Source: an uncultured Roseiflexaceae bacterium (lineage in GTDB: Bacteria > Chloroflexota > Chloroflexia > Chloroflexales > Roseiflexaceae). Taken from it: a DNA stretch of 40,019 nucleotides. Both the position numbers and the translations under genes were made by a program. The stretch's first letter is position 1, and each line of letters begins with the position of its first letter. The notes beneath the pieces are model-generated. The model was not told the DNA's origin. It was given only the letters and a program-made list of their open reading frames with translations, and searched no databases. The stretch covers positions 1 through 40,019 of the forward strand of contig CAISXI010000172.1 of NCBI GenBank assembly GCA_903889425.1, read 5' to 3'. Positions 1-40,019 of the stretch are shown here, in pieces.

Positions 1-3000
1 GGCGCCATGCGTTAGCGCTCAAAGCAGATGGTACTGTGGTGGCGTGGGGCGATAATCAATTCGGCCAAGCAAGGGTTCCTGCCGGGTTAAGTGGGGTGAC
101 GGCTATCAGTGCCGGCGAAGATCATTCGATGGCATTACTCAATACCGGTCGCGTAGTACTATGGGGACGCAACACGTTTGGACAGCTTAATGCCCCCCGT
201 GGGTTGACCAACGTCACCCAAATTGGCGCCGGTCAATATACGTCTGCTGTTTTGCGCAGTGACGGGTCTGTCGTGGGCTGGGGCCGTGACATGTACAATG
301 CTGTTGTTTTCCCTCGCGCAGCAAATATGCCTGGTGCCGTTGCACTGCTAGCAGTTGGGCATACCAATTCTGTGTTAGGCATGACGAATGGGAGTGTATT
401 GACATTTGGCAGTTCTTCATTTGGCGTCAAAACCACCCGTACCCATACTGTGACACCGTTTTATAGTAGTACGCCAACCCTTACCCCAACCAACACATCC
501 ACAGAAACCCGCACGCCCTCCAATACCCGCACGCCCTCCAATACCCGCACGCCCTCCAATACCCGCACGCCCTCCAATACCTGGACATATACCCCCACAC
601 CAACAGATACGAGTACGTCTTCGGCAACACGCACCGCATCAAATACGCGGACATCGTCCAAAACCAGAACAGCGACCAAGACCGCTACATCGACGGCAAC
701 GGAAACATCGACGCCAACGAACTCATCTACCCCAACCGAAACGTCTACCCCTTCTGAAACGTCTACCCCTTCCGAAACGTCTACCCCTTCACAGACATTG
801 ACCCCTTCACAGACATTAACTCCTTCAGTCACCGGGACACCGCCAGTGGCACAAGGATCGAACGCCCGCGTGATTATCAATGGTGGCGGCGGTGCGGCGG
901 CGAATGGCAGCGATGGTATGCGGTTGCTCTTTAATATCTCATCCTGCGAACAAATCCGCTTTACCAATCGTTACTTTTTTTATGGTATGACAGAAACAAG
1001 TGGCAATGTCGGAGTGTTTCTCAATATTGGAGGAACTACCTATCATACTTGTAATGCAAATATGGGTATCACCGCAAGTGCGTTTGATACGCTCGCCGTA
1101 ACCGGATTAACCGGCAGTGCCGTGCAAACTTCTGGCAATTCCACCACAACAGGTAATGGTGAAGTCGTCATGATTTATACCAAAACAATCAGTGGCAAAA
1201 AATACCAATTAATCCGCACCATTACTTACACCTATCCCAATTATTACTACAATGATGACTATACGATAATCATCCCTGCGGGCAATACAGCTGTCGTCAA
1301 ATTGTACAAAGGTGGCGATACCGCACCGGGTGGCAGTGACTCGGCGAACGACATGTACATCACATCACCCGTCAAAAACGTCCAATCTGTCGAAGCAAAT
1401 TCTGGGGTGATTTTGGGGATGAAAGAAGTTGCCCAAGCCACCAATATGAGTACATTCGAAGGTGCCGTAGGGCGACAATATAGTACCCCGTATAGTACAG
1501 TTGCAAGTGGTGGAGATGTTGGCTTCTATGCCCAGGCAGGTACCCATGACGCCGGATTCATGATTCAATATAATTTGGGCGCTACGCCTGGCACCTATCA
1601 CGAAGAAAACATCACCTATGTGGGCTTCCAAAAAGTGAATTTGGAAGCATCGTGGGGCACTACCGCACCGATTGAGCTTGGTGATAGCACCGTATTGAAT
1701 ATGACCCTCGCCAATGCCTTCTTGGTCGCTAAATCAGGATTAGGATTCCAATTCACCCTACCCGCCAACCTCACGATTGACCCAGTCGTGACGTCTAATT
1801 CTTGTGGTGGCACGGCCTCGATTAGTGGACAGGTGGTTACCCTCAGCGGAGGATCGCTTGGAGTACTTTCGAGCTGTCTGGTGTCAGTAACGGTAAGTTC
1901 AAATATTGCTGGGGGTTATGGGTTTACTGCAACCAGTCCATCTAATTTAGCACTTACCGAAATGGGGAATGCCGTCGGTAGCTCTGATATCACCTACTTT
2001 GTAGCCAACACCAGAACCCCCACAAACACCCTAACCCCCTCCAACACGGCCACTGATACCCCCACCGAGACTGATACCCCTACCGAAACCGATACCCCCA
2101 CCGAAACCGACACCCCAACCTATACACCATCCAAAACACCGACCGCCACCGAAACCGAAACTCCTACCGAAACCGAAACTCCCACCGAAACGGAGACTCC
2201 TACCGAAACGGAGACTCCCACCTATACCTCGTCCAAAACGCCAACCGCCACCAAAACGGATACCCCCACCGAAACCGATACCCCCACCGAAACCGAAACT
2301 CCTACCGAAACCAGCACTGGCTCACCCACAGCGATTCCTAGTGCACTGCGTAAAGCCGCTGTGGGTAATGCCTTCGTGATTGCATTACTCCATAACGACA
2401 CCATCCTGACCTGGGGCGATAATCGTCATGGGCAAACCACCATCCCGGCATCCCTCAAAAATATGCGCTTCAAGGATGTAAGTACGTGTTTGTCTACTGC
2501 ATTCGCACTCGGGATTGATGGGCGGGTCTATGCCTGGGGCGCAAACATTAGCGGTGAATCCAATGTACCTATTGCCGCCCAAAGCAATGTAATCGCCGTT
2601 GCCGGTGGTGCAGATTTTGCCGTCGCACTCAAAGAAGACGGCACAGTGGTGACATGGGGCCGCAACAATTATTGGCAACAACGTGTCCCCACTGGATTGA
2701 CCAATGTAATCAAAATCGCTGCCGGCGCTCGTCATATCCTCGCACTCAAAAGTGACGGCACCGTAGTTACATGGGGCGATTATCGTATGCTCCGGGTTCC
2801 TCCTGGGTTACGTGATGTCGTTAACATCAGTGCAGGAGAAGATCATTCCCTGGCATTACTTGATAATGGAACCGTGGTTGCGTGGGGAACCAATTTGCAA
2901 AACGAAATCTCGGTGCCACCTGGACTGAGCAATGTCGTAGAAGTTGCAGCCGGCAGAGGCTATTCTGTGGCACTACGGGGTGATGGATCACTCATAAGTT

Positions 3001-3299
3001 GGGGGAAAGGGAGCGCCAAACATCAAGTCCGGAACTTCCCCCACAATACCACCGATGCCGTAGCTATCGGCGCAGCCAATGTCAACACTATTATCGGGTA
3101 CCGTGACGGCAGAATCCTGACATTTGGCACGGCAAACTTTGGTGCGTTGGTTTCACGCACACCGACAAATACCTCGATGCCGACACTCACCGCATCCGAA
3201 ACACTCATCCCCACCGACACGCTCACGCCGTCAAACACCAAAACACTAACACCCACCATCACCCCGACCCACTCCAAAACTCCGACCCGAACTCGCTAA
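1..3299 (+). CDS. RCC1-repeat / Thr-Pro-linker surface protein (5' truncated)
   Basis: The frame is open to the window's left edge (codons from base 3 read RHALALKADGTVVAWG, mid RCC1 repeat), so the real start lies outside. RCC1-type propeller repeats (pattern TVVAWG..GQ..VP.GL..V..I.AG..HS.AL) occupy about 3-420 and again about 2340-3150. Between them come a Thr-Pro linker (about 455-845), a unique beta-rich region (about 846-1640), a DUF11/DUF7933-like block with a Cys pair (about 1640-2000, GDSTVLNMTL..CGG..LSSCLVSVTV) and a second linker of TPTET units (2005-2325). A third Thr-Pro tail runs to the stop. RCC1 propellers bind proteins or ligands in general; in Chloroflexota such mosaics are usually exported and probably act at the cell surface. 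No catalytic motif is seen. Ending in a linker with no anchor or sorting domain is odd. Confidence 0.85.
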   Translation, partial: RHALALKADGTVVAWGDNQFGQARVPAGLSGVTAISAGEDHSMALLNTGRVVLWGRNTFGQLNAPRGLTNVTQIGAGQYTSAVLRSDGSVVGWGRDMYNAVVFPRAANMPGAVALLAVGHTNSVLGMTNGSVLTFGSSSFGVKTTRTHTVTPFYSSTPTLTPTNTSTETRTPSNTRTPSNTRTPSNTRTPSNTWTYTPTPTDTSTSSATRTASNTRTSSKTRTATKTATSTATETSTPTNSSTPTETSTPSETSTPSETSTPSQTLTPSQTLTPSVTGTPPVAQGSNARVIINGGGGAAANGSDGMRLLFNISSCEQIRFTNRYFFYGMTETSGNVGVFLNIGGTTYHTCNANMGITASAFDTLAVTGLTGSAVQTSGNSTTTGNGEVVMIYTKTISGKKYQLIRTITYTYPNYYYNDDYTIIIPAGNTAVVKLYKGGDTAPGGSDSANDMYITSPVKNVQSVEANSGVILGMKEVAQATNMSTFEGAVGRQYSTPYSTVASGGDVGFYAQAGTHDAGFMIQYNLGATPGTYHEENITYVGFQKVNLEASWGTTAPIELGDSTVLNMTLANAFLVAKSGLGFQFTLPANLTIDPVVTSNSCGGTASISGQVVTLSGGSLGVLSSCLVSVTVSSNIAGGYGFTATSPSNLALTEMGNAVGSSDITYFVANTRTPTNTLTPSNTATDTPTETDTPTETDTPTETDTPTYTPSKTPTATETETPTETETPTETETPTETETPTYTSSKTPTATKTDTPTETDTPTETETPTETSTGSPTAIPSALRKAAVGNAFVIALLHNDTILTWGDNRHGQTTIPASLKNMRFKDVSTCLSTAFALGIDGRVYAWGANISGESNVPIAAQSNVIAVAGGADFAVALKEDGTVVTWGRNNYWQQRVPTGLTNVIKIAAGARHILALKSDGTVVTWGDYRMLRVPPGLRDVVNISAGEDHSLALLDNGTVVAWGTNLQNEISVPPGLSNVVEVAAGRGYSVALRGDGSLISWGKGSAKHQVRNFPHNTTDAVAIGAANVNTIIGYRDGRILTFGTANFGALVSRTPTNTSMPTLTASETLIPTDTLTPSNTKTLTPTITPTHSKTPTRTR
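510..581 (+). repeat. Coding tandem repeat, 18-bp unit x4
   Basis: Four identical consecutive copies of CGCACGCCCTCCAATACC encode (R)TPSNT units inside the first Thr-Pro linker. Identity at the DNA level suggests recent slippage or unequal exchange. Confidence 0.9.
2050..2320 (+). repeat. Coding degenerate repeats (TPTET units)
   Basis: Many near-identical 18-bp stretches (variants of ACCCCCACCGAAACCGAT and ACTCCTACCGAAACCGAA) encode TPTETD/TPTETE in the second linker. Two longer blocks (TYTPSKTPTAT and TYTSSKTPTAT) are themselves repeated, so this is a higher-order repeat. Confidence 0.8.
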
Positions 3300-3323
3300 T
3301 ACCCCGCACACCTCGGCTACCAC

Positions 3324-3357
3324 ATACCGCACCACAGAACAATCTGTGGTGCGGTAT
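3324..3357. terminator. Perfect 15-bp hairpin after the RCC1 gene
   Basis: The arms 3324-3338 (ATACCGCACCACAGA) and 3343-3357 are perfectly complementary around an ACAA loop. There is no T-run on either side, so it may be a Rho-independent terminator of weak type or an mRNA 3'-end stabiliser. Confidence 0.55.
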
Positions 3358-3378
3358 ACTATCCACAAAAACTCCGAG

Positions 3379-3408
3379 TACAATAATGCTATACCAACTG
3401 ACAAGGAG
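3379..3408 (+). promoter_or_regulatory. Possible extended -10 and Shine-Dalgarno of the GH5-like gene
   Basis: TGCTATACC at 3387-3395 resembles an extended -10 (TGnTATAnT), though no good -35 is visible 17 bp upstream. AAGGAG at 3403-3408 lies 7 nt before the ATG at 3416 and fixes the start. Confidence 0.4.
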
Positions 3409-3415
3409 CAGTCCT

Positions 3416-4645
3416 ATGAGCACGCCATTTATTTTGGGGGTCAATTATTGGCCCCGCCGCAAAGCGATGGGCTGGTGGAAAAACTTCGAAGCCGGTGAAG
3501 TCCATGCCGATTTTGCCTTGATTGCTGAACTAGGCATGAAAGTAGTCCGGATTTTTTTGCTGTGGGAAGACTTCCAGCCTACCCCAGACAGCGTCGACCC
3601 CCTACGCCTACAACACCTACACACCGTGGCCGACATTGCGGCTCGCAATGGCTTGACCCTCGATGTGACCTTTTTTACGGGACACATGAGTGGTCCCAAT
3701 TGGGCACCGGGCTGGTTACTGGGTGAACCGAGCGATCCTACCAACTTCCACAACCTGCACGTAGTCAGTCACGGCAAAATCGTCAACCGCGCCTACCGTA
3801 GCCCCTACCACGATCCCATCGCCCATGCCGCCGCCCGCTTGTTGATTACCACTGTGGTCGGGGCCTTGCACAATCACCCTGGCATCGGCATCTGGAATCT
3901 GGGCAATGAGCCCGATTTGTTTGCCTGGCCCCGTGACGCCGCCCACGGCCAAGCCTGGGTGCGCGAAATGACTCAGCTCATCAAATCAATCGATACCGTC
4001 CATCCTGTGGCGTGCGGTCTGCATGCCGACAGTTTGTTCCGCGATAACCACCTGCGCGTCCCCGATATCTATGCCGAGACCGACCTCGCCGTCATGCATT
4101 CATACCCCATGTACGTTTCGTGGATGCGTAATCCCCTCGACCCCGATTACGTGCCATTTACCTGTGCCGTGGTCAGCGCCTTGTGTGGCAAACCGACCCT
4201 GATGGAAGAATTTGGCGGCTGTACCGCCCCTCCGGGTGCGCCGTCACAGGTCTGGAATTGGCAGGCCTACGGCAAACCACGCACGCAGTTCATGGCCTCC
4301 GAAGAAGATTTGGCCGATTATTACGCCGCCGTGCTGCCCAAATTAGTCGAAGTAGGCGCCACTGGCGCCATGTTGTGGTGTTTTGCCGACTATAGCTCGG
4401 ATTTGTGGAACGAACCACCCTGCGACGAAGCGCGCCACGAGCGCTTTTTTGGCATGGTACGCCCAGACGGCACCCTCAAACCGCACGCCTTGGTTATCAA
4501 ACAATTTGCCGCCACCAATCCCGTGGTTATACCAGCAACCCGCCCCGTCACCCTTGATTGTAGCGTGTCAGAATTTTATGCCGACCCATCAGTGCATATG
4601 AAGCGCTTGTTTGCGGAATTTGCTGGTGCGAATCGCCTCAAATAA
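3416..4645 (+). CDS. GH5-like (clan GH-A) glycoside hydrolase, cytosolic
   Basis: The protein has 409 residues and looks like a TIM-barrel retaining glycosidase. WNLGNEPD carries the likely acid/base Glu165 (the NEP signature of clan GH-A) and TLMEEFGG carries the likely nucleophile (Glu264 or 265). The N-terminus FILGVNYWPRRKAMGWW and the strand MKVVRIFLLWEDFQP are typical of GH5-type mannanase/cellulase-like enzymes. No signal peptide is present, so it should act in the cytosol on imported oligosaccharides. The ATG at 3416 is chosen because AAGGAG lies 7 nt upstream; an ATG at 3386 in the same frame has none. The gene stands alone between hairpins. Substrate cannot be read from the sequence; beta-mannosides or beta-glucosides are guesses. 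Its location near two sugar-acid operons fits a role in oligosaccharide breakdown. Confidence 0.75.
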   Translation: MSTPFILGVNYWPRRKAMGWWKNFEAGEVHADFALIAELGMKVVRIFLLWEDFQPTPDSVDPLRLQHLHTVADIAARNGLTLDVTFFTGHMSGPNWAPGWLLGEPSDPTNFHNLHVVSHGKIVNRAYRSPYHDPIAHAAARLLITTVVGALHNHPGIGIWNLGNEPDLFAWPRDAAHGQAWVREMTQLIKSIDTVHPVACGLHADSLFRDNHLRVPDIYAETDLAVMHSYPMYVSWMRNPLDPDYVPFTCAVVSALCGKPTLMEEFGGCTAPPGAPSQVWNWQAYGKPRTQFMASEEDLADYYAAVLPKLVEVGATGAMLWCFADYSSDLWNEPPCDEARHERFFGMVRPDGTLKPHALVIKQFAATNPVVIPATRPVTLDCSVSEFYADPSVHMKRLFAEFAGANRLK

Positions 4646-4657
4646 GTTCGTTTTATT

Positions 4658-4702
4658 AAAAAACTACCCTTGCCACGTGAATCGCTGGCGAGGGTAGTTT
4701 TT
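4658..4702 (+). terminator. Rho-independent terminator after the GH5-like gene
   Basis: AAAAACTACCCTTGCCA pairs with TGGCGAGGGTAGTTTTT across a 10-nt loop, with a T-run on the right and an A-run on the left. It could work in both directions but serves the plus-strand gene ending at 4645. Confidence 0.8.
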
Positions 4703-4771
4703 GGGCAGATTACCCCCAAAATGCTATACTACCGGCATGGATTCATCACCCCACGCTGGTATCACAAGGAG
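4701..4771 (+). promoter_or_regulatory. Likely promoter and RBS of the aminotransferase gene
   Basis: TTGGGC (4701-4706), an 18-bp spacer and TATACT (4725-4730) preceded by TGC form an extended -10 promoter candidate that starts inside the terminator's T-run. AAGGAG at 4766-4771 lies 10 nt before the ATG at 4782. Confidence 0.5.
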
Positions 4772-4781
4772 TACCCACATC

Positions 4782-5882
4782 ATGGCACCGTACCGTCTAC
4801 TGATTCCTGGACCGGTTGACATCGACGACGAAGTATTACGCGCCCTCGCCAGCCCGACTGTACCCCATTACGGGGCTGAATGGGCCGCCCAATACCAAGA
4901 AATCGTACACGGCCTCAAGTATTTATTTGGCACCGAGGGCGATGTATACCCCATCGTCGGCTCGGGGAGCACGGGGCTCGACGCAGCCATTGCTAGCTTC
5001 GTCGCCACCGGCAAACGCATGGCAGTCGTGCGTAACGGGTATTTCGGCGATCGCATGGCCACCATCGCCAAGGCCTACGGCGTCGAAGTCTTTGACATCA
5101 ACGGCGAATGGGGTCGGGCAATCAAAGTCGAGACCGTACGCGAGGCCTTGGCCAATCATGGTCCGTTTGACGTGCTCGGTGTGGTCTATGCCGAAACATC
5201 TACCGGTGCCCTCAACCCGCTGCCCGAATTAGCGACCCTCGCCAAAGAATTCGGCATCCCCATCATCGTCGATGCCATTACCGGCTTTGCCGGTACCCCC
5301 CTCGAACTCGACGCCTGGGGCATCGATGTGTGTATTAGCGCATCCCAAAAAGCCATGGCCGCCCCAGCCGGGCTGGCTTTTCTGGCTGTCAGCCCCAAAG
5401 GCTGGCAATACATGGATGCCAACCCCGTCGGCCATCGTGGCTGGATCCTCGATGTGCGCACCTGGCGCAAAGCAGCCATTGATTCGCCCAGCGCCCACCC
5501 CCAGCCCGCCACCATGCCCACCGGGCTGATGGCAGCAGTGGCACTCCGCCTGCGCCAAATCACCGCCATCGGCAAAGCCGAATATGTCGAGCGCCACGTG
5601 CGCGCCGCCAAACGCTTCCGCACCGGCTTAACCAGCATGGGCATAGGTTATTTGGTGCCAGATGCAGAGGCGACACCCCAAGTCACCCCCGTACTCGTAC
5701 CCGCCGGCAAAGATGCCACCCAGATTATCACTGCGATGCGCGAGCGCTACGGCTTCCTCTCAACCGGTGGTATGAGTAGCCTTAGCGGCAAAATCATCCG
5801 CGTCGGGCATATGGGTAAAGCCAACAGTGATGCCTATATCGATGATGCCCTCGAAGCCCTCGGCGATATCTGCGCACAATAA
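4782..5882 (+). CDS. Class V (alanine-glyoxylate type) PLP aminotransferase
   Basis: The 366-residue protein begins APYRLLIPGPVDIDDEVL, the classic N-terminus of alanine-glyoxylate/serine-glyoxylate/phosphoserine aminotransferases of fold type I. IVGSGSTGLDAAI (about 58-70) is the phosphate-binding region, VDAITG holds the PLP-ring Asp164, and SASQKAMAAPAG holds the Schiff-base Lys190. Length and motif spacing match the AGXT family. It transfers an amino group, probably from alanine or serine to glyoxylate, in the cytosol. The ATG at 4782 has AAGGAG 10 nt upstream; earlier in-frame starts lack one and add an unlikely leader. It is monocistronic, bounded by hairpins on both sides. The exact amino donor, and a role in C2 or pyruvate flow from the sugar-acid pathways nearby, are inferences. 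Confidence 0.85.
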   Translation: MAPYRLLIPGPVDIDDEVLRALASPTVPHYGAEWAAQYQEIVHGLKYLFGTEGDVYPIVGSGSTGLDAAIASFVATGKRMAVVRNGYFGDRMATIAKAYGVEVFDINGEWGRAIKVETVREALANHGPFDVLGVVYAETSTGALNPLPELATLAKEFGIPIIVDAITGFAGTPLELDAWGIDVCISASQKAMAAPAGLAFLAVSPKGWQYMDANPVGHRGWILDVRTWRKAAIDSPSAHPQPATMPTGLMAAVALRLRQITAIGKAEYVERHVRAAKRFRTGLTSMGIGYLVPDAEATPQVTPVLVPAGKDATQIITAMRERYGFLSTGGMSSLSGKIIRVGHMGKANSDAYIDDALEALGDICAQ

Positions 5883-5889
5883 TCTCACT

Positions 5890-5940
5890 GCATCCCACAC
5901 GCTCAGGCGGACAATACCGCATACCGAGCGTGTGGGATGC
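5890..5940. terminator. Hairpin with perfect 15-bp stem after the aminotransferase
   Basis: GCATCCCACACGCTC (5890-5904) is perfectly complementary to 5926-5940, with a 21-nt loop, starting 8 nt after the stop codon. No T-run follows. Confidence 0.55.
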
Positions 5941-5994
5941 GCACTGTTGGTCGGTATTACATTTTGGCGCAATCTTACGGTAGTTATGGGGTTT

Positions 5995-6063
5995 TTGTTA
6001 GTAAAGTTTACATTTTTTACAAAAAAATCCACAGTATGTGGTATATATTAAGCGTACTGTACG
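5995..6063 (+). promoter_or_regulatory. AT-rich leader with three short dyads upstream of a two-component operon
   Basis: Three small inverted repeats stand in a row: GTAAAGTTTAC (6001-6011), CCACAGTATGTGG (6029-6041) and CGTACTGTACG (6053-6063). A possible promoter is TTGTTA (5995-6000), 17 bp, TACAAA (6018-6023); a second -10-like TATATT sits at 6044-6049. The dyads could be binding sites for the OmpR-type regulator encoded just downstream (inference). Confidence 0.4.
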
Positions 6064-6079
6064 TATTTTAGGGACGCAT

Positions 6080-6787
6080 ATGACAAATCATACTGTTTTG
6101 ATTGTCGAAGATCGCATGAGTATCCGGACGCTCATTGCCGATTATTTAAGCCAACAAGCATACGAAGTTACCCAAGCAAATAATGGCGTCGACGCGCTCA
6201 AATTGTGCCACGCACACACCTATGATTGCATATTGCTTGATTTGATGATGCCTCAAATGGACGGCATGACGTTTTTGCAAGAATTACGTCAAACATCAAC
6301 AGTACCCGTGATTGTGATGTCAGCCAAAATCGAGGAATTCGACAAAATCGAGGCTCTCAATGCGGGCGCCGACGAATATGTCACCAAACCCGTTAGTATG
6401 CGGGAAGTCGTTGCGCGTATACAAGCGATTATTCGCCGTGCGAACAGTACATTTCCTACCACACAATCAGCACCAAAAACCAATCTAAATACACCCATTC
6501 ATATCGACGAACGCCACCATGCCATGTTTTTGAATACGAAACCGATTACACTTACCAGCACCGAATACAAAATCATCGCACACCTCTATAAACATCAAGG
6601 AAAAATCATTACCCGTCAAGAATTTGGGGAGGTGTTGTACGGTAACGAAAATGTCAAAATCGACCGCTCGATTGACATGCATGTCAAAAATATTCGCAAC
6701 AAAATCGAACCGAACCCCGATAATCCAATCTACATTCTGACCGTCTATGGTGTGGGGTATCGTATGAATAATACTGCTCTGCTATGA
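6080..6787 (+). CDS. OmpR/PhoB-family response regulator (system 1)
   Basis: This 235-residue protein has an N-terminal receiver domain (about 5-118): acidic pocket ED at 10-11, phospho-acceptor Asp54 in DCILLDLMMPQMDG, Ser81 in the VIVMSAK strand and the conserved Lys103 in YVTKP. The C-terminal winged helix (about 140-233) has ITLTSTEYKIIAHL, RSIDMHVKNIRNKI and the wing ILTVYGVGYRM typical of OmpR/PhoB. It should be a DNA-binding transcription factor controlled by the kinase that follows, whose ATG overlaps its stop by ATGA (6784-6787), so the two are translationally coupled. The ATG at 6080 is chosen because MTNHTVLIVEDR begins the receiver fold; an upstream in-frame start at 6038 adds 14 residues outside the fold. 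The target regulon is unknown; the dyads in its own leader are candidate sites. Confidence 0.9.
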   Translation: MTNHTVLIVEDRMSIRTLIADYLSQQAYEVTQANNGVDALKLCHAHTYDCILLDLMMPQMDGMTFLQELRQTSTVPVIVMSAKIEEFDKIEALNAGADEYVTKPVSMREVVARIQAIIRRANSTFPTTQSAPKTNLNTPIHIDERHHAMFLNTKPITLTSTEYKIIAHLYKHQGKIITRQEFGEVLYGNENVKIDRSIDMHVKNIRNKIEPNPDNPIYILTVYGVGYRMNNTALL

Positions 6788-8127
6788 AAAACAGCATTGT
6801 AACCCGGAATGTTTTCCATAGTTTTTTGATGATTATAATCAATGCCATGCTTGCATCGCTGATTTATTTCGGCGTGTCGTACCATACGATTACCACAGTG
6901 TATATTCCGATCGTCACACAGCGGTATACGGCAATCGTCCAGCAACACTATACGCAATATCGTAATTTCACCACATTACCCGATACAATTACTACCAATT
7001 ACCAACAATTCGTTGGCGAAGCATTTAAACCACCACGCGTAAGTGATGCCCAAGGCAATTTGCTCTATCCCCACGACCCGACCCACACACCGATTATTTT
7101 GACCGATTATCCCTATCGCTCCACGGTATATTTGCGTAATGGGAGTTTTGTGTATTTGCTCCCCACAGACTCGTTCCTTGATTATCCCCCGATGGATCAA
7201 TATCCCAATCAATTTTTGCTCGCTTTTTGTTCAATGACTATTCTTGCGATCCTGTTCAATGCAATCACAACGTATATTGCAACTATGCGGATGCTCCAAC
7301 CGCTGTTGAAATTAACTCAGCTCGGCACGATTCCGTTAGCGAATCCGCAACATTTCACCAACCAATTAGCGCCAAATACTGCGAGTGAACTCATTCAGTT
7401 AGCCCATGCCCTCGACACACGTGACAATGAGATCATGCGTCAAATCCAACTACAACGACAACTCAACGCCGATATCTCACACGAGCTCCGCAATCCACTC
7501 AATGTGATTAATGGCTATATCGAAGCCATGCGTGATGGTGTTTTGCCGGCCACACCCAATCGCTTGGCAATTGTACATGCTGAAATTCAAATGCTGTATA
7601 AACTCGTCCATGATTTACGCACACTCTCGCTAGCCGAAGTCGATCAATTGATGGGCACACTGATTGAGACGCCGTTAGAGTCATTACTTTCAGAGGCATA
7701 TGAGTCGCTTGCCCCACTGTGTCTCGAAAAAAACATTGCGTTTACCTACACCGGTAATATCCCCAACACCATCGTATCTATCGACAAAATGCAGTTGCAA
7801 GCAGCGCTCTACAACATCATTGATAACGCCATCCGCCATACCGCACTCAATGGGACAATTACCATCAACGCCACGACCACAGCTGATTCTGCCTGCATTG
7901 CAATCAGTGATAACGGTACGGGTATCGCCCCCAACGACATCGCCCATCTCTTTGAGCGCTTTAATCGCGGCAGTAATCCCATCGGCACCGGGTCTGGGCT
8001 CGGCTTGGCAATTGTCCATGCCATCATCACCGCTCATCGTGGCACCATTACGATTGCGTCAACGCTTGGGATTGGGACAACCGTCACCATTATCCTCCCA
8101 CTTCATTCCGATACGTTTAATTATTAA
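6784..8127 (+). CDS. Membrane sensor histidine kinase (system 1)
   Basis: The protein has 447 residues. A transmembrane helix at about 11-33 and another at about 143-166 bracket an extracytoplasmic sensor of roughly 105 residues, followed by a HAMP-like linker. The HisKA segment ADISHELRNPL carries phospho-accepting His233. The HATPase domain shows the N box (NIIDNAIRH), G1 (DNGTGIAPND), F box (LFERFNRG) and G2 (GSGLGLAIVHAII). It autophosphorylates and passes phosphate to the regulator encoded directly upstream, with which it overlaps by 4 nt. The sensor part matches nothing I recognise, so the signal is unknown. The gene is visibly AT-richer than the flanking sugar genes. Confidence 0.9.
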   Translation: MKNSIVTRNVFHSFLMIIINAMLASLIYFGVSYHTITTVYIPIVTQRYTAIVQQHYTQYRNFTTLPDTITTNYQQFVGEAFKPPRVSDAQGNLLYPHDPTHTPIILTDYPYRSTVYLRNGSFVYLLPTDSFLDYPPMDQYPNQFLLAFCSMTILAILFNAITTYIATMRMLQPLLKLTQLGTIPLANPQHFTNQLAPNTASELIQLAHALDTRDNEIMRQIQLQRQLNADISHELRNPLNVINGYIEAMRDGVLPATPNRLAIVHAEIQMLYKLVHDLRTLSLAEVDQLMGTLIETPLESLLSEAYESLAPLCLEKNIAFTYTGNIPNTIVSIDKMQLQAALYNIIDNAIRHTALNGTITINATTTADSACIAISDNGTGIAPNDIAHLFERFNRGSNPIGTGSGLGLAIVHAIITAHRGTITIASTLGIGTTVTIILPLHSDTFNY

Positions 8128-8186
8128 TCTATTATCAAGATTTGCCATGTTTCATATAAATCCGACCATACATTCATAAAAATATG

Positions 8187-8192
8187 TATAAT
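8187..8192 (+). promoter_or_regulatory. Possible -10 box for two-component system 2
   Basis: A perfect TATAAT (preceded directly by TG) lies 43 nt before the ATG at 8236 in an AT-rich gap of 108 bp. The -35 region is not recognisable. Confidence 0.4.
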
Positions 8193-8235
8193 TAATGTAC
8201 TTGTACCTTATCTGTCAATCTGAAACAAATACATT

Positions 8236-8919
8236 ATGTCACAACCCAAACACATTCTTATCATTGACGACGATCAACAAATCCGTGACATTAGTGCAGA
8301 ATATTTGCGCCACAATGGGTTCAACGTTGACACCGCAGCTGATGGCCTAATCGCATTACAATTATGCTTCTCGCAGGATTATGACTGTATTTTGCTTGAT
8401 TTAATGATGCCCAATATGGACGGTAATACCTTCATGGGGGCGTTTCGCGCCATGAAGAACACCCCAATCATCATCAATACAGCCCGCATCAGTGAGGATG
8501 ACAAAGTCCACTTCCTCGAAATTGGTGCAGATGATTATATCGTGAAGCCAACCAACCTACGTGAACTCGGCGCCCGTATCAATGCGGTGATTCGCCGTAC
8601 CACCCAGACCAATGACATGTCATTCACCAGCGATACCTTGCGAATCAACCCCACAAGTCGCAGTGTCGTAGTCCATGGCAATACGATTGGATTGACCCAT
8701 ACCGAATACCTATTGCTCGCCACGCTTATCGCCCAAAAAGGTCAAACAGTTAGCCGTTATGATTTGGTGCATACCGTATTTCAAGATACATCGACGTTTG
8801 GTAATTACCGAACCGTCGATGTGCATATTTATAATTTACGCAAAAAAATCGAACGCGATGTCAACAACCCTGAGTTTATTTTCACGGTGTATGGCGCTGG
8901 TTATATGTGCAAAGCATAA
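8236..8919 (+). CDS. OmpR/PhoB-family response regulator (system 2)
   Basis: The 227-residue protein has a receiver domain with the Asp cluster at 11-13 (IIDDDQQ), phospho-acceptor Asp55 in DCILLDLMMPNMDG, Thr in IIINTAR and Lys in YIVKP. A winged-helix output domain follows (IGLTHTEYLLLATL, RTVDVHIYNLRKKI, FTVYGAGYMCKA). It shares most of its core motifs with the regulator at 6080-6787, so the two systems look like a tandem duplication. It is followed after 15 nt by its own kinase. No strong Shine-Dalgarno is visible before the ATG. The regulon cannot be told from sequence. Confidence 0.9.
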   Translation: MSQPKHILIIDDDQQIRDISAEYLRHNGFNVDTAADGLIALQLCFSQDYDCILLDLMMPNMDGNTFMGAFRAMKNTPIIINTARISEDDKVHFLEIGADDYIVKPTNLRELGARINAVIRRTTQTNDMSFTSDTLRINPTSRSVVVHGNTIGLTHTEYLLLATLIAQKGQTVSRYDLVHTVFQDTSTFGNYRTVDVHIYNLRKKIERDVNNPEFIFTVYGAGYMCKA

Positions 8920-8934
8920 TCATAAGGGAATGTT

Positions 8935-10047
8935 GTGTATACCTTAGCCAAAAAATTGAATTCACTCCAAAGTCGCGTCATTATATGGATTTTAATTGCC
9001 GTGATTCCAATACTTGTGTTGACGTCAATTTGGGTTTATCTTTTCCTAAATTATTTTTATAGTCATTATGCGATTACCCCTCTAGAAGCTGATGTTGTAC
9101 CACAATCAATTAATTCTACACAGCCCTTAGTACGCGAAACACTCATCGCGTGGGGGATTTTATTAGGGATTGTTAGTGCCTATATCGGTATTATCTATGG
9201 TATTGCACAAAAACGCATGCAACAACTATTACTCCGCTTTAATCCCAACACAACGATGCCCAATGATATCCAATCATCAAAAAACAATCTGGACTTCCCT
9301 GTAGATATACTCCAAGTTATTAATTCTATTGCAAATCTCAACACCGAAACCGAACAAAAACTCAACCAATATCAACAAATTAACGCAAATATGACTCATG
9401 AATTACGTAGTCCACTGCATACTATTGGGTTGACCATCGAAAGCATCCGTGAAGGTCTCATCGCCCCCACCCCCCAGATGTTTGCGATTTTGTATAACGA
9501 AGTCCAGCGCATCCATCGACTCGTCGAAGACATGCGCACACTGTCCCTCATCGACATCCACAAATTTCCACTCCACTGTCAACCAACGCCATTACACGAC
9601 ATCGTGCACCATGTGGTCATCACCAAATCACTCCTCGCCCAACAAAACGACATTCAGCTCACCACCACTGCGCTACCACCAACCACGCTATCGATTGATC
9701 CCGATCGAATCATGCAAGTACTCGCAAATATTCTCGATAATGCTATCCGCCATAGCGCACCAGGTGATACGATTTCGCTTCAATATGCGGTTCAATCAGA
9801 CACTGTCACTATCCACATATGCGATACCGGCACGGGGATTACCGCCAGTGATATCCCCTTTCTGTTTACCCGGTTTTATCGAGGCACGACCCCCAAAGGC
9901 CAAGGATCTGGACTCGGTTTAGCGATTGCCCATGCCATCATCACCGCCCATGGTGGCAACATCACTATCGAGTCAGTCGTCGATCAGGGTACCACCGTCA
10001 GCATCCAGTTACCACGTGAATATACTGAATCGCAAAGTTCTACCTAA
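8935..10047 (+). CDS. Membrane sensor histidine kinase (system 2)
   Basis: This 370-residue kinase uses a GTG start; AAGGGA at 8924-8929 lies just upstream, and the nearby ATG at 8930 is in another frame. Transmembrane helices at about 17-42 and 69-91 enclose a short extracytoplasmic loop of only about 25 residues, so sensing is probably in or at the membrane. HisKA has His155 in NMTHELRSPL. The HATPase domain has NILDNAIRHS, DTGTGITASD, LFTRFYRG and GSGLGLAIAHAII. It pairs with the regulator 15 nt upstream. It resembles the first kinase in its catalytic half but has a shorter sensor and little HAMP, which suggests duplication followed by divergence of input. Confidence 0.9.
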   Translation: MYTLAKKLNSLQSRVIIWILIAVIPILVLTSIWVYLFLNYFYSHYAITPLEADVVPQSINSTQPLVRETLIAWGILLGIVSAYIGIIYGIAQKRMQQLLLRFNPNTTMPNDIQSSKNNLDFPVDILQVINSIANLNTETEQKLNQYQQINANMTHELRSPLHTIGLTIESIREGLIAPTPQMFAILYNEVQRIHRLVEDMRTLSLIDIHKFPLHCQPTPLHDIVHHVVITKSLLAQQNDIQLTTTALPPTTLSIDPDRIMQVLANILDNAIRHSAPGDTISLQYAVQSDTVTIHICDTGTGITASDIPFLFTRFYRGTTPKGQGSGLGLAIAHAIITAHGGNITIESVVDQGTTVSIQLPREYTESQSST

Positions 10048-10163
10048 AACCACTATCAAAAACCCCGCTTTCCATTATCACAATCATCATCCCACACCAC
10101 TATTTTTGACAAAACAGGCGCTATTTCGTGCATAAAACAGATTAAATGAGTTTTCGATTTCGC

Positions 10164-10205
10164 CAAACAACTAGAGTTGTTGATTCGATGAGTGCATGCT
10201 AGAAT
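10164..10205 (+). promoter_or_regulatory. Promoter of the plus-strand sugar-acid operon
   Basis: TTGTTG (10177-10182), a 17-bp spacer and TAGAAT (10200-10205) with the extended TGC before it make a good sigma-70-type promoter, about 85 nt before the ATG at 10290. The dyad AACAACTAGAGTTGTT (10166-10181) overlaps the -35 and is a candidate operator, perhaps for the GntR-family regulator encoded within the operon (inference). Confidence 0.6.
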
Positions 10206-10289
10206 GGCGTTAGATTGCTGATAGCCTGCACCCAAAGTCATTAAATCACCTGTATGACAGGGTCATTACACAACGAAGTGAGTCACATC

Positions 10290-13200
10290 ATGGGCGATAG
10301 TGCACGAATCTGGAGCGAAGTCGTATCCATTCCCACCTACGGGATTGGCGAGCCGCTCAAGCAACCGTTGTTTTTGCATCAACGGGTCTATCAAGGCAGT
10401 AGTGGCGTTGTTTATCCATACCCGGTGATAGACCGTGTCTTTGACGAAAAAAAAGACCAAAGCTACACGGCTGTTTTTCTCGAAAATCAGTACCTCAAAA
10501 TTATGATTTTGCCCGAGTTGGGTGGGCGTGTGCAGATGGCCCTCGACAAAACCAATAACTACCACTTCGTCTATTACAACCAAGTCATCAAACCCGCCTT
10601 GGTGGGGTTGACGGGACCGTGGATCTCGGGGGGTATCGAGTTCAACTGGCCGCAACACCACCGCCCCAGCACCTTTTTGCCCGTCGACTGGCGTATCGTC
10701 AGCAACGACGATGGGAGCGTGACCTTGTGGTGTAGCGAAGTCGAGCAGATGTTTTTTACCAAGGGCATGCATGGCTTTACGTTGCACCCCGACAAAGCGG
10801 TGCTCCAGATTGATGTGCAACTGAGCAATCGCACTAGCGAGCCGCAGACGTTTTTGTGGTGGGCCAATCCAGCGGTGCATGTCAACGACGAATATCAATC
10901 GGTATTCCCCCCCGATGTGCATGCGGTGATGGATCATGGCAAGCGTGACGTCAGCGAATTCCCCATCGCCAAGGGTACCTACTACAAAGTCGATTATGCC
11001 CCCGGTACTGATATTTCGCGCTACAAAAACATCCCTGTGCCCACCTCGTACATGGCCTATCATTCCGATTACGACTTTGTGGGCAACTACGACCATTCGC
11101 GTCAAGCCGGCATGATGCATGTAGCCAACCATCATCTGGTGCCCGGCAAGAAACAATGGACGTGGGGCAATAGTGACTTTGGGCAAATGTGGGACCGTCA
11201 GCTGACAGACGAGGACGGCCCGTACATTGAATTGATGTGTGGCGCATTCACCGACAACCAGCCCGATTTTTCATGGCTGATGCCCGGCGAAGAAAAACGC
11301 TTCCAACAAAACTTCATGCCCTACAAAAACATCGGCCCCGCCAGCAACGCCAATACCGATGCCGTCGTCCATTTGCATGTGACCCAAGACGTCGCGCATA
11401 TAGGCGTATACGTCTCGAGCCCACTCAATTGTCGTGTCACGCTCCATCACAAGGGCAATCTGCTCTGGCAACGCGAATTACCGTTGTCACCCACGATTAC
11501 CTTGAGCGAACAAGTCCCGTTGCCAGCAGACAGCGCCGACCACGAATTGACGCTACGAGTCACCAATCGTCTCGATGAGCGCCAGCTCATCAGCTATACG
11601 CCACCCCGCGAACGGAGCAACGAGATTCCGGCGCCAGCCACCCCGGCCGCCAATCCCAGCGATATTACCGGCAGCGATGAATTGTTTCTCAATGGTTTGC
11701 ACCTCGAGCAATACCGCCACGCCACCTACCACCCCGAAGATTACTACATGGAAGCGTTACGGCGTGACCCGTACGACAGTCGCTGCAACAACGCCATGGG
11801 CTTGTTGTTGTTGCGCCGGGGCGATTTTGCGGCAGCCGAGCAGTTCTTCCGGCGCGCCATCAGCCGCCTCACCAGTCGCAACCCCAACCCCTACGATGGC
11901 GAGGCTTATTACAACCTCGGGTTAGCGTTACGCTATCAATCTCGCCTCGACGATGCCATCGATGCCTTTTATAAAGCGACCTGGAATGCAGCCTGGCAAG
12001 ATTCAGCCTTTTTTGAGCTGGCCTGTATTGCGGGGTGCCAACAACAATTACCCCAAGCGCTCGACTTGGCCCGCCAAGCCTTGCGCCGCAACTGGAGTCA
12101 CCACCGCGCCCGCTTCGTCGAAATCAGCCTACTGCGCCGGCTCGGACGCCGTGATGAGGCGATTGCCAGTTGCAATGTAGCCTTGCAACTCGACCCGATG
12201 GATGCCGGCGCCGCCAATGAATTGGTACAACTCAGCGAATCAACCACGATTGCCGAATCGTTGCGCTGGGACATCCCCAAATTCGAAGCCGTCGCCCTCG
12301 ATTATTTTGCCTGTGGCGACTACGACATGGCCCTCGGTATGTGCACTATGGCGCCACAGTACGGTCCCATGTTGCACTACTTGGCCGCCTGGATGCATGC
12401 CCTACGCGGCACCCCTGCGACTGCCAACACCGACGAACAGACCGGGGCCAGCACACTGACTGATTGGGTCCAAGAATCGTTACGAGTGGCGCGCTTGCGC
12501 ACCATTGATTGGTGCTTTCCCCATCGGCTCATCCATGTGCCCATGTTGCAATTTGCCATGCAACACTACCCCGCCGATGGTAATGCCGCCTATCTACTCG
12601 GTAATTTTTGGTATGCCCACCAGATGCCCGACCGCGCCATCGAATGCTGGCAACATGCAGTGCAGTACACCCCCGACAACGCCGTGGCGTGGCGCAATCT
12701 CGGCTTGGCCTATGTCAACCACCACCAAGACATGTCTGCAGGACATACCGCATACCAACGAGCGCTTGCACTCAGTCCTAACGATGCCCGTTTGTTGTAC
12801 GAAGCCGACCAGCTGGCCCAAATCAGTGGCGGCGATCCTAGTGCACGACTCAGCCACCTCGCCAACAATTTGGCGCTGGTGCTCGAGCGTGATGATTTGA
12901 CGATTTCGTATGTGACACTCCTCAATATCCATGGGCGGCATGCCGAGGCCCTCGATATATTAACCACACGCATGTTTCATCCGTGGGAGGGTGGCGAAGG
13001 GCGTGTGGCAGCCCAACACACCATCGCCATCATTGGCCTGGCTGAACAAGCCATGCAGGCAGGGCAGTTTGACGAAGCAATTACGTTGTTGCACCGGGCC
13101 ATCAATTACCCCGTCAACCTCGGTGAAGGCAAACTCCCTGGCGCCAACGAAAACAACTTGCATTACTTGATGGGGGTGGCCTATACGGCCCTCGGCGATC

Positions 13201-13610
13201 ATGCGGCGGCAACGCAGGCGTGGCAATTGGCCACCCGTGGCGATAGCCAACCAACATCGGCGATTTATTACAACGACCAGCCACCCGACATGATTTTTTA
13301 TCAGGGCCTAGCCTGGCGCCGGTTGGGGGACAATGCACGCGCCGAGGCGATATTCCAGCGCTTGTGTGCGTATGGCCACACCCATGCCGACGACCAGATT
13401 CGTACCGATTATTTCGCGGTGTCACTGCCGAGTTTCTTGGTGTTTAATGACGACCCCACCCTGCGCAATCACCTCCATTGTCTGTACATGCAAGCCTTGG
13501 GCAGATTGGGATTGGCGCATCCAGATGCGGTAATCGCCTTTGATGCATTGCTCGCACGTGATGCCCATCACCAAGGCGCCCGCTACCATCGCGACTTTCG
13601 CCATTGCTAA
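10290..13610 (+). CDS. DUF5107 domain plus tetratricopeptide-repeat protein
   Basis: A protein of 1106 residues. The first about 380 residues match the DUF5107 type, a mutarotase-like beta-sandwich (PELGGRVQMALDKT, FNWPQHHRPS, SNRTSEPQTFLWWANPAVHV, GTWGNSDFGQMWDRQ-like region). A linker domain of about 90 residues follows. From about residue 475 on there are many TPR helices (YYNLGLALRYQSRLDDAIDAF, NAVAWRNLGLAYV, HYLMGVAYTALGDHAAATQAW). No signal peptide is present. Proteins of this build occur in polysaccharide and sugar-acid clusters of several phyla, but the function is not established; a carbohydrate-binding or carbohydrate-epimerising scaffold is plausible. The ATG at 10290 has a weak GAAGTGAG 9 nt upstream; an in-frame ATG at 10254 has no RBS but cannot be excluded. 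It is the first gene of the operon; the next starts 92 nt later. Confidence 0.8.
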   Translation: MGDSARIWSEVVSIPTYGIGEPLKQPLFLHQRVYQGSSGVVYPYPVIDRVFDEKKDQSYTAVFLENQYLKIMILPELGGRVQMALDKTNNYHFVYYNQVIKPALVGLTGPWISGGIEFNWPQHHRPSTFLPVDWRIVSNDDGSVTLWCSEVEQMFFTKGMHGFTLHPDKAVLQIDVQLSNRTSEPQTFLWWANPAVHVNDEYQSVFPPDVHAVMDHGKRDVSEFPIAKGTYYKVDYAPGTDISRYKNIPVPTSYMAYHSDYDFVGNYDHSRQAGMMHVANHHLVPGKKQWTWGNSDFGQMWDRQLTDEDGPYIELMCGAFTDNQPDFSWLMPGEEKRFQQNFMPYKNIGPASNANTDAVVHLHVTQDVAHIGVYVSSPLNCRVTLHHKGNLLWQRELPLSPTITLSEQVPLPADSADHELTLRVTNRLDERQLISYTPPRERSNEIPAPATPAANPSDITGSDELFLNGLHLEQYRHATYHPEDYYMEALRRDPYDSRCNNAMGLLLLRRGDFAAAEQFFRRAISRLTSRNPNPYDGEAYYNLGLALRYQSRLDDAIDAFYKATWNAAWQDSAFFELACIAGCQQQLPQALDLARQALRRNWSHHRARFVEISLLRRLGRRDEAIASCNVALQLDPMDAGAANELVQLSESTTIAESLRWDIPKFEAVALDYFACGDYDMALGMCTMAPQYGPMLHYLAAWMHALRGTPATANTDEQTGASTLTDWVQESLRVARLRTIDWCFPHRLIHVPMLQFAMQHYPADGNAAYLLGNFWYAHQMPDRAIECWQHAVQYTPDNAVAWRNLGLAYVNHHQDMSAGHTAYQRALALSPNDARLLYEADQLAQISGGDPSARLSHLANNLALVLERDDLTISYVTLLNIHGRHAEALDILTTRMFHPWEGGEGRVAAQHTIAIIGLAEQAMQAGQFDEAITLLHRAINYPVNLGEGKLPGANENNLHYLMGVAYTALGDHAAATQAWQLATRGDSQPTSAIYYNDQPPDMIFYQGLAWRRLGDNARAEAIFQRLCAYGHTHADDQIRTDYFAVSLPSFLVFNDDPTLRNHLHCLYMQALGRLGLAHPDAVIAFDALLARDAHHQGARYHRDFRHC

Positions 13611-13702
13611 GCTGTCAAAAACAATCCCGTACGCCTGCCAGTCAACGTTGATATTGCCCGTTCAGCCGCGATAAACATCGCAACACGATAAAGGAATTAC
13701 CC

Positions 13703-15361
13703 ATGTTACACCGTCTGCGCTTAGGAATTATGTTGAGTCTCGTGGTGTTGCTGATAGCGTGTGGCAGTACACCAGCCGCCACCGAACCTACCGCCACGAC
13801 GGTTGACGCCACCACCGTCGCCACCACCGCACCGGCCGAAGCCACCGCCACCACCGCACCGGCTGAGGCCACTGCCACCACCGCACCGGCTGAGGCCACT
13901 GCCACCACCGCACCTGCCGAGGCCACTGCCACCACCGCACCTGCCGAGGCCACCGCCACTACCGCACCGGCAGAGGCCACCGCCACCACCGCACCGGCCG
14001 AAGCCACCGCCACTACCGCACCGGCCGAGGCCACCGCCACTACCGCACCCGTCGGAGTCACCATTGATACCACGCCACGCCAACCGATTTCGAGCGGACC
14101 AACCTTGCTCGATAGTCGCATCGATGTGCGCCGGGTCACTAGTGTACCGGTCAACAGCATTCGTTTGGTCTATGACGGCACCACGAGTAGTTTGTTGATA
14201 CTCACGATGAACGATGGTCTGCAACGCATCAATCCTAGCGATGGCAAAAAAACCATCGTTGCGAGCACCGCCGAAATGATGGGCGCTGCGGTACCAGGCG
14301 GGCTGGCTGTCGCCAATGATGGTACCGTCTATGTGGTTGGCAATGAAGCCGTCAAAACGATGACCAAAGCAGTCATTCGCCGTGGTCGCCCAAATGGGGC
14401 AAAGTATAGCTGGGAAACCGTCGCAAGTACCGAAGCCTACCCCCGGAGCGATACCCCCTTTGACCACTTGTTCAACGGTATCGTCGTCAGCAACAAATGG
14501 ATTTATGTCAGTAGTGGTTCACGTACCGACCATGGTGAAGTCGAATCCCAAAACGGCACGTTTGCTGATTTACGTGAAGCAGCCCTGACCTCCCGCATGT
14601 ATCGCTTTGCTATCGACAGCAAAGATATCGTCCTCAAAAACGACGAGGCCGCGGTAGAACCCTACGTCTATGCCCGGGGCTTCCGCAACGCCTATGACCC
14701 CGCATTTGCCCCCAATGGCGAATTATTTGTGGGCGACAATGGACCTGATGCCGATTTGCCAGACGAACTCAATTGGGTACGCCAAGGCGGCCATTTCGGC
14801 TTCCCCTGGCGCTTTGGTGATATCGACAACCCACAGCGTGACCCCGCCTACGACCCCGCCAAAGACCTGCGCCTCCAGCCAGATTTCACGGCCGTCCAAA
14901 TCGGTGCCTATCGCAATGACCCCAGCTACCCGGCTGCACCCGGCAAATTCCTCGACCCCATCATCAATCAAGGACCAGCCGCCACCAACTACCGCGGTGC
15001 CGATGGTAAATCGTATGATGCCGCCCAAGAAGGCAAAACACTGGCTGGGTTGACACCCCACCGATCGCCCCTCGGGTTGGTGTTTGCCGATCAAACCTTC
15101 CCCAAGAGCTGGCAAGGTGCGGGCAAGACCCTCAACGGATTTCTGTTGAGCTGGGGCGCAGCGGGTGGCACATTACCTGATCGGGGCCAAGACATGCTGG
15201 CATTGCAACTCAGCAAAAGCGGCAACAACTACACCATGACCGCCCGCCAGATCGTGCGTGATTTACGCAATCCCATCGATAGTGCCATTGTGGATGACAA
15301 AATCTACGTCCTCGAATTCGGCGATAAAGTGGCAATCTGGGAATTTACCTTCCACGAATAG
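13703..15361 (+). CDS. Lipoprotein PQQ-dependent glucose/sorbosone dehydrogenase-like protein
   Basis: The 552-residue protein begins with a lipoprotein signal (MLHRLRLGIMLSLVVLLIAC, lipobox LIAC, Cys20), so it is anchored outside the cytoplasmic membrane. A linker of eight nine-residue APAEATATT units follows, then a six-bladed propeller of the GSDH family (about 140-550): ARGFRNAYDPAFAPNGELFVGDNG, with its DELNWVRQGGHFGFPW continuation, is the family hallmark. Enzymes of this family oxidise aldoses to lactones with PQQ, though many members have unproven cofactor use and no PQQ genes are seen here. AAGGAA lies 7 nt before the ATG. It sits second in the operon, 20 nt before the GntR regulator, and its lactone product would suit the lactonase gene at 18199. 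Function is an inference from family. Confidence 0.8.
   Translation: MLHRLRLGIMLSLVVLLIACGSTPAATEPTATTVDATTVATTAPAEATATTAPAEATATTAPAEATATTAPAEATATTAPAEATATTAPAEATATTAPAEATATTAPAEATATTAPVGVTIDTTPRQPISSGPTLLDSRIDVRRVTSVPVNSIRLVYDGTTSSLLILTMNDGLQRINPSDGKKTIVASTAEMMGAAVPGGLAVANDGTVYVVGNEAVKTMTKAVIRRGRPNGAKYSWETVASTEAYPRSDTPFDHLFNGIVVSNKWIYVSSGSRTDHGEVESQNGTFADLREAALTSRMYRFAIDSKDIVLKNDEAAVEPYVYARGFRNAYDPAFAPNGELFVGDNGPDADLPDELNWVRQGGHFGFPWRFGDIDNPQRDPAYDPAKDLRLQPDFTAVQIGAYRNDPSYPAAPGKFLDPIINQGPAATNYRGADGKSYDAAQEGKTLAGLTPHRSPLGLVFADQTFPKSWQGAGKTLNGFLLSWGAAGGTLPDRGQDMLALQLSKSGNNYTMTARQIVRDLRNPIDSAIVDDKIYVLEFGDKVAIWEFTFHE
13829..14044 (+). repeat. Coding tandem repeat, 27-bp unit x8
   Basis: Eight consecutive 27-bp units (variants of GCACCGGCYGARGCCACYGCCACYACC) encode APAEATATT. 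Amino-acid identity is complete while third positions differ, which points to selection on the peptide linker as well as duplication. Confidence 0.9.
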
Positions 15362-15381
15362 TAGCGCAGTAGTAGGGTATT

Positions 15382-16104
15382 ATGCCGCAGCGTATCACTG
15401 ACAATTCACGCTTAAGCCGCAACGGGCATATTTTTGGCTCATTGCTGAGTGAGCTCCAACAGCGCATCCGCAAAGGAGAATGGCAACCTGGTAGCCATTT
15501 ACCCAGCATTACGCATTTGGCACACTCGTTTGGCGTGAGTACCGGGTCAGTGCGTGAGGCACTCCGTTCGCTCCAATCGCTGGGGATGGTGCGGATCGAA
15601 CACGGGCGGGGGGTAATTGTCATTAGTAATCAAATTGATGAGGATGTTCAACAACCCCAAAGCAACCCAACCATCGCCAATGTGGTGGCATTAGCTGAAG
15701 CGCGGCGACTCATCGAACCAGAGCTCGCCGCCCTGGCGGCCGAACGGGGTAGCGATATCGAATTAACTGAAGTCTTACAACTTGCCATTACCATGGAACA
15801 ACATGTCGTGGCGGGGCTTGATTTCGGCGAATCCGATACCGCATTCCATCATGCAATTGCAAATGCAGCCCATAACCCGGTCTTGAGTCAGATGATGCTC
15901 AGCATGCACGATCTTTTTTTGTTGAGTCGCCAATTTACCAGCAAAGAAGCAGGTATGACCGATCGCGCCGTGCGTTATCATCGCTTGATTGCCGATGCGA
16001 TTCAAACCCGTAATGCATCACAAGCGCGTTTGCTGATGCTGGCCCACATGAATGACGCCTTCGGCAGTGTGCTTGCGATTGAAGCCAAGCAGCAGACTCC
16101 GTAA
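15382..16104 (+). CDS. GntR-family regulator, FadR/FCD subfamily
   Basis: A 240-residue transcription factor. The N-terminal winged helix (about 15-85) reads LQQRIRKGEWQPGSHLPSIT then FGVSTGSVREALRSLQSLGMVRIEHGRGVIV, which is the GntR signature. The C-terminal all-helical FCD domain (about 100-235) includes EARRLIEPELAALAAERG and FHHAIANAAHNPVLSQMM, whose Asp/His residues usually bind a metal and a carboxylate effector. Regulators of this group commonly sense sugar acids (uronates, aldonates), which fits the genes downstream. It lies 20 nt after the dehydrogenase and 28 nt before the SDR gene, so it is co-transcribed and may autoregulate. It may also act on the minus-strand cluster; both ideas are inference. 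Confidence 0.88.
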   Translation: MPQRITDNSRLSRNGHIFGSLLSELQQRIRKGEWQPGSHLPSITHLAHSFGVSTGSVREALRSLQSLGMVRIEHGRGVIVISNQIDEDVQQPQSNPTIANVVALAEARRLIEPELAALAAERGSDIELTEVLQLAITMEQHVVAGLDFGESDTAFHHAIANAAHNPVLSQMMLSMHDLFLLSRQFTSKEAGMTDRAVRYHRLIADAIQTRNASQARLLMLAHMNDAFGSVLAIEAKQQTP

Positions 16105-16132
16105 TTTTTTTGTAGAGAGAGAGTAAGTTCCC

Positions 16133-16960
16133 ATGCGTATTGCAGTAACTGGGGGGAATGGCGACTTGGCCCGGGTGCTCATCCCCATGCTGGTGGCCCA
16201 AGGGCACGAGGTCAAAAGCCTCGACCGCACCTTGCCCCCCCGCACCAGTGACAATCCCCTTCCTGCCCATGCCGTGGTGGTTGACACCACCGATTATGGG
16301 CAAGTCGTGGCAGCCCTCGCTGGCTGTGACGGTATTATTCACCTCGCCGCCCATCGCTCACCCATGCAAGCCCCTGACCATGTCGTCTATCACGACAACA
16401 CCGTCAGTAGCTACCATGTCTTGCTCGCCGCCGAAACACTCGGCATCCGCAATGTCTGTATGGCCTCGAGCATCAACGCCATCGGGGGTGTGTTTAGCAA
16501 AGCTCCCCGCTACGACTACCTGCCGCTCGACGAACTCCACCCCTGCTATGCCGAAGATTCATATAGCCAATCAAAATGGGTGCTTGAACTCCAAGGTGAG
16601 GCCTTTGCCCGCCGTCGCACCGATGTCGCCATTAGTAGCCTGCGCTTCCACGGGATTACCTCCCGTGAAAACGCCATGACCTACTGGGCCCACAACGCCG
16701 CTGGTATCAAGCACCTCTGGGGCTATGTCGACCCCAAAGCCGCTGCCCGTGCCTGTATCGCCGCCATGAACGTCACCTGGACTGGCCACCACGTCTTTTA
16801 TATCGTCGCACCTGACGTCGCCAGTGATGTTGCCAGCGAAACCCTCGCCGCCACCAATTACCCCAACGCAACGCACAAACCCCAGCTCACCGGCACCATG
16901 GGATTTTTTGATTGTAGCAAAGCTGCCAATCTGCTTGGTTGGCACCATAACGAGGAGTAG
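16133..16960 (+). CDS. NAD-dependent SDR, uronate-dehydrogenase-like (copy 1)
   Basis: The 275-residue extended SDR has the nucleotide-binding GGNGDLA (7-13), an acidic residue ending strand 2 (Asp31), the IIHLAA strand, Ser112/Ser113 in MASSINAIGG and the catalytic Tyr144-x3-Lys148 in YSQSKW. Its size and the ASSINAIGG region resemble uronate dehydrogenase, which oxidises D-glucuronate or D-galacturonate to the aldaro-lactone with NAD. UDP-sugar epimerases are usually longer (310-350 residues). It is followed after only 5 nt by a galactonate-dehydratase-like enolase and later by a lactonase, which supports a role in oxidative sugar-acid breakdown. It is clearly paralogous to the minus-strand SDR at 25788-26609 (shared ASSINAIG, YDYLP..ELHP, SKW..ELQG). 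Substrate is inferred. Confidence 0.8.
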   Translation: MRIAVTGGNGDLARVLIPMLVAQGHEVKSLDRTLPPRTSDNPLPAHAVVVDTTDYGQVVAALAGCDGIIHLAAHRSPMQAPDHVVYHDNTVSSYHVLLAAETLGIRNVCMASSINAIGGVFSKAPRYDYLPLDELHPCYAEDSYSQSKWVLELQGEAFARRRTDVAISSLRFHGITSRENAMTYWAHNAAGIKHLWGYVDPKAAARACIAAMNVTWTGHHVFYIVAPDVASDVASETLAATNYPNATHKPQLTGTMGFFDCSKAANLLGWHHNEE

Positions 16961-16965
16961 TTTTC

Positions 16966-18138
16966 ATGAAAATCACTGACATCAAGTGTTATCCATTGTG
17001 GATTGGCACACGCAATCAGCTCGTCATCAAAATCGAAACCGATGAGGGCATTTATGGCCTTGGCGAATCAGGCCTCAGTGGCCGTGAATTGGCCGTCATG
17101 GGGGCAGTCAACCACTTCCGCGAGTTTTTGATTGGCCAAAACCCCATGCACATGGGACGCATCTGGCAAGAACTCTACCGCAGCCAATACTTCGAAGGTG
17201 GCCGCGTATTGACCGCCGCCCAAAGTGCCATTGACATTGCCTTGTATGACATCGCCGGCAAGGCCCTCGGCGTCCCCGTCCATCAACTCCTCGGTGGCCA
17301 ACACCGCAATCACATCCCCTGCTTTGTCACCACTAGTGGCTCGACTCCTGACGAAATGTTGGCGAGTGCCCAATTGCTCTGGGATCACGGCTGGCGCGTC
17401 ATCCGCACCGGCATGCTCTCCCCCCGCAACCACGGCGAGGGAATTTTCGAGCCCCGCGAGACGATTGGCATCACCGCCAAAACCCTCATCAAAATCCGCG
17501 AAACATTGGGCGATGAGCTGACGCTTGGCATCGACTACCATCACCGCTTATCCCTGGCCGAAACGGCGTCGTTCTGCCAGCGCATGCCCGTCGGCACCAT
17601 CGACTTCATCGAAGAACCAATGCGTGACGAAAGCCCCGAAGCCTACGAAGCCTTGCGCAAAATGACCCCCGTCCCCTTTGCCGTGGGCGAAGAATTCGCC
17701 AGCAAATGGCAATTTGCCCCCTTCATCGAACGCCATCTGACCGACTTTGCCCGCCTCGACATCTGTAATGTGGGCGGATTCACTGAATCAATGAAGGTCG
17801 CTGGGTGGGCCGAAACACACTATATTGACTTGATGCCCCACAACCCACTCGGGCCCGTCTGCACTGCCGCCACCATTCATCTCGCCGCTGCAGTACCGAA
17901 TTTTGCCTGGCTCGAAGTACGGGTATCTCCCAGTGAAAACCTCTACAAGGGCGACGGCATCAACGACGTCGATGTCATCTTCCCCGTCAATCCCAAGCTC
18001 AACGGTAACGCCTTTGATGTGCCCCAAGCCCCAGGCTTGGGCATCGAATTCGACGAAGAGACCGCCAAAAAACACACCTGGAAGTTCTGGGAAGCACCCC
18101 ACCTCCGTCGCCGTGATGGCTCAGTCACCAACTGGTAA
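16966..18138 (+). CDS. Enolase-superfamily sugar-acid dehydratase, galactonate-dehydratase-like
   Basis: The 390-residue protein starts MKITDIKCYPLWIG and has the MR-type N-terminal cap (about 1-115) and barrel. Visible metal ligands are Asp190 (GIDYHHR), Glu216 or 217 (FIEEPM) and Glu242 (VGEEF). The DxH pair Asp190/His192 and His292 in PHNPLGP match the Asp-x-His and His of D-galactonate dehydratase (DgoD). The second-strand KxK base motif of mandelate racemase is not seen (WRVIRTG), also as in the DgoD group. Such enzymes remove water from an aldonate to give a 2-keto-3-deoxy acid. GAGGAG lies 9 nt before the ATG, and the gene follows the SDR by 5 nt. The true substrate (galactonate, an aldarate or another acid) cannot be read from sequence. 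Confidence 0.8.
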   Translation: MKITDIKCYPLWIGTRNQLVIKIETDEGIYGLGESGLSGRELAVMGAVNHFREFLIGQNPMHMGRIWQELYRSQYFEGGRVLTAAQSAIDIALYDIAGKALGVPVHQLLGGQHRNHIPCFVTTSGSTPDEMLASAQLLWDHGWRVIRTGMLSPRNHGEGIFEPRETIGITAKTLIKIRETLGDELTLGIDYHHRLSLAETASFCQRMPVGTIDFIEEPMRDESPEAYEALRKMTPVPFAVGEEFASKWQFAPFIERHLTDFARLDICNVGGFTESMKVAGWAETHYIDLMPHNPLGPVCTAATIHLAAAVPNFAWLEVRVSPSENLYKGDGINDVDVIFPVNPKLNGNAFDVPQAPGLGIEFDEETAKKHTWKFWEAPHLRRRDGSVTNW

Positions 18139-18148
18139 TTGGCATACG

Positions 18149-18178
18149 CACCCGAGCGCACATAGGTTCGCTCGGGTG
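18149..18178. terminator. Intercistronic 10-bp hairpin
   Basis: CACCCGAGCG (18149-18158) pairs with CGCTCGGGTG (18169-18178) around a 10-nt loop, in the 60-nt gap before the lactonase gene. No T-run is present, so it is more likely an mRNA processing or attenuation element than a full terminator. Confidence 0.45.
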
Positions 18179-18198
18179 TAGCACTAAAGGAACACCTC

Positions 18199-19215
18199 AT
18201 GTCACAAATTCTCGTTGGTAGCTACAACACGCCAGATCAACCAGGCGTGGCCATTTTGGAAGTCGATAGCAGTGGTACATATCGGGTTATCAGCCAATTA
18301 ACCGGCATCGAAAATCCCTCGTTCATGACCCAGCACGGCGCACACATCTATGCCGTCAGCGAAACTGGCACTAATGGTGGCGTCGTTGCCATAACCCGCC
18401 AAGGCACTACCCTCAGCCACGGCATCCGCCGTCCGAGTGGCGGTGGCTGGCCATGTCATGTACGCGTGAGTGCTGATGGCCGATTTGTCGTCGCCACCAA
18501 CTACGGCAGCGGCACGGTGGCGTTGTTGCACATCGAAAGCGATGGATCGCTCACCGGCCTCAATGATTTGGTAGCTCATAGTGGCAGTGGACCCCATGCC
18601 GGCCGCCAAGGTGAGCCCCATGCCCATTCTGCCATCATCACTCCTGATGGGGCCTATGTAATTGCGGCTGATTTGGGCACCGATGAGTTAGTGTTTTATA
18701 CCATCAACACCCAAACCAATCAACTCGTACGCACCCATACCGTCAATGCTCCTGCAGGTAACGGCCCACGCCATACTATTTTTCATGCCAATGGCACCAT
18801 ATTGTACGTGGCCAACGAATTAGCCTGTAGCGTGTCGGTGTTTGGGTACGCCAGCGGCACACTTACCCACATCGCCGATCATGCAACCTTCACCGGCACC
18901 AACCACGACTTTACCGTGGCCGACATTCATATCAGCCCTGACCAGCAATTCCTCTACTGCACCACCCGCACTGATAACACCATCGCTGCCTATCGCATCT
19001 TGGCTGACGGGAATCTCACGCGGATTGGCGTCTATCGTTGTGGGGGGGCCTGGCCGCGCAATTTTGCCATTGCCCCAGACGGTTCTTATATCCTCGTTGC
19101 CTGCCAACACGACAATCACATCGCCGTATTGCCCCGCGATACCACCACTGGAGTCGTTGGCGCACGGGTGGCAACCATTCCCATGCCCAATGTCTCTTTT
19201 GTTGAATTTATATAA
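18199..19215 (+). CDS. Lactonase, 6-phosphogluconolactonase (7-bladed propeller) family
   Basis: This 338-residue protein starts SQILVGSYNTPDQPGVAIL, the usual N-terminus of the cytosolic beta-propeller lactonases related to YbhE/Pgl. Family patterns include VVATNYGSGTVALLHI, HAHSAIITPDGAYVIAADLGTDEL, GNGPRHTIFHANGTILYVANE and GGAWPRNFAIAPDGSYILVACQ. It hydrolyses a sugar lactone to the open acid. The SDR at 16133 is expected to make an aldaro-lactone, so this enzyme would be the next step, although carboxymuconolactone or 6-phosphogluconolactone remain possible substrates. AAAGGA lies 9 nt before the ATG. It is the last gene of the operon and is followed by a strong terminator. Confidence 0.85.
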   Translation: MSQILVGSYNTPDQPGVAILEVDSSGTYRVISQLTGIENPSFMTQHGAHIYAVSETGTNGGVVAITRQGTTLSHGIRRPSGGGWPCHVRVSADGRFVVATNYGSGTVALLHIESDGSLTGLNDLVAHSGSGPHAGRQGEPHAHSAIITPDGAYVIAADLGTDELVFYTINTQTNQLVRTHTVNAPAGNGPRHTIFHANGTILYVANELACSVSVFGYASGTLTHIADHATFTGTNHDFTVADIHISPDQQFLYCTTRTDNTIAAYRILADGNLTRIGVYRCGGAWPRNFAIAPDGSYILVACQHDNHIAVLPRDTTTGVVGARVATIPMPNVSFVEFI

Positions 19216-19234
19216 CAAAATCCCTGCTTTATAT

Positions 19235-19286
19235 AGCCGCAAAACGCTCACACAGTTATTCACTGTCTGTTTTGCGGCTTTCTTTT
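19235..19286 (+). terminator. Rho-independent terminator of the plus-strand sugar-acid operon
   Basis: AGCCGCAAAAC (19235-19245) pairs with GTTTTGCGGCT (19269-19279), with an inner ACAGT/ACTGT stem, and is followed by TTCTTTT. Confidence 0.85.
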
Positions 19287-19366
19287 CAATAAATTAATAT
19301 TTGAAATAACTTTGTAATTTATTTGTAACTATTATTCACCTGAATCAGTATATATTTTTTGATTTA

Positions 19367-19410
19367 TTGTTATTATAGTCAGTAGTACTATTAATGATTA
19401 TATTGAGGTA
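19367..19410 (+). promoter_or_regulatory. Possible promoter and RBS of the acyltransferase gene
   Basis: TTGTTA (19367-19372), a 16-bp spacer and TATTAA (19389-19394) lie in a very AT-rich gap. GAGGTA at 19405-19410 is the probable Shine-Dalgarno for the ATG at 19419. Confidence 0.35.
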
Positions 19411-19418
19411 ATGGGGTA

Positions 19419-22205
19419 ATGAAACAGCAAACCTTTGGCGCCACGGTACGCTATTACCTACAAAACTACGAAACGCAAATAATCGAGATCGAGAAACTCA
19501 GCATTTATCCCTATTTATCAGCGGTTGGCTATATCGTTGCCTGCGTTACTATTTTGGTGATGTTAGGGATTCCGCGTAATCAGCTTGATATGACGGCGTC
19601 AACTGTTGCAACCAAAAATCTCTATCAAGTAGAGCAACGCACCGAAGCACCCTACACCTTCCGGTGGTTGGCCCAAGACAGTGAAATACCGTTACCACAA
19701 CCAAGCAATGGCAAACAAATCATACGGCTGATGGCGACGGTGCCATTACCAAACACGCATATCACGCTTTATTTTGACAATCAAAACCCAGCCACATTCC
19801 CTGTCGCACAGAATGTATTTCGCCGATACGAATATCTTGTCGATGTACCACGGAGCAATGACACCACACTCTTGCGCTTCCACAGCGATAATGTGTCACA
19901 AAACGGGCGCGAATTATCAATCGGGTTAACCCAAATCATGATGGTACCGCTAACGCCATATATCATTCCGCGCACACTGGTATTGTTATTAATGCTCTAC
20001 ACGGCGATTATCGTATTTGTATGGCGCATGCAATGGTATCTAATCCTGACGTTTTATGCGACAAGTATTGTGTTTCTGGCCTATGCAGCCACGCATGTCT
20101 ACAACAGCGACAGTTGGTATTATGCCTATTTGGTCGTCTTTGGCGTAGCTGGGATTATTATTGGGCGGACTAAACCGGCCAAAAAAGACGATCCGTTAGT
20201 GGCGCCGGTGTATCGCCGTGACGTCGATGGCTTACGGGCGCTTGCGATTATTGCAGTGGTCGTCTATCACGCCTTCCCGACGCTCTTACCCAGCGGCAAT
20301 CTGGGTGTCGATATCTTTTTTGTCATTTCAGGATATTTAATCAGTCAATTATTAATTCGTCAGTTTGTCAAAAACACCTTTTCGTTCAGTGATTTTTACA
20401 ATCGGCGCATTCGCCGGATTTTCCCCGCCCTGTTTTGTATGTTGTTCGTAGTGACGGTGATGGGGTTATTGTTTTTATTCCCCAATGAATATGCGCAACT
20501 GGGGCGGCATGTCGGTGCCGGAGCTGGCTTTGTTGCGAATCTATTGCTGTATACCGAGGTCAACTATTTCGACAAATCGGCAGCCTACAAACCATTGCTC
20601 CATTTATGGTCACTTGGTGTCGAAGAACAATTTTATGTCGTGTGGCCGATTTTGCTGTATATATTCCGCCAGCGCTTACGCTCGGTACCGGCACTGATTA
20701 CAACCCTCATTGCGGCGTCATTTTTGGTCAATCTCCGCCTCGACGACACATTGCCAATCGCGTCGTTTTATTGGCCGATGTCACGGGTGTGGGAACTATT
20801 GGTGGGCACACTCGTCGTTCACATCCTCGCCAACCCCACCATTCGCCAACGCTTATTTTTCACGCCAATCATTGCCCACACAATTAGTGGCATAGGCATC
20901 ACATTGCTGGTGGCGAGTATGTTTTTGGCAGATGGTGACGCAAGCTATACGTACTACAGTGCAATTGTGCCGATTTGCGGAGCTATTTTGGTGATTGTGG
21001 CAGGTGAGCGGGCATGGTTCAATCGTGTCATATTGGCGAATCCAGTCATGGTATGGATCGGTTTAATCAGCTTCCCACTCTATCTCTGGCACTGGCCACT
21101 GTTGTCGTTTGCCAATTTTTTTACTAATACAGAACCAAGTATTGCGATTCGCATCGTGCTCGTAGCGATTAGCGTCTTGTTTGCCTGGTTGACCTATGCC
21201 TACCTCGAGAAACCGTTGCGCCAAGGACATATGCGTGCCATCCCTACGCGTTACTTTAGTTATGCGACATTTGCGTGTGGCATTGTAGGCTATTTTTTGA
21301 TTGGAAGTGGCGTCATAATGCCGCTTAACCGCAATTCCCCAGATAGCGCAGTGAGTAGCTCCCCTGCGGTAATTACGAGCAACCCATTGTGTGCCGGGAT
21401 TGAAAACAATTATTTGGTTACGTGTGTCCATCACCAACGGGGCAACGACACCACAGAGGAATATGTGTTCATCGGTGATAGTCACGCCGAGGTCCTCGCC
21501 GCCGGCAACGACATCCCACATTCAACCACCGCATTTGCCGTCCGTTATTGCTTGCCGTTGTTAGGAATCGAACGCTTTGTCGATCAATCGGCACGTGCAT
21601 TTGGATGTGACGACATCCATAAATTACCGGCATTTATCAACAATCTGCGGGACAATCCGCCGACGCACCACCGCACGATTTTGCTCGCTGCGCGCTTTGT
21701 AGCACTCGAGCCAAGTAGCAATATTGTGGCTGACCGGCGCGGTTATTATCAATTTAGTGGTCCACGGGTACCTGCAAGTACCGTAAATCTCGATACCGTC
21801 TTCCAGACTGGATTGCAACGTACCTTGACTGCGCTCACGACACTCCCCAATACCAGCGTCGTGTTTGTGGATCAAGTTCCGGAGCTTGACTTCATGCCAA
21901 TGAACTGTAACCGACTACAATTATTTCATTCACTCGCAGATTCCACCTGCACAACTCCACAGCAACCGATTATGCAGGCGTTCGTGCGCTACAAAAACAA
22001 CGTGAGTACCGTGTTAGCAAATTACCCCACCGTACACCGTTACGACCCCATGAATGCCCTGTGTCACAACGATCAATGCGCCATTATGACCAATGGCTAT
22101 GCCCTTTATATTGACACCAATCACTTAACATCCTACGGCGCAAATCTGGTTGCTGCCGATTTATGGAAAAAAGTACTCACATATCCCAGATATCGCCAAA
22201 GTTAA
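19419..22205 (+). CDS. Acyltransferase-3 / SGNH fusion membrane protein with N-terminal extension
   Basis: A 928-residue protein in three parts. Residues 1-265 hold a transmembrane helix at about 30-50, a beta-rich outer domain of about 130 residues and further helices near 185-250; I do not recognise this part. Residues about 265-610 are a multi-helix acyltransferase-3 (OafA/YrhL) domain starting YRRDVDGLRALAIIAVVVYH, with the conserved His, NLGVDIFFVISGYLIS and FYNRRIRRIFPAL. The C-terminal SGNH domain has Ser688 in FIGDSH (686-689) and the Asp899-x2-His902 dyad in DTNHLTSYGA. Such proteins O-acetylate cell-surface polysaccharide or glycan, the membrane half passing acetyl to the outer SGNH half. 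It has its own AT-rich leader and is not part of the sugar-acid operon. Confidence 0.88.
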   Translation: MKQQTFGATVRYYLQNYETQIIEIEKLSIYPYLSAVGYIVACVTILVMLGIPRNQLDMTASTVATKNLYQVEQRTEAPYTFRWLAQDSEIPLPQPSNGKQIIRLMATVPLPNTHITLYFDNQNPATFPVAQNVFRRYEYLVDVPRSNDTTLLRFHSDNVSQNGRELSIGLTQIMMVPLTPYIIPRTLVLLLMLYTAIIVFVWRMQWYLILTFYATSIVFLAYAATHVYNSDSWYYAYLVVFGVAGIIIGRTKPAKKDDPLVAPVYRRDVDGLRALAIIAVVVYHAFPTLLPSGNLGVDIFFVISGYLISQLLIRQFVKNTFSFSDFYNRRIRRIFPALFCMLFVVTVMGLLFLFPNEYAQLGRHVGAGAGFVANLLLYTEVNYFDKSAAYKPLLHLWSLGVEEQFYVVWPILLYIFRQRLRSVPALITTLIAASFLVNLRLDDTLPIASFYWPMSRVWELLVGTLVVHILANPTIRQRLFFTPIIAHTISGIGITLLVASMFLADGDASYTYYSAIVPICGAILVIVAGERAWFNRVILANPVMVWIGLISFPLYLWHWPLLSFANFFTNTEPSIAIRIVLVAISVLFAWLTYAYLEKPLRQGHMRAIPTRYFSYATFACGIVGYFLIGSGVIMPLNRNSPDSAVSSSPAVITSNPLCAGIENNYLVTCVHHQRGNDTTEEYVFIGDSHAEVLAAGNDIPHSTTAFAVRYCLPLLGIERFVDQSARAFGCDDIHKLPAFINNLRDNPPTHHRTILLAARFVALEPSSNIVADRRGYYQFSGPRVPASTVNLDTVFQTGLQRTLTALTTLPNTSVVFVDQVPELDFMPMNCNRLQLFHSLADSTCTTPQQPIMQAFVRYKNNVSTVLANYPTVHRYDPMNALCHNDQCAIMTNGYALYIDTNHLTSYGANLVAADLWKKVLTYPRYRQS

Positions 22206-22214
22206 TTGATTAGC

Positions 22215-22263
22215 AGACACCAAACGCCCGTTCAGGTATAACCTGAACGGGCGTTTGGTGTCT
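22215..22263. terminator. Perfect 23-bp bidirectional hairpin between convergent genes
   Basis: Arms 22215-22237 and 22241-22263 are perfectly complementary with a 3-nt ATA loop. The hairpin lies 9 nt after the acyltransferase stop and 13 nt after the stop of the convergent enolase gene, so it probably ends both transcripts. There is no clear T-run in either direction. Confidence 0.75.
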
Positions 22264-22276
22264 ACACAATCCGAAA

Positions 22277-23533
22277 TTACGGCGTCCAGATGGTACCATC
22301 GGGCCAGCGACTCTGGGTCCACTCCACCACCTTGGTGTCGACGGGGTACTTGGCAGCCTTTTGCTCGTCAAAATCGACACCCCAGCCTGGTTTGTCGTTG
22401 ACATAGACATAGCCACCATGTACTTCGGGACAACCGGGGAAGACTTCATACAAATTTGGCCCAAAGTGAATCACTTCTTGGATGCCAAAATTGCGGCTCG
22501 ACAAGTCGAGATGCACGTTGGCGGCATGCCCAATTGGTGATACGTCACCAGGACCATGCCAGGCCGTACGAATCCCGAATTGCTCAGCAAACGCAGCCAA
22601 CTTGCGGGCCGGCGTCACACCACCAATGGCCGATACGTGTGAGCGGATGAAGTCGATCAACTGCTCGCTAATCAACGTCTTCCATTCGGCGGCGTTCACG
22701 TGCAATTCACCCATGGCGATGGGGGTCGCACATTGCTCACGCAAGCGGCGGAACCATTCGATTTGGTCGGGGGCAAATGGATCTTCGAGGAAGAAGAGCC
22801 GGTAGGGCTCAAGCGCCTTACCCATCCGTACCGCATCAATCGGCGCAATCCGCTCGTGGATGTCGTGGAGCAAAAAGAGGTCGTAGCCGATTTTGTTACG
22901 AATATAATCAAATAGCGGCGGAATCGAGCGGGCATACACATCAGGCTGGTAGTAGGCACCGGGGAAGGTTGATTCGAGGTTGTCCATCGAGCGCATACGA
23001 TGGGTGGCCTGTGGCGCATCTTTACTGGGGACGCTGTTTTGTTTGGTGATGTCTTGGATACGACCGCCGTAGCCACCCATTTGACAGCGCACGGCGAGGG
23101 CGCCACTCTCTTGGTACTTGATGACGTTTTCGAGCACTTCTTGGTGGTCACGGCCATCGGCGTGGCGATATATCATGGCACCTTCGCGACACTTGCCGCC
23201 CCAGAGTTGATAAACGGGCATGTTGGCGATTTTGCCCTTGATATCCCACAAGGCCATGTCGACACCGCTGATGGCGTTGTTGAGCACGGGGCCATTACGC
23301 CAGTAGGAATTGACCATCATCAATTGCCACATATCTTCGCTGTTGCGCGGATCGCGACCAACTAGCAACGGCTCGAGATAATCTTCGACCGCTTTGACGA
23401 CCAACGTGGCCCGTTGGGTAAACGTGGCACAACCCAAGCCAAACAAGCCATCTTGGTCGGTTTCGACCTTGACAACGACGACCCCAATGCCGTCAGGGGC
23501 GGTCAAAAACGCCCGTACACGCGTGATTTTCAT
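22277..23533 (-). CDS. Enolase-superfamily ManD/RspA-type dehydratase
   Basis: The 418-residue protein belongs to the D-mannonate dehydratase (ManD, formerly RspA) subgroup: IYRHADGRD, HDIHERIAPIDAVRMGKALE and SPIGHAANVHLDLSSRNFGIQE are its marks. Metal ligands are Asp224, Glu250 and Glu276, with His226, Arg149 and His326 as catalytic residues by alignment to known ManD proteins. After His326 comes Gly-Pro (HGPGDVSP); from memory, Ala at this place goes with efficient mannonate dehydratases and Pro with weak or D-gluconate-acting ones, so gluconate-like acids are possible substrates. The start at 23533 is chosen because GGAG lies 8 nt upstream and MKITRVRAF is the family N-terminus. It is the last gene of the minus-strand cluster, separated from the previous one by a hairpin. 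Confidence 0.85.
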   Translation of the reverse strand: MKITRVRAFLTAPDGIGVVVVKVETDQDGLFGLGCATFTQRATLVVKAVEDYLEPLLVGRDPRNSEDMWQLMMVNSYWRNGPVLNNAISGVDMALWDIKGKIANMPVYQLWGGKCREGAMIYRHADGRDHQEVLENVIKYQESGALAVRCQMGGYGGRIQDITKQNSVPSKDAPQATHRMRSMDNLESTFPGAYYQPDVYARSIPPLFDYIRNKIGYDLFLLHDIHERIAPIDAVRMGKALEPYRLFFLEDPFAPDQIEWFRRLREQCATPIAMGELHVNAAEWKTLISEQLIDFIRSHVSAIGGVTPARKLAAFAEQFGIRTAWHGPGDVSPIGHAANVHLDLSSRNFGIQEVIHFGPNLYEVFPGCPEVHGGYVYVNDKPGWGVDFDEQKAAKYPVDTKVVEWTQSRWPDGTIWTP

Positions 23534-23570
23534 TGTAATCTCCATTGAAAAAAAGCCTATCACCCACATA

Positions 23571-23607
23571 TTCCATCTCCCACGTCACTATGACGTGGGA
23601 GATGGAA
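23571..23607. terminator. Perfect 17-bp intercistronic hairpin
   Basis: TTCCATCTCCCACGTCA (23571-23587) is perfectly complementary to 23591-23607 with a CTA loop, between the two enolase genes. A T7 run on the minus strand comes about 20 nt later, not directly after the stem, so this is more likely a stabiliser or partial attenuator than a terminator. Confidence 0.55.
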
Positions 23608-23619
23608 GTCAACGCAATC

Positions 23620-24927
23620 TTACGACCAGAGCCGATCCCAGCTTTTGGCTTCGTCCCATTCGGGGGTTGGCTCAAAGAATCCGCTGCCCTTGACCAAATG
23701 TTCCTTGACCACGTCGAGATTGACTTCAAAGCCCAAACCGGGGGTATGGGGCACTGCAATGTAGCCGTTTTGGATGACGGGGCCACTGCGCCCGGTAATG
23801 GTGATAAAGTCGCTCCAGAAGGGTTCTTCGGAGAAGTGGTGTTCGAGGGCGATGAAGTTTTCGGTGGCAGCGGCACAATGCACACTCGCCATGGTGCTGA
23901 TGGGCGTACCGGCCATGTGCATCGCCATGCTAATCCCCCGCTCAGCGGCGTAATCGCCGATGCGCTTGGTTTCCATGATGCCACCACTCGTGGCCATGTC
24001 AGGGTGAATGATATTGACGCCACGGGCATCGATGAGCGGTTTAAAGCCATCGAGGGCGTAGATATCTTCACCGGTACAGACGGGCGTGTGGAGTTCACGC
24101 TCGAGTTGTACCCATTGATCGGTGAATTGCCACGGCACCAGGTCTTCGAGCCACGCCAAATTGTAGGGCTCGAGCGCTTTACCAAGGCGAATACAATCGT
24201 CGATGCCGATATGACCAAAGTGGTCAGCGGCAATTGGCACTTCGTAGCCTACCGTCTCACGCACTTGGGACACATATTCCACAATCATGTCCAACCCTTT
24301 GGGGGTGATACGGACGTGCGTGAAGGGGTGTTGCAAGGTGTGCAAGTTGAGCATTTTGTCGAAGTGCTTGTCGCTCCCGCCGGGCAACATGCCATCGGGA
24401 TAGGTCAACGCACCGGGGATGCCGATGAGGGGTTGGATGCCTACGTCCATTTTGAGCATGGTATAGCCCCACGAGATGCGCTCTTGGAGTTGTTTGCCCA
24501 TCGACACACCATCGGGTTCGTTGGGGGTATCGCAGTACATGCGCACGCGGTCGCGGTATTGACCACCGGCGAGGGCAAAGGCGGGTACGCCATAGGCTTT
24601 GCCGGCCAGGTCCATCAAGGCCATTTCGACACCGGACACGCCGCCACCCTGGCGACCGTGATGGCCGAACTGCTTGATTTTGCGGAACAAACGATCGACG
24701 TTGCAGGGATTTTCGCCCAACAAGCGGCTTTTGAGCATCAAAGCGTATTTGGCGGCGGCCAAGTCACGGACTTCGCCCCAACCGCTAATCCCTTGGTTGG
24801 TATCGATGCGGATGATGCTAAAGTGCCAGTGGTCCCAGCCCACCGTGGCAATCCGCATATCGGTGATTTTGAGGTCGCTCGGGTTTGATGAGCGCTGAAT
24901 GTTATCTTCAGGGCGCGTTCCGCTCAT
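23620..24927 (-). CDS. Enolase-superfamily MR-type sugar-acid dehydratase (substrate unknown)
   Basis: A 435-residue mandelate-racemase/muconate-lactonising-type protein. It has Lys159 in MLKMDVG at the end of barrel strand 2, metal ligands Asp235 (AADHFG), Glu261 (LEDL) and Glu287 (TGEDIY), and the His337 region (MAMHMAG) with Asp310 (IIHPDMATSGG), i.e. the Lys plus His/Asp acid-base set of the MR group. A long insert (about 165-205) distinguishes it from DgoD. The ATG at 24927 overlaps the stop of the upstream aldolase-like gene as ATGA, implying translational coupling; an ATG at 24858 nearer the canonical N-terminus has no better RBS. Its operon mates make an aldonate or aldarate the likely substrate, but I cannot assign which. 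Confidence 0.8.
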   Translation of the reverse strand: MSGTRPEDNIQRSSNPSDLKITDMRIATVGWDHWHFSIIRIDTNQGISGWGEVRDLAAAKYALMLKSRLLGENPCNVDRLFRKIKQFGHHGRQGGGVSGVEMALMDLAGKAYGVPAFALAGGQYRDRVRMYCDTPNEPDGVSMGKQLQERISWGYTMLKMDVGIQPLIGIPGALTYPDGMLPGGSDKHFDKMLNLHTLQHPFTHVRITPKGLDMIVEYVSQVRETVGYEVPIAADHFGHIGIDDCIRLGKALEPYNLAWLEDLVPWQFTDQWVQLERELHTPVCTGEDIYALDGFKPLIDARGVNIIHPDMATSGGIMETKRIGDYAAERGISMAMHMAGTPISTMASVHCAAATENFIALEHHFSEEPFWSDFITITGRSGPVIQNGYIAVPHTPGLGFEVNLDVVKEHLVKGSGFFEPTPEWDEAKSWDRLWS

Positions 24928-25751
24928 TTGTTGTTCGCTTTCTTCCAGGCGGTGTAGTCGGCTTCGATGTCTTCGCGCCAATTTTGCACGTCGATCTCGC
25001 CGCTGGTGTATTTGCCTTCACCAATCCGCATTTTGCCGAATTCATCACGCACGCGGGTGTTTTCGCTCTCTTCAACGACTTCTTTCACCAAGTGCGGTGG
25101 GATAACGATGATACCGGTGGCGGTGCCCAAAATCACGTCGCCTGGCAAAATGGTAATGCCGTCGATGCGCACGGGAATGTTGATACCAGACAAGGTGACA
25201 TCGGCAATGGCGGTTGGATCAAAGCCCCGCACATAGAAGTTGACATCGTCGAGGGTGACCAGGCCGGCCAAGTCACGGACGCCACCATCAATCACAGCGC
25301 CGGCGTGGGTGCGTTTGGCCACTGCAGTACCCAAGTTGTCACCAACCAAGGTGCCGTCTTTGATTTTGCCAAACAAATCACACACCATCACATCGTTGCG
25401 CTCGAGTTGTTCGATAATCCACGAATTTTGGCCACCGATTTTGCCACGCCCCGCAGCAATCCCGGAATCTTGGATGACCTTGTGGAAGTCGGGGCGATGA
25501 GGAATAAAGGCGGCAGTGACAGCCCGGCCGACGGTAACTTTGCCGGGGTGGGTCTCTTTCCAGTTACCAGCGAATTGCAAGTTGTAGCCATGGCGACGCA
25601 TCGTACCCCAGGCCTCTTCGGTGGTGACCAGTTTCATGCGCTCGATCAAATCATCGGGCACTTTGGGGCGACCATCGGCAAAGCGCTCGAAAGGATTTTG
25701 GGCGGTCAGGGCAATCATTGCCTCACGAGTTGGTTGTACATGCCACGTCAT
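24924..25751 (-). CDS. RraA-like / HMG-CHA aldolase family protein
   Basis: The 275-residue protein has the RraA/'dimethylmenaquinone methyltransferase-like' fold, with the family region GDNLGTAVAKRTHAGAVIDG followed by GVRD. Members that are true class II pyruvate aldolases (4-hydroxy-4-methyl-2-oxoglutarate/4-carboxy-4-hydroxy-2-oxoadipate aldolase) carry Asp-x20-Arg-Asp, and exactly that spacing is present here; the RNase E inhibitor RraA of enterobacteria is shorter (about 160 residues). This copy has extra N-terminal (about 60 residues) and C-terminal (about 45 residues) segments. Lying between an SDR and an enolase dehydratase, and overlapping the latter by ATGA, it is a good candidate to cleave the keto-deoxy acid they produce. 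That role is inference. AAAGGA lies 9 nt before the ATG. Confidence 0.78.
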   Translation of the reverse strand: MTWHVQPTREAMIALTAQNPFERFADGRPKVPDDLIERMKLVTTEEAWGTMRRHGYNLQFAGNWKETHPGKVTVGRAVTAAFIPHRPDFHKVIQDSGIAAGRGKIGGQNSWIIEQLERNDVMVCDLFGKIKDGTLVGDNLGTAVAKRTHAGAVIDGGVRDLAGLVTLDDVNFYVRGFDPTAIADVTLSGINIPVRIDGITILPGDVILGTATGIIVIPPHLVKEVVEESENTRVRDEFGKMRIGEGKYTSGEIDVQNWREDIEADYTAWKKANNK

Positions 25752-25787
25752 TGTAGTATCCTTTCAAAAAACGGCGTATCACAAAAA

Positions 25788-26609
25788 TTAATGCGTCCAG
25801 CCCAACAAGCGTTGCGCCTTCGTGCAGTCGTACATTCCCTCGTTGGGTGCCAATTCCTTGGTCACTGTCACTTGCGGGAACCATTGGGCAATCAAATCGC
25901 TGGTCGATTCGGCCATCACCGTGGTCGGCGACACAATATAAAAGGCTTCGTGGCCAATATATTGCGCATCGACAATCGCCATACAGGCGCGGGCAGCCGA
26001 CTCACCGAGCGTATACGCCCAAAGTTGCTTGGCATTCATGTCGAAGTTTTTGTTGGCGCGTTCTTGCGCCAATGCCAAATTTTCGACCACCCAGTGGAAG
26101 CGCAACGAGGCAATCGTCATGTCTTCGTAGCGCCGTGCAATCGAATCACCTTGGAGCTCGCAAATCCACTTCGACAAGCTGTAGGGGTCTTCGCTATAGG
26201 TAGGGTGCAATTCATTGACCGGCAAATAATCATATTTGGGCCAACGACTATACACCGCGCCGATCGCGTTGATACTTGATGCCTGCGCTACCCGTTTGAT
26301 GCCACAATTCGCCGCCGCCAACAAGGCATTGTAACTACTCGTGACATTGTTGTTGTGCACCACATGGTCAAGATGACCACGGGGCGCTGGGATAGCCGCC
26401 AAGTGGATGAGCACTTCATAGCCATTGATGGCATCATAAAATGCTTGGTAATCAGACAATTCGGCACTCACAAAGTCAACACTGTCAGGCACACTCCCTG
26501 CAGTCGGTGCCACCCGATCAATGTTGCGTACCGTATGCCCTTGCGCCACGGCCATCCGTAACACATGCTTACCGACGCTCCCACTCCCACCAGTTACCGC
26601 AATACGCAC
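25788..26609 (-). CDS. NAD-dependent SDR, uronate-dehydrogenase-like (copy 2)
   Basis: The 273-residue SDR has GGSGSVGKHV (7-16) for NAD, Asp31 at the end of strand 2, LIHLAA, Ser in ASSINAIGA and the YxxxK pair in YSLSKW. It is a diverged paralogue of the plus-strand SDR at 16133, sharing KYDYLP..ELHP, SKW..ELQGD and FYIVSP. Uronate dehydrogenase (uronate to aldaro-lactone, NAD-linked) is the best-fitting activity, given UxuA upstream and enolase dehydratases downstream. The start is GTG at 26609, with AAGGAG 6 nt upstream, and the mature frame MRIAVTGG fits the family. It follows UxuA after a 114-nt gap that holds a purine-rich heptamer repeat, and precedes the RraA-like gene by 36 nt. Confidence 0.8.
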   Translation of the reverse strand: MRIAVTGGSGSVGKHVLRMAVAQGHTVRNIDRVAPTAGSVPDSVDFVSAELSDYQAFYDAINGYEVLIHLAAIPAPRGHLDHVVHNNNVTSSYNALLAAANCGIKRVAQASSINAIGAVYSRWPKYDYLPVNELHPTYSEDPYSLSKWICELQGDSIARRYEDMTIASLRFHWVVENLALAQERANKNFDMNAKQLWAYTLGESAARACMAIVDAQYIGHEAFYIVSPTTVMAESTSDLIAQWFPQVTVTKELAPNEGMYDCTKAQRLLGWTH

Positions 26610-26623
26610 GTTTACTCCTTTAT

Positions 26624-26658
26624 GAAGTAGGAAGGAGGAAGGAGGAAGTATGAAGTGA
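26624..26658 (+). repeat. Heptanucleotide tandem repeat in an intergenic gap
   Basis: Five consecutive 7-bp units, GAAGTAG GAAGGAG GAAGGAG GAAGTAT GAAGTGA, then scattered GAAGTAA copies to about 26686. It lies between the UxuA and SDR genes, just upstream of the SDR's Shine-Dalgarno on the minus strand, where the transcript would be pyrimidine-rich. Confidence 0.8.
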
Positions 26659-26723
26659 AGTGGGAAGTAATCAAGTTATGAAGTAACAATTACAACCAAC
26701 GCACTTCCGCCCCCTCCTTCGTT

Positions 26724-27701
26724 TTATTTCTGACCGTACACTACTTCACGCAAACCACGGATATAGCCAATGGCATACAAGCGTCCAAACGCCGAATAAC
26801 CGGCGTTTTCGTTGCTATCACCGGCCACCGTCGGCACATGGTCGGGGCGCAATACCCCTTCAAAGCCAATATCTTTGTAGGCCTGCATACAAGCCGTCAT
26901 ATCGGTTTTGCCAGCATCATGCCACGACTCTTCAAACTTGTCTTTGGTGCCAATCACATCGCGGAAGTGCACAAAGAAGAGTTTGTTCTGCTTGCCGAAT
27001 TGGTGAATCACACTGGGCAAATCGTCGGTCATCAAGGTGAAATTGCCTTGGCACATGGTGATGCCATTGACCGGGCTCGGAATCATGTCAACCAAGCGCT
27101 GGAAGTTTTCGACGGTGCGCATAATCCGGCCGACACCACGAATCGGTGAACGGGGGGGATCATCGGGGTGCATCGCCAATTTAACGCCGGCTTTTTCGGC
27201 CACAGGCACGATCCGCTTCATGAAGTATTCGAGGTTGGTCCACAATTCTTCTTCGCTAATCGGGCCGTTTTCGGTGTTGGGGGCGCCTTCCATCAAGGCG
27301 TTATCATAACTCGTCACCACACTACCACCACGTGAAGGGGTGGTGGTTGAGGTACGCATCCAATTGAAGTCAGTCATCCATTCGTAACACCACACCGGGA
27401 TCTTGAGGCGGCCCATGTTTTCGATCAGAGTACAAGCTACGTCGATTTCGGCATCACGACCGGGCAAACCACGCTTTGCCAAATTCAACGGTGGGCGGGC
27501 TTCGATGACTTCGAGGGCAAAGCCGGCTTCTTCGTAGCGTTGCTTCATGCGCAACAACGGCAGATAGTCACAGGCCCCATCCGTCCCATTGAATGCCTCG
27601 CCATACGGCAAGCCACCAACGGCATAATCAATCCCACACTGCTTCGACAACGTCCACAACATTGATGGTGTGGGTGGCAAAGCTTCGGCAATCTTAATCA
27701 T
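26724..27701 (-). CDS. uxuA: Mannonate dehydratase, UxuA family
   Basis: A 325-residue protein starting MIKIAEALPPTPSMLWTLSKQ. It has the xylose-isomerase-like barrel of UxuA, with MHPDDPPRSPIRGVGRIM, the Cys-bearing strand ITMCQGNF, FFVHFRDV (metal His) and RPDHVP. UxuA converts D-mannonate to 2-keto-3-deoxy-D-gluconate and needs Mn or Fe(II). It is shorter than the E. coli enzyme (394 residues), as in many non-enteric forms. AAAGGAG lies 8 nt before the ATG, and it follows the mutarotase-like gene by 11 nt. UxuB (fructuronate reductase) and UxuC (uronate isomerase), the usual partners, are not in the window. A ManD-type enolase in the same cluster could be a second, unrelated route to the same product. 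Confidence 0.88.
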   Translation of the reverse strand: MIKIAEALPPTPSMLWTLSKQCGIDYAVGGLPYGEAFNGTDGACDYLPLLRMKQRYEEAGFALEVIEARPPLNLAKRGLPGRDAEIDVACTLIENMGRLKIPVWCYEWMTDFNWMRTSTTTPSRGGSVVTSYDNALMEGAPNTENGPISEEELWTNLEYFMKRIVPVAEKAGVKLAMHPDDPPRSPIRGVGRIMRTVENFQRLVDMIPSPVNGITMCQGNFTLMTDDLPSVIHQFGKQNKLFFVHFRDVIGTKDKFEESWHDAGKTDMTACMQAYKDIGFEGVLRPDHVPTVAGDSNENAGYSAFGRLYAIGYIRGLREVVYGQK

Positions 27702-27712
27702 GAGATACTCCT

Positions 27713-28675
27713 TTATTCTGCATCTAGTTGCACTTGTACCGACCAGCTCCGCTGCTGGCCCGGAGGCAACGTGGCATACGTAGTAGTTCGACTGTAGGCA
27801 TCGCTCAAGCGGTCATAGACGCCAATGGCTGGCTCAATACCCATATTGTAATTGGGACTCTCACCATCGTTGCTCCATGCTCCGGCATTGATAAACACCG
27901 CCAGCTGTGGGATTTCGGCGCTATCCCAGCGCATCGTCAGCCGCCCATTGGCGGCCTGCAAGGCCACCCAACCACTGGGCAAGACATCGCTATATAACTT
28001 GGCCGTCATGGCACTCGTTACCTCAGGAAGGTGTGTCAAATCCAACACGCGTTGGTCGGGCAACACAATCGCCTCTGGAGCATCACTGACCAATTCGCCC
28101 TGGTGATTGGCATGCAAAAACGTGGTGCCCGCCGGGGTATACAAGGCCATGCCTGGCTCCAATGATACCAGCGGGTGCGCACACCAAATCCACTGCAAAT
28201 CGGCTTCGCCGTGATTTTTGACACGGTACGTCACCTCGATGGCAGCCTCAGCGCCGATTTCGATTGAGCGCATAAACGTATACGGCAAGGTCAAGCCTTC
28301 CCACACACAGGTATACACCACCGCATCGTCTTGGACCAGCCACGTCACCGTCGGTGTCTGACACCACAATTCACCATGGTCAGCGAGCGGGGTACCCTGC
28401 CACGGGGCGGCCGGGTAATCACACGGGCCGACAGTGGGGAAACATTCGTCCCAGCCACCGGTGTCAGCCACCGCCACATAATTGGCAGTCGATGGCACCT
28501 GTTGGTAGGGCATACGGGGATGGCGCCACAGCCATTCTCGACCGGTACGCCGATCCGTCAACCGTGTCATTTTGCCACCCAACACAGGGATATATTCGCA
28601 TTCAATCACAGCGTTTTGCACCACGACACGGGTAAACCCATCATCGCCGTGATATTCGTGTTTGTGAATGGTCAT
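27713..28675 (-). CDS. Galactose-mutarotase-fold protein (aldose-1-epimerase-like)
   Basis: The 320-residue protein resembles the aldose-1-epimerase/mutarotase superfamily: VLGGKMTRLTDRRTGREWLW near residue 35, DTGGWDECFPTV (about 70-82), the central YRVKNHGEADLQWIWCAHP with a conserved His, and NMGIEPAIG near the end. No signal peptide. Such proteins interconvert sugar anomers or bind sugars; in this operon it could supply the anomer that the uronate-dehydrogenase-like SDR needs (inference). Its ATG overlaps the stop of the CBM9-like gene (ATGA at 28672-28675) with GGAG upstream, so the two are coupled in translation. The exact family (DUF4432, DUF5107 or aldose epimerase) is not certain. 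Confidence 0.7.
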   Translation of the reverse strand: MTIHKHEYHGDDGFTRVVVQNAVIECEYIPVLGGKMTRLTDRRTGREWLWRHPRMPYQQVPSTANYVAVADTGGWDECFPTVGPCDYPAAPWQGTPLADHGELWCQTPTVTWLVQDDAVVYTCVWEGLTLPYTFMRSIEIGAEAAIEVTYRVKNHGEADLQWIWCAHPLVSLEPGMALYTPAGTTFLHANHQGELVSDAPEAIVLPDQRVLDLTHLPEVTSAMTAKLYSDVLPSGWVALQAANGRLTMRWDSAEIPQLAVFINAGAWSNDGESPNYNMGIEPAIGVYDRLSDAYSRTTTYATLPPGQQRSWSVQVQLDAE

Positions 28676-29517
28676 GGTTGCTCCATCACATCGTCGTCAC
28701 TAAAGACGATTTTGGTGAAGCGCTCAGGGATATGATTGTCGTTTGAACCAACCGCACCCCAACTCCAGGCTGCCGGTTGTGACACCACTTGCCCGGCCAG
28801 TTCCAAGCGCTGAAAGCGCCCAAAAAAGATGTTCCATTCGTCGCCCGCCTTGGGGGGGAGCGATCGCCCTTGACCGAGGTGCTTCATGCCACTCCACGGG
28901 AAGGCCAACTCCACCCGCCAGCCTTTGTCAACGACAGCTGGGTTATTGATTTGGCCATCGACAAACACGGCACTTTGTAGACCAGGCATGTCCCAATCGC
29001 GGTAGGCCCAGCGCAGGCCACGGGGGTGGCTGCCCTGCCAAAAGTGGTGGCCGACCCGGTCATGGTTGCCCCCAAACAAAATCGCAGCATGGTCGTGGAC
29101 ATCGAATTCGGGGGTGTCCCAGTAGCTTCCTTTGCGCCAGGCATCTTGCCAGACAAAAAAGACTTCGTAGATGGTACCAAGGGCATTGATTTCGAATTCG
29201 TAGTAACAATCGCCGCCATCAATAAAGACCTCGACGTCGTTTTCCAAAAAAACTAACGCATCGCGTGTGGCTTGGGTGGCCGTTACAAACGGCTCTTCGA
29301 CCCAAAATCCCACATACAATGCGTCATCATCCCAGACCACGGCACACTGGGTATCAAATGGACCAGGCCCTCCACTAATCATGTCGACAAACCGCGGCGA
29401 ACGCACTGCGCGTTGCCATACCGGGCTCGCCAACCGCCCATCGAGAGCTGGTTTTTGCGAGGTGCGCTTGCAGATATACTGCATCTGCTGATCTGGAGTC
29501 CAATCGGAGACAATCAT
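28672..29517 (-). CDS. Cytosolic CBM9-like carbohydrate-binding protein
   Basis: A 281-residue protein made almost wholly of a CBM9/DOMON-like beta-sandwich: KPALDGRLASPVWQRAVRS, CAVVWDDDALYVGFWVEEP, FLENDVEVFIDGGDCYYEFEINALGTIYEVFF, and FPWSGMKHLGQGRSLPPKAGDEWNIFFGR. Family 9 modules bind the ends of xylan or cellulose chains and are usually parts of secreted enzymes; here the protein is free-standing with no signal peptide. The start at 29517 is chosen because AAGGA lies 7 nt upstream; the ATG at 29532 falls directly after the T-run of a terminator. Its role is unknown; binding of imported oligosaccharides, or an unrecognised catalytic role in sugar-acid breakdown, are both possible. It overlaps the mutarotase-like gene by 4 nt. 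Confidence 0.78.
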   Translation of the reverse strand: MIVSDWTPDQQMQYICKRTSQKPALDGRLASPVWQRAVRSPRFVDMISGGPGPFDTQCAVVWDDDALYVGFWVEEPFVTATQATRDALVFLENDVEVFIDGGDCYYEFEINALGTIYEVFFVWQDAWRKGSYWDTPEFDVHDHAAILFGGNHDRVGHHFWQGSHPRGLRWAYRDWDMPGLQSAVFVDGQINNPAVVDKGWRVELAFPWSGMKHLGQGRSLPPKAGDEWNIFFGRFQRLELAGQVVSQPAAWSWGAVGSNDNHIPERFTKIVFSDDDVMEQP

Positions 29518-29533
29518 TGTCGTCCTTTTCATG

Positions 29534-29562
29534 AAAAAGGGGCGTACCACCCGGCACGCCCC
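29534..29562 (-). terminator. Rho-independent terminator/attenuator after the ABC importer genes
   Basis: Read on the minus strand, GGGGCGT (from 29562) pairs with ACGCCCC (to 29539) over a 10-nt loop, followed by TTTTTC. It lies 14 nt past the stop of the second ATPase gene and just upstream of the CBM9-like gene, so it may lower expression of the catabolic genes relative to the importer. Confidence 0.75.
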
Positions 29563-29575
29563 TCCACCATTCCGC

Positions 29576-30592
29576 CTATACCGGCAATACGTCAGTCAAC
29601 TGTGTGGCCGGCAATACCGGGTTGTTGTCGTACAACACGCACGATGCCACCTGCGTTTCGGCAACGCGGTACAAGGGTGGTGGGGTGTGTAGACAATTGT
29701 CTTTGACATGTGGGCAACGTGCCGCAAACCGGCAACCCTTGCCACCCTTATCGGTGGCATCGGATTCTTTGACCATCATACCGTCACTGCCCCAGCGGCG
29801 GTCGACATCGGGCCACGGAATCGAGTCAATCAACAAGCGGGTATAGGGGTGTTGAGGTTTCTGGATGACATTATCAATGTCACCCGCTTCCATCACACCA
29901 CCCTTGTACAGCACCACAATCGAATTGGCGACGTGGTAGGCGGTGGTCAAGTCGTGGGTGATATAGATAATCGACACGCCATGATCACGATGCAGGCCAC
30001 GCAACGACTCGAGGATATTGGCACGCAGTGATGCATCGACCATCGACACTGGTTCGTCAGCCACGAGCACCCTAGGCTTGAGCAACAAGGCCCGTGCCAC
30101 GTTGATGCGTTGGCGCTGACCACCCGACAATTGGTGCGGGAAGCGGCCGAGGATGTCTTCGGGGCGTAAACCGACCGAACTCAACGCTTCTTCCATTTTG
30201 TTGCGGGCATCAGCTTTTGACTTCGCCAATTTGAATTTTTCAATTGGCACCGTCAACAAATGGTCAACCGTATAAAACGGATTGAACACCGCAAACGGAT
30301 CTTGGAAGACGGCTTGGACTTCGCGGCGATAATTCAAGCGATCATCGCCACGCAACTTGCTGATGTTTTTGCCTTTGTAGAGGATTTCGCCCTTGGTGGG
30401 GTCGATAAATCCCAGCAACAACATCGCCAAGGTGGTCTTGCCGCTGCCACTCTCACCGGCCACCGTCATAATGGTGGGCTCGTCTTCTTTGAGTGTCATC
30501 GAAAAATCTGCCAAGGCAGTCGTCCCAGCCTCAGCAAAATACCCACGGGTGTAGGTTTTGGTTACATTACGAAACTCGAGCAAATTCGCCAC
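29576..30592 (-). CDS. Opp/Dpp-type ABC transporter ATPase (DppF/OppF-like)
   Basis: The 338-residue ATPase has Walker A GESGSGKTT, Q-loop region VQAVFQDPFAVF, signature LSGGQRQRINVARAL, Walker B VLVADEP with VSMVDA as D-loop, and H-loop YITHDL. The C-terminal extension has spaced Cys residues (CRFAARCPHVKDNC and a later Cys), the oligopeptide-transporter C-terminal motif that can hold an Fe-S cluster. It starts at GTG 30592, two bases after the stop of the partner ATPase, with GAAGGGG 7 nt upstream; a start further up at 30622 would overlap the partner and lacks an RBS. It drives import with the partner ATPase through the two permeases encoded upstream. Substrate is probably an oligosaccharide or glycoside rather than a peptide, judged from operon content. 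Confidence 0.9.
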   Translation of the reverse strand: MANLLEFRNVTKTYTRGYFAEAGTTALADFSMTLKEDEPTIMTVAGESGSGKTTLAMLLLGFIDPTKGEILYKGKNISKLRGDDRLNYRREVQAVFQDPFAVFNPFYTVDHLLTVPIEKFKLAKSKADARNKMEEALSSVGLRPEDILGRFPHQLSGGQRQRINVARALLLKPRVLVADEPVSMVDASLRANILESLRGLHRDHGVSIIYITHDLTTAYHVANSIVVLYKGGVMEAGDIDNVIQKPQHPYTRLLIDSIPWPDVDRRWGSDGMMVKESDATDKGGKGCRFAARCPHVKDNCLHTPPPLYRVAETQVASCVLYDNNPVLPATQLTDVLPV

Positions 30593-30594
30593 GG

Positions 30595-31560
30595 CTATGC
30601 CCCTTCCGTATAGAGATGACACGCAACCAAGCGATTACCTTCGTATTCTTTTACGTCGGGAACCGTTGTTTTGCAGACATCCATTGCTTGTGGACAACGG
30701 GGGTGGAATGCACAACCGTTGGGAATCCGCAACAGTGATGGTGCTAAACCAGCAATCCCTTGGAAGACCCCTTTGTTTGACAAGTTGGGCAAACTTTTGA
30801 TGAGTGCTTGCGCATAGGGATGCATCGGCTTGCTAAACATGTCACGCACCGTGCTGACCTCGGTCAAGCGCCCGGCATACATCACTGCCACTTTATCGAC
30901 AAATTGTGCCATCAAGCCCATGTCGTGCCCGATCAGGATGACGGCAGTGCCCATTTCTTTTTGGACCCGGTCGATGGTTTCCATCACTTGGCGTTGCGTC
31001 ACCACGTCAAGGGCACTGGTGGGCTCGTCGGCGATGATGACCTGTGGTTTGAGCAAAATCCCGATAGCGATACAGACGCGTTGCTTCATGCCACCGCTCA
31101 ACTCGTGCGCATACATCTGAAAGACGTTGCGCTTGAGGTCGACCGATTCGAGCGACTGCATACATTGCTCGGTCATGTCATCTTTTGACATATTGGGAAT
31201 GTGGGCTTTGATGGCATCAACCATCTGGGCGCCAATCCGCATGACCGGATTGAGTGAATTCATGGCACCTTGGGGAATATAGGCGATGCGGCTCAAGCGG
31301 GCTAGGCGCATTTCTTCGTCGTTGAGTGAAATCAAATCAACGCCACCGACCGTCACGCTGCCGCTTTCGATGCGGCCTGGTGCTTTGATCATGCGCATCA
31401 TGGCTAAAGCCATGGTGCTTTTGCCAGAGCCCGATTCGCCTACGAGGCCCAGTTTTTCGCCGGCATTCAGATCCAGATTCACCCGATTCAAGGCAGTTGC
31501 GCGACCCAAATCGGTGTAGTATGACACTTGGAGGTCACGTATTTGCAAAATTGGCGTCAT
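30595..31560 (-). CDS. Opp/Dpp-type ABC transporter ATPase (DppD/OppD-like)
   Basis: A 321-residue ATPase with Walker A GESGSGKST, Q-loop IAYIPQGAMNSLNPVM, signature LSGGMKQRVCIA, Walker B VIIADEPTSALDV and H-loop LIGHDMG. The C-terminal motif CAFHPRCPQAMDVC plus a later Cys is the oligopeptide-transporter extension. It follows the second permease by 4 nt with GGAG before the ATG, and is followed by the second ATPase after 2 nt, so the five importer genes form one unit. It forms the cytoplasmic nucleotide-binding heterodimer with that second ATPase. Confidence 0.9.
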   Translation of the reverse strand: MTPILQIRDLQVSYYTDLGRATALNRVNLDLNAGEKLGLVGESGSGKSTMALAMMRMIKAPGRIESGSVTVGGVDLISLNDEEMRLARLSRIAYIPQGAMNSLNPVMRIGAQMVDAIKAHIPNMSKDDMTEQCMQSLESVDLKRNVFQMYAHELSGGMKQRVCIAIGILLKPQVIIADEPTSALDVVTQRQVMETIDRVQKEMGTAVILIGHDMGLMAQFVDKVAVMYAGRLTEVSTVRDMFSKPMHPYAQALIKSLPNLSNKGVFQGIAGLAPSLLRIPNGCAFHPRCPQAMDVCKTTVPDVKEYEGNRLVACHLYTEGA

Positions 31561-31564
31561 GCAC

Positions 31565-32491
31565 TTACTCCGTTCGCCGTACGCGAGGGTTGGCCAATTC
31601 GTCCAAACCCATGTTGATTAGTGCCAAGGCACTCAAAATTAGCACCATGGCTGTTGCCGGCCAAATTGGCCACCACCACCAACCATTGAAGAAGGCACCT
31701 TGGGATTGTGCACCCCAAATAATGTTGCCCAACAACGGCTCACGCAATGGGCCCAAGCCGACAATGGCGAGGTAGAACGACGCAAACACGCTCCCAAACA
31801 CCTGACTCACAAAGGCTGCCGCAATAAACGGCAACAAATTGGGCAGAATTTCACCGAAAATAATCCCGCCATTACCGACGCCCGACAACTTGGCAACAGA
31901 CACAAATTGGCGCTCTTTCATCGACAAGACTTGCGAGCGGATGACGAGGGTCGGTCCCATCCAGGCTAGCATTACCACGATCCACGCCATCGTAAAGATA
32001 GTCACATCGCGTTTATCAAGCGATGACGCAATAATAATTTGGATCATAAATACCGGTATCGGCGTCAGGATCTGACAGATACCTTTGATTACCGTATCAA
32101 ACACACCACCAAAATAGGCCGAGGTAAAGCCCAATACCACACCAATCATGGTGCCAGCAGCACCAGCCAACACGCCAATCAAGGCAGTTTGCCACATGCC
32201 GGTGACCATCACGGCGTGCATGTCACGACCAAAGAAATCCGAACCCATGGGGTACTTGCCGGGCCAGTTAGGCGTACTAAAGTCCAAAATCCCGGGTGGT
32301 TGCTTGGGCTTGACTGCCAGCGGATAGGCCGCTTTGGGCTTGATCTGGAAGAAGCCAATCGCCGTGAACAGAATCAAAAAGAGCAAAATCCCCAACCCAT
32401 ACGCCAAGCTCTTGTTCCGGCGCAAATACCCGCCAAACAGTTTCAGTCGGCTCGGTTGAATCGGCGGAGCCGTCGTTGTCAACGTTGTCAT
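31565..32491 (-). CDS. Opp/Dpp-type ABC transporter permease (DppC-like)
   Basis: The 308-residue membrane protein has an N-terminal OppC_N segment (RRNKSLAYGLGILLFLILF as first helix), the loop STPNWPGKYPMGSDFFGRDM typical of DppC (family pattern PLGTDxxGRD), and the BPD-type EAA region KLSGVGNGGIIFGEILPNLL. About six helices are visible. It forms the channel with the DppB-like partner. The start at 32491 has AAGGAG 6 nt upstream, overlapping the stop of the dppB-like gene; a longer start at 32527 would lie inside that gene without an RBS. Confidence 0.9.
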   Translation of the reverse strand: MTTLTTTAPPIQPSRLKLFGGYLRRNKSLAYGLGILLFLILFTAIGFFQIKPKAAYPLAVKPKQPPGILDFSTPNWPGKYPMGSDFFGRDMHAVMVTGMWQTALIGVLAGAAGTMIGVVLGFTSAYFGGVFDTVIKGICQILTPIPVFMIQIIIASSLDKRDVTIFTMAWIVVMLAWMGPTLVIRSQVLSMKERQFVSVAKLSGVGNGGIIFGEILPNLLPFIAAAFVSQVFGSVFASFYLAIVGLGPLREPLLGNIIWGAQSQGAFFNGWWWWPIWPATAMVLILSALALINMGLDELANPRVRRTE

Positions 32492-32501
32492 TCCACGCTC
32501 C

Positions 32502-33500
32502 TTAATCTTGTTTGATACGGGGATCAAGCAACGGATACAAGAATTCTACTAGTACCATCAATGTCGCCACCGACATAGTAATAAACAACACAATGCCGTA
32601 AATTACCAAAAAGTCGTTGGCACGAATGGCTTCACCAAGCTTTGAACCGAGACCAGGCAAGGCATACAGTGATTCAACCACTGAACCAGACGTAATCAAA
32701 CTCCCCAACGCCAAGGCAAACCCCGTTACTTGGGGTAACAAGGCATTGCGGAGATAGTAATTACGAAAAATAGTGCGGCCATCGAGGCCTTTGTGCTCTG
32801 CAAAATTGACATAGTCTTCACCTTGAATGGTGATACCCATACCACGCATCGATAATACCCAGCCCCCTACAGAGCCGAGAATCATCGAAATCGCCGGTAA
32901 TACTTGGTGCCACATCACATTCAACATAAACGAGAATGTCCAATCTGGCGCAATACCAGTTGAATATGCTTGTCCCAGCGGGAATAATTTCAATTTAAAT
33001 GCCAAGAAAAAGAGCAAGAAAATCGCCAACAATACCGGAGGCACCCCAGTAAACATGATAAATGGTGTCGCAACCGCACGTAACCACCCCGGAGACCGCG
33101 GCCAGGCCGCTACCGCACCCAGTAAATTACCAATCACAAACGACAAAATCGCCGAAACAAACAACAACGAAATCGTCCATGGCAGTGAGTCATAGATAAT
33201 GCTAGTTACTGTCTTAGGGAATTTATTTAACGACACCCCTAAGTCAAACTGTGCAATACTGCCAATATAGTCAGTGTATTGTTCTAACAGTGGCTTATCT
33301 AAGCCAAATTTTTTACTGTACGATGCAACTATTACTTCAAGATCGCTGGCCGAAAAGCCACCGGTACGAGCAAGCTCTGCAAAACGTTCACGAATCGGAT
33401 TACGATCTGACATACGCGGAATAAAAAACGTAATAGTGGATGCAGCCCATACCACCATTATCAAAAAGGCTACACGCCGAAGGATTAATCGCAGTTTCAC
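32502..33500 (-). CDS. Opp/Dpp-type ABC transporter permease (DppB-like)
   Basis: The 332-residue permease begins KLRLILRRVAFLIMVVWAAST, the usual first helix of DppB, and has an extracytoplasmic loop of about 65 residues with RNPIRERF and FGLDKPLLEQYTDY, then five further helices and the EAA-type region AEHKGLDGRTIFRNYYLRNAL. The C-terminus ends VLVEFLYPLLDPRIKQD as in the family (YALLDPRI). GTG start at 33500 with AGGAGAG 7 nt upstream. It follows the solute-binding protein after a 157-nt gap that holds a hairpin, which normally sets a higher mRNA level for the binding protein than for the permeases. Confidence 0.9.
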   Translation of the reverse strand: MKLRLILRRVAFLIMVVWAASTITFFIPRMSDRNPIRERFAELARTGGFSASDLEVIVASYSKKFGLDKPLLEQYTDYIGSIAQFDLGVSLNKFPKTVTSIIYDSLPWTISLLFVSAILSFVIGNLLGAVAAWPRSPGWLRAVATPFIMFTGVPPVLLAIFLLFFLAFKLKLFPLGQAYSTGIAPDWTFSFMLNVMWHQVLPAISMILGSVGGWVLSMRGMGITIQGEDYVNFAEHKGLDGRTIFRNYYLRNALLPQVTGFALALGSLITSGSVVESLYALPGLGSKLGEAIRANDFLVIYGIVLFITMSVATLMVLVEFLYPLLDPRIKQD

Positions 33501-33594
33501 AGTACTCTCCTAGCCTTCAGCCGGTGGATAGACAACGCCATCGTTGTGGCGAGCACTATACATTATGAGGTTTTTAGGATTATGAGAAAAAAGA

Positions 33595-33603
33595 GGGGGG
33601 GGG
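33595..33603 (-). repeat. Homopolymer tract of nine G (C on transcript)
   Basis: A run of nine G on the plus strand lies in the untranslated gap between the solute-binding-protein and DppB-like genes, just past a hairpin. Such tracts can vary in length. Confidence 0.6.
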
Positions 33604-33613
33604 CGTACAAGAA

Positions 33614-33643
33614 CCGTCCGACACCTCGAAAGATGTCGGACGG
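33614..33643 (-). terminator. Intercistronic hairpin after the solute-binding protein gene
   Basis: CCGTCCGACA (33614-33623) pairs with TGTCGGACGG (33634-33643), 14 nt after the stop. No T-run follows on the minus strand, fitting a 3' stabiliser that separates the abundant binding-protein mRNA from the permease part. Confidence 0.6.
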
Positions 33644-33657
33644 GAAATCAACCAAGA

Positions 33658-35517
33658 TTACTTGGCAGCCTTTTTCAGCTGTGCAACAACCAATGGTGCG
33701 GTGTGGTGCCAGAAGGCGCCATTCGTACCACCGGCAATGTTGTCAACTGTGGGCCAGTTGGTCCAGTAGGTTTGGTTGTAAGGAATGCGGTGGAGCCACT
33801 GAATGACCGGAATATCGATTTGGTCTTTCCAGTAGATTTCCATGGCCTGCGTGGCCAATTCGGTGAACTTCGGATCGCTGGCGTTCAATGGTGCCATGGC
33901 TTCGACGATTTTGTCGTAGTCGGCATTCAAGTAACGTGAGAAGCGATTACCGCCGGCGGTGGTACCGATGGCAGCGCTGTAGCGACCTTGGTAAAGCTGC
34001 AAGGCAGCTTCAGGATCACCCAAGCTGGCGCCGTGACCGAACATGTAAAGACCTTCTTTACCGTCTGCCATGTTTTGATAGGCATCGGCACCGAAGTTGA
34101 CGTCAGCATCGAAACCAGCGTTCTTCAACATTTCAACCAACACCGGAACGATGTCGCTGTGAATGCCTTCGAAACCGTTGATTACACAGTTGACAGTCTT
34201 GCCGTCTTTTTCCCACAAGCCGTCAGCGTTTTTGGCAAAGCCAGCGCCGGTCATCAACTTGTCGCTCTCGGCGAGGTCAAATTTACCGGGTTGTAACTTC
34301 TCAACCAATGCCTTCATGCCTGCAGTATCAGCAAACTTCTGCAAACCGGGGTACATCGGGAAGGGGTAAATGGTGGCGACTTCAGCACCCTCATATACGA
34401 CTTCATTGATGGTGGGGCGGTCAATGGCCAAGCTCAATGCACGACGTACATCTGGGTTGTTGTATGGCTCGATTTGGGTGTTCATCCACAAGCTGTTTGG
34501 CCACCAGTCAAGGTACCCGTACGGCGGGTTATTGCCGGTGTGGGTCGTGACTTTGGGGTTCTGCTTGAGAATGTTGCCGATGACTGATGAACGCATGTCC
34601 AACGTGGCATCATACTCGTTGTTGACAACTTTTTGTGCAATCACGTCCATGTTTTGGCCAACGGTACCACCAATGTTGGTGATGACAATCCGCTTGACTT
34701 CTGGCATTGGCGATTTACCGGCGGCTACAGCCCACCAGTTTTCGCGCACGTCCATGATCTTTTGGTTCTCGTCCCACAATACGACGGTATAACCGCCGGA
34801 GTGTGGCATGTCGAGACCGCCAGCAAACTCATTGACGTCGGCTTGGGCGCTCAAAATGTGCGCAGGCACAATCGGAATACCAGTGTCGAACTTGGTCATC
34901 AATACTTCAAAGGCGAAGCGGGGGGCGGGGATTTTGAAGGTCACAACAACCGTCAACTCATCCACAGCCTTGACTTCCTTGACGTACTGATCGAATTGGG
35001 CATGGTAACCCAATTTCTCGTTCTTCATTTGGCCTTCGAACGTGAAGACAACGTCTTTTGACGTCACAGCCACATCGTCGCTCCACTTGGCATCCTTGTT
35101 GAGCTTGATGGTCAACTCGGTGAAGTCGGGCTTGGTGTAGTCCATGCTGTCGGCCAACCACATCACCGGCTTGTCGGCATAGATTGCGTAGTAAGCCAAT
35201 GGCTCAAACAACAATGCATTACCGGCTTGGTGCGTGTAACCGACTGATGCCCAAGGATTGGTTACGCCAGGATTGCTGGTGCTCCAAGCCAAGTTCAACG
35301 TGTCTTCGCGGGCTACTGCGGCCAAGCCAGCGGGGGCTTCTGGAGCGGCAGTGGCTTCTGGGGCAGCCGGAGCTTCGGTGGCTGCGGGAGCTTCGGTGGC
35401 TGCTGGGGCTTCTGGGGCAGCGGTTGGCTCTGCGGCCGGTGCTGCGGCACCACCACAAGCAACGACCAAAAAGGCCATTACGAGTAGTGCTGTCAGGGTT
35501 TTGAAGCGAAACTTCAT
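33658..35517 (-). CDS. Solute-binding lipoprotein of ABC importer, family 5 (Opp/Dpp type)
   Basis: The 619-residue protein starts with a lipoprotein signal (KFRFKTLTALLVMAFLVVAC, lipobox VVAC), then a Pro/Ala/Glu/Thr linker of about 40 residues (repeats of APAATE and APEA). The mature SBP_bac_5 domain follows: WSTSNPGVTNPWASVGYTHQ, ELTIKLNKDAKWSDDVAVTSKDVVFTF and NPDVRRALSLAIDRPTINEV are family hallmarks. It binds the substrate outside the cell and delivers it to the DppBC-like permeases. Family 5 proteins carry peptides, nickel or oligosaccharides; sugar-acid genes downstream make an oligosaccharide or uronide most likely. The ATG at 35517 has AAGGAG 6-7 nt upstream; the ATG at 35535 would itself span this site. 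It is the first gene after a near-consensus promoter. Confidence 0.9.
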   Translation of the reverse strand: MKFRFKTLTALLVMAFLVVACGGAAAPAAEPTAAPEAPAATEAPAATEAPAAPEATAAPEAPAGLAAVAREDTLNLAWSTSNPGVTNPWASVGYTHQAGNALLFEPLAYYAIYADKPVMWLADSMDYTKPDFTELTIKLNKDAKWSDDVAVTSKDVVFTFEGQMKNEKLGYHAQFDQYVKEVKAVDELTVVVTFKIPAPRFAFEVLMTKFDTGIPIVPAHILSAQADVNEFAGGLDMPHSGGYTVVLWDENQKIMDVRENWWAVAAGKSPMPEVKRIVITNIGGTVGQNMDVIAQKVVNNEYDATLDMRSSVIGNILKQNPKVTTHTGNNPPYGYLDWWPNSLWMNTQIEPYNNPDVRRALSLAIDRPTINEVVYEGAEVATIYPFPMYPGLQKFADTAGMKALVEKLQPGKFDLAESDKLMTGAGFAKNADGLWEKDGKTVNCVINGFEGIHSDIVPVLVEMLKNAGFDADVNFGADAYQNMADGKEGLYMFGHGASLGDPEAALQLYQGRYSAAIGTTAGGNRFSRYLNADYDKIVEAMAPLNASDPKFTELATQAMEIYWKDQIDIPVIQWLHRIPYNQTYWTNWPTVDNIAGGTNGAFWHHTAPLVVAQLKKAAK

Positions 35518-35657
35518 GTTTGTCTCCTTCGACATTAATCTATGTCATATCTCCATGTAATCCTCAATTTTCATCACCCCACCACCATCTTGATATTCCC
35601 AATGACAAAACTGCCACTGCAATTACCACATATGCGGTTGAACGAACGAAACTGAGA

Positions 35658-35669
35658 ATCTCATGAGAT
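35658..35669. promoter_or_regulatory. Perfect 12-bp palindrome, candidate operator
   Basis: ATCTCATGAGAT is fully self-complementary and falls about +6 to +17 relative to the predicted transcript start of the importer operon, a common repressor position. The binding protein is unknown; the FCD-type regulator at 15382 is one candidate. Confidence 0.5.
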
Positions 35670-35681
35670 ACTGACATGCGT

Positions 35682-35710
35682 ATTGTATACCTCATCATAT
35701 AGGTTGTCAA
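35682..35710 (-). promoter_or_regulatory. Strong sigma-70-type promoter of the ABC importer / sugar-acid cluster
   Basis: On the minus strand TTGACA (35710-35705), exactly 17 bp, then TACAAT (35687-35682). GGTATACAAT across the -10 also resembles half of the GTATAC-centred sites used by several GntR/FCD regulators (weak inference). Confidence 0.8.
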
Positions 35711-35876
35711 TTGATTTTTGTGTGTACCTATTGCTTTTATCAACTCATTTCGCTATCACTTATGCTTACTTTTATCACCAACACATTGAATGAGTTGATT
35801 TCTCTCCCTTTTCACGCAAAACACCCCAACCGACATATTCAAATACAGATAACGCATTCATCATTCGGCTATCAAC

Positions 35877-35914
35877 AAAAAGCGTGCATAGCGCCAATCA
35901 GCACCATGCACGCT
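35877..35914 (-). terminator. Rho-independent terminator of the diol dehydratase operon
   Basis: Read on the minus strand, AGCGTGCAT (from 35914) pairs with ATGCACGCT (to 35881) and is followed by TTTTG, 46 nt past the stop of the small-subunit gene. Confidence 0.75.
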
Positions 35915-35959
35915 CAAGTCGCTGCATCTACGCGTAAATTTGTGCCTCAGCCCAGCTCA

Positions 35960-36370
35960 TCAAAACGCCGGTGGACGCCGCAACATGTTGCGCTCCAAAT
36001 AAACCTGGGCCGCCTCACGCACAAATGCTCCGCAAATCGGCGCGGCGTAGACTTCCTCTAGCCGCGTGGCCAACGCCATCAGCTCTGCATGCGACGATCG
36101 CCCCGGCCGCAATTGCTGATACATGTCGATGATTTCGGCTCGTGGCACCACCGTCAGCTCCGCCGCCCGGGCCAAGTTTTGCGCCAATTGATCATAGCCC
36201 GCCTGCCGGGCAATCTCAGCTTGGGCTTGCAACGCCGCTTTGTCGATTTGCAAATCATCGAGGGTAATCTCGCCAGCGACCGTCGCCGCCACCGTCACCT
36301 CACCCAATACTCGCCCACTCGCCGTATGCAAATCGGCATGAGGATCACTATATAACGGATAGGTTGGCAT
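35960..36370 (-). CDS. pduE: B12-dependent diol/glycerol dehydratase, small subunit
   Basis: The 136-residue protein has the small-subunit pattern: YPLYSDPHADLHTASGRVLGEVT at the N-terminus, ITLDDLQIDKAALQAQAEIARQAGYDQLAQNLARAAELT with the conserved Arg/Gln, VVPRAEIIDMYQQLRPGRS, and a C-terminal helical part (AAPICGAFVREAAQVYLER). PduE and DhaE are about 140-175 residues, so this is slightly short at the N-terminus. It completes the alpha2-beta2-gamma2 complex that turns 1,2-propanediol or glycerol into the aldehyde with adenosylcobalamin. The ATG at 36370 lies two bases after the stop of the fused large-medium gene, and its GGAGGT (36382-36377) sits inside that gene's last codons, so the two are coupled. 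A longer frame to 36487 overlaps the neighbour and is not supported. Confidence 0.88.
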   Translation of the reverse strand: MPTYPLYSDPHADLHTASGRVLGEVTVAATVAGEITLDDLQIDKAALQAQAEIARQAGYDQLAQNLARAAELTVVPRAEIIDMYQQLRPGRSSHAELMALATRLEEVYAAPICGAFVREAAQVYLERNMLRRPPAF

Positions 36371-36372
36371 CT

Positions 36373-38607
36373 CTATACCTCCGGTTCCCAGTCGAAGCGC
36401 AACGCTTCGGGGGGTAATTGACGAATCTCTTCGGTTTCTTTGCGGTGAAGCAATGCCGTTTTGACGATCAAGCGCAAACGAGCCCAATTATCGACGGTCA
36501 CGGGCACCGGCGTGGTGATTTTTTTGGCGGCATAACGGGCTGCATTACGCCCCATGGCCCGGTACGTTTCGACAGTCATACTCGGTGACTGCGGAAAGAG
36601 CTCGAGGTTGTTGAGGCGCGCCAAATCGACCCGGTGAATAATCGACGTGCCCCGCGATTGGATGCCAATCGCAATTCCCGAACCACTCAGTTGCGCCCCC
36701 ACATGCCCGATTTCGGCACAATCAGACGAATGCCAGATGCGCACAATTCGGCCAATCAAACCCTCTTCGGCAATCCCCGTCAGCACCGCTTTGAGTACTT
36801 CTTCGTGAGGAATGCCGCCAATGGTCTGGGTGATAATCCGCCCAAAGGCCGGCCCAATCGCCACCACTACTTCGGTATGCCCACCCCGTTTGGCTGGACC
36901 ATACGGATCAAGCCCGTCGATGGGCAAGCCCAAGCGGTCAGCAATGAAGTCGCGCGGCGATTTAGCTTGGCGAATATTGGCGATTTCGTCCCAGCGCGCA
37001 CCACTCACCCGGTAGCCCGTGCCCGGGCCGTTGTAGTCGTTGGGGTCATTAATCGCGCTTTTGACCACAAAGTCACGGTCAAAAATCGCGGCGGGCTGCA
37101 GGTAATCACCGGCAAGCCGTTGCCGCCCCATGGTGAGCAGGTTTTCGGCAGTTTGAGCAAACCCCCGCCGCGCCAAGGCTGCCACCACATCCATCACACT
37201 GCGGTCACCTGCCAAAAACGCATCGGCGGCCTCCAGGTCTGGCACGATGTCACGCACCGGCATATCGTCACTCGAATGCGCCACCACCGCCGCCTCGACT
37301 TCAACATCAGTGATGGTGGGGAAGCCCAATTCGGCATAGACGGCTTGGATGGCCTGGGCGCCGGCGCGGCGAATCTCGGCCGCCTCGGCTTCGCTAATCG
37401 AGCGCGTACCACCATCGATTTGCATGTCGCGTTGCAATACGGCGTAATCGTCCAAATCGTCAGAATCGAAATTCCCCCCGCCAAACATGTTGTCACGGCG
37501 TGGTACCGCACTATATCCCGAAAAAATAAAATCGGTGCCGGGGATGAATTGCAACATCAATTTGGCCGACTTGCGGATGGCCGAATGCGACGCCAAGGCA
37601 TCGTTGCCCGAGGCCACTTCGAGCCCCAACATCGACGCCATCAGATTTTCGGCCAACACCGCCCGCACCCCACCCGGCAACGATTCGGGCAAGGCAATAC
37701 ACGAAATCGAGCCGTTTTGCACCCCTTGGCTCCCAGCACCCCGGGTCACACACAAACAACGCGCCTCGAGGTAGAGCATCGAGCGTTGCTCGGCACTGCC
37801 CATCAAGGCTTCAGAGCCGGTGCCCGAGGTAAAGCGCACTTTGACGCCCCGCGACGCATACGCCGATGCGAGGAAGCCTTTGGACCATGGCGAATCATCG
37901 CCATCCACAAAGGCTTGTTCGGTGCCATAGACCGACAACGTTTCGGCGTAGGTGGTCAGGCCCTTCATCGCCAAGCGCAATCCCAATGCTTCTTCGACGG
38001 CACATTGGGTCATCACGCCGCCCCGTCCCGTCTGGGCCCCCACCAAAATCGCCAGGGCATTGAACGGCGCTGCCCGCGCCACTCCCACCGTCGTCTCGAT
38101 TTCTGAAAACCCCCGCAAGGCGGCTTCGGCGGCATCTGCCGCCAACAGCGCCGGATTTTCGCGGCGGTTAGTGACGTGAGCTTGATTGGCGGGGACACGC
38201 CGCACGCGCATTTTTGCCAAACCGTTCATCATTTCGAGCACATTCATATGCCGCATGATGTCAACTAATTTGGCCGGCGTACACCCGGTGGCGAGGCGCA
38301 ACAACGTCTTGCGGGGGATATTGATATCGGCCAGCATATGCGCAAATTGCAACGAATCAAGCGCCATCGCCTCCGGCGCCACCGTCAAATCGATGCCGTA
38401 ACGGGCGATAAATGTATCGAGCGTGTCGAAATCTGCTTCCAGCCGCCCGTCAAGCTCGACCACCCGCCCGGCCTCGATGCGCAACGACGGTTGCGGGTCA
38501 TAGGGGCTATCCGCGACGGTCAAGCCGGCTTCGGGCCACGGCTCGACAAAGGTCTCTTTGTTGATATCGCGCTCATCCAAGGCGCGGAAACGAAGTAGAT
38601 TGGTCAT
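36373..38607 (-). CDS. B12-dependent diol/glycerol dehydratase, fused large and medium subunits
   Basis: A 744-residue chain. Residues about 1-570 are the catalytic large subunit (radical barrel): RFRALDERDINKETFV, MRVRRVPANQAHVTN, RAAPFNALAILVGAQTGRGG, RFTSGTGSEALMGSAEQRSM, CLCVTRGAGSQGVQNGS. From about 585 the chain runs into the medium subunit, which holds the cobalamin lower face: GGHTEVVVAIGPAFG, TIGGIPHEEVLKAVLTGI, IWHSSDCAEIGHVGAQLSGS, GIAIGIQSRGTSIIH, LNNLELFPQSP. In enterobacterial Pdu and Dha these are separate genes. The chain needs a reactivating factor (PduGH type), which is not in the window, nor are microcompartment shell genes. The ATG at 38607 has AAGGAG 11 nt upstream; longer frames lack one. 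It precedes the small-subunit gene by two bases. Confidence 0.92.
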   Translation of the reverse strand: MTNLLRFRALDERDINKETFVEPWPEAGLTVADSPYDPQPSLRIEAGRVVELDGRLEADFDTLDTFIARYGIDLTVAPEAMALDSLQFAHMLADINIPRKTLLRLATGCTPAKLVDIMRHMNVLEMMNGLAKMRVRRVPANQAHVTNRRENPALLAADAAEAALRGFSEIETTVGVARAAPFNALAILVGAQTGRGGVMTQCAVEEALGLRLAMKGLTTYAETLSVYGTEQAFVDGDDSPWSKGFLASAYASRGVKVRFTSGTGSEALMGSAEQRSMLYLEARCLCVTRGAGSQGVQNGSISCIALPESLPGGVRAVLAENLMASMLGLEVASGNDALASHSAIRKSAKLMLQFIPGTDFIFSGYSAVPRRDNMFGGGNFDSDDLDDYAVLQRDMQIDGGTRSISEAEAAEIRRAGAQAIQAVYAELGFPTITDVEVEAAVVAHSSDDMPVRDIVPDLEAADAFLAGDRSVMDVVAALARRGFAQTAENLLTMGRQRLAGDYLQPAAIFDRDFVVKSAINDPNDYNGPGTGYRVSGARWDEIANIRQAKSPRDFIADRLGLPIDGLDPYGPAKRGGHTEVVVAIGPAFGRIITQTIGGIPHEEVLKAVLTGIAEEGLIGRIVRIWHSSDCAEIGHVGAQLSGSGIAIGIQSRGTSIIHRVDLARLNNLELFPQSPSMTVETYRAMGRNAARYAAKKITTPVPVTVDNWARLRLIVKTALLHRKETEEIRQLPPEALRFDWEPEV

Positions 38608-38655
38608 GGAGGCCTGCTCCTTGTGGGTTGTTTGGTGACTATCCCTACTATACAC

Positions 38656-38692
38656 AAAAAACCACTGCACGGTGTAATACACTGTGCAGTGG
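38656..38692 (-). terminator. Rho-independent terminator after lipoprotein gene
   Basis: CCACTGCACGGTGT (38662-38675) pairs with 38679-38692 (14 bp, one G-U), loop AAT, and the minus-strand transcript then reads TTTTTT. It closes the lipoprotein gene ending at 38715 and insulates the dehydratase operon. Confidence 0.85.
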
Positions 38693-38714
38693 CATGAGCC
38701 ATCCAACAACGTTA

Positions 38715-39404
38715 TTAATTGCCCAACGCACCCGAAATAATCGACACAACCACACGGCTATTATCTGCAGGATCCATTTTCCAAAACACATAATAGCCAA
38801 GCCCGGTTGATGTTTCGTAGGCAAATATTTTGTCGTCAGCAGCCAACCCCAACGAGGTCGTGGCAACTGTTTTGAGGCTATCACTGACGGCAACCTGGGT
38901 ATACTCGTTGTCGGTCGCACAAATCGACCCAAGCATATCAACCCCGGTACCAATCGCCGTCAAACTGGCTTGATCGCCATTATAAATGTCGCCATAAAAC
39001 TGCAAAAATTTGCACATCGTCGGTAAATCAGTCAACCCACTCGTAATCGTGTCATCATAATAGCCTTCACGAGTGCCTTCGGCCGAGTATTCCATCATGA
39101 CACTATTGGGCAGTACATTCATGCCAGGGTATTTGGTCTGAATATCGCTGATACTTTCACAGCCACTAATCAACAGCGCCCCACTGGCATCAGTAGCAGT
39201 ACCCTCTGGACACACAAACGGGCTTTGCACAGGGACTTCGATGGCACCGCTGCTCGGGGCTGCATCGGTTTTGGGTGCTTCTGTTGCCACTGGTGCGTCT
39301 GCGGGGACGGTTGGCTCTGCCGCAGGGGTAGCAGCTCCACTACAGGCCACCACCACAAAAGCCAACAATAACATCCCGAGACTCGACATGATTTTACGTT
39401 GCAT
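38715..39404 (-). CDS. Lipoprotein of unknown function (paralogue 1)
   Basis: The 229-residue protein has a lipoprotein signal (QRKIMSSLGMLLLAFVVVAC, lipobox VVAC), then a Pro/Ala/Thr/Glu linker of about 45 residues, then a domain of about 160 residues that I do not recognise. Its C-terminal half (VAVSDSLKTVATTSLGLAAD, KIFAYETSTGLGYYVFWK, VSIISGALGN) and the segment DIQTKYPGMNV are shared with the next gene upstream. Cys residues at CPEG, SGCES, MCKF and SICATD suggest disulfides outside the cell. The ATG at 39404 has AAGGGA 6 nt upstream; a TTG two codons earlier is possible. It is transcribed alone, between two Rho-independent terminators. A substrate-sensing or binding role would be a guess. 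Confidence 0.8.
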   Translation of the reverse strand: MQRKIMSSLGMLLLAFVVVACSGAATPAAEPTVPADAPVATEAPKTDAAPSSGAIEVPVQSPFVCPEGTATDASGALLISGCESISDIQTKYPGMNVLPNSVMMEYSAEGTREGYYDDTITSGLTDLPTMCKFLQFYGDIYNGDQASLTAIGTGVDMLGSICATDNEYTQVAVSDSLKTVATTSLGLAADDKIFAYETSTGLGYYVFWKMDPADNSRVVVSIISGALGN

Positions 39405-39438
39405 CTTCAATCCCTTACACTTACTTTACCTATTTTTC

Positions 39439-39477
39439 AGTATACGCCATATACGCCATATACGCCATATACGCCAT
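39439..39477. repeat. Four 9-bp direct repeats next to a -10-like box
   Basis: ATACGCCAT is repeated four times without gap (39442-39477), i.e. ATGGCGTAT on the minus strand, ending in a TATACT box (39444-39439) 35 nt before the ATG of the lipoprotein gene. No -35 is visible, so the repeats may bind an activator (inference). Confidence 0.75.
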
Positions 39478-39485
39478 CATGCCAC

Positions 39486-39534
39486 AAAAAAAGCGCACGG
39501 GAGTCGGATTGATTTGCAATCCAACTCCCGTGCG
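39486..39534 (-). terminator. Rho-independent terminator between the two lipoprotein genes
   Basis: CGCACGGGAGT plus GGATTG (39494-39511) pairs with CAATCC plus ACTCCCGTGCG (39517-39534), and the minus-strand transcript continues CTTTTTTT. It lies 26 nt past the stop at 39561. Confidence 0.9.
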
Positions 39535-39560
39535 TCGCGTCACACTTCACAATGGCGGAA

Positions 39561-40019
39561 TTACGGGCAACCCAAGGCACCCGAAATAACGGCAACGTTG
39601 GTACGACCATCGACGGTTTTGAGGAACACATAGAAGCCCACGCCGATTGTGGTTTGATAGGCAATAATCGTGTCCGTATCAGTCATCCCCAAATAAGTGG
39701 TGGCGATTGTTTTCAAGTCAGCACTCACCGGCACTTCGGCAAAGTCTGCTTTGGTCTTTAAAAAGTCGATATAAATTGGCATGACTTCTTCAATCGTTTG
39801 ATCAGTAGAAAATTCAATCATACCAGTGTTGGCGACTACATTCATGCCCTTGTATTTGGTTTGAATGTCGGTGGTAATCACACATCCTTGCACATCGCTA
39901 AACGCCGTTGGGCAATCAAACGTGTCTGGCGTATTAATTGTGACCGTCGTCACACAACTGCTGGTCGTACACGATGCCAACATTACCAGCGCCACCAATG
40001 CCAACATCAACACTTTAAA
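39561..40019 (-). CDS. Lipoprotein of unknown function (paralogue 2, 5' end cut by window)
   Basis: The frame is open to the right edge (FKVLMLALVALVMLASC), so a few N-terminal codons are missing. This is a lipoprotein signal with lipobox LASC, followed directly, without a long linker, by a domain related to the gene at 38715: DIQTKYKGMNVVANTGMIEFST, VPVSADLKTIATTYLGM, TIIAYQTTIGVGFYVFLK and VAVISGALGCP match position by position. It is about 60 residues shorter because it lacks the insert with TMCKFLQFYGDIYNGD. No known domain is recognised. It has its own terminator, so the two paralogues are separate transcription units. Confidence 0.78.
   Translation of the reverse strand, partial: FKVLMLALVALVMLASCTTSSCVTTVTINTPDTFDCPTAFSDVQGCVITTDIQTKYKGMNVVANTGMIEFSTDQTIEEVMPIYIDFLKTKADFAEVPVSADLKTIATTYLGMTDTDTIIAYQTTIGVGFYVFLKTVDGRTNVAVISGALGCP

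Follow-up and report, generated by a model that had tools for sequence, protein, structure and literature searches.

An RraA-fold protein, most likely a lyase, paired with an enolase-superfamily dehydratase in Roseiflexaceae

We found that an RraA-like gene from an uncultured freshwater Roseiflexaceae bacterium forms a conserved pair with a gene for an enolase-superfamily dehydratase, and that its product is most likely a lyase. The gene (24924-25751, minus strand) lies in a stretch of 40,019 nucleotides, here called the window, and encodes a protein of 275 amino acids. Pyruvate-forming aldolase chemistry is the leading reading of its function, a plausible one drawn from the fold, the motif and the order of the genes. 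The enzyme probably acts on a 2-keto-3-deoxy acid. We give slightly less than an even chance to the more specific proposal that it carries out retro-aldol cleavage of the 2-keto-3-deoxy acid made by the neighboring dehydratase (ENL_B), yielding pyruvate and an aldehyde.

The motif and the gene overlap

The protein, read from its ATG start, contains GDNLG (residues 137-141) and GVRD (residues 157-160), which together give Asp138-x20-Arg159-Asp160. Counted from the gene start at 25751, the motif from its first to its last Asp (residues 138-160) is encoded at 25272-25340 on the minus strand. A sequence-only reading of this DNA had pointed out that these residues are spaced as in HMG/CHA aldolases. 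The spacing is exact, and Asp138, Arg159, Asp160 and Asp236 align to D102, R123, D124 and E199 of the HMG/CHA aldolase of P. putida. The spacing alone is weak evidence, because at least one D-x20-R-D pattern was present in 1764 of 20000 composition-preserving shuffles of the protein. As judged from aligned relatives, the evidence for the motif is its conservation, rather than its spacing. Asp138 is kept in 29 of the 30 members of the clade that contains the protein (the query clade) and Arg159-Asp160 in all 30; position 236 is Asp in 29 and Glu in the remaining one. These counts are based on the same 30 rows that were used for the tree, from which a fragment (L038) and near-identical rows (L002, L005, L006, L009 and L020) were left out.

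The stop codon of the RraA-like gene overlaps the start codon of ENL_B as ATGA. This confirms the proposed link to a dehydratase gene, and the same overlap is present in 9 of 13 related loci. The protein had also been described as about 100 residues longer than a typical RraA. That is correct relative to RraA of E. coli, which has 161 amino acids (from its coordinates), 114 fewer than the protein in the window. As a sign of novelty, length did not hold up, since long RraA forms are common: LigK proteins have 223-224 amino acids, 21 plasmid-borne relatives other than LigK have 234-265, and the PDB chain 5x15 has 270.

Family and fold

The protein matched the Pfam RraA-like family (PF03737) at 73.4 bits (cut-off 24.5), and it is the only match to that family in its genome (540 contigs). 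Its best NCBIfam match was the PRK08245 subfamily (NF006093), with 119 bits against a cut-off of 208. It is therefore outside this subfamily as curated. Two plasmid proteins, from L090 and L088, scored 335 and 324.5 on the same model. The equivalog models for RraA were not reached: the protein scored 24 bits on RraA_entero (cut-off 241.25) and 38.6 on PRK09372 (cut-off 136).

An AlphaFold2 model built from 12 sequences had a mean pLDDT of 72.9, with values below 50 in the active-site stretches 127-138 and 156-185. The best matches of this model in the PDB were RraAS2 (5x15, Z 15.5), 3k4i (15.1) and 5ir2 (14.6), followed by the HMG/CHA aldolase 3noj (13.4) and yeast YER010C (13.0); short RraA proteins scored 9.2 or less. 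Coming from a predicted structure, these matches support the RraA fold, not the chemistry. In the tree, the query clade is to one side of a branch with support 95/99. Its relation to LigK and to a group of araD-linked proteins is unsure because of long branches.

The operon around the gene

The sequence-only reading placed the gene in a sugar-acid operon, and the neighboring genes bear this out. Three enolase-superfamily genes, a UxuA-family gene, a GntR/FCD regulator, a lactonase-family gene and an ABC transporter surround it. On the minus strand, the order is a solute-binding protein of family 5 (33658-35535; PF00496, 172.6 bits), two ABC transporter ATPases and two permeases (29576-33500; from reading of the open reading frames, and in an order conserved in related loci), a CBM9-like protein (28672-29550; a weak Pfam match, at or just under the cut-off), a protein of 320 amino acids (27713-28675), a UxuA-family (mannonate dehydratase) protein (26724-27701), an NAD-dependent epimerase/dehydratase-family oxidoreductase (25788-26609), the RraA-like protein, ENL_B and ENL_ManD. 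The 320-amino-acid protein had no Pfam or NCBIfam match, is conserved in the operon and resembles aldose epimerases by eye. The UxuA-family protein matched PF03786 at 274.9 bits and passed the cut-off of PRK03906 (205.9 bits; cut-off 191). Facing this operon, on the plus strand at 15382-19215, are the GntR/FCD regulator, a second epimerase-family oxidoreductase, the third enolase-superfamily gene and the lactonase-family gene (7-bladed).

ENL_B (23620-24939, minus strand; 439 amino acids) belongs to the mandelate racemase/muconate lactonizing group of the enolase superfamily (PF13378, 163.6 bits) and is presumably an acid-sugar dehydratase; in a profile search it was under every NCBIfam cut-off. 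ENL_ManD (22277-23533, minus strand) is in the D-mannonate dehydratase subgroup of that superfamily. It scored 411.8 bits on the ManD model, under the cut-off of 550, and its closest PDB entries were 3tw9, 4ihc and 3t6c, one of which is titled 'putative ManD family dehydratase'. The oxidoreductase matched PF01370 at 69 bits and had weak matches in the PDB, for example to the uronate dehydrogenase 3rft (E 0.00066). Known uronate dehydrogenases were matched too weakly for us to accept that identity. Judging by the UxuA- and epimerase-family genes, the sugar acids may be hexonates or hexuronates.

Two further loci flank these genes. Upstream of the ABC transporter operon there are genes for a B12-type diol/glycerol dehydratase (35960-38709, minus strand), in which the large and medium subunit domains (PF02286, PF02288) are fused in one frame of 778 amino acids, with the small subunit (PF02287) coming after it. 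Just ahead of the GntR regulator is a gene for a glucose/sorbosone dehydrogenase-like protein (13703-15361, plus strand; PF07995, 33 bits), which carries, close to its start, a long repeat rich in Ala, Thr and Glu.

Conservation of the gene pair

We searched 30 clade loci with the proteins of the window for neighbors of the RraA-like gene. In 11 of the 30, representing six lineages, ENL_B was the next gene downstream and had the same orientation: six loci of the Roseiflexaceae type plus L010, L068, L069, L070 and L080. The pair is also present in L006 and L007, which were outside the 30-locus search. RraA and ENL_B diverge in step, with identities to the window (RraA/ENL_B, in percent) of 99/99, 96/94, 88/89, 74/73, 71/70, 69/72, 59/56 and 52/51. 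In L080 the pair occurs without the other operon genes, and in L074 a UxuA-family gene (75%) begins 3 bases after RraA. In 18 of the 30 loci, some with flanks of less than 1 kb on one side, no dehydratase of the kinds in the window was found. None of the sugar-acid genes of the window was found in the Acidobacteriota loci L013-L016 or in L011-L012. Among 400 Chloroflexota genomes, 165 had an RraA-like match and 19, including the genome of the window, had a member of the close clade (E ≤7.5e-75); genome G329 had a fragment in addition.

Some clade members have neighbors unrelated to sugar acids, for example a creatininase-family gene or a gene of glycoside hydrolase family 2. In L077 (6283-7086), a creatininase-family gene is directly ahead of the RraA-like gene, a context unlike that of sugar acids, and in L079 (7306-8109) a related gene has the same place. 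The clade members from Bryobacterales (L013, 7935-8813; L014, 4008-4862; L015, 7956-8813; L016, 7959-8813) begin with a hydrophobic stretch that by eye resembles a signal peptide. They may therefore be exported.

Plasmid-borne relatives

The protein by itself matched 752 places in 589 plasmid records, and database entries for its relatives bear the name 'ribonuclease activity regulator RraA'. From the 589 records we chose 23 regions by hand, about one per genus and not at random. In these regions, alphaproteobacterial plasmids included, long RraA genes often adjoin or are near genes for acid-sugar dehydratases. MR/MLE proteins were encoded near the long RraA in L088, L089 and L101, a glucarate-dehydratase-family protein in L095, and L-arabinonate dehydratase in L091, L092, L093, L094, L099, L102, L105 and L107. 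In L090 an aldehyde dehydrogenase gene adjoins RraA and a ManD gene is farther off; L096 has an aldehyde dehydrogenase in the cluster and L098 a DHDPS-family gene. No acid-sugar dehydratase was found within the stretch viewed in L097, L100, L103, L104, L106 or L110. In L108 and L109 the gene is a LigK gene and is part of a protocatechuate cluster.

Four clusters from Rhodobacterales plasmids (L090, L096, L099 and L102) combine a long RraA gene with a gene for an NADP aldehyde dehydrogenase, and two of the four also have genes for L-arabinonate dehydratase and a DHDPS-family protein. The four aldehyde dehydrogenases are 65-70% identical to one another. No NCBIfam model was a good fit for the two that were scored, and the label KGSA dehydrogenase was not supported. 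In L092 and L093, a gene of the nuclear transport factor 2 family follows the long RraA, and mannonate and L-arabinonate dehydratase genes are close by.

A possible reaction after ENL_B

The stable pairing of the RraA-like gene with that of an enolase-superfamily dehydratase points to the product of ENL_B as the substrate. ENL_B would dehydrate an acid sugar, and the resulting 2-keto-3-deoxy acid would pass to the RraA-like enzyme. There, the keto-acid end of the compound would be bound at a divalent metal held, directly or via water, by Asp160 and Asp138. Arg159 would hold the pyruvate part, and Asp236 would be supplied by the neighboring subunit. Cleavage would then leave a metal-bound pyruvate enolate and an aldehyde. 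That is, we infer the metal use, the retro-aldol chemistry and the products from comparison with the HMG/CHA aldolase.

The aldolase idea of the sequence-only reading keeps its motif, its coupling to a dehydratase and its role in the catabolism of keto-deoxy acids. There was no specific support for the part that named tartronate semialdehyde as a product. That reading also did not weigh a precedent within the same fold, the dehydratase/decarboxylase FlDet (PMC8563752), which is taken up below.

The genome contains genes of the KDPG-aldolase, HpcH/HpaI and DHDPS families, which could perform the keto-deoxy acid step instead. The KDPG-aldolase-family gene has a PfkB-like neighbor (by eye). There is also a match to a MOFRL-type glycerate kinase, an enzyme that would fit a route via glyceraldehyde or tartronate semialdehyde. 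Two aldehyde dehydrogenases have as their best models those for KGSA and 2,5-dioxovalerate dehydrogenases, below the cut-offs (599 vs 770 and 577 vs 750 bits). Several end routes are therefore possible, given the glycerate kinase, KDPG-aldolase and KGSA-dehydrogenase-like genes. Genome searches for the NAD_binding_2, DHDPS, KDPG aldolase, HpcH/HpaI and glycerate kinase families did not discriminate between these routes.

Position 138 and alternative functions

The alternative that survives best, although we consider it unlikely, is that the protein is a dehydratase or dehydratase/decarboxylase similar to FlDet. It would convert a 2-keto-3-deoxy acid or aldarate to alpha-ketoglutaric semialdehyde, or to a keto acid related to it, and the route would be completed by an aldehyde dehydrogenase whose gene is in another part of the genome. 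According to its description (PMC8563752), FlDet of Flavobacterium sp. UMI-01 is an RraA-like protein of 237 amino acids that makes alpha-ketoglutaric semialdehyde from 2-keto-3-deoxy-glucarate. The two aldehyde dehydrogenases with KGSA-type best matches would fit such a route, and so would the plasmids, in which RraA genes often come after L-arabinonate dehydratase and in four cases are near an NADP aldehyde dehydrogenase. However, searches of the window and of L002-L016 gave no aldehyde dehydrogenase relative. FlDet is also described in that paper as unaffected by EDTA, which speaks against this alternative, although Mg, Co and Ni activated it.

Position 138 also bears on this alternative. 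The residue is acidic in 29 of 30 members of the query clade, in 13 of 13 other Chloroflexota rows and in 8 of 8 of a set of MR/MLE-linked, Martelella, Bradyrhizobium, Streptomyces and LigK proteins. In contrast, it is acidic in only 1 of 15 members of the araD-linked group and is Ser in 9 of them. These groups were drawn after the residues had been seen, and for that reason the tree matters. In the tree, a modestly supported branch (78/78) sets the araD-linked group apart, if L102, its one Asp row, is not counted. The published N-terminus of FlDet, of which 19 residues could be compared, scored best against two araD-linked members; L046, an Asp-type protein from Chloroflexota, tied with the second, and the protein in the window ranked 24th of 67 rows. 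The placing of FlDet in the araD-linked group is therefore likely, not proven. A plasmid search with the FlDet-like L090 protein gave no Bacteroidota among the best 60 of 524 records. A rule linking motif and partner without exception was rejected, since L095 combines Ser with a glucarate-dehydratase-family partner and L102 combines Asp with an araD partner. The lack of an acidic residue 138 in 14 of the 15 plasmid proteins with FlDet-like N-termini favors an aldolase for the protein in the window, without deciding it.

It is considerably less probable that the protein decarboxylates oxaloacetate or a similar keto acid, or is a keto-acid tautomerase or hydrolase, at another step of the same pathway. 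The enolate chemistry of the RraA fold also decarboxylates oxaloacetate (compare the names of the LigK models), and the clade members beside creatininase-family or glycoside hydrolase family 2 genes are consistent with such a function. The stable pairing with the dehydratase speaks against it. Regulation of ribonuclease activity, which would agree with the database name of the relatives and with RraAS2 as the best fold match, is very improbable because no match to RNase E/G (PF10150) was found in the genome (~90% complete; a control scan detected this family in 6 of 14 genomes) and because the gene belongs to a catabolic operon in which it overlaps the start codon of the next gene.

Significance

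Aldol cleavage of a keto-deoxy acid remains the reading that we prefer. In a literature search that covered few subscription papers, we found no RraA-fold sugar-acid aldolase. The finding is not categorically new, because FlDet already places the RraA fold in keto-deoxy acid catabolism. A broader proposal, which we regard as doubtful at present, is that the mainly Chloroflexota clade of RraA proteins and the dehydratase that diverges with it make up a two-gene catabolic unit. The RraA protein would be a metal-dependent 2-keto-3-deoxy-sugar-acid aldolase, and the first aldolase with the RraA fold to be placed in the breakdown of carbohydrates. At position 138, an acidic residue would then be the mark of aldol cleavage, and a change to another residue, in most cases Ser, that of dehydration of the FlDet type.

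Many long RraA-like proteins are named as regulators of ribonuclease activity, yet their genes are located in sugar-acid operons. If the clade does consist of keto-deoxy acid aldolases, a block of misnamed genes would gain a function, one more fold would join the unrelated folds used for the keto-deoxy acid step, and position 138 would offer a direct test of aldol cleavage versus dehydration in the RraA fold.

Comparison with known systems

The HMG/CHA aldolase (LigK/PcmE; P. putida F1, PDB 3noj) shares with the protein in the window the RraA fold, the Asp-x20-Arg-Asp motif and an acidic residue at the position of E199. PMC5065237 states that most homologs have one of two metal-binding motifs and are likely class II pyruvate aldolases. 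The two proteins differ at the phosphate and substrate site. By alignment, none of seven residues (R40, N71, H75, G144, T145, K147 and R195; those tested for phosphate activation are taken from the same paper) is kept, and the score on the LigK equivalog, 69.6 bits, is far under the cut-off of 304.5. On these grounds we rejected identity with the HMG/CHA aldolase. No protocatechuate genes were recognized in the window.

RraAS2 of Streptomyces coelicolor (270 amino acids) is similar in length and aligns to residues 32-270. It differs in being titled an inhibitor of RNase ES, and its identity to the protein is ~20%. The long plasmid-borne RraA proteins of PRK08245 align over nearly the full length, but the protein is under their curated cut-off. 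FlDet is likewise a long RraA-like protein in keto-deoxy acid catabolism. It differs in that the proteins best matching the 19 compared residues of its N-terminus mostly lack an acidic residue 138, and in that the partner here is an enolase-superfamily dehydratase.

GarL and GudL are both 5-keto-4-deoxyglucarate aldolases, GudL being annotated as DapA-like, and are 7% identical to each other, according to PMC11775122. They are unrelated to the RraA-like protein. If the leading reading is right, all three would take over from an acid-sugar dehydratase with a reaction of the same type.
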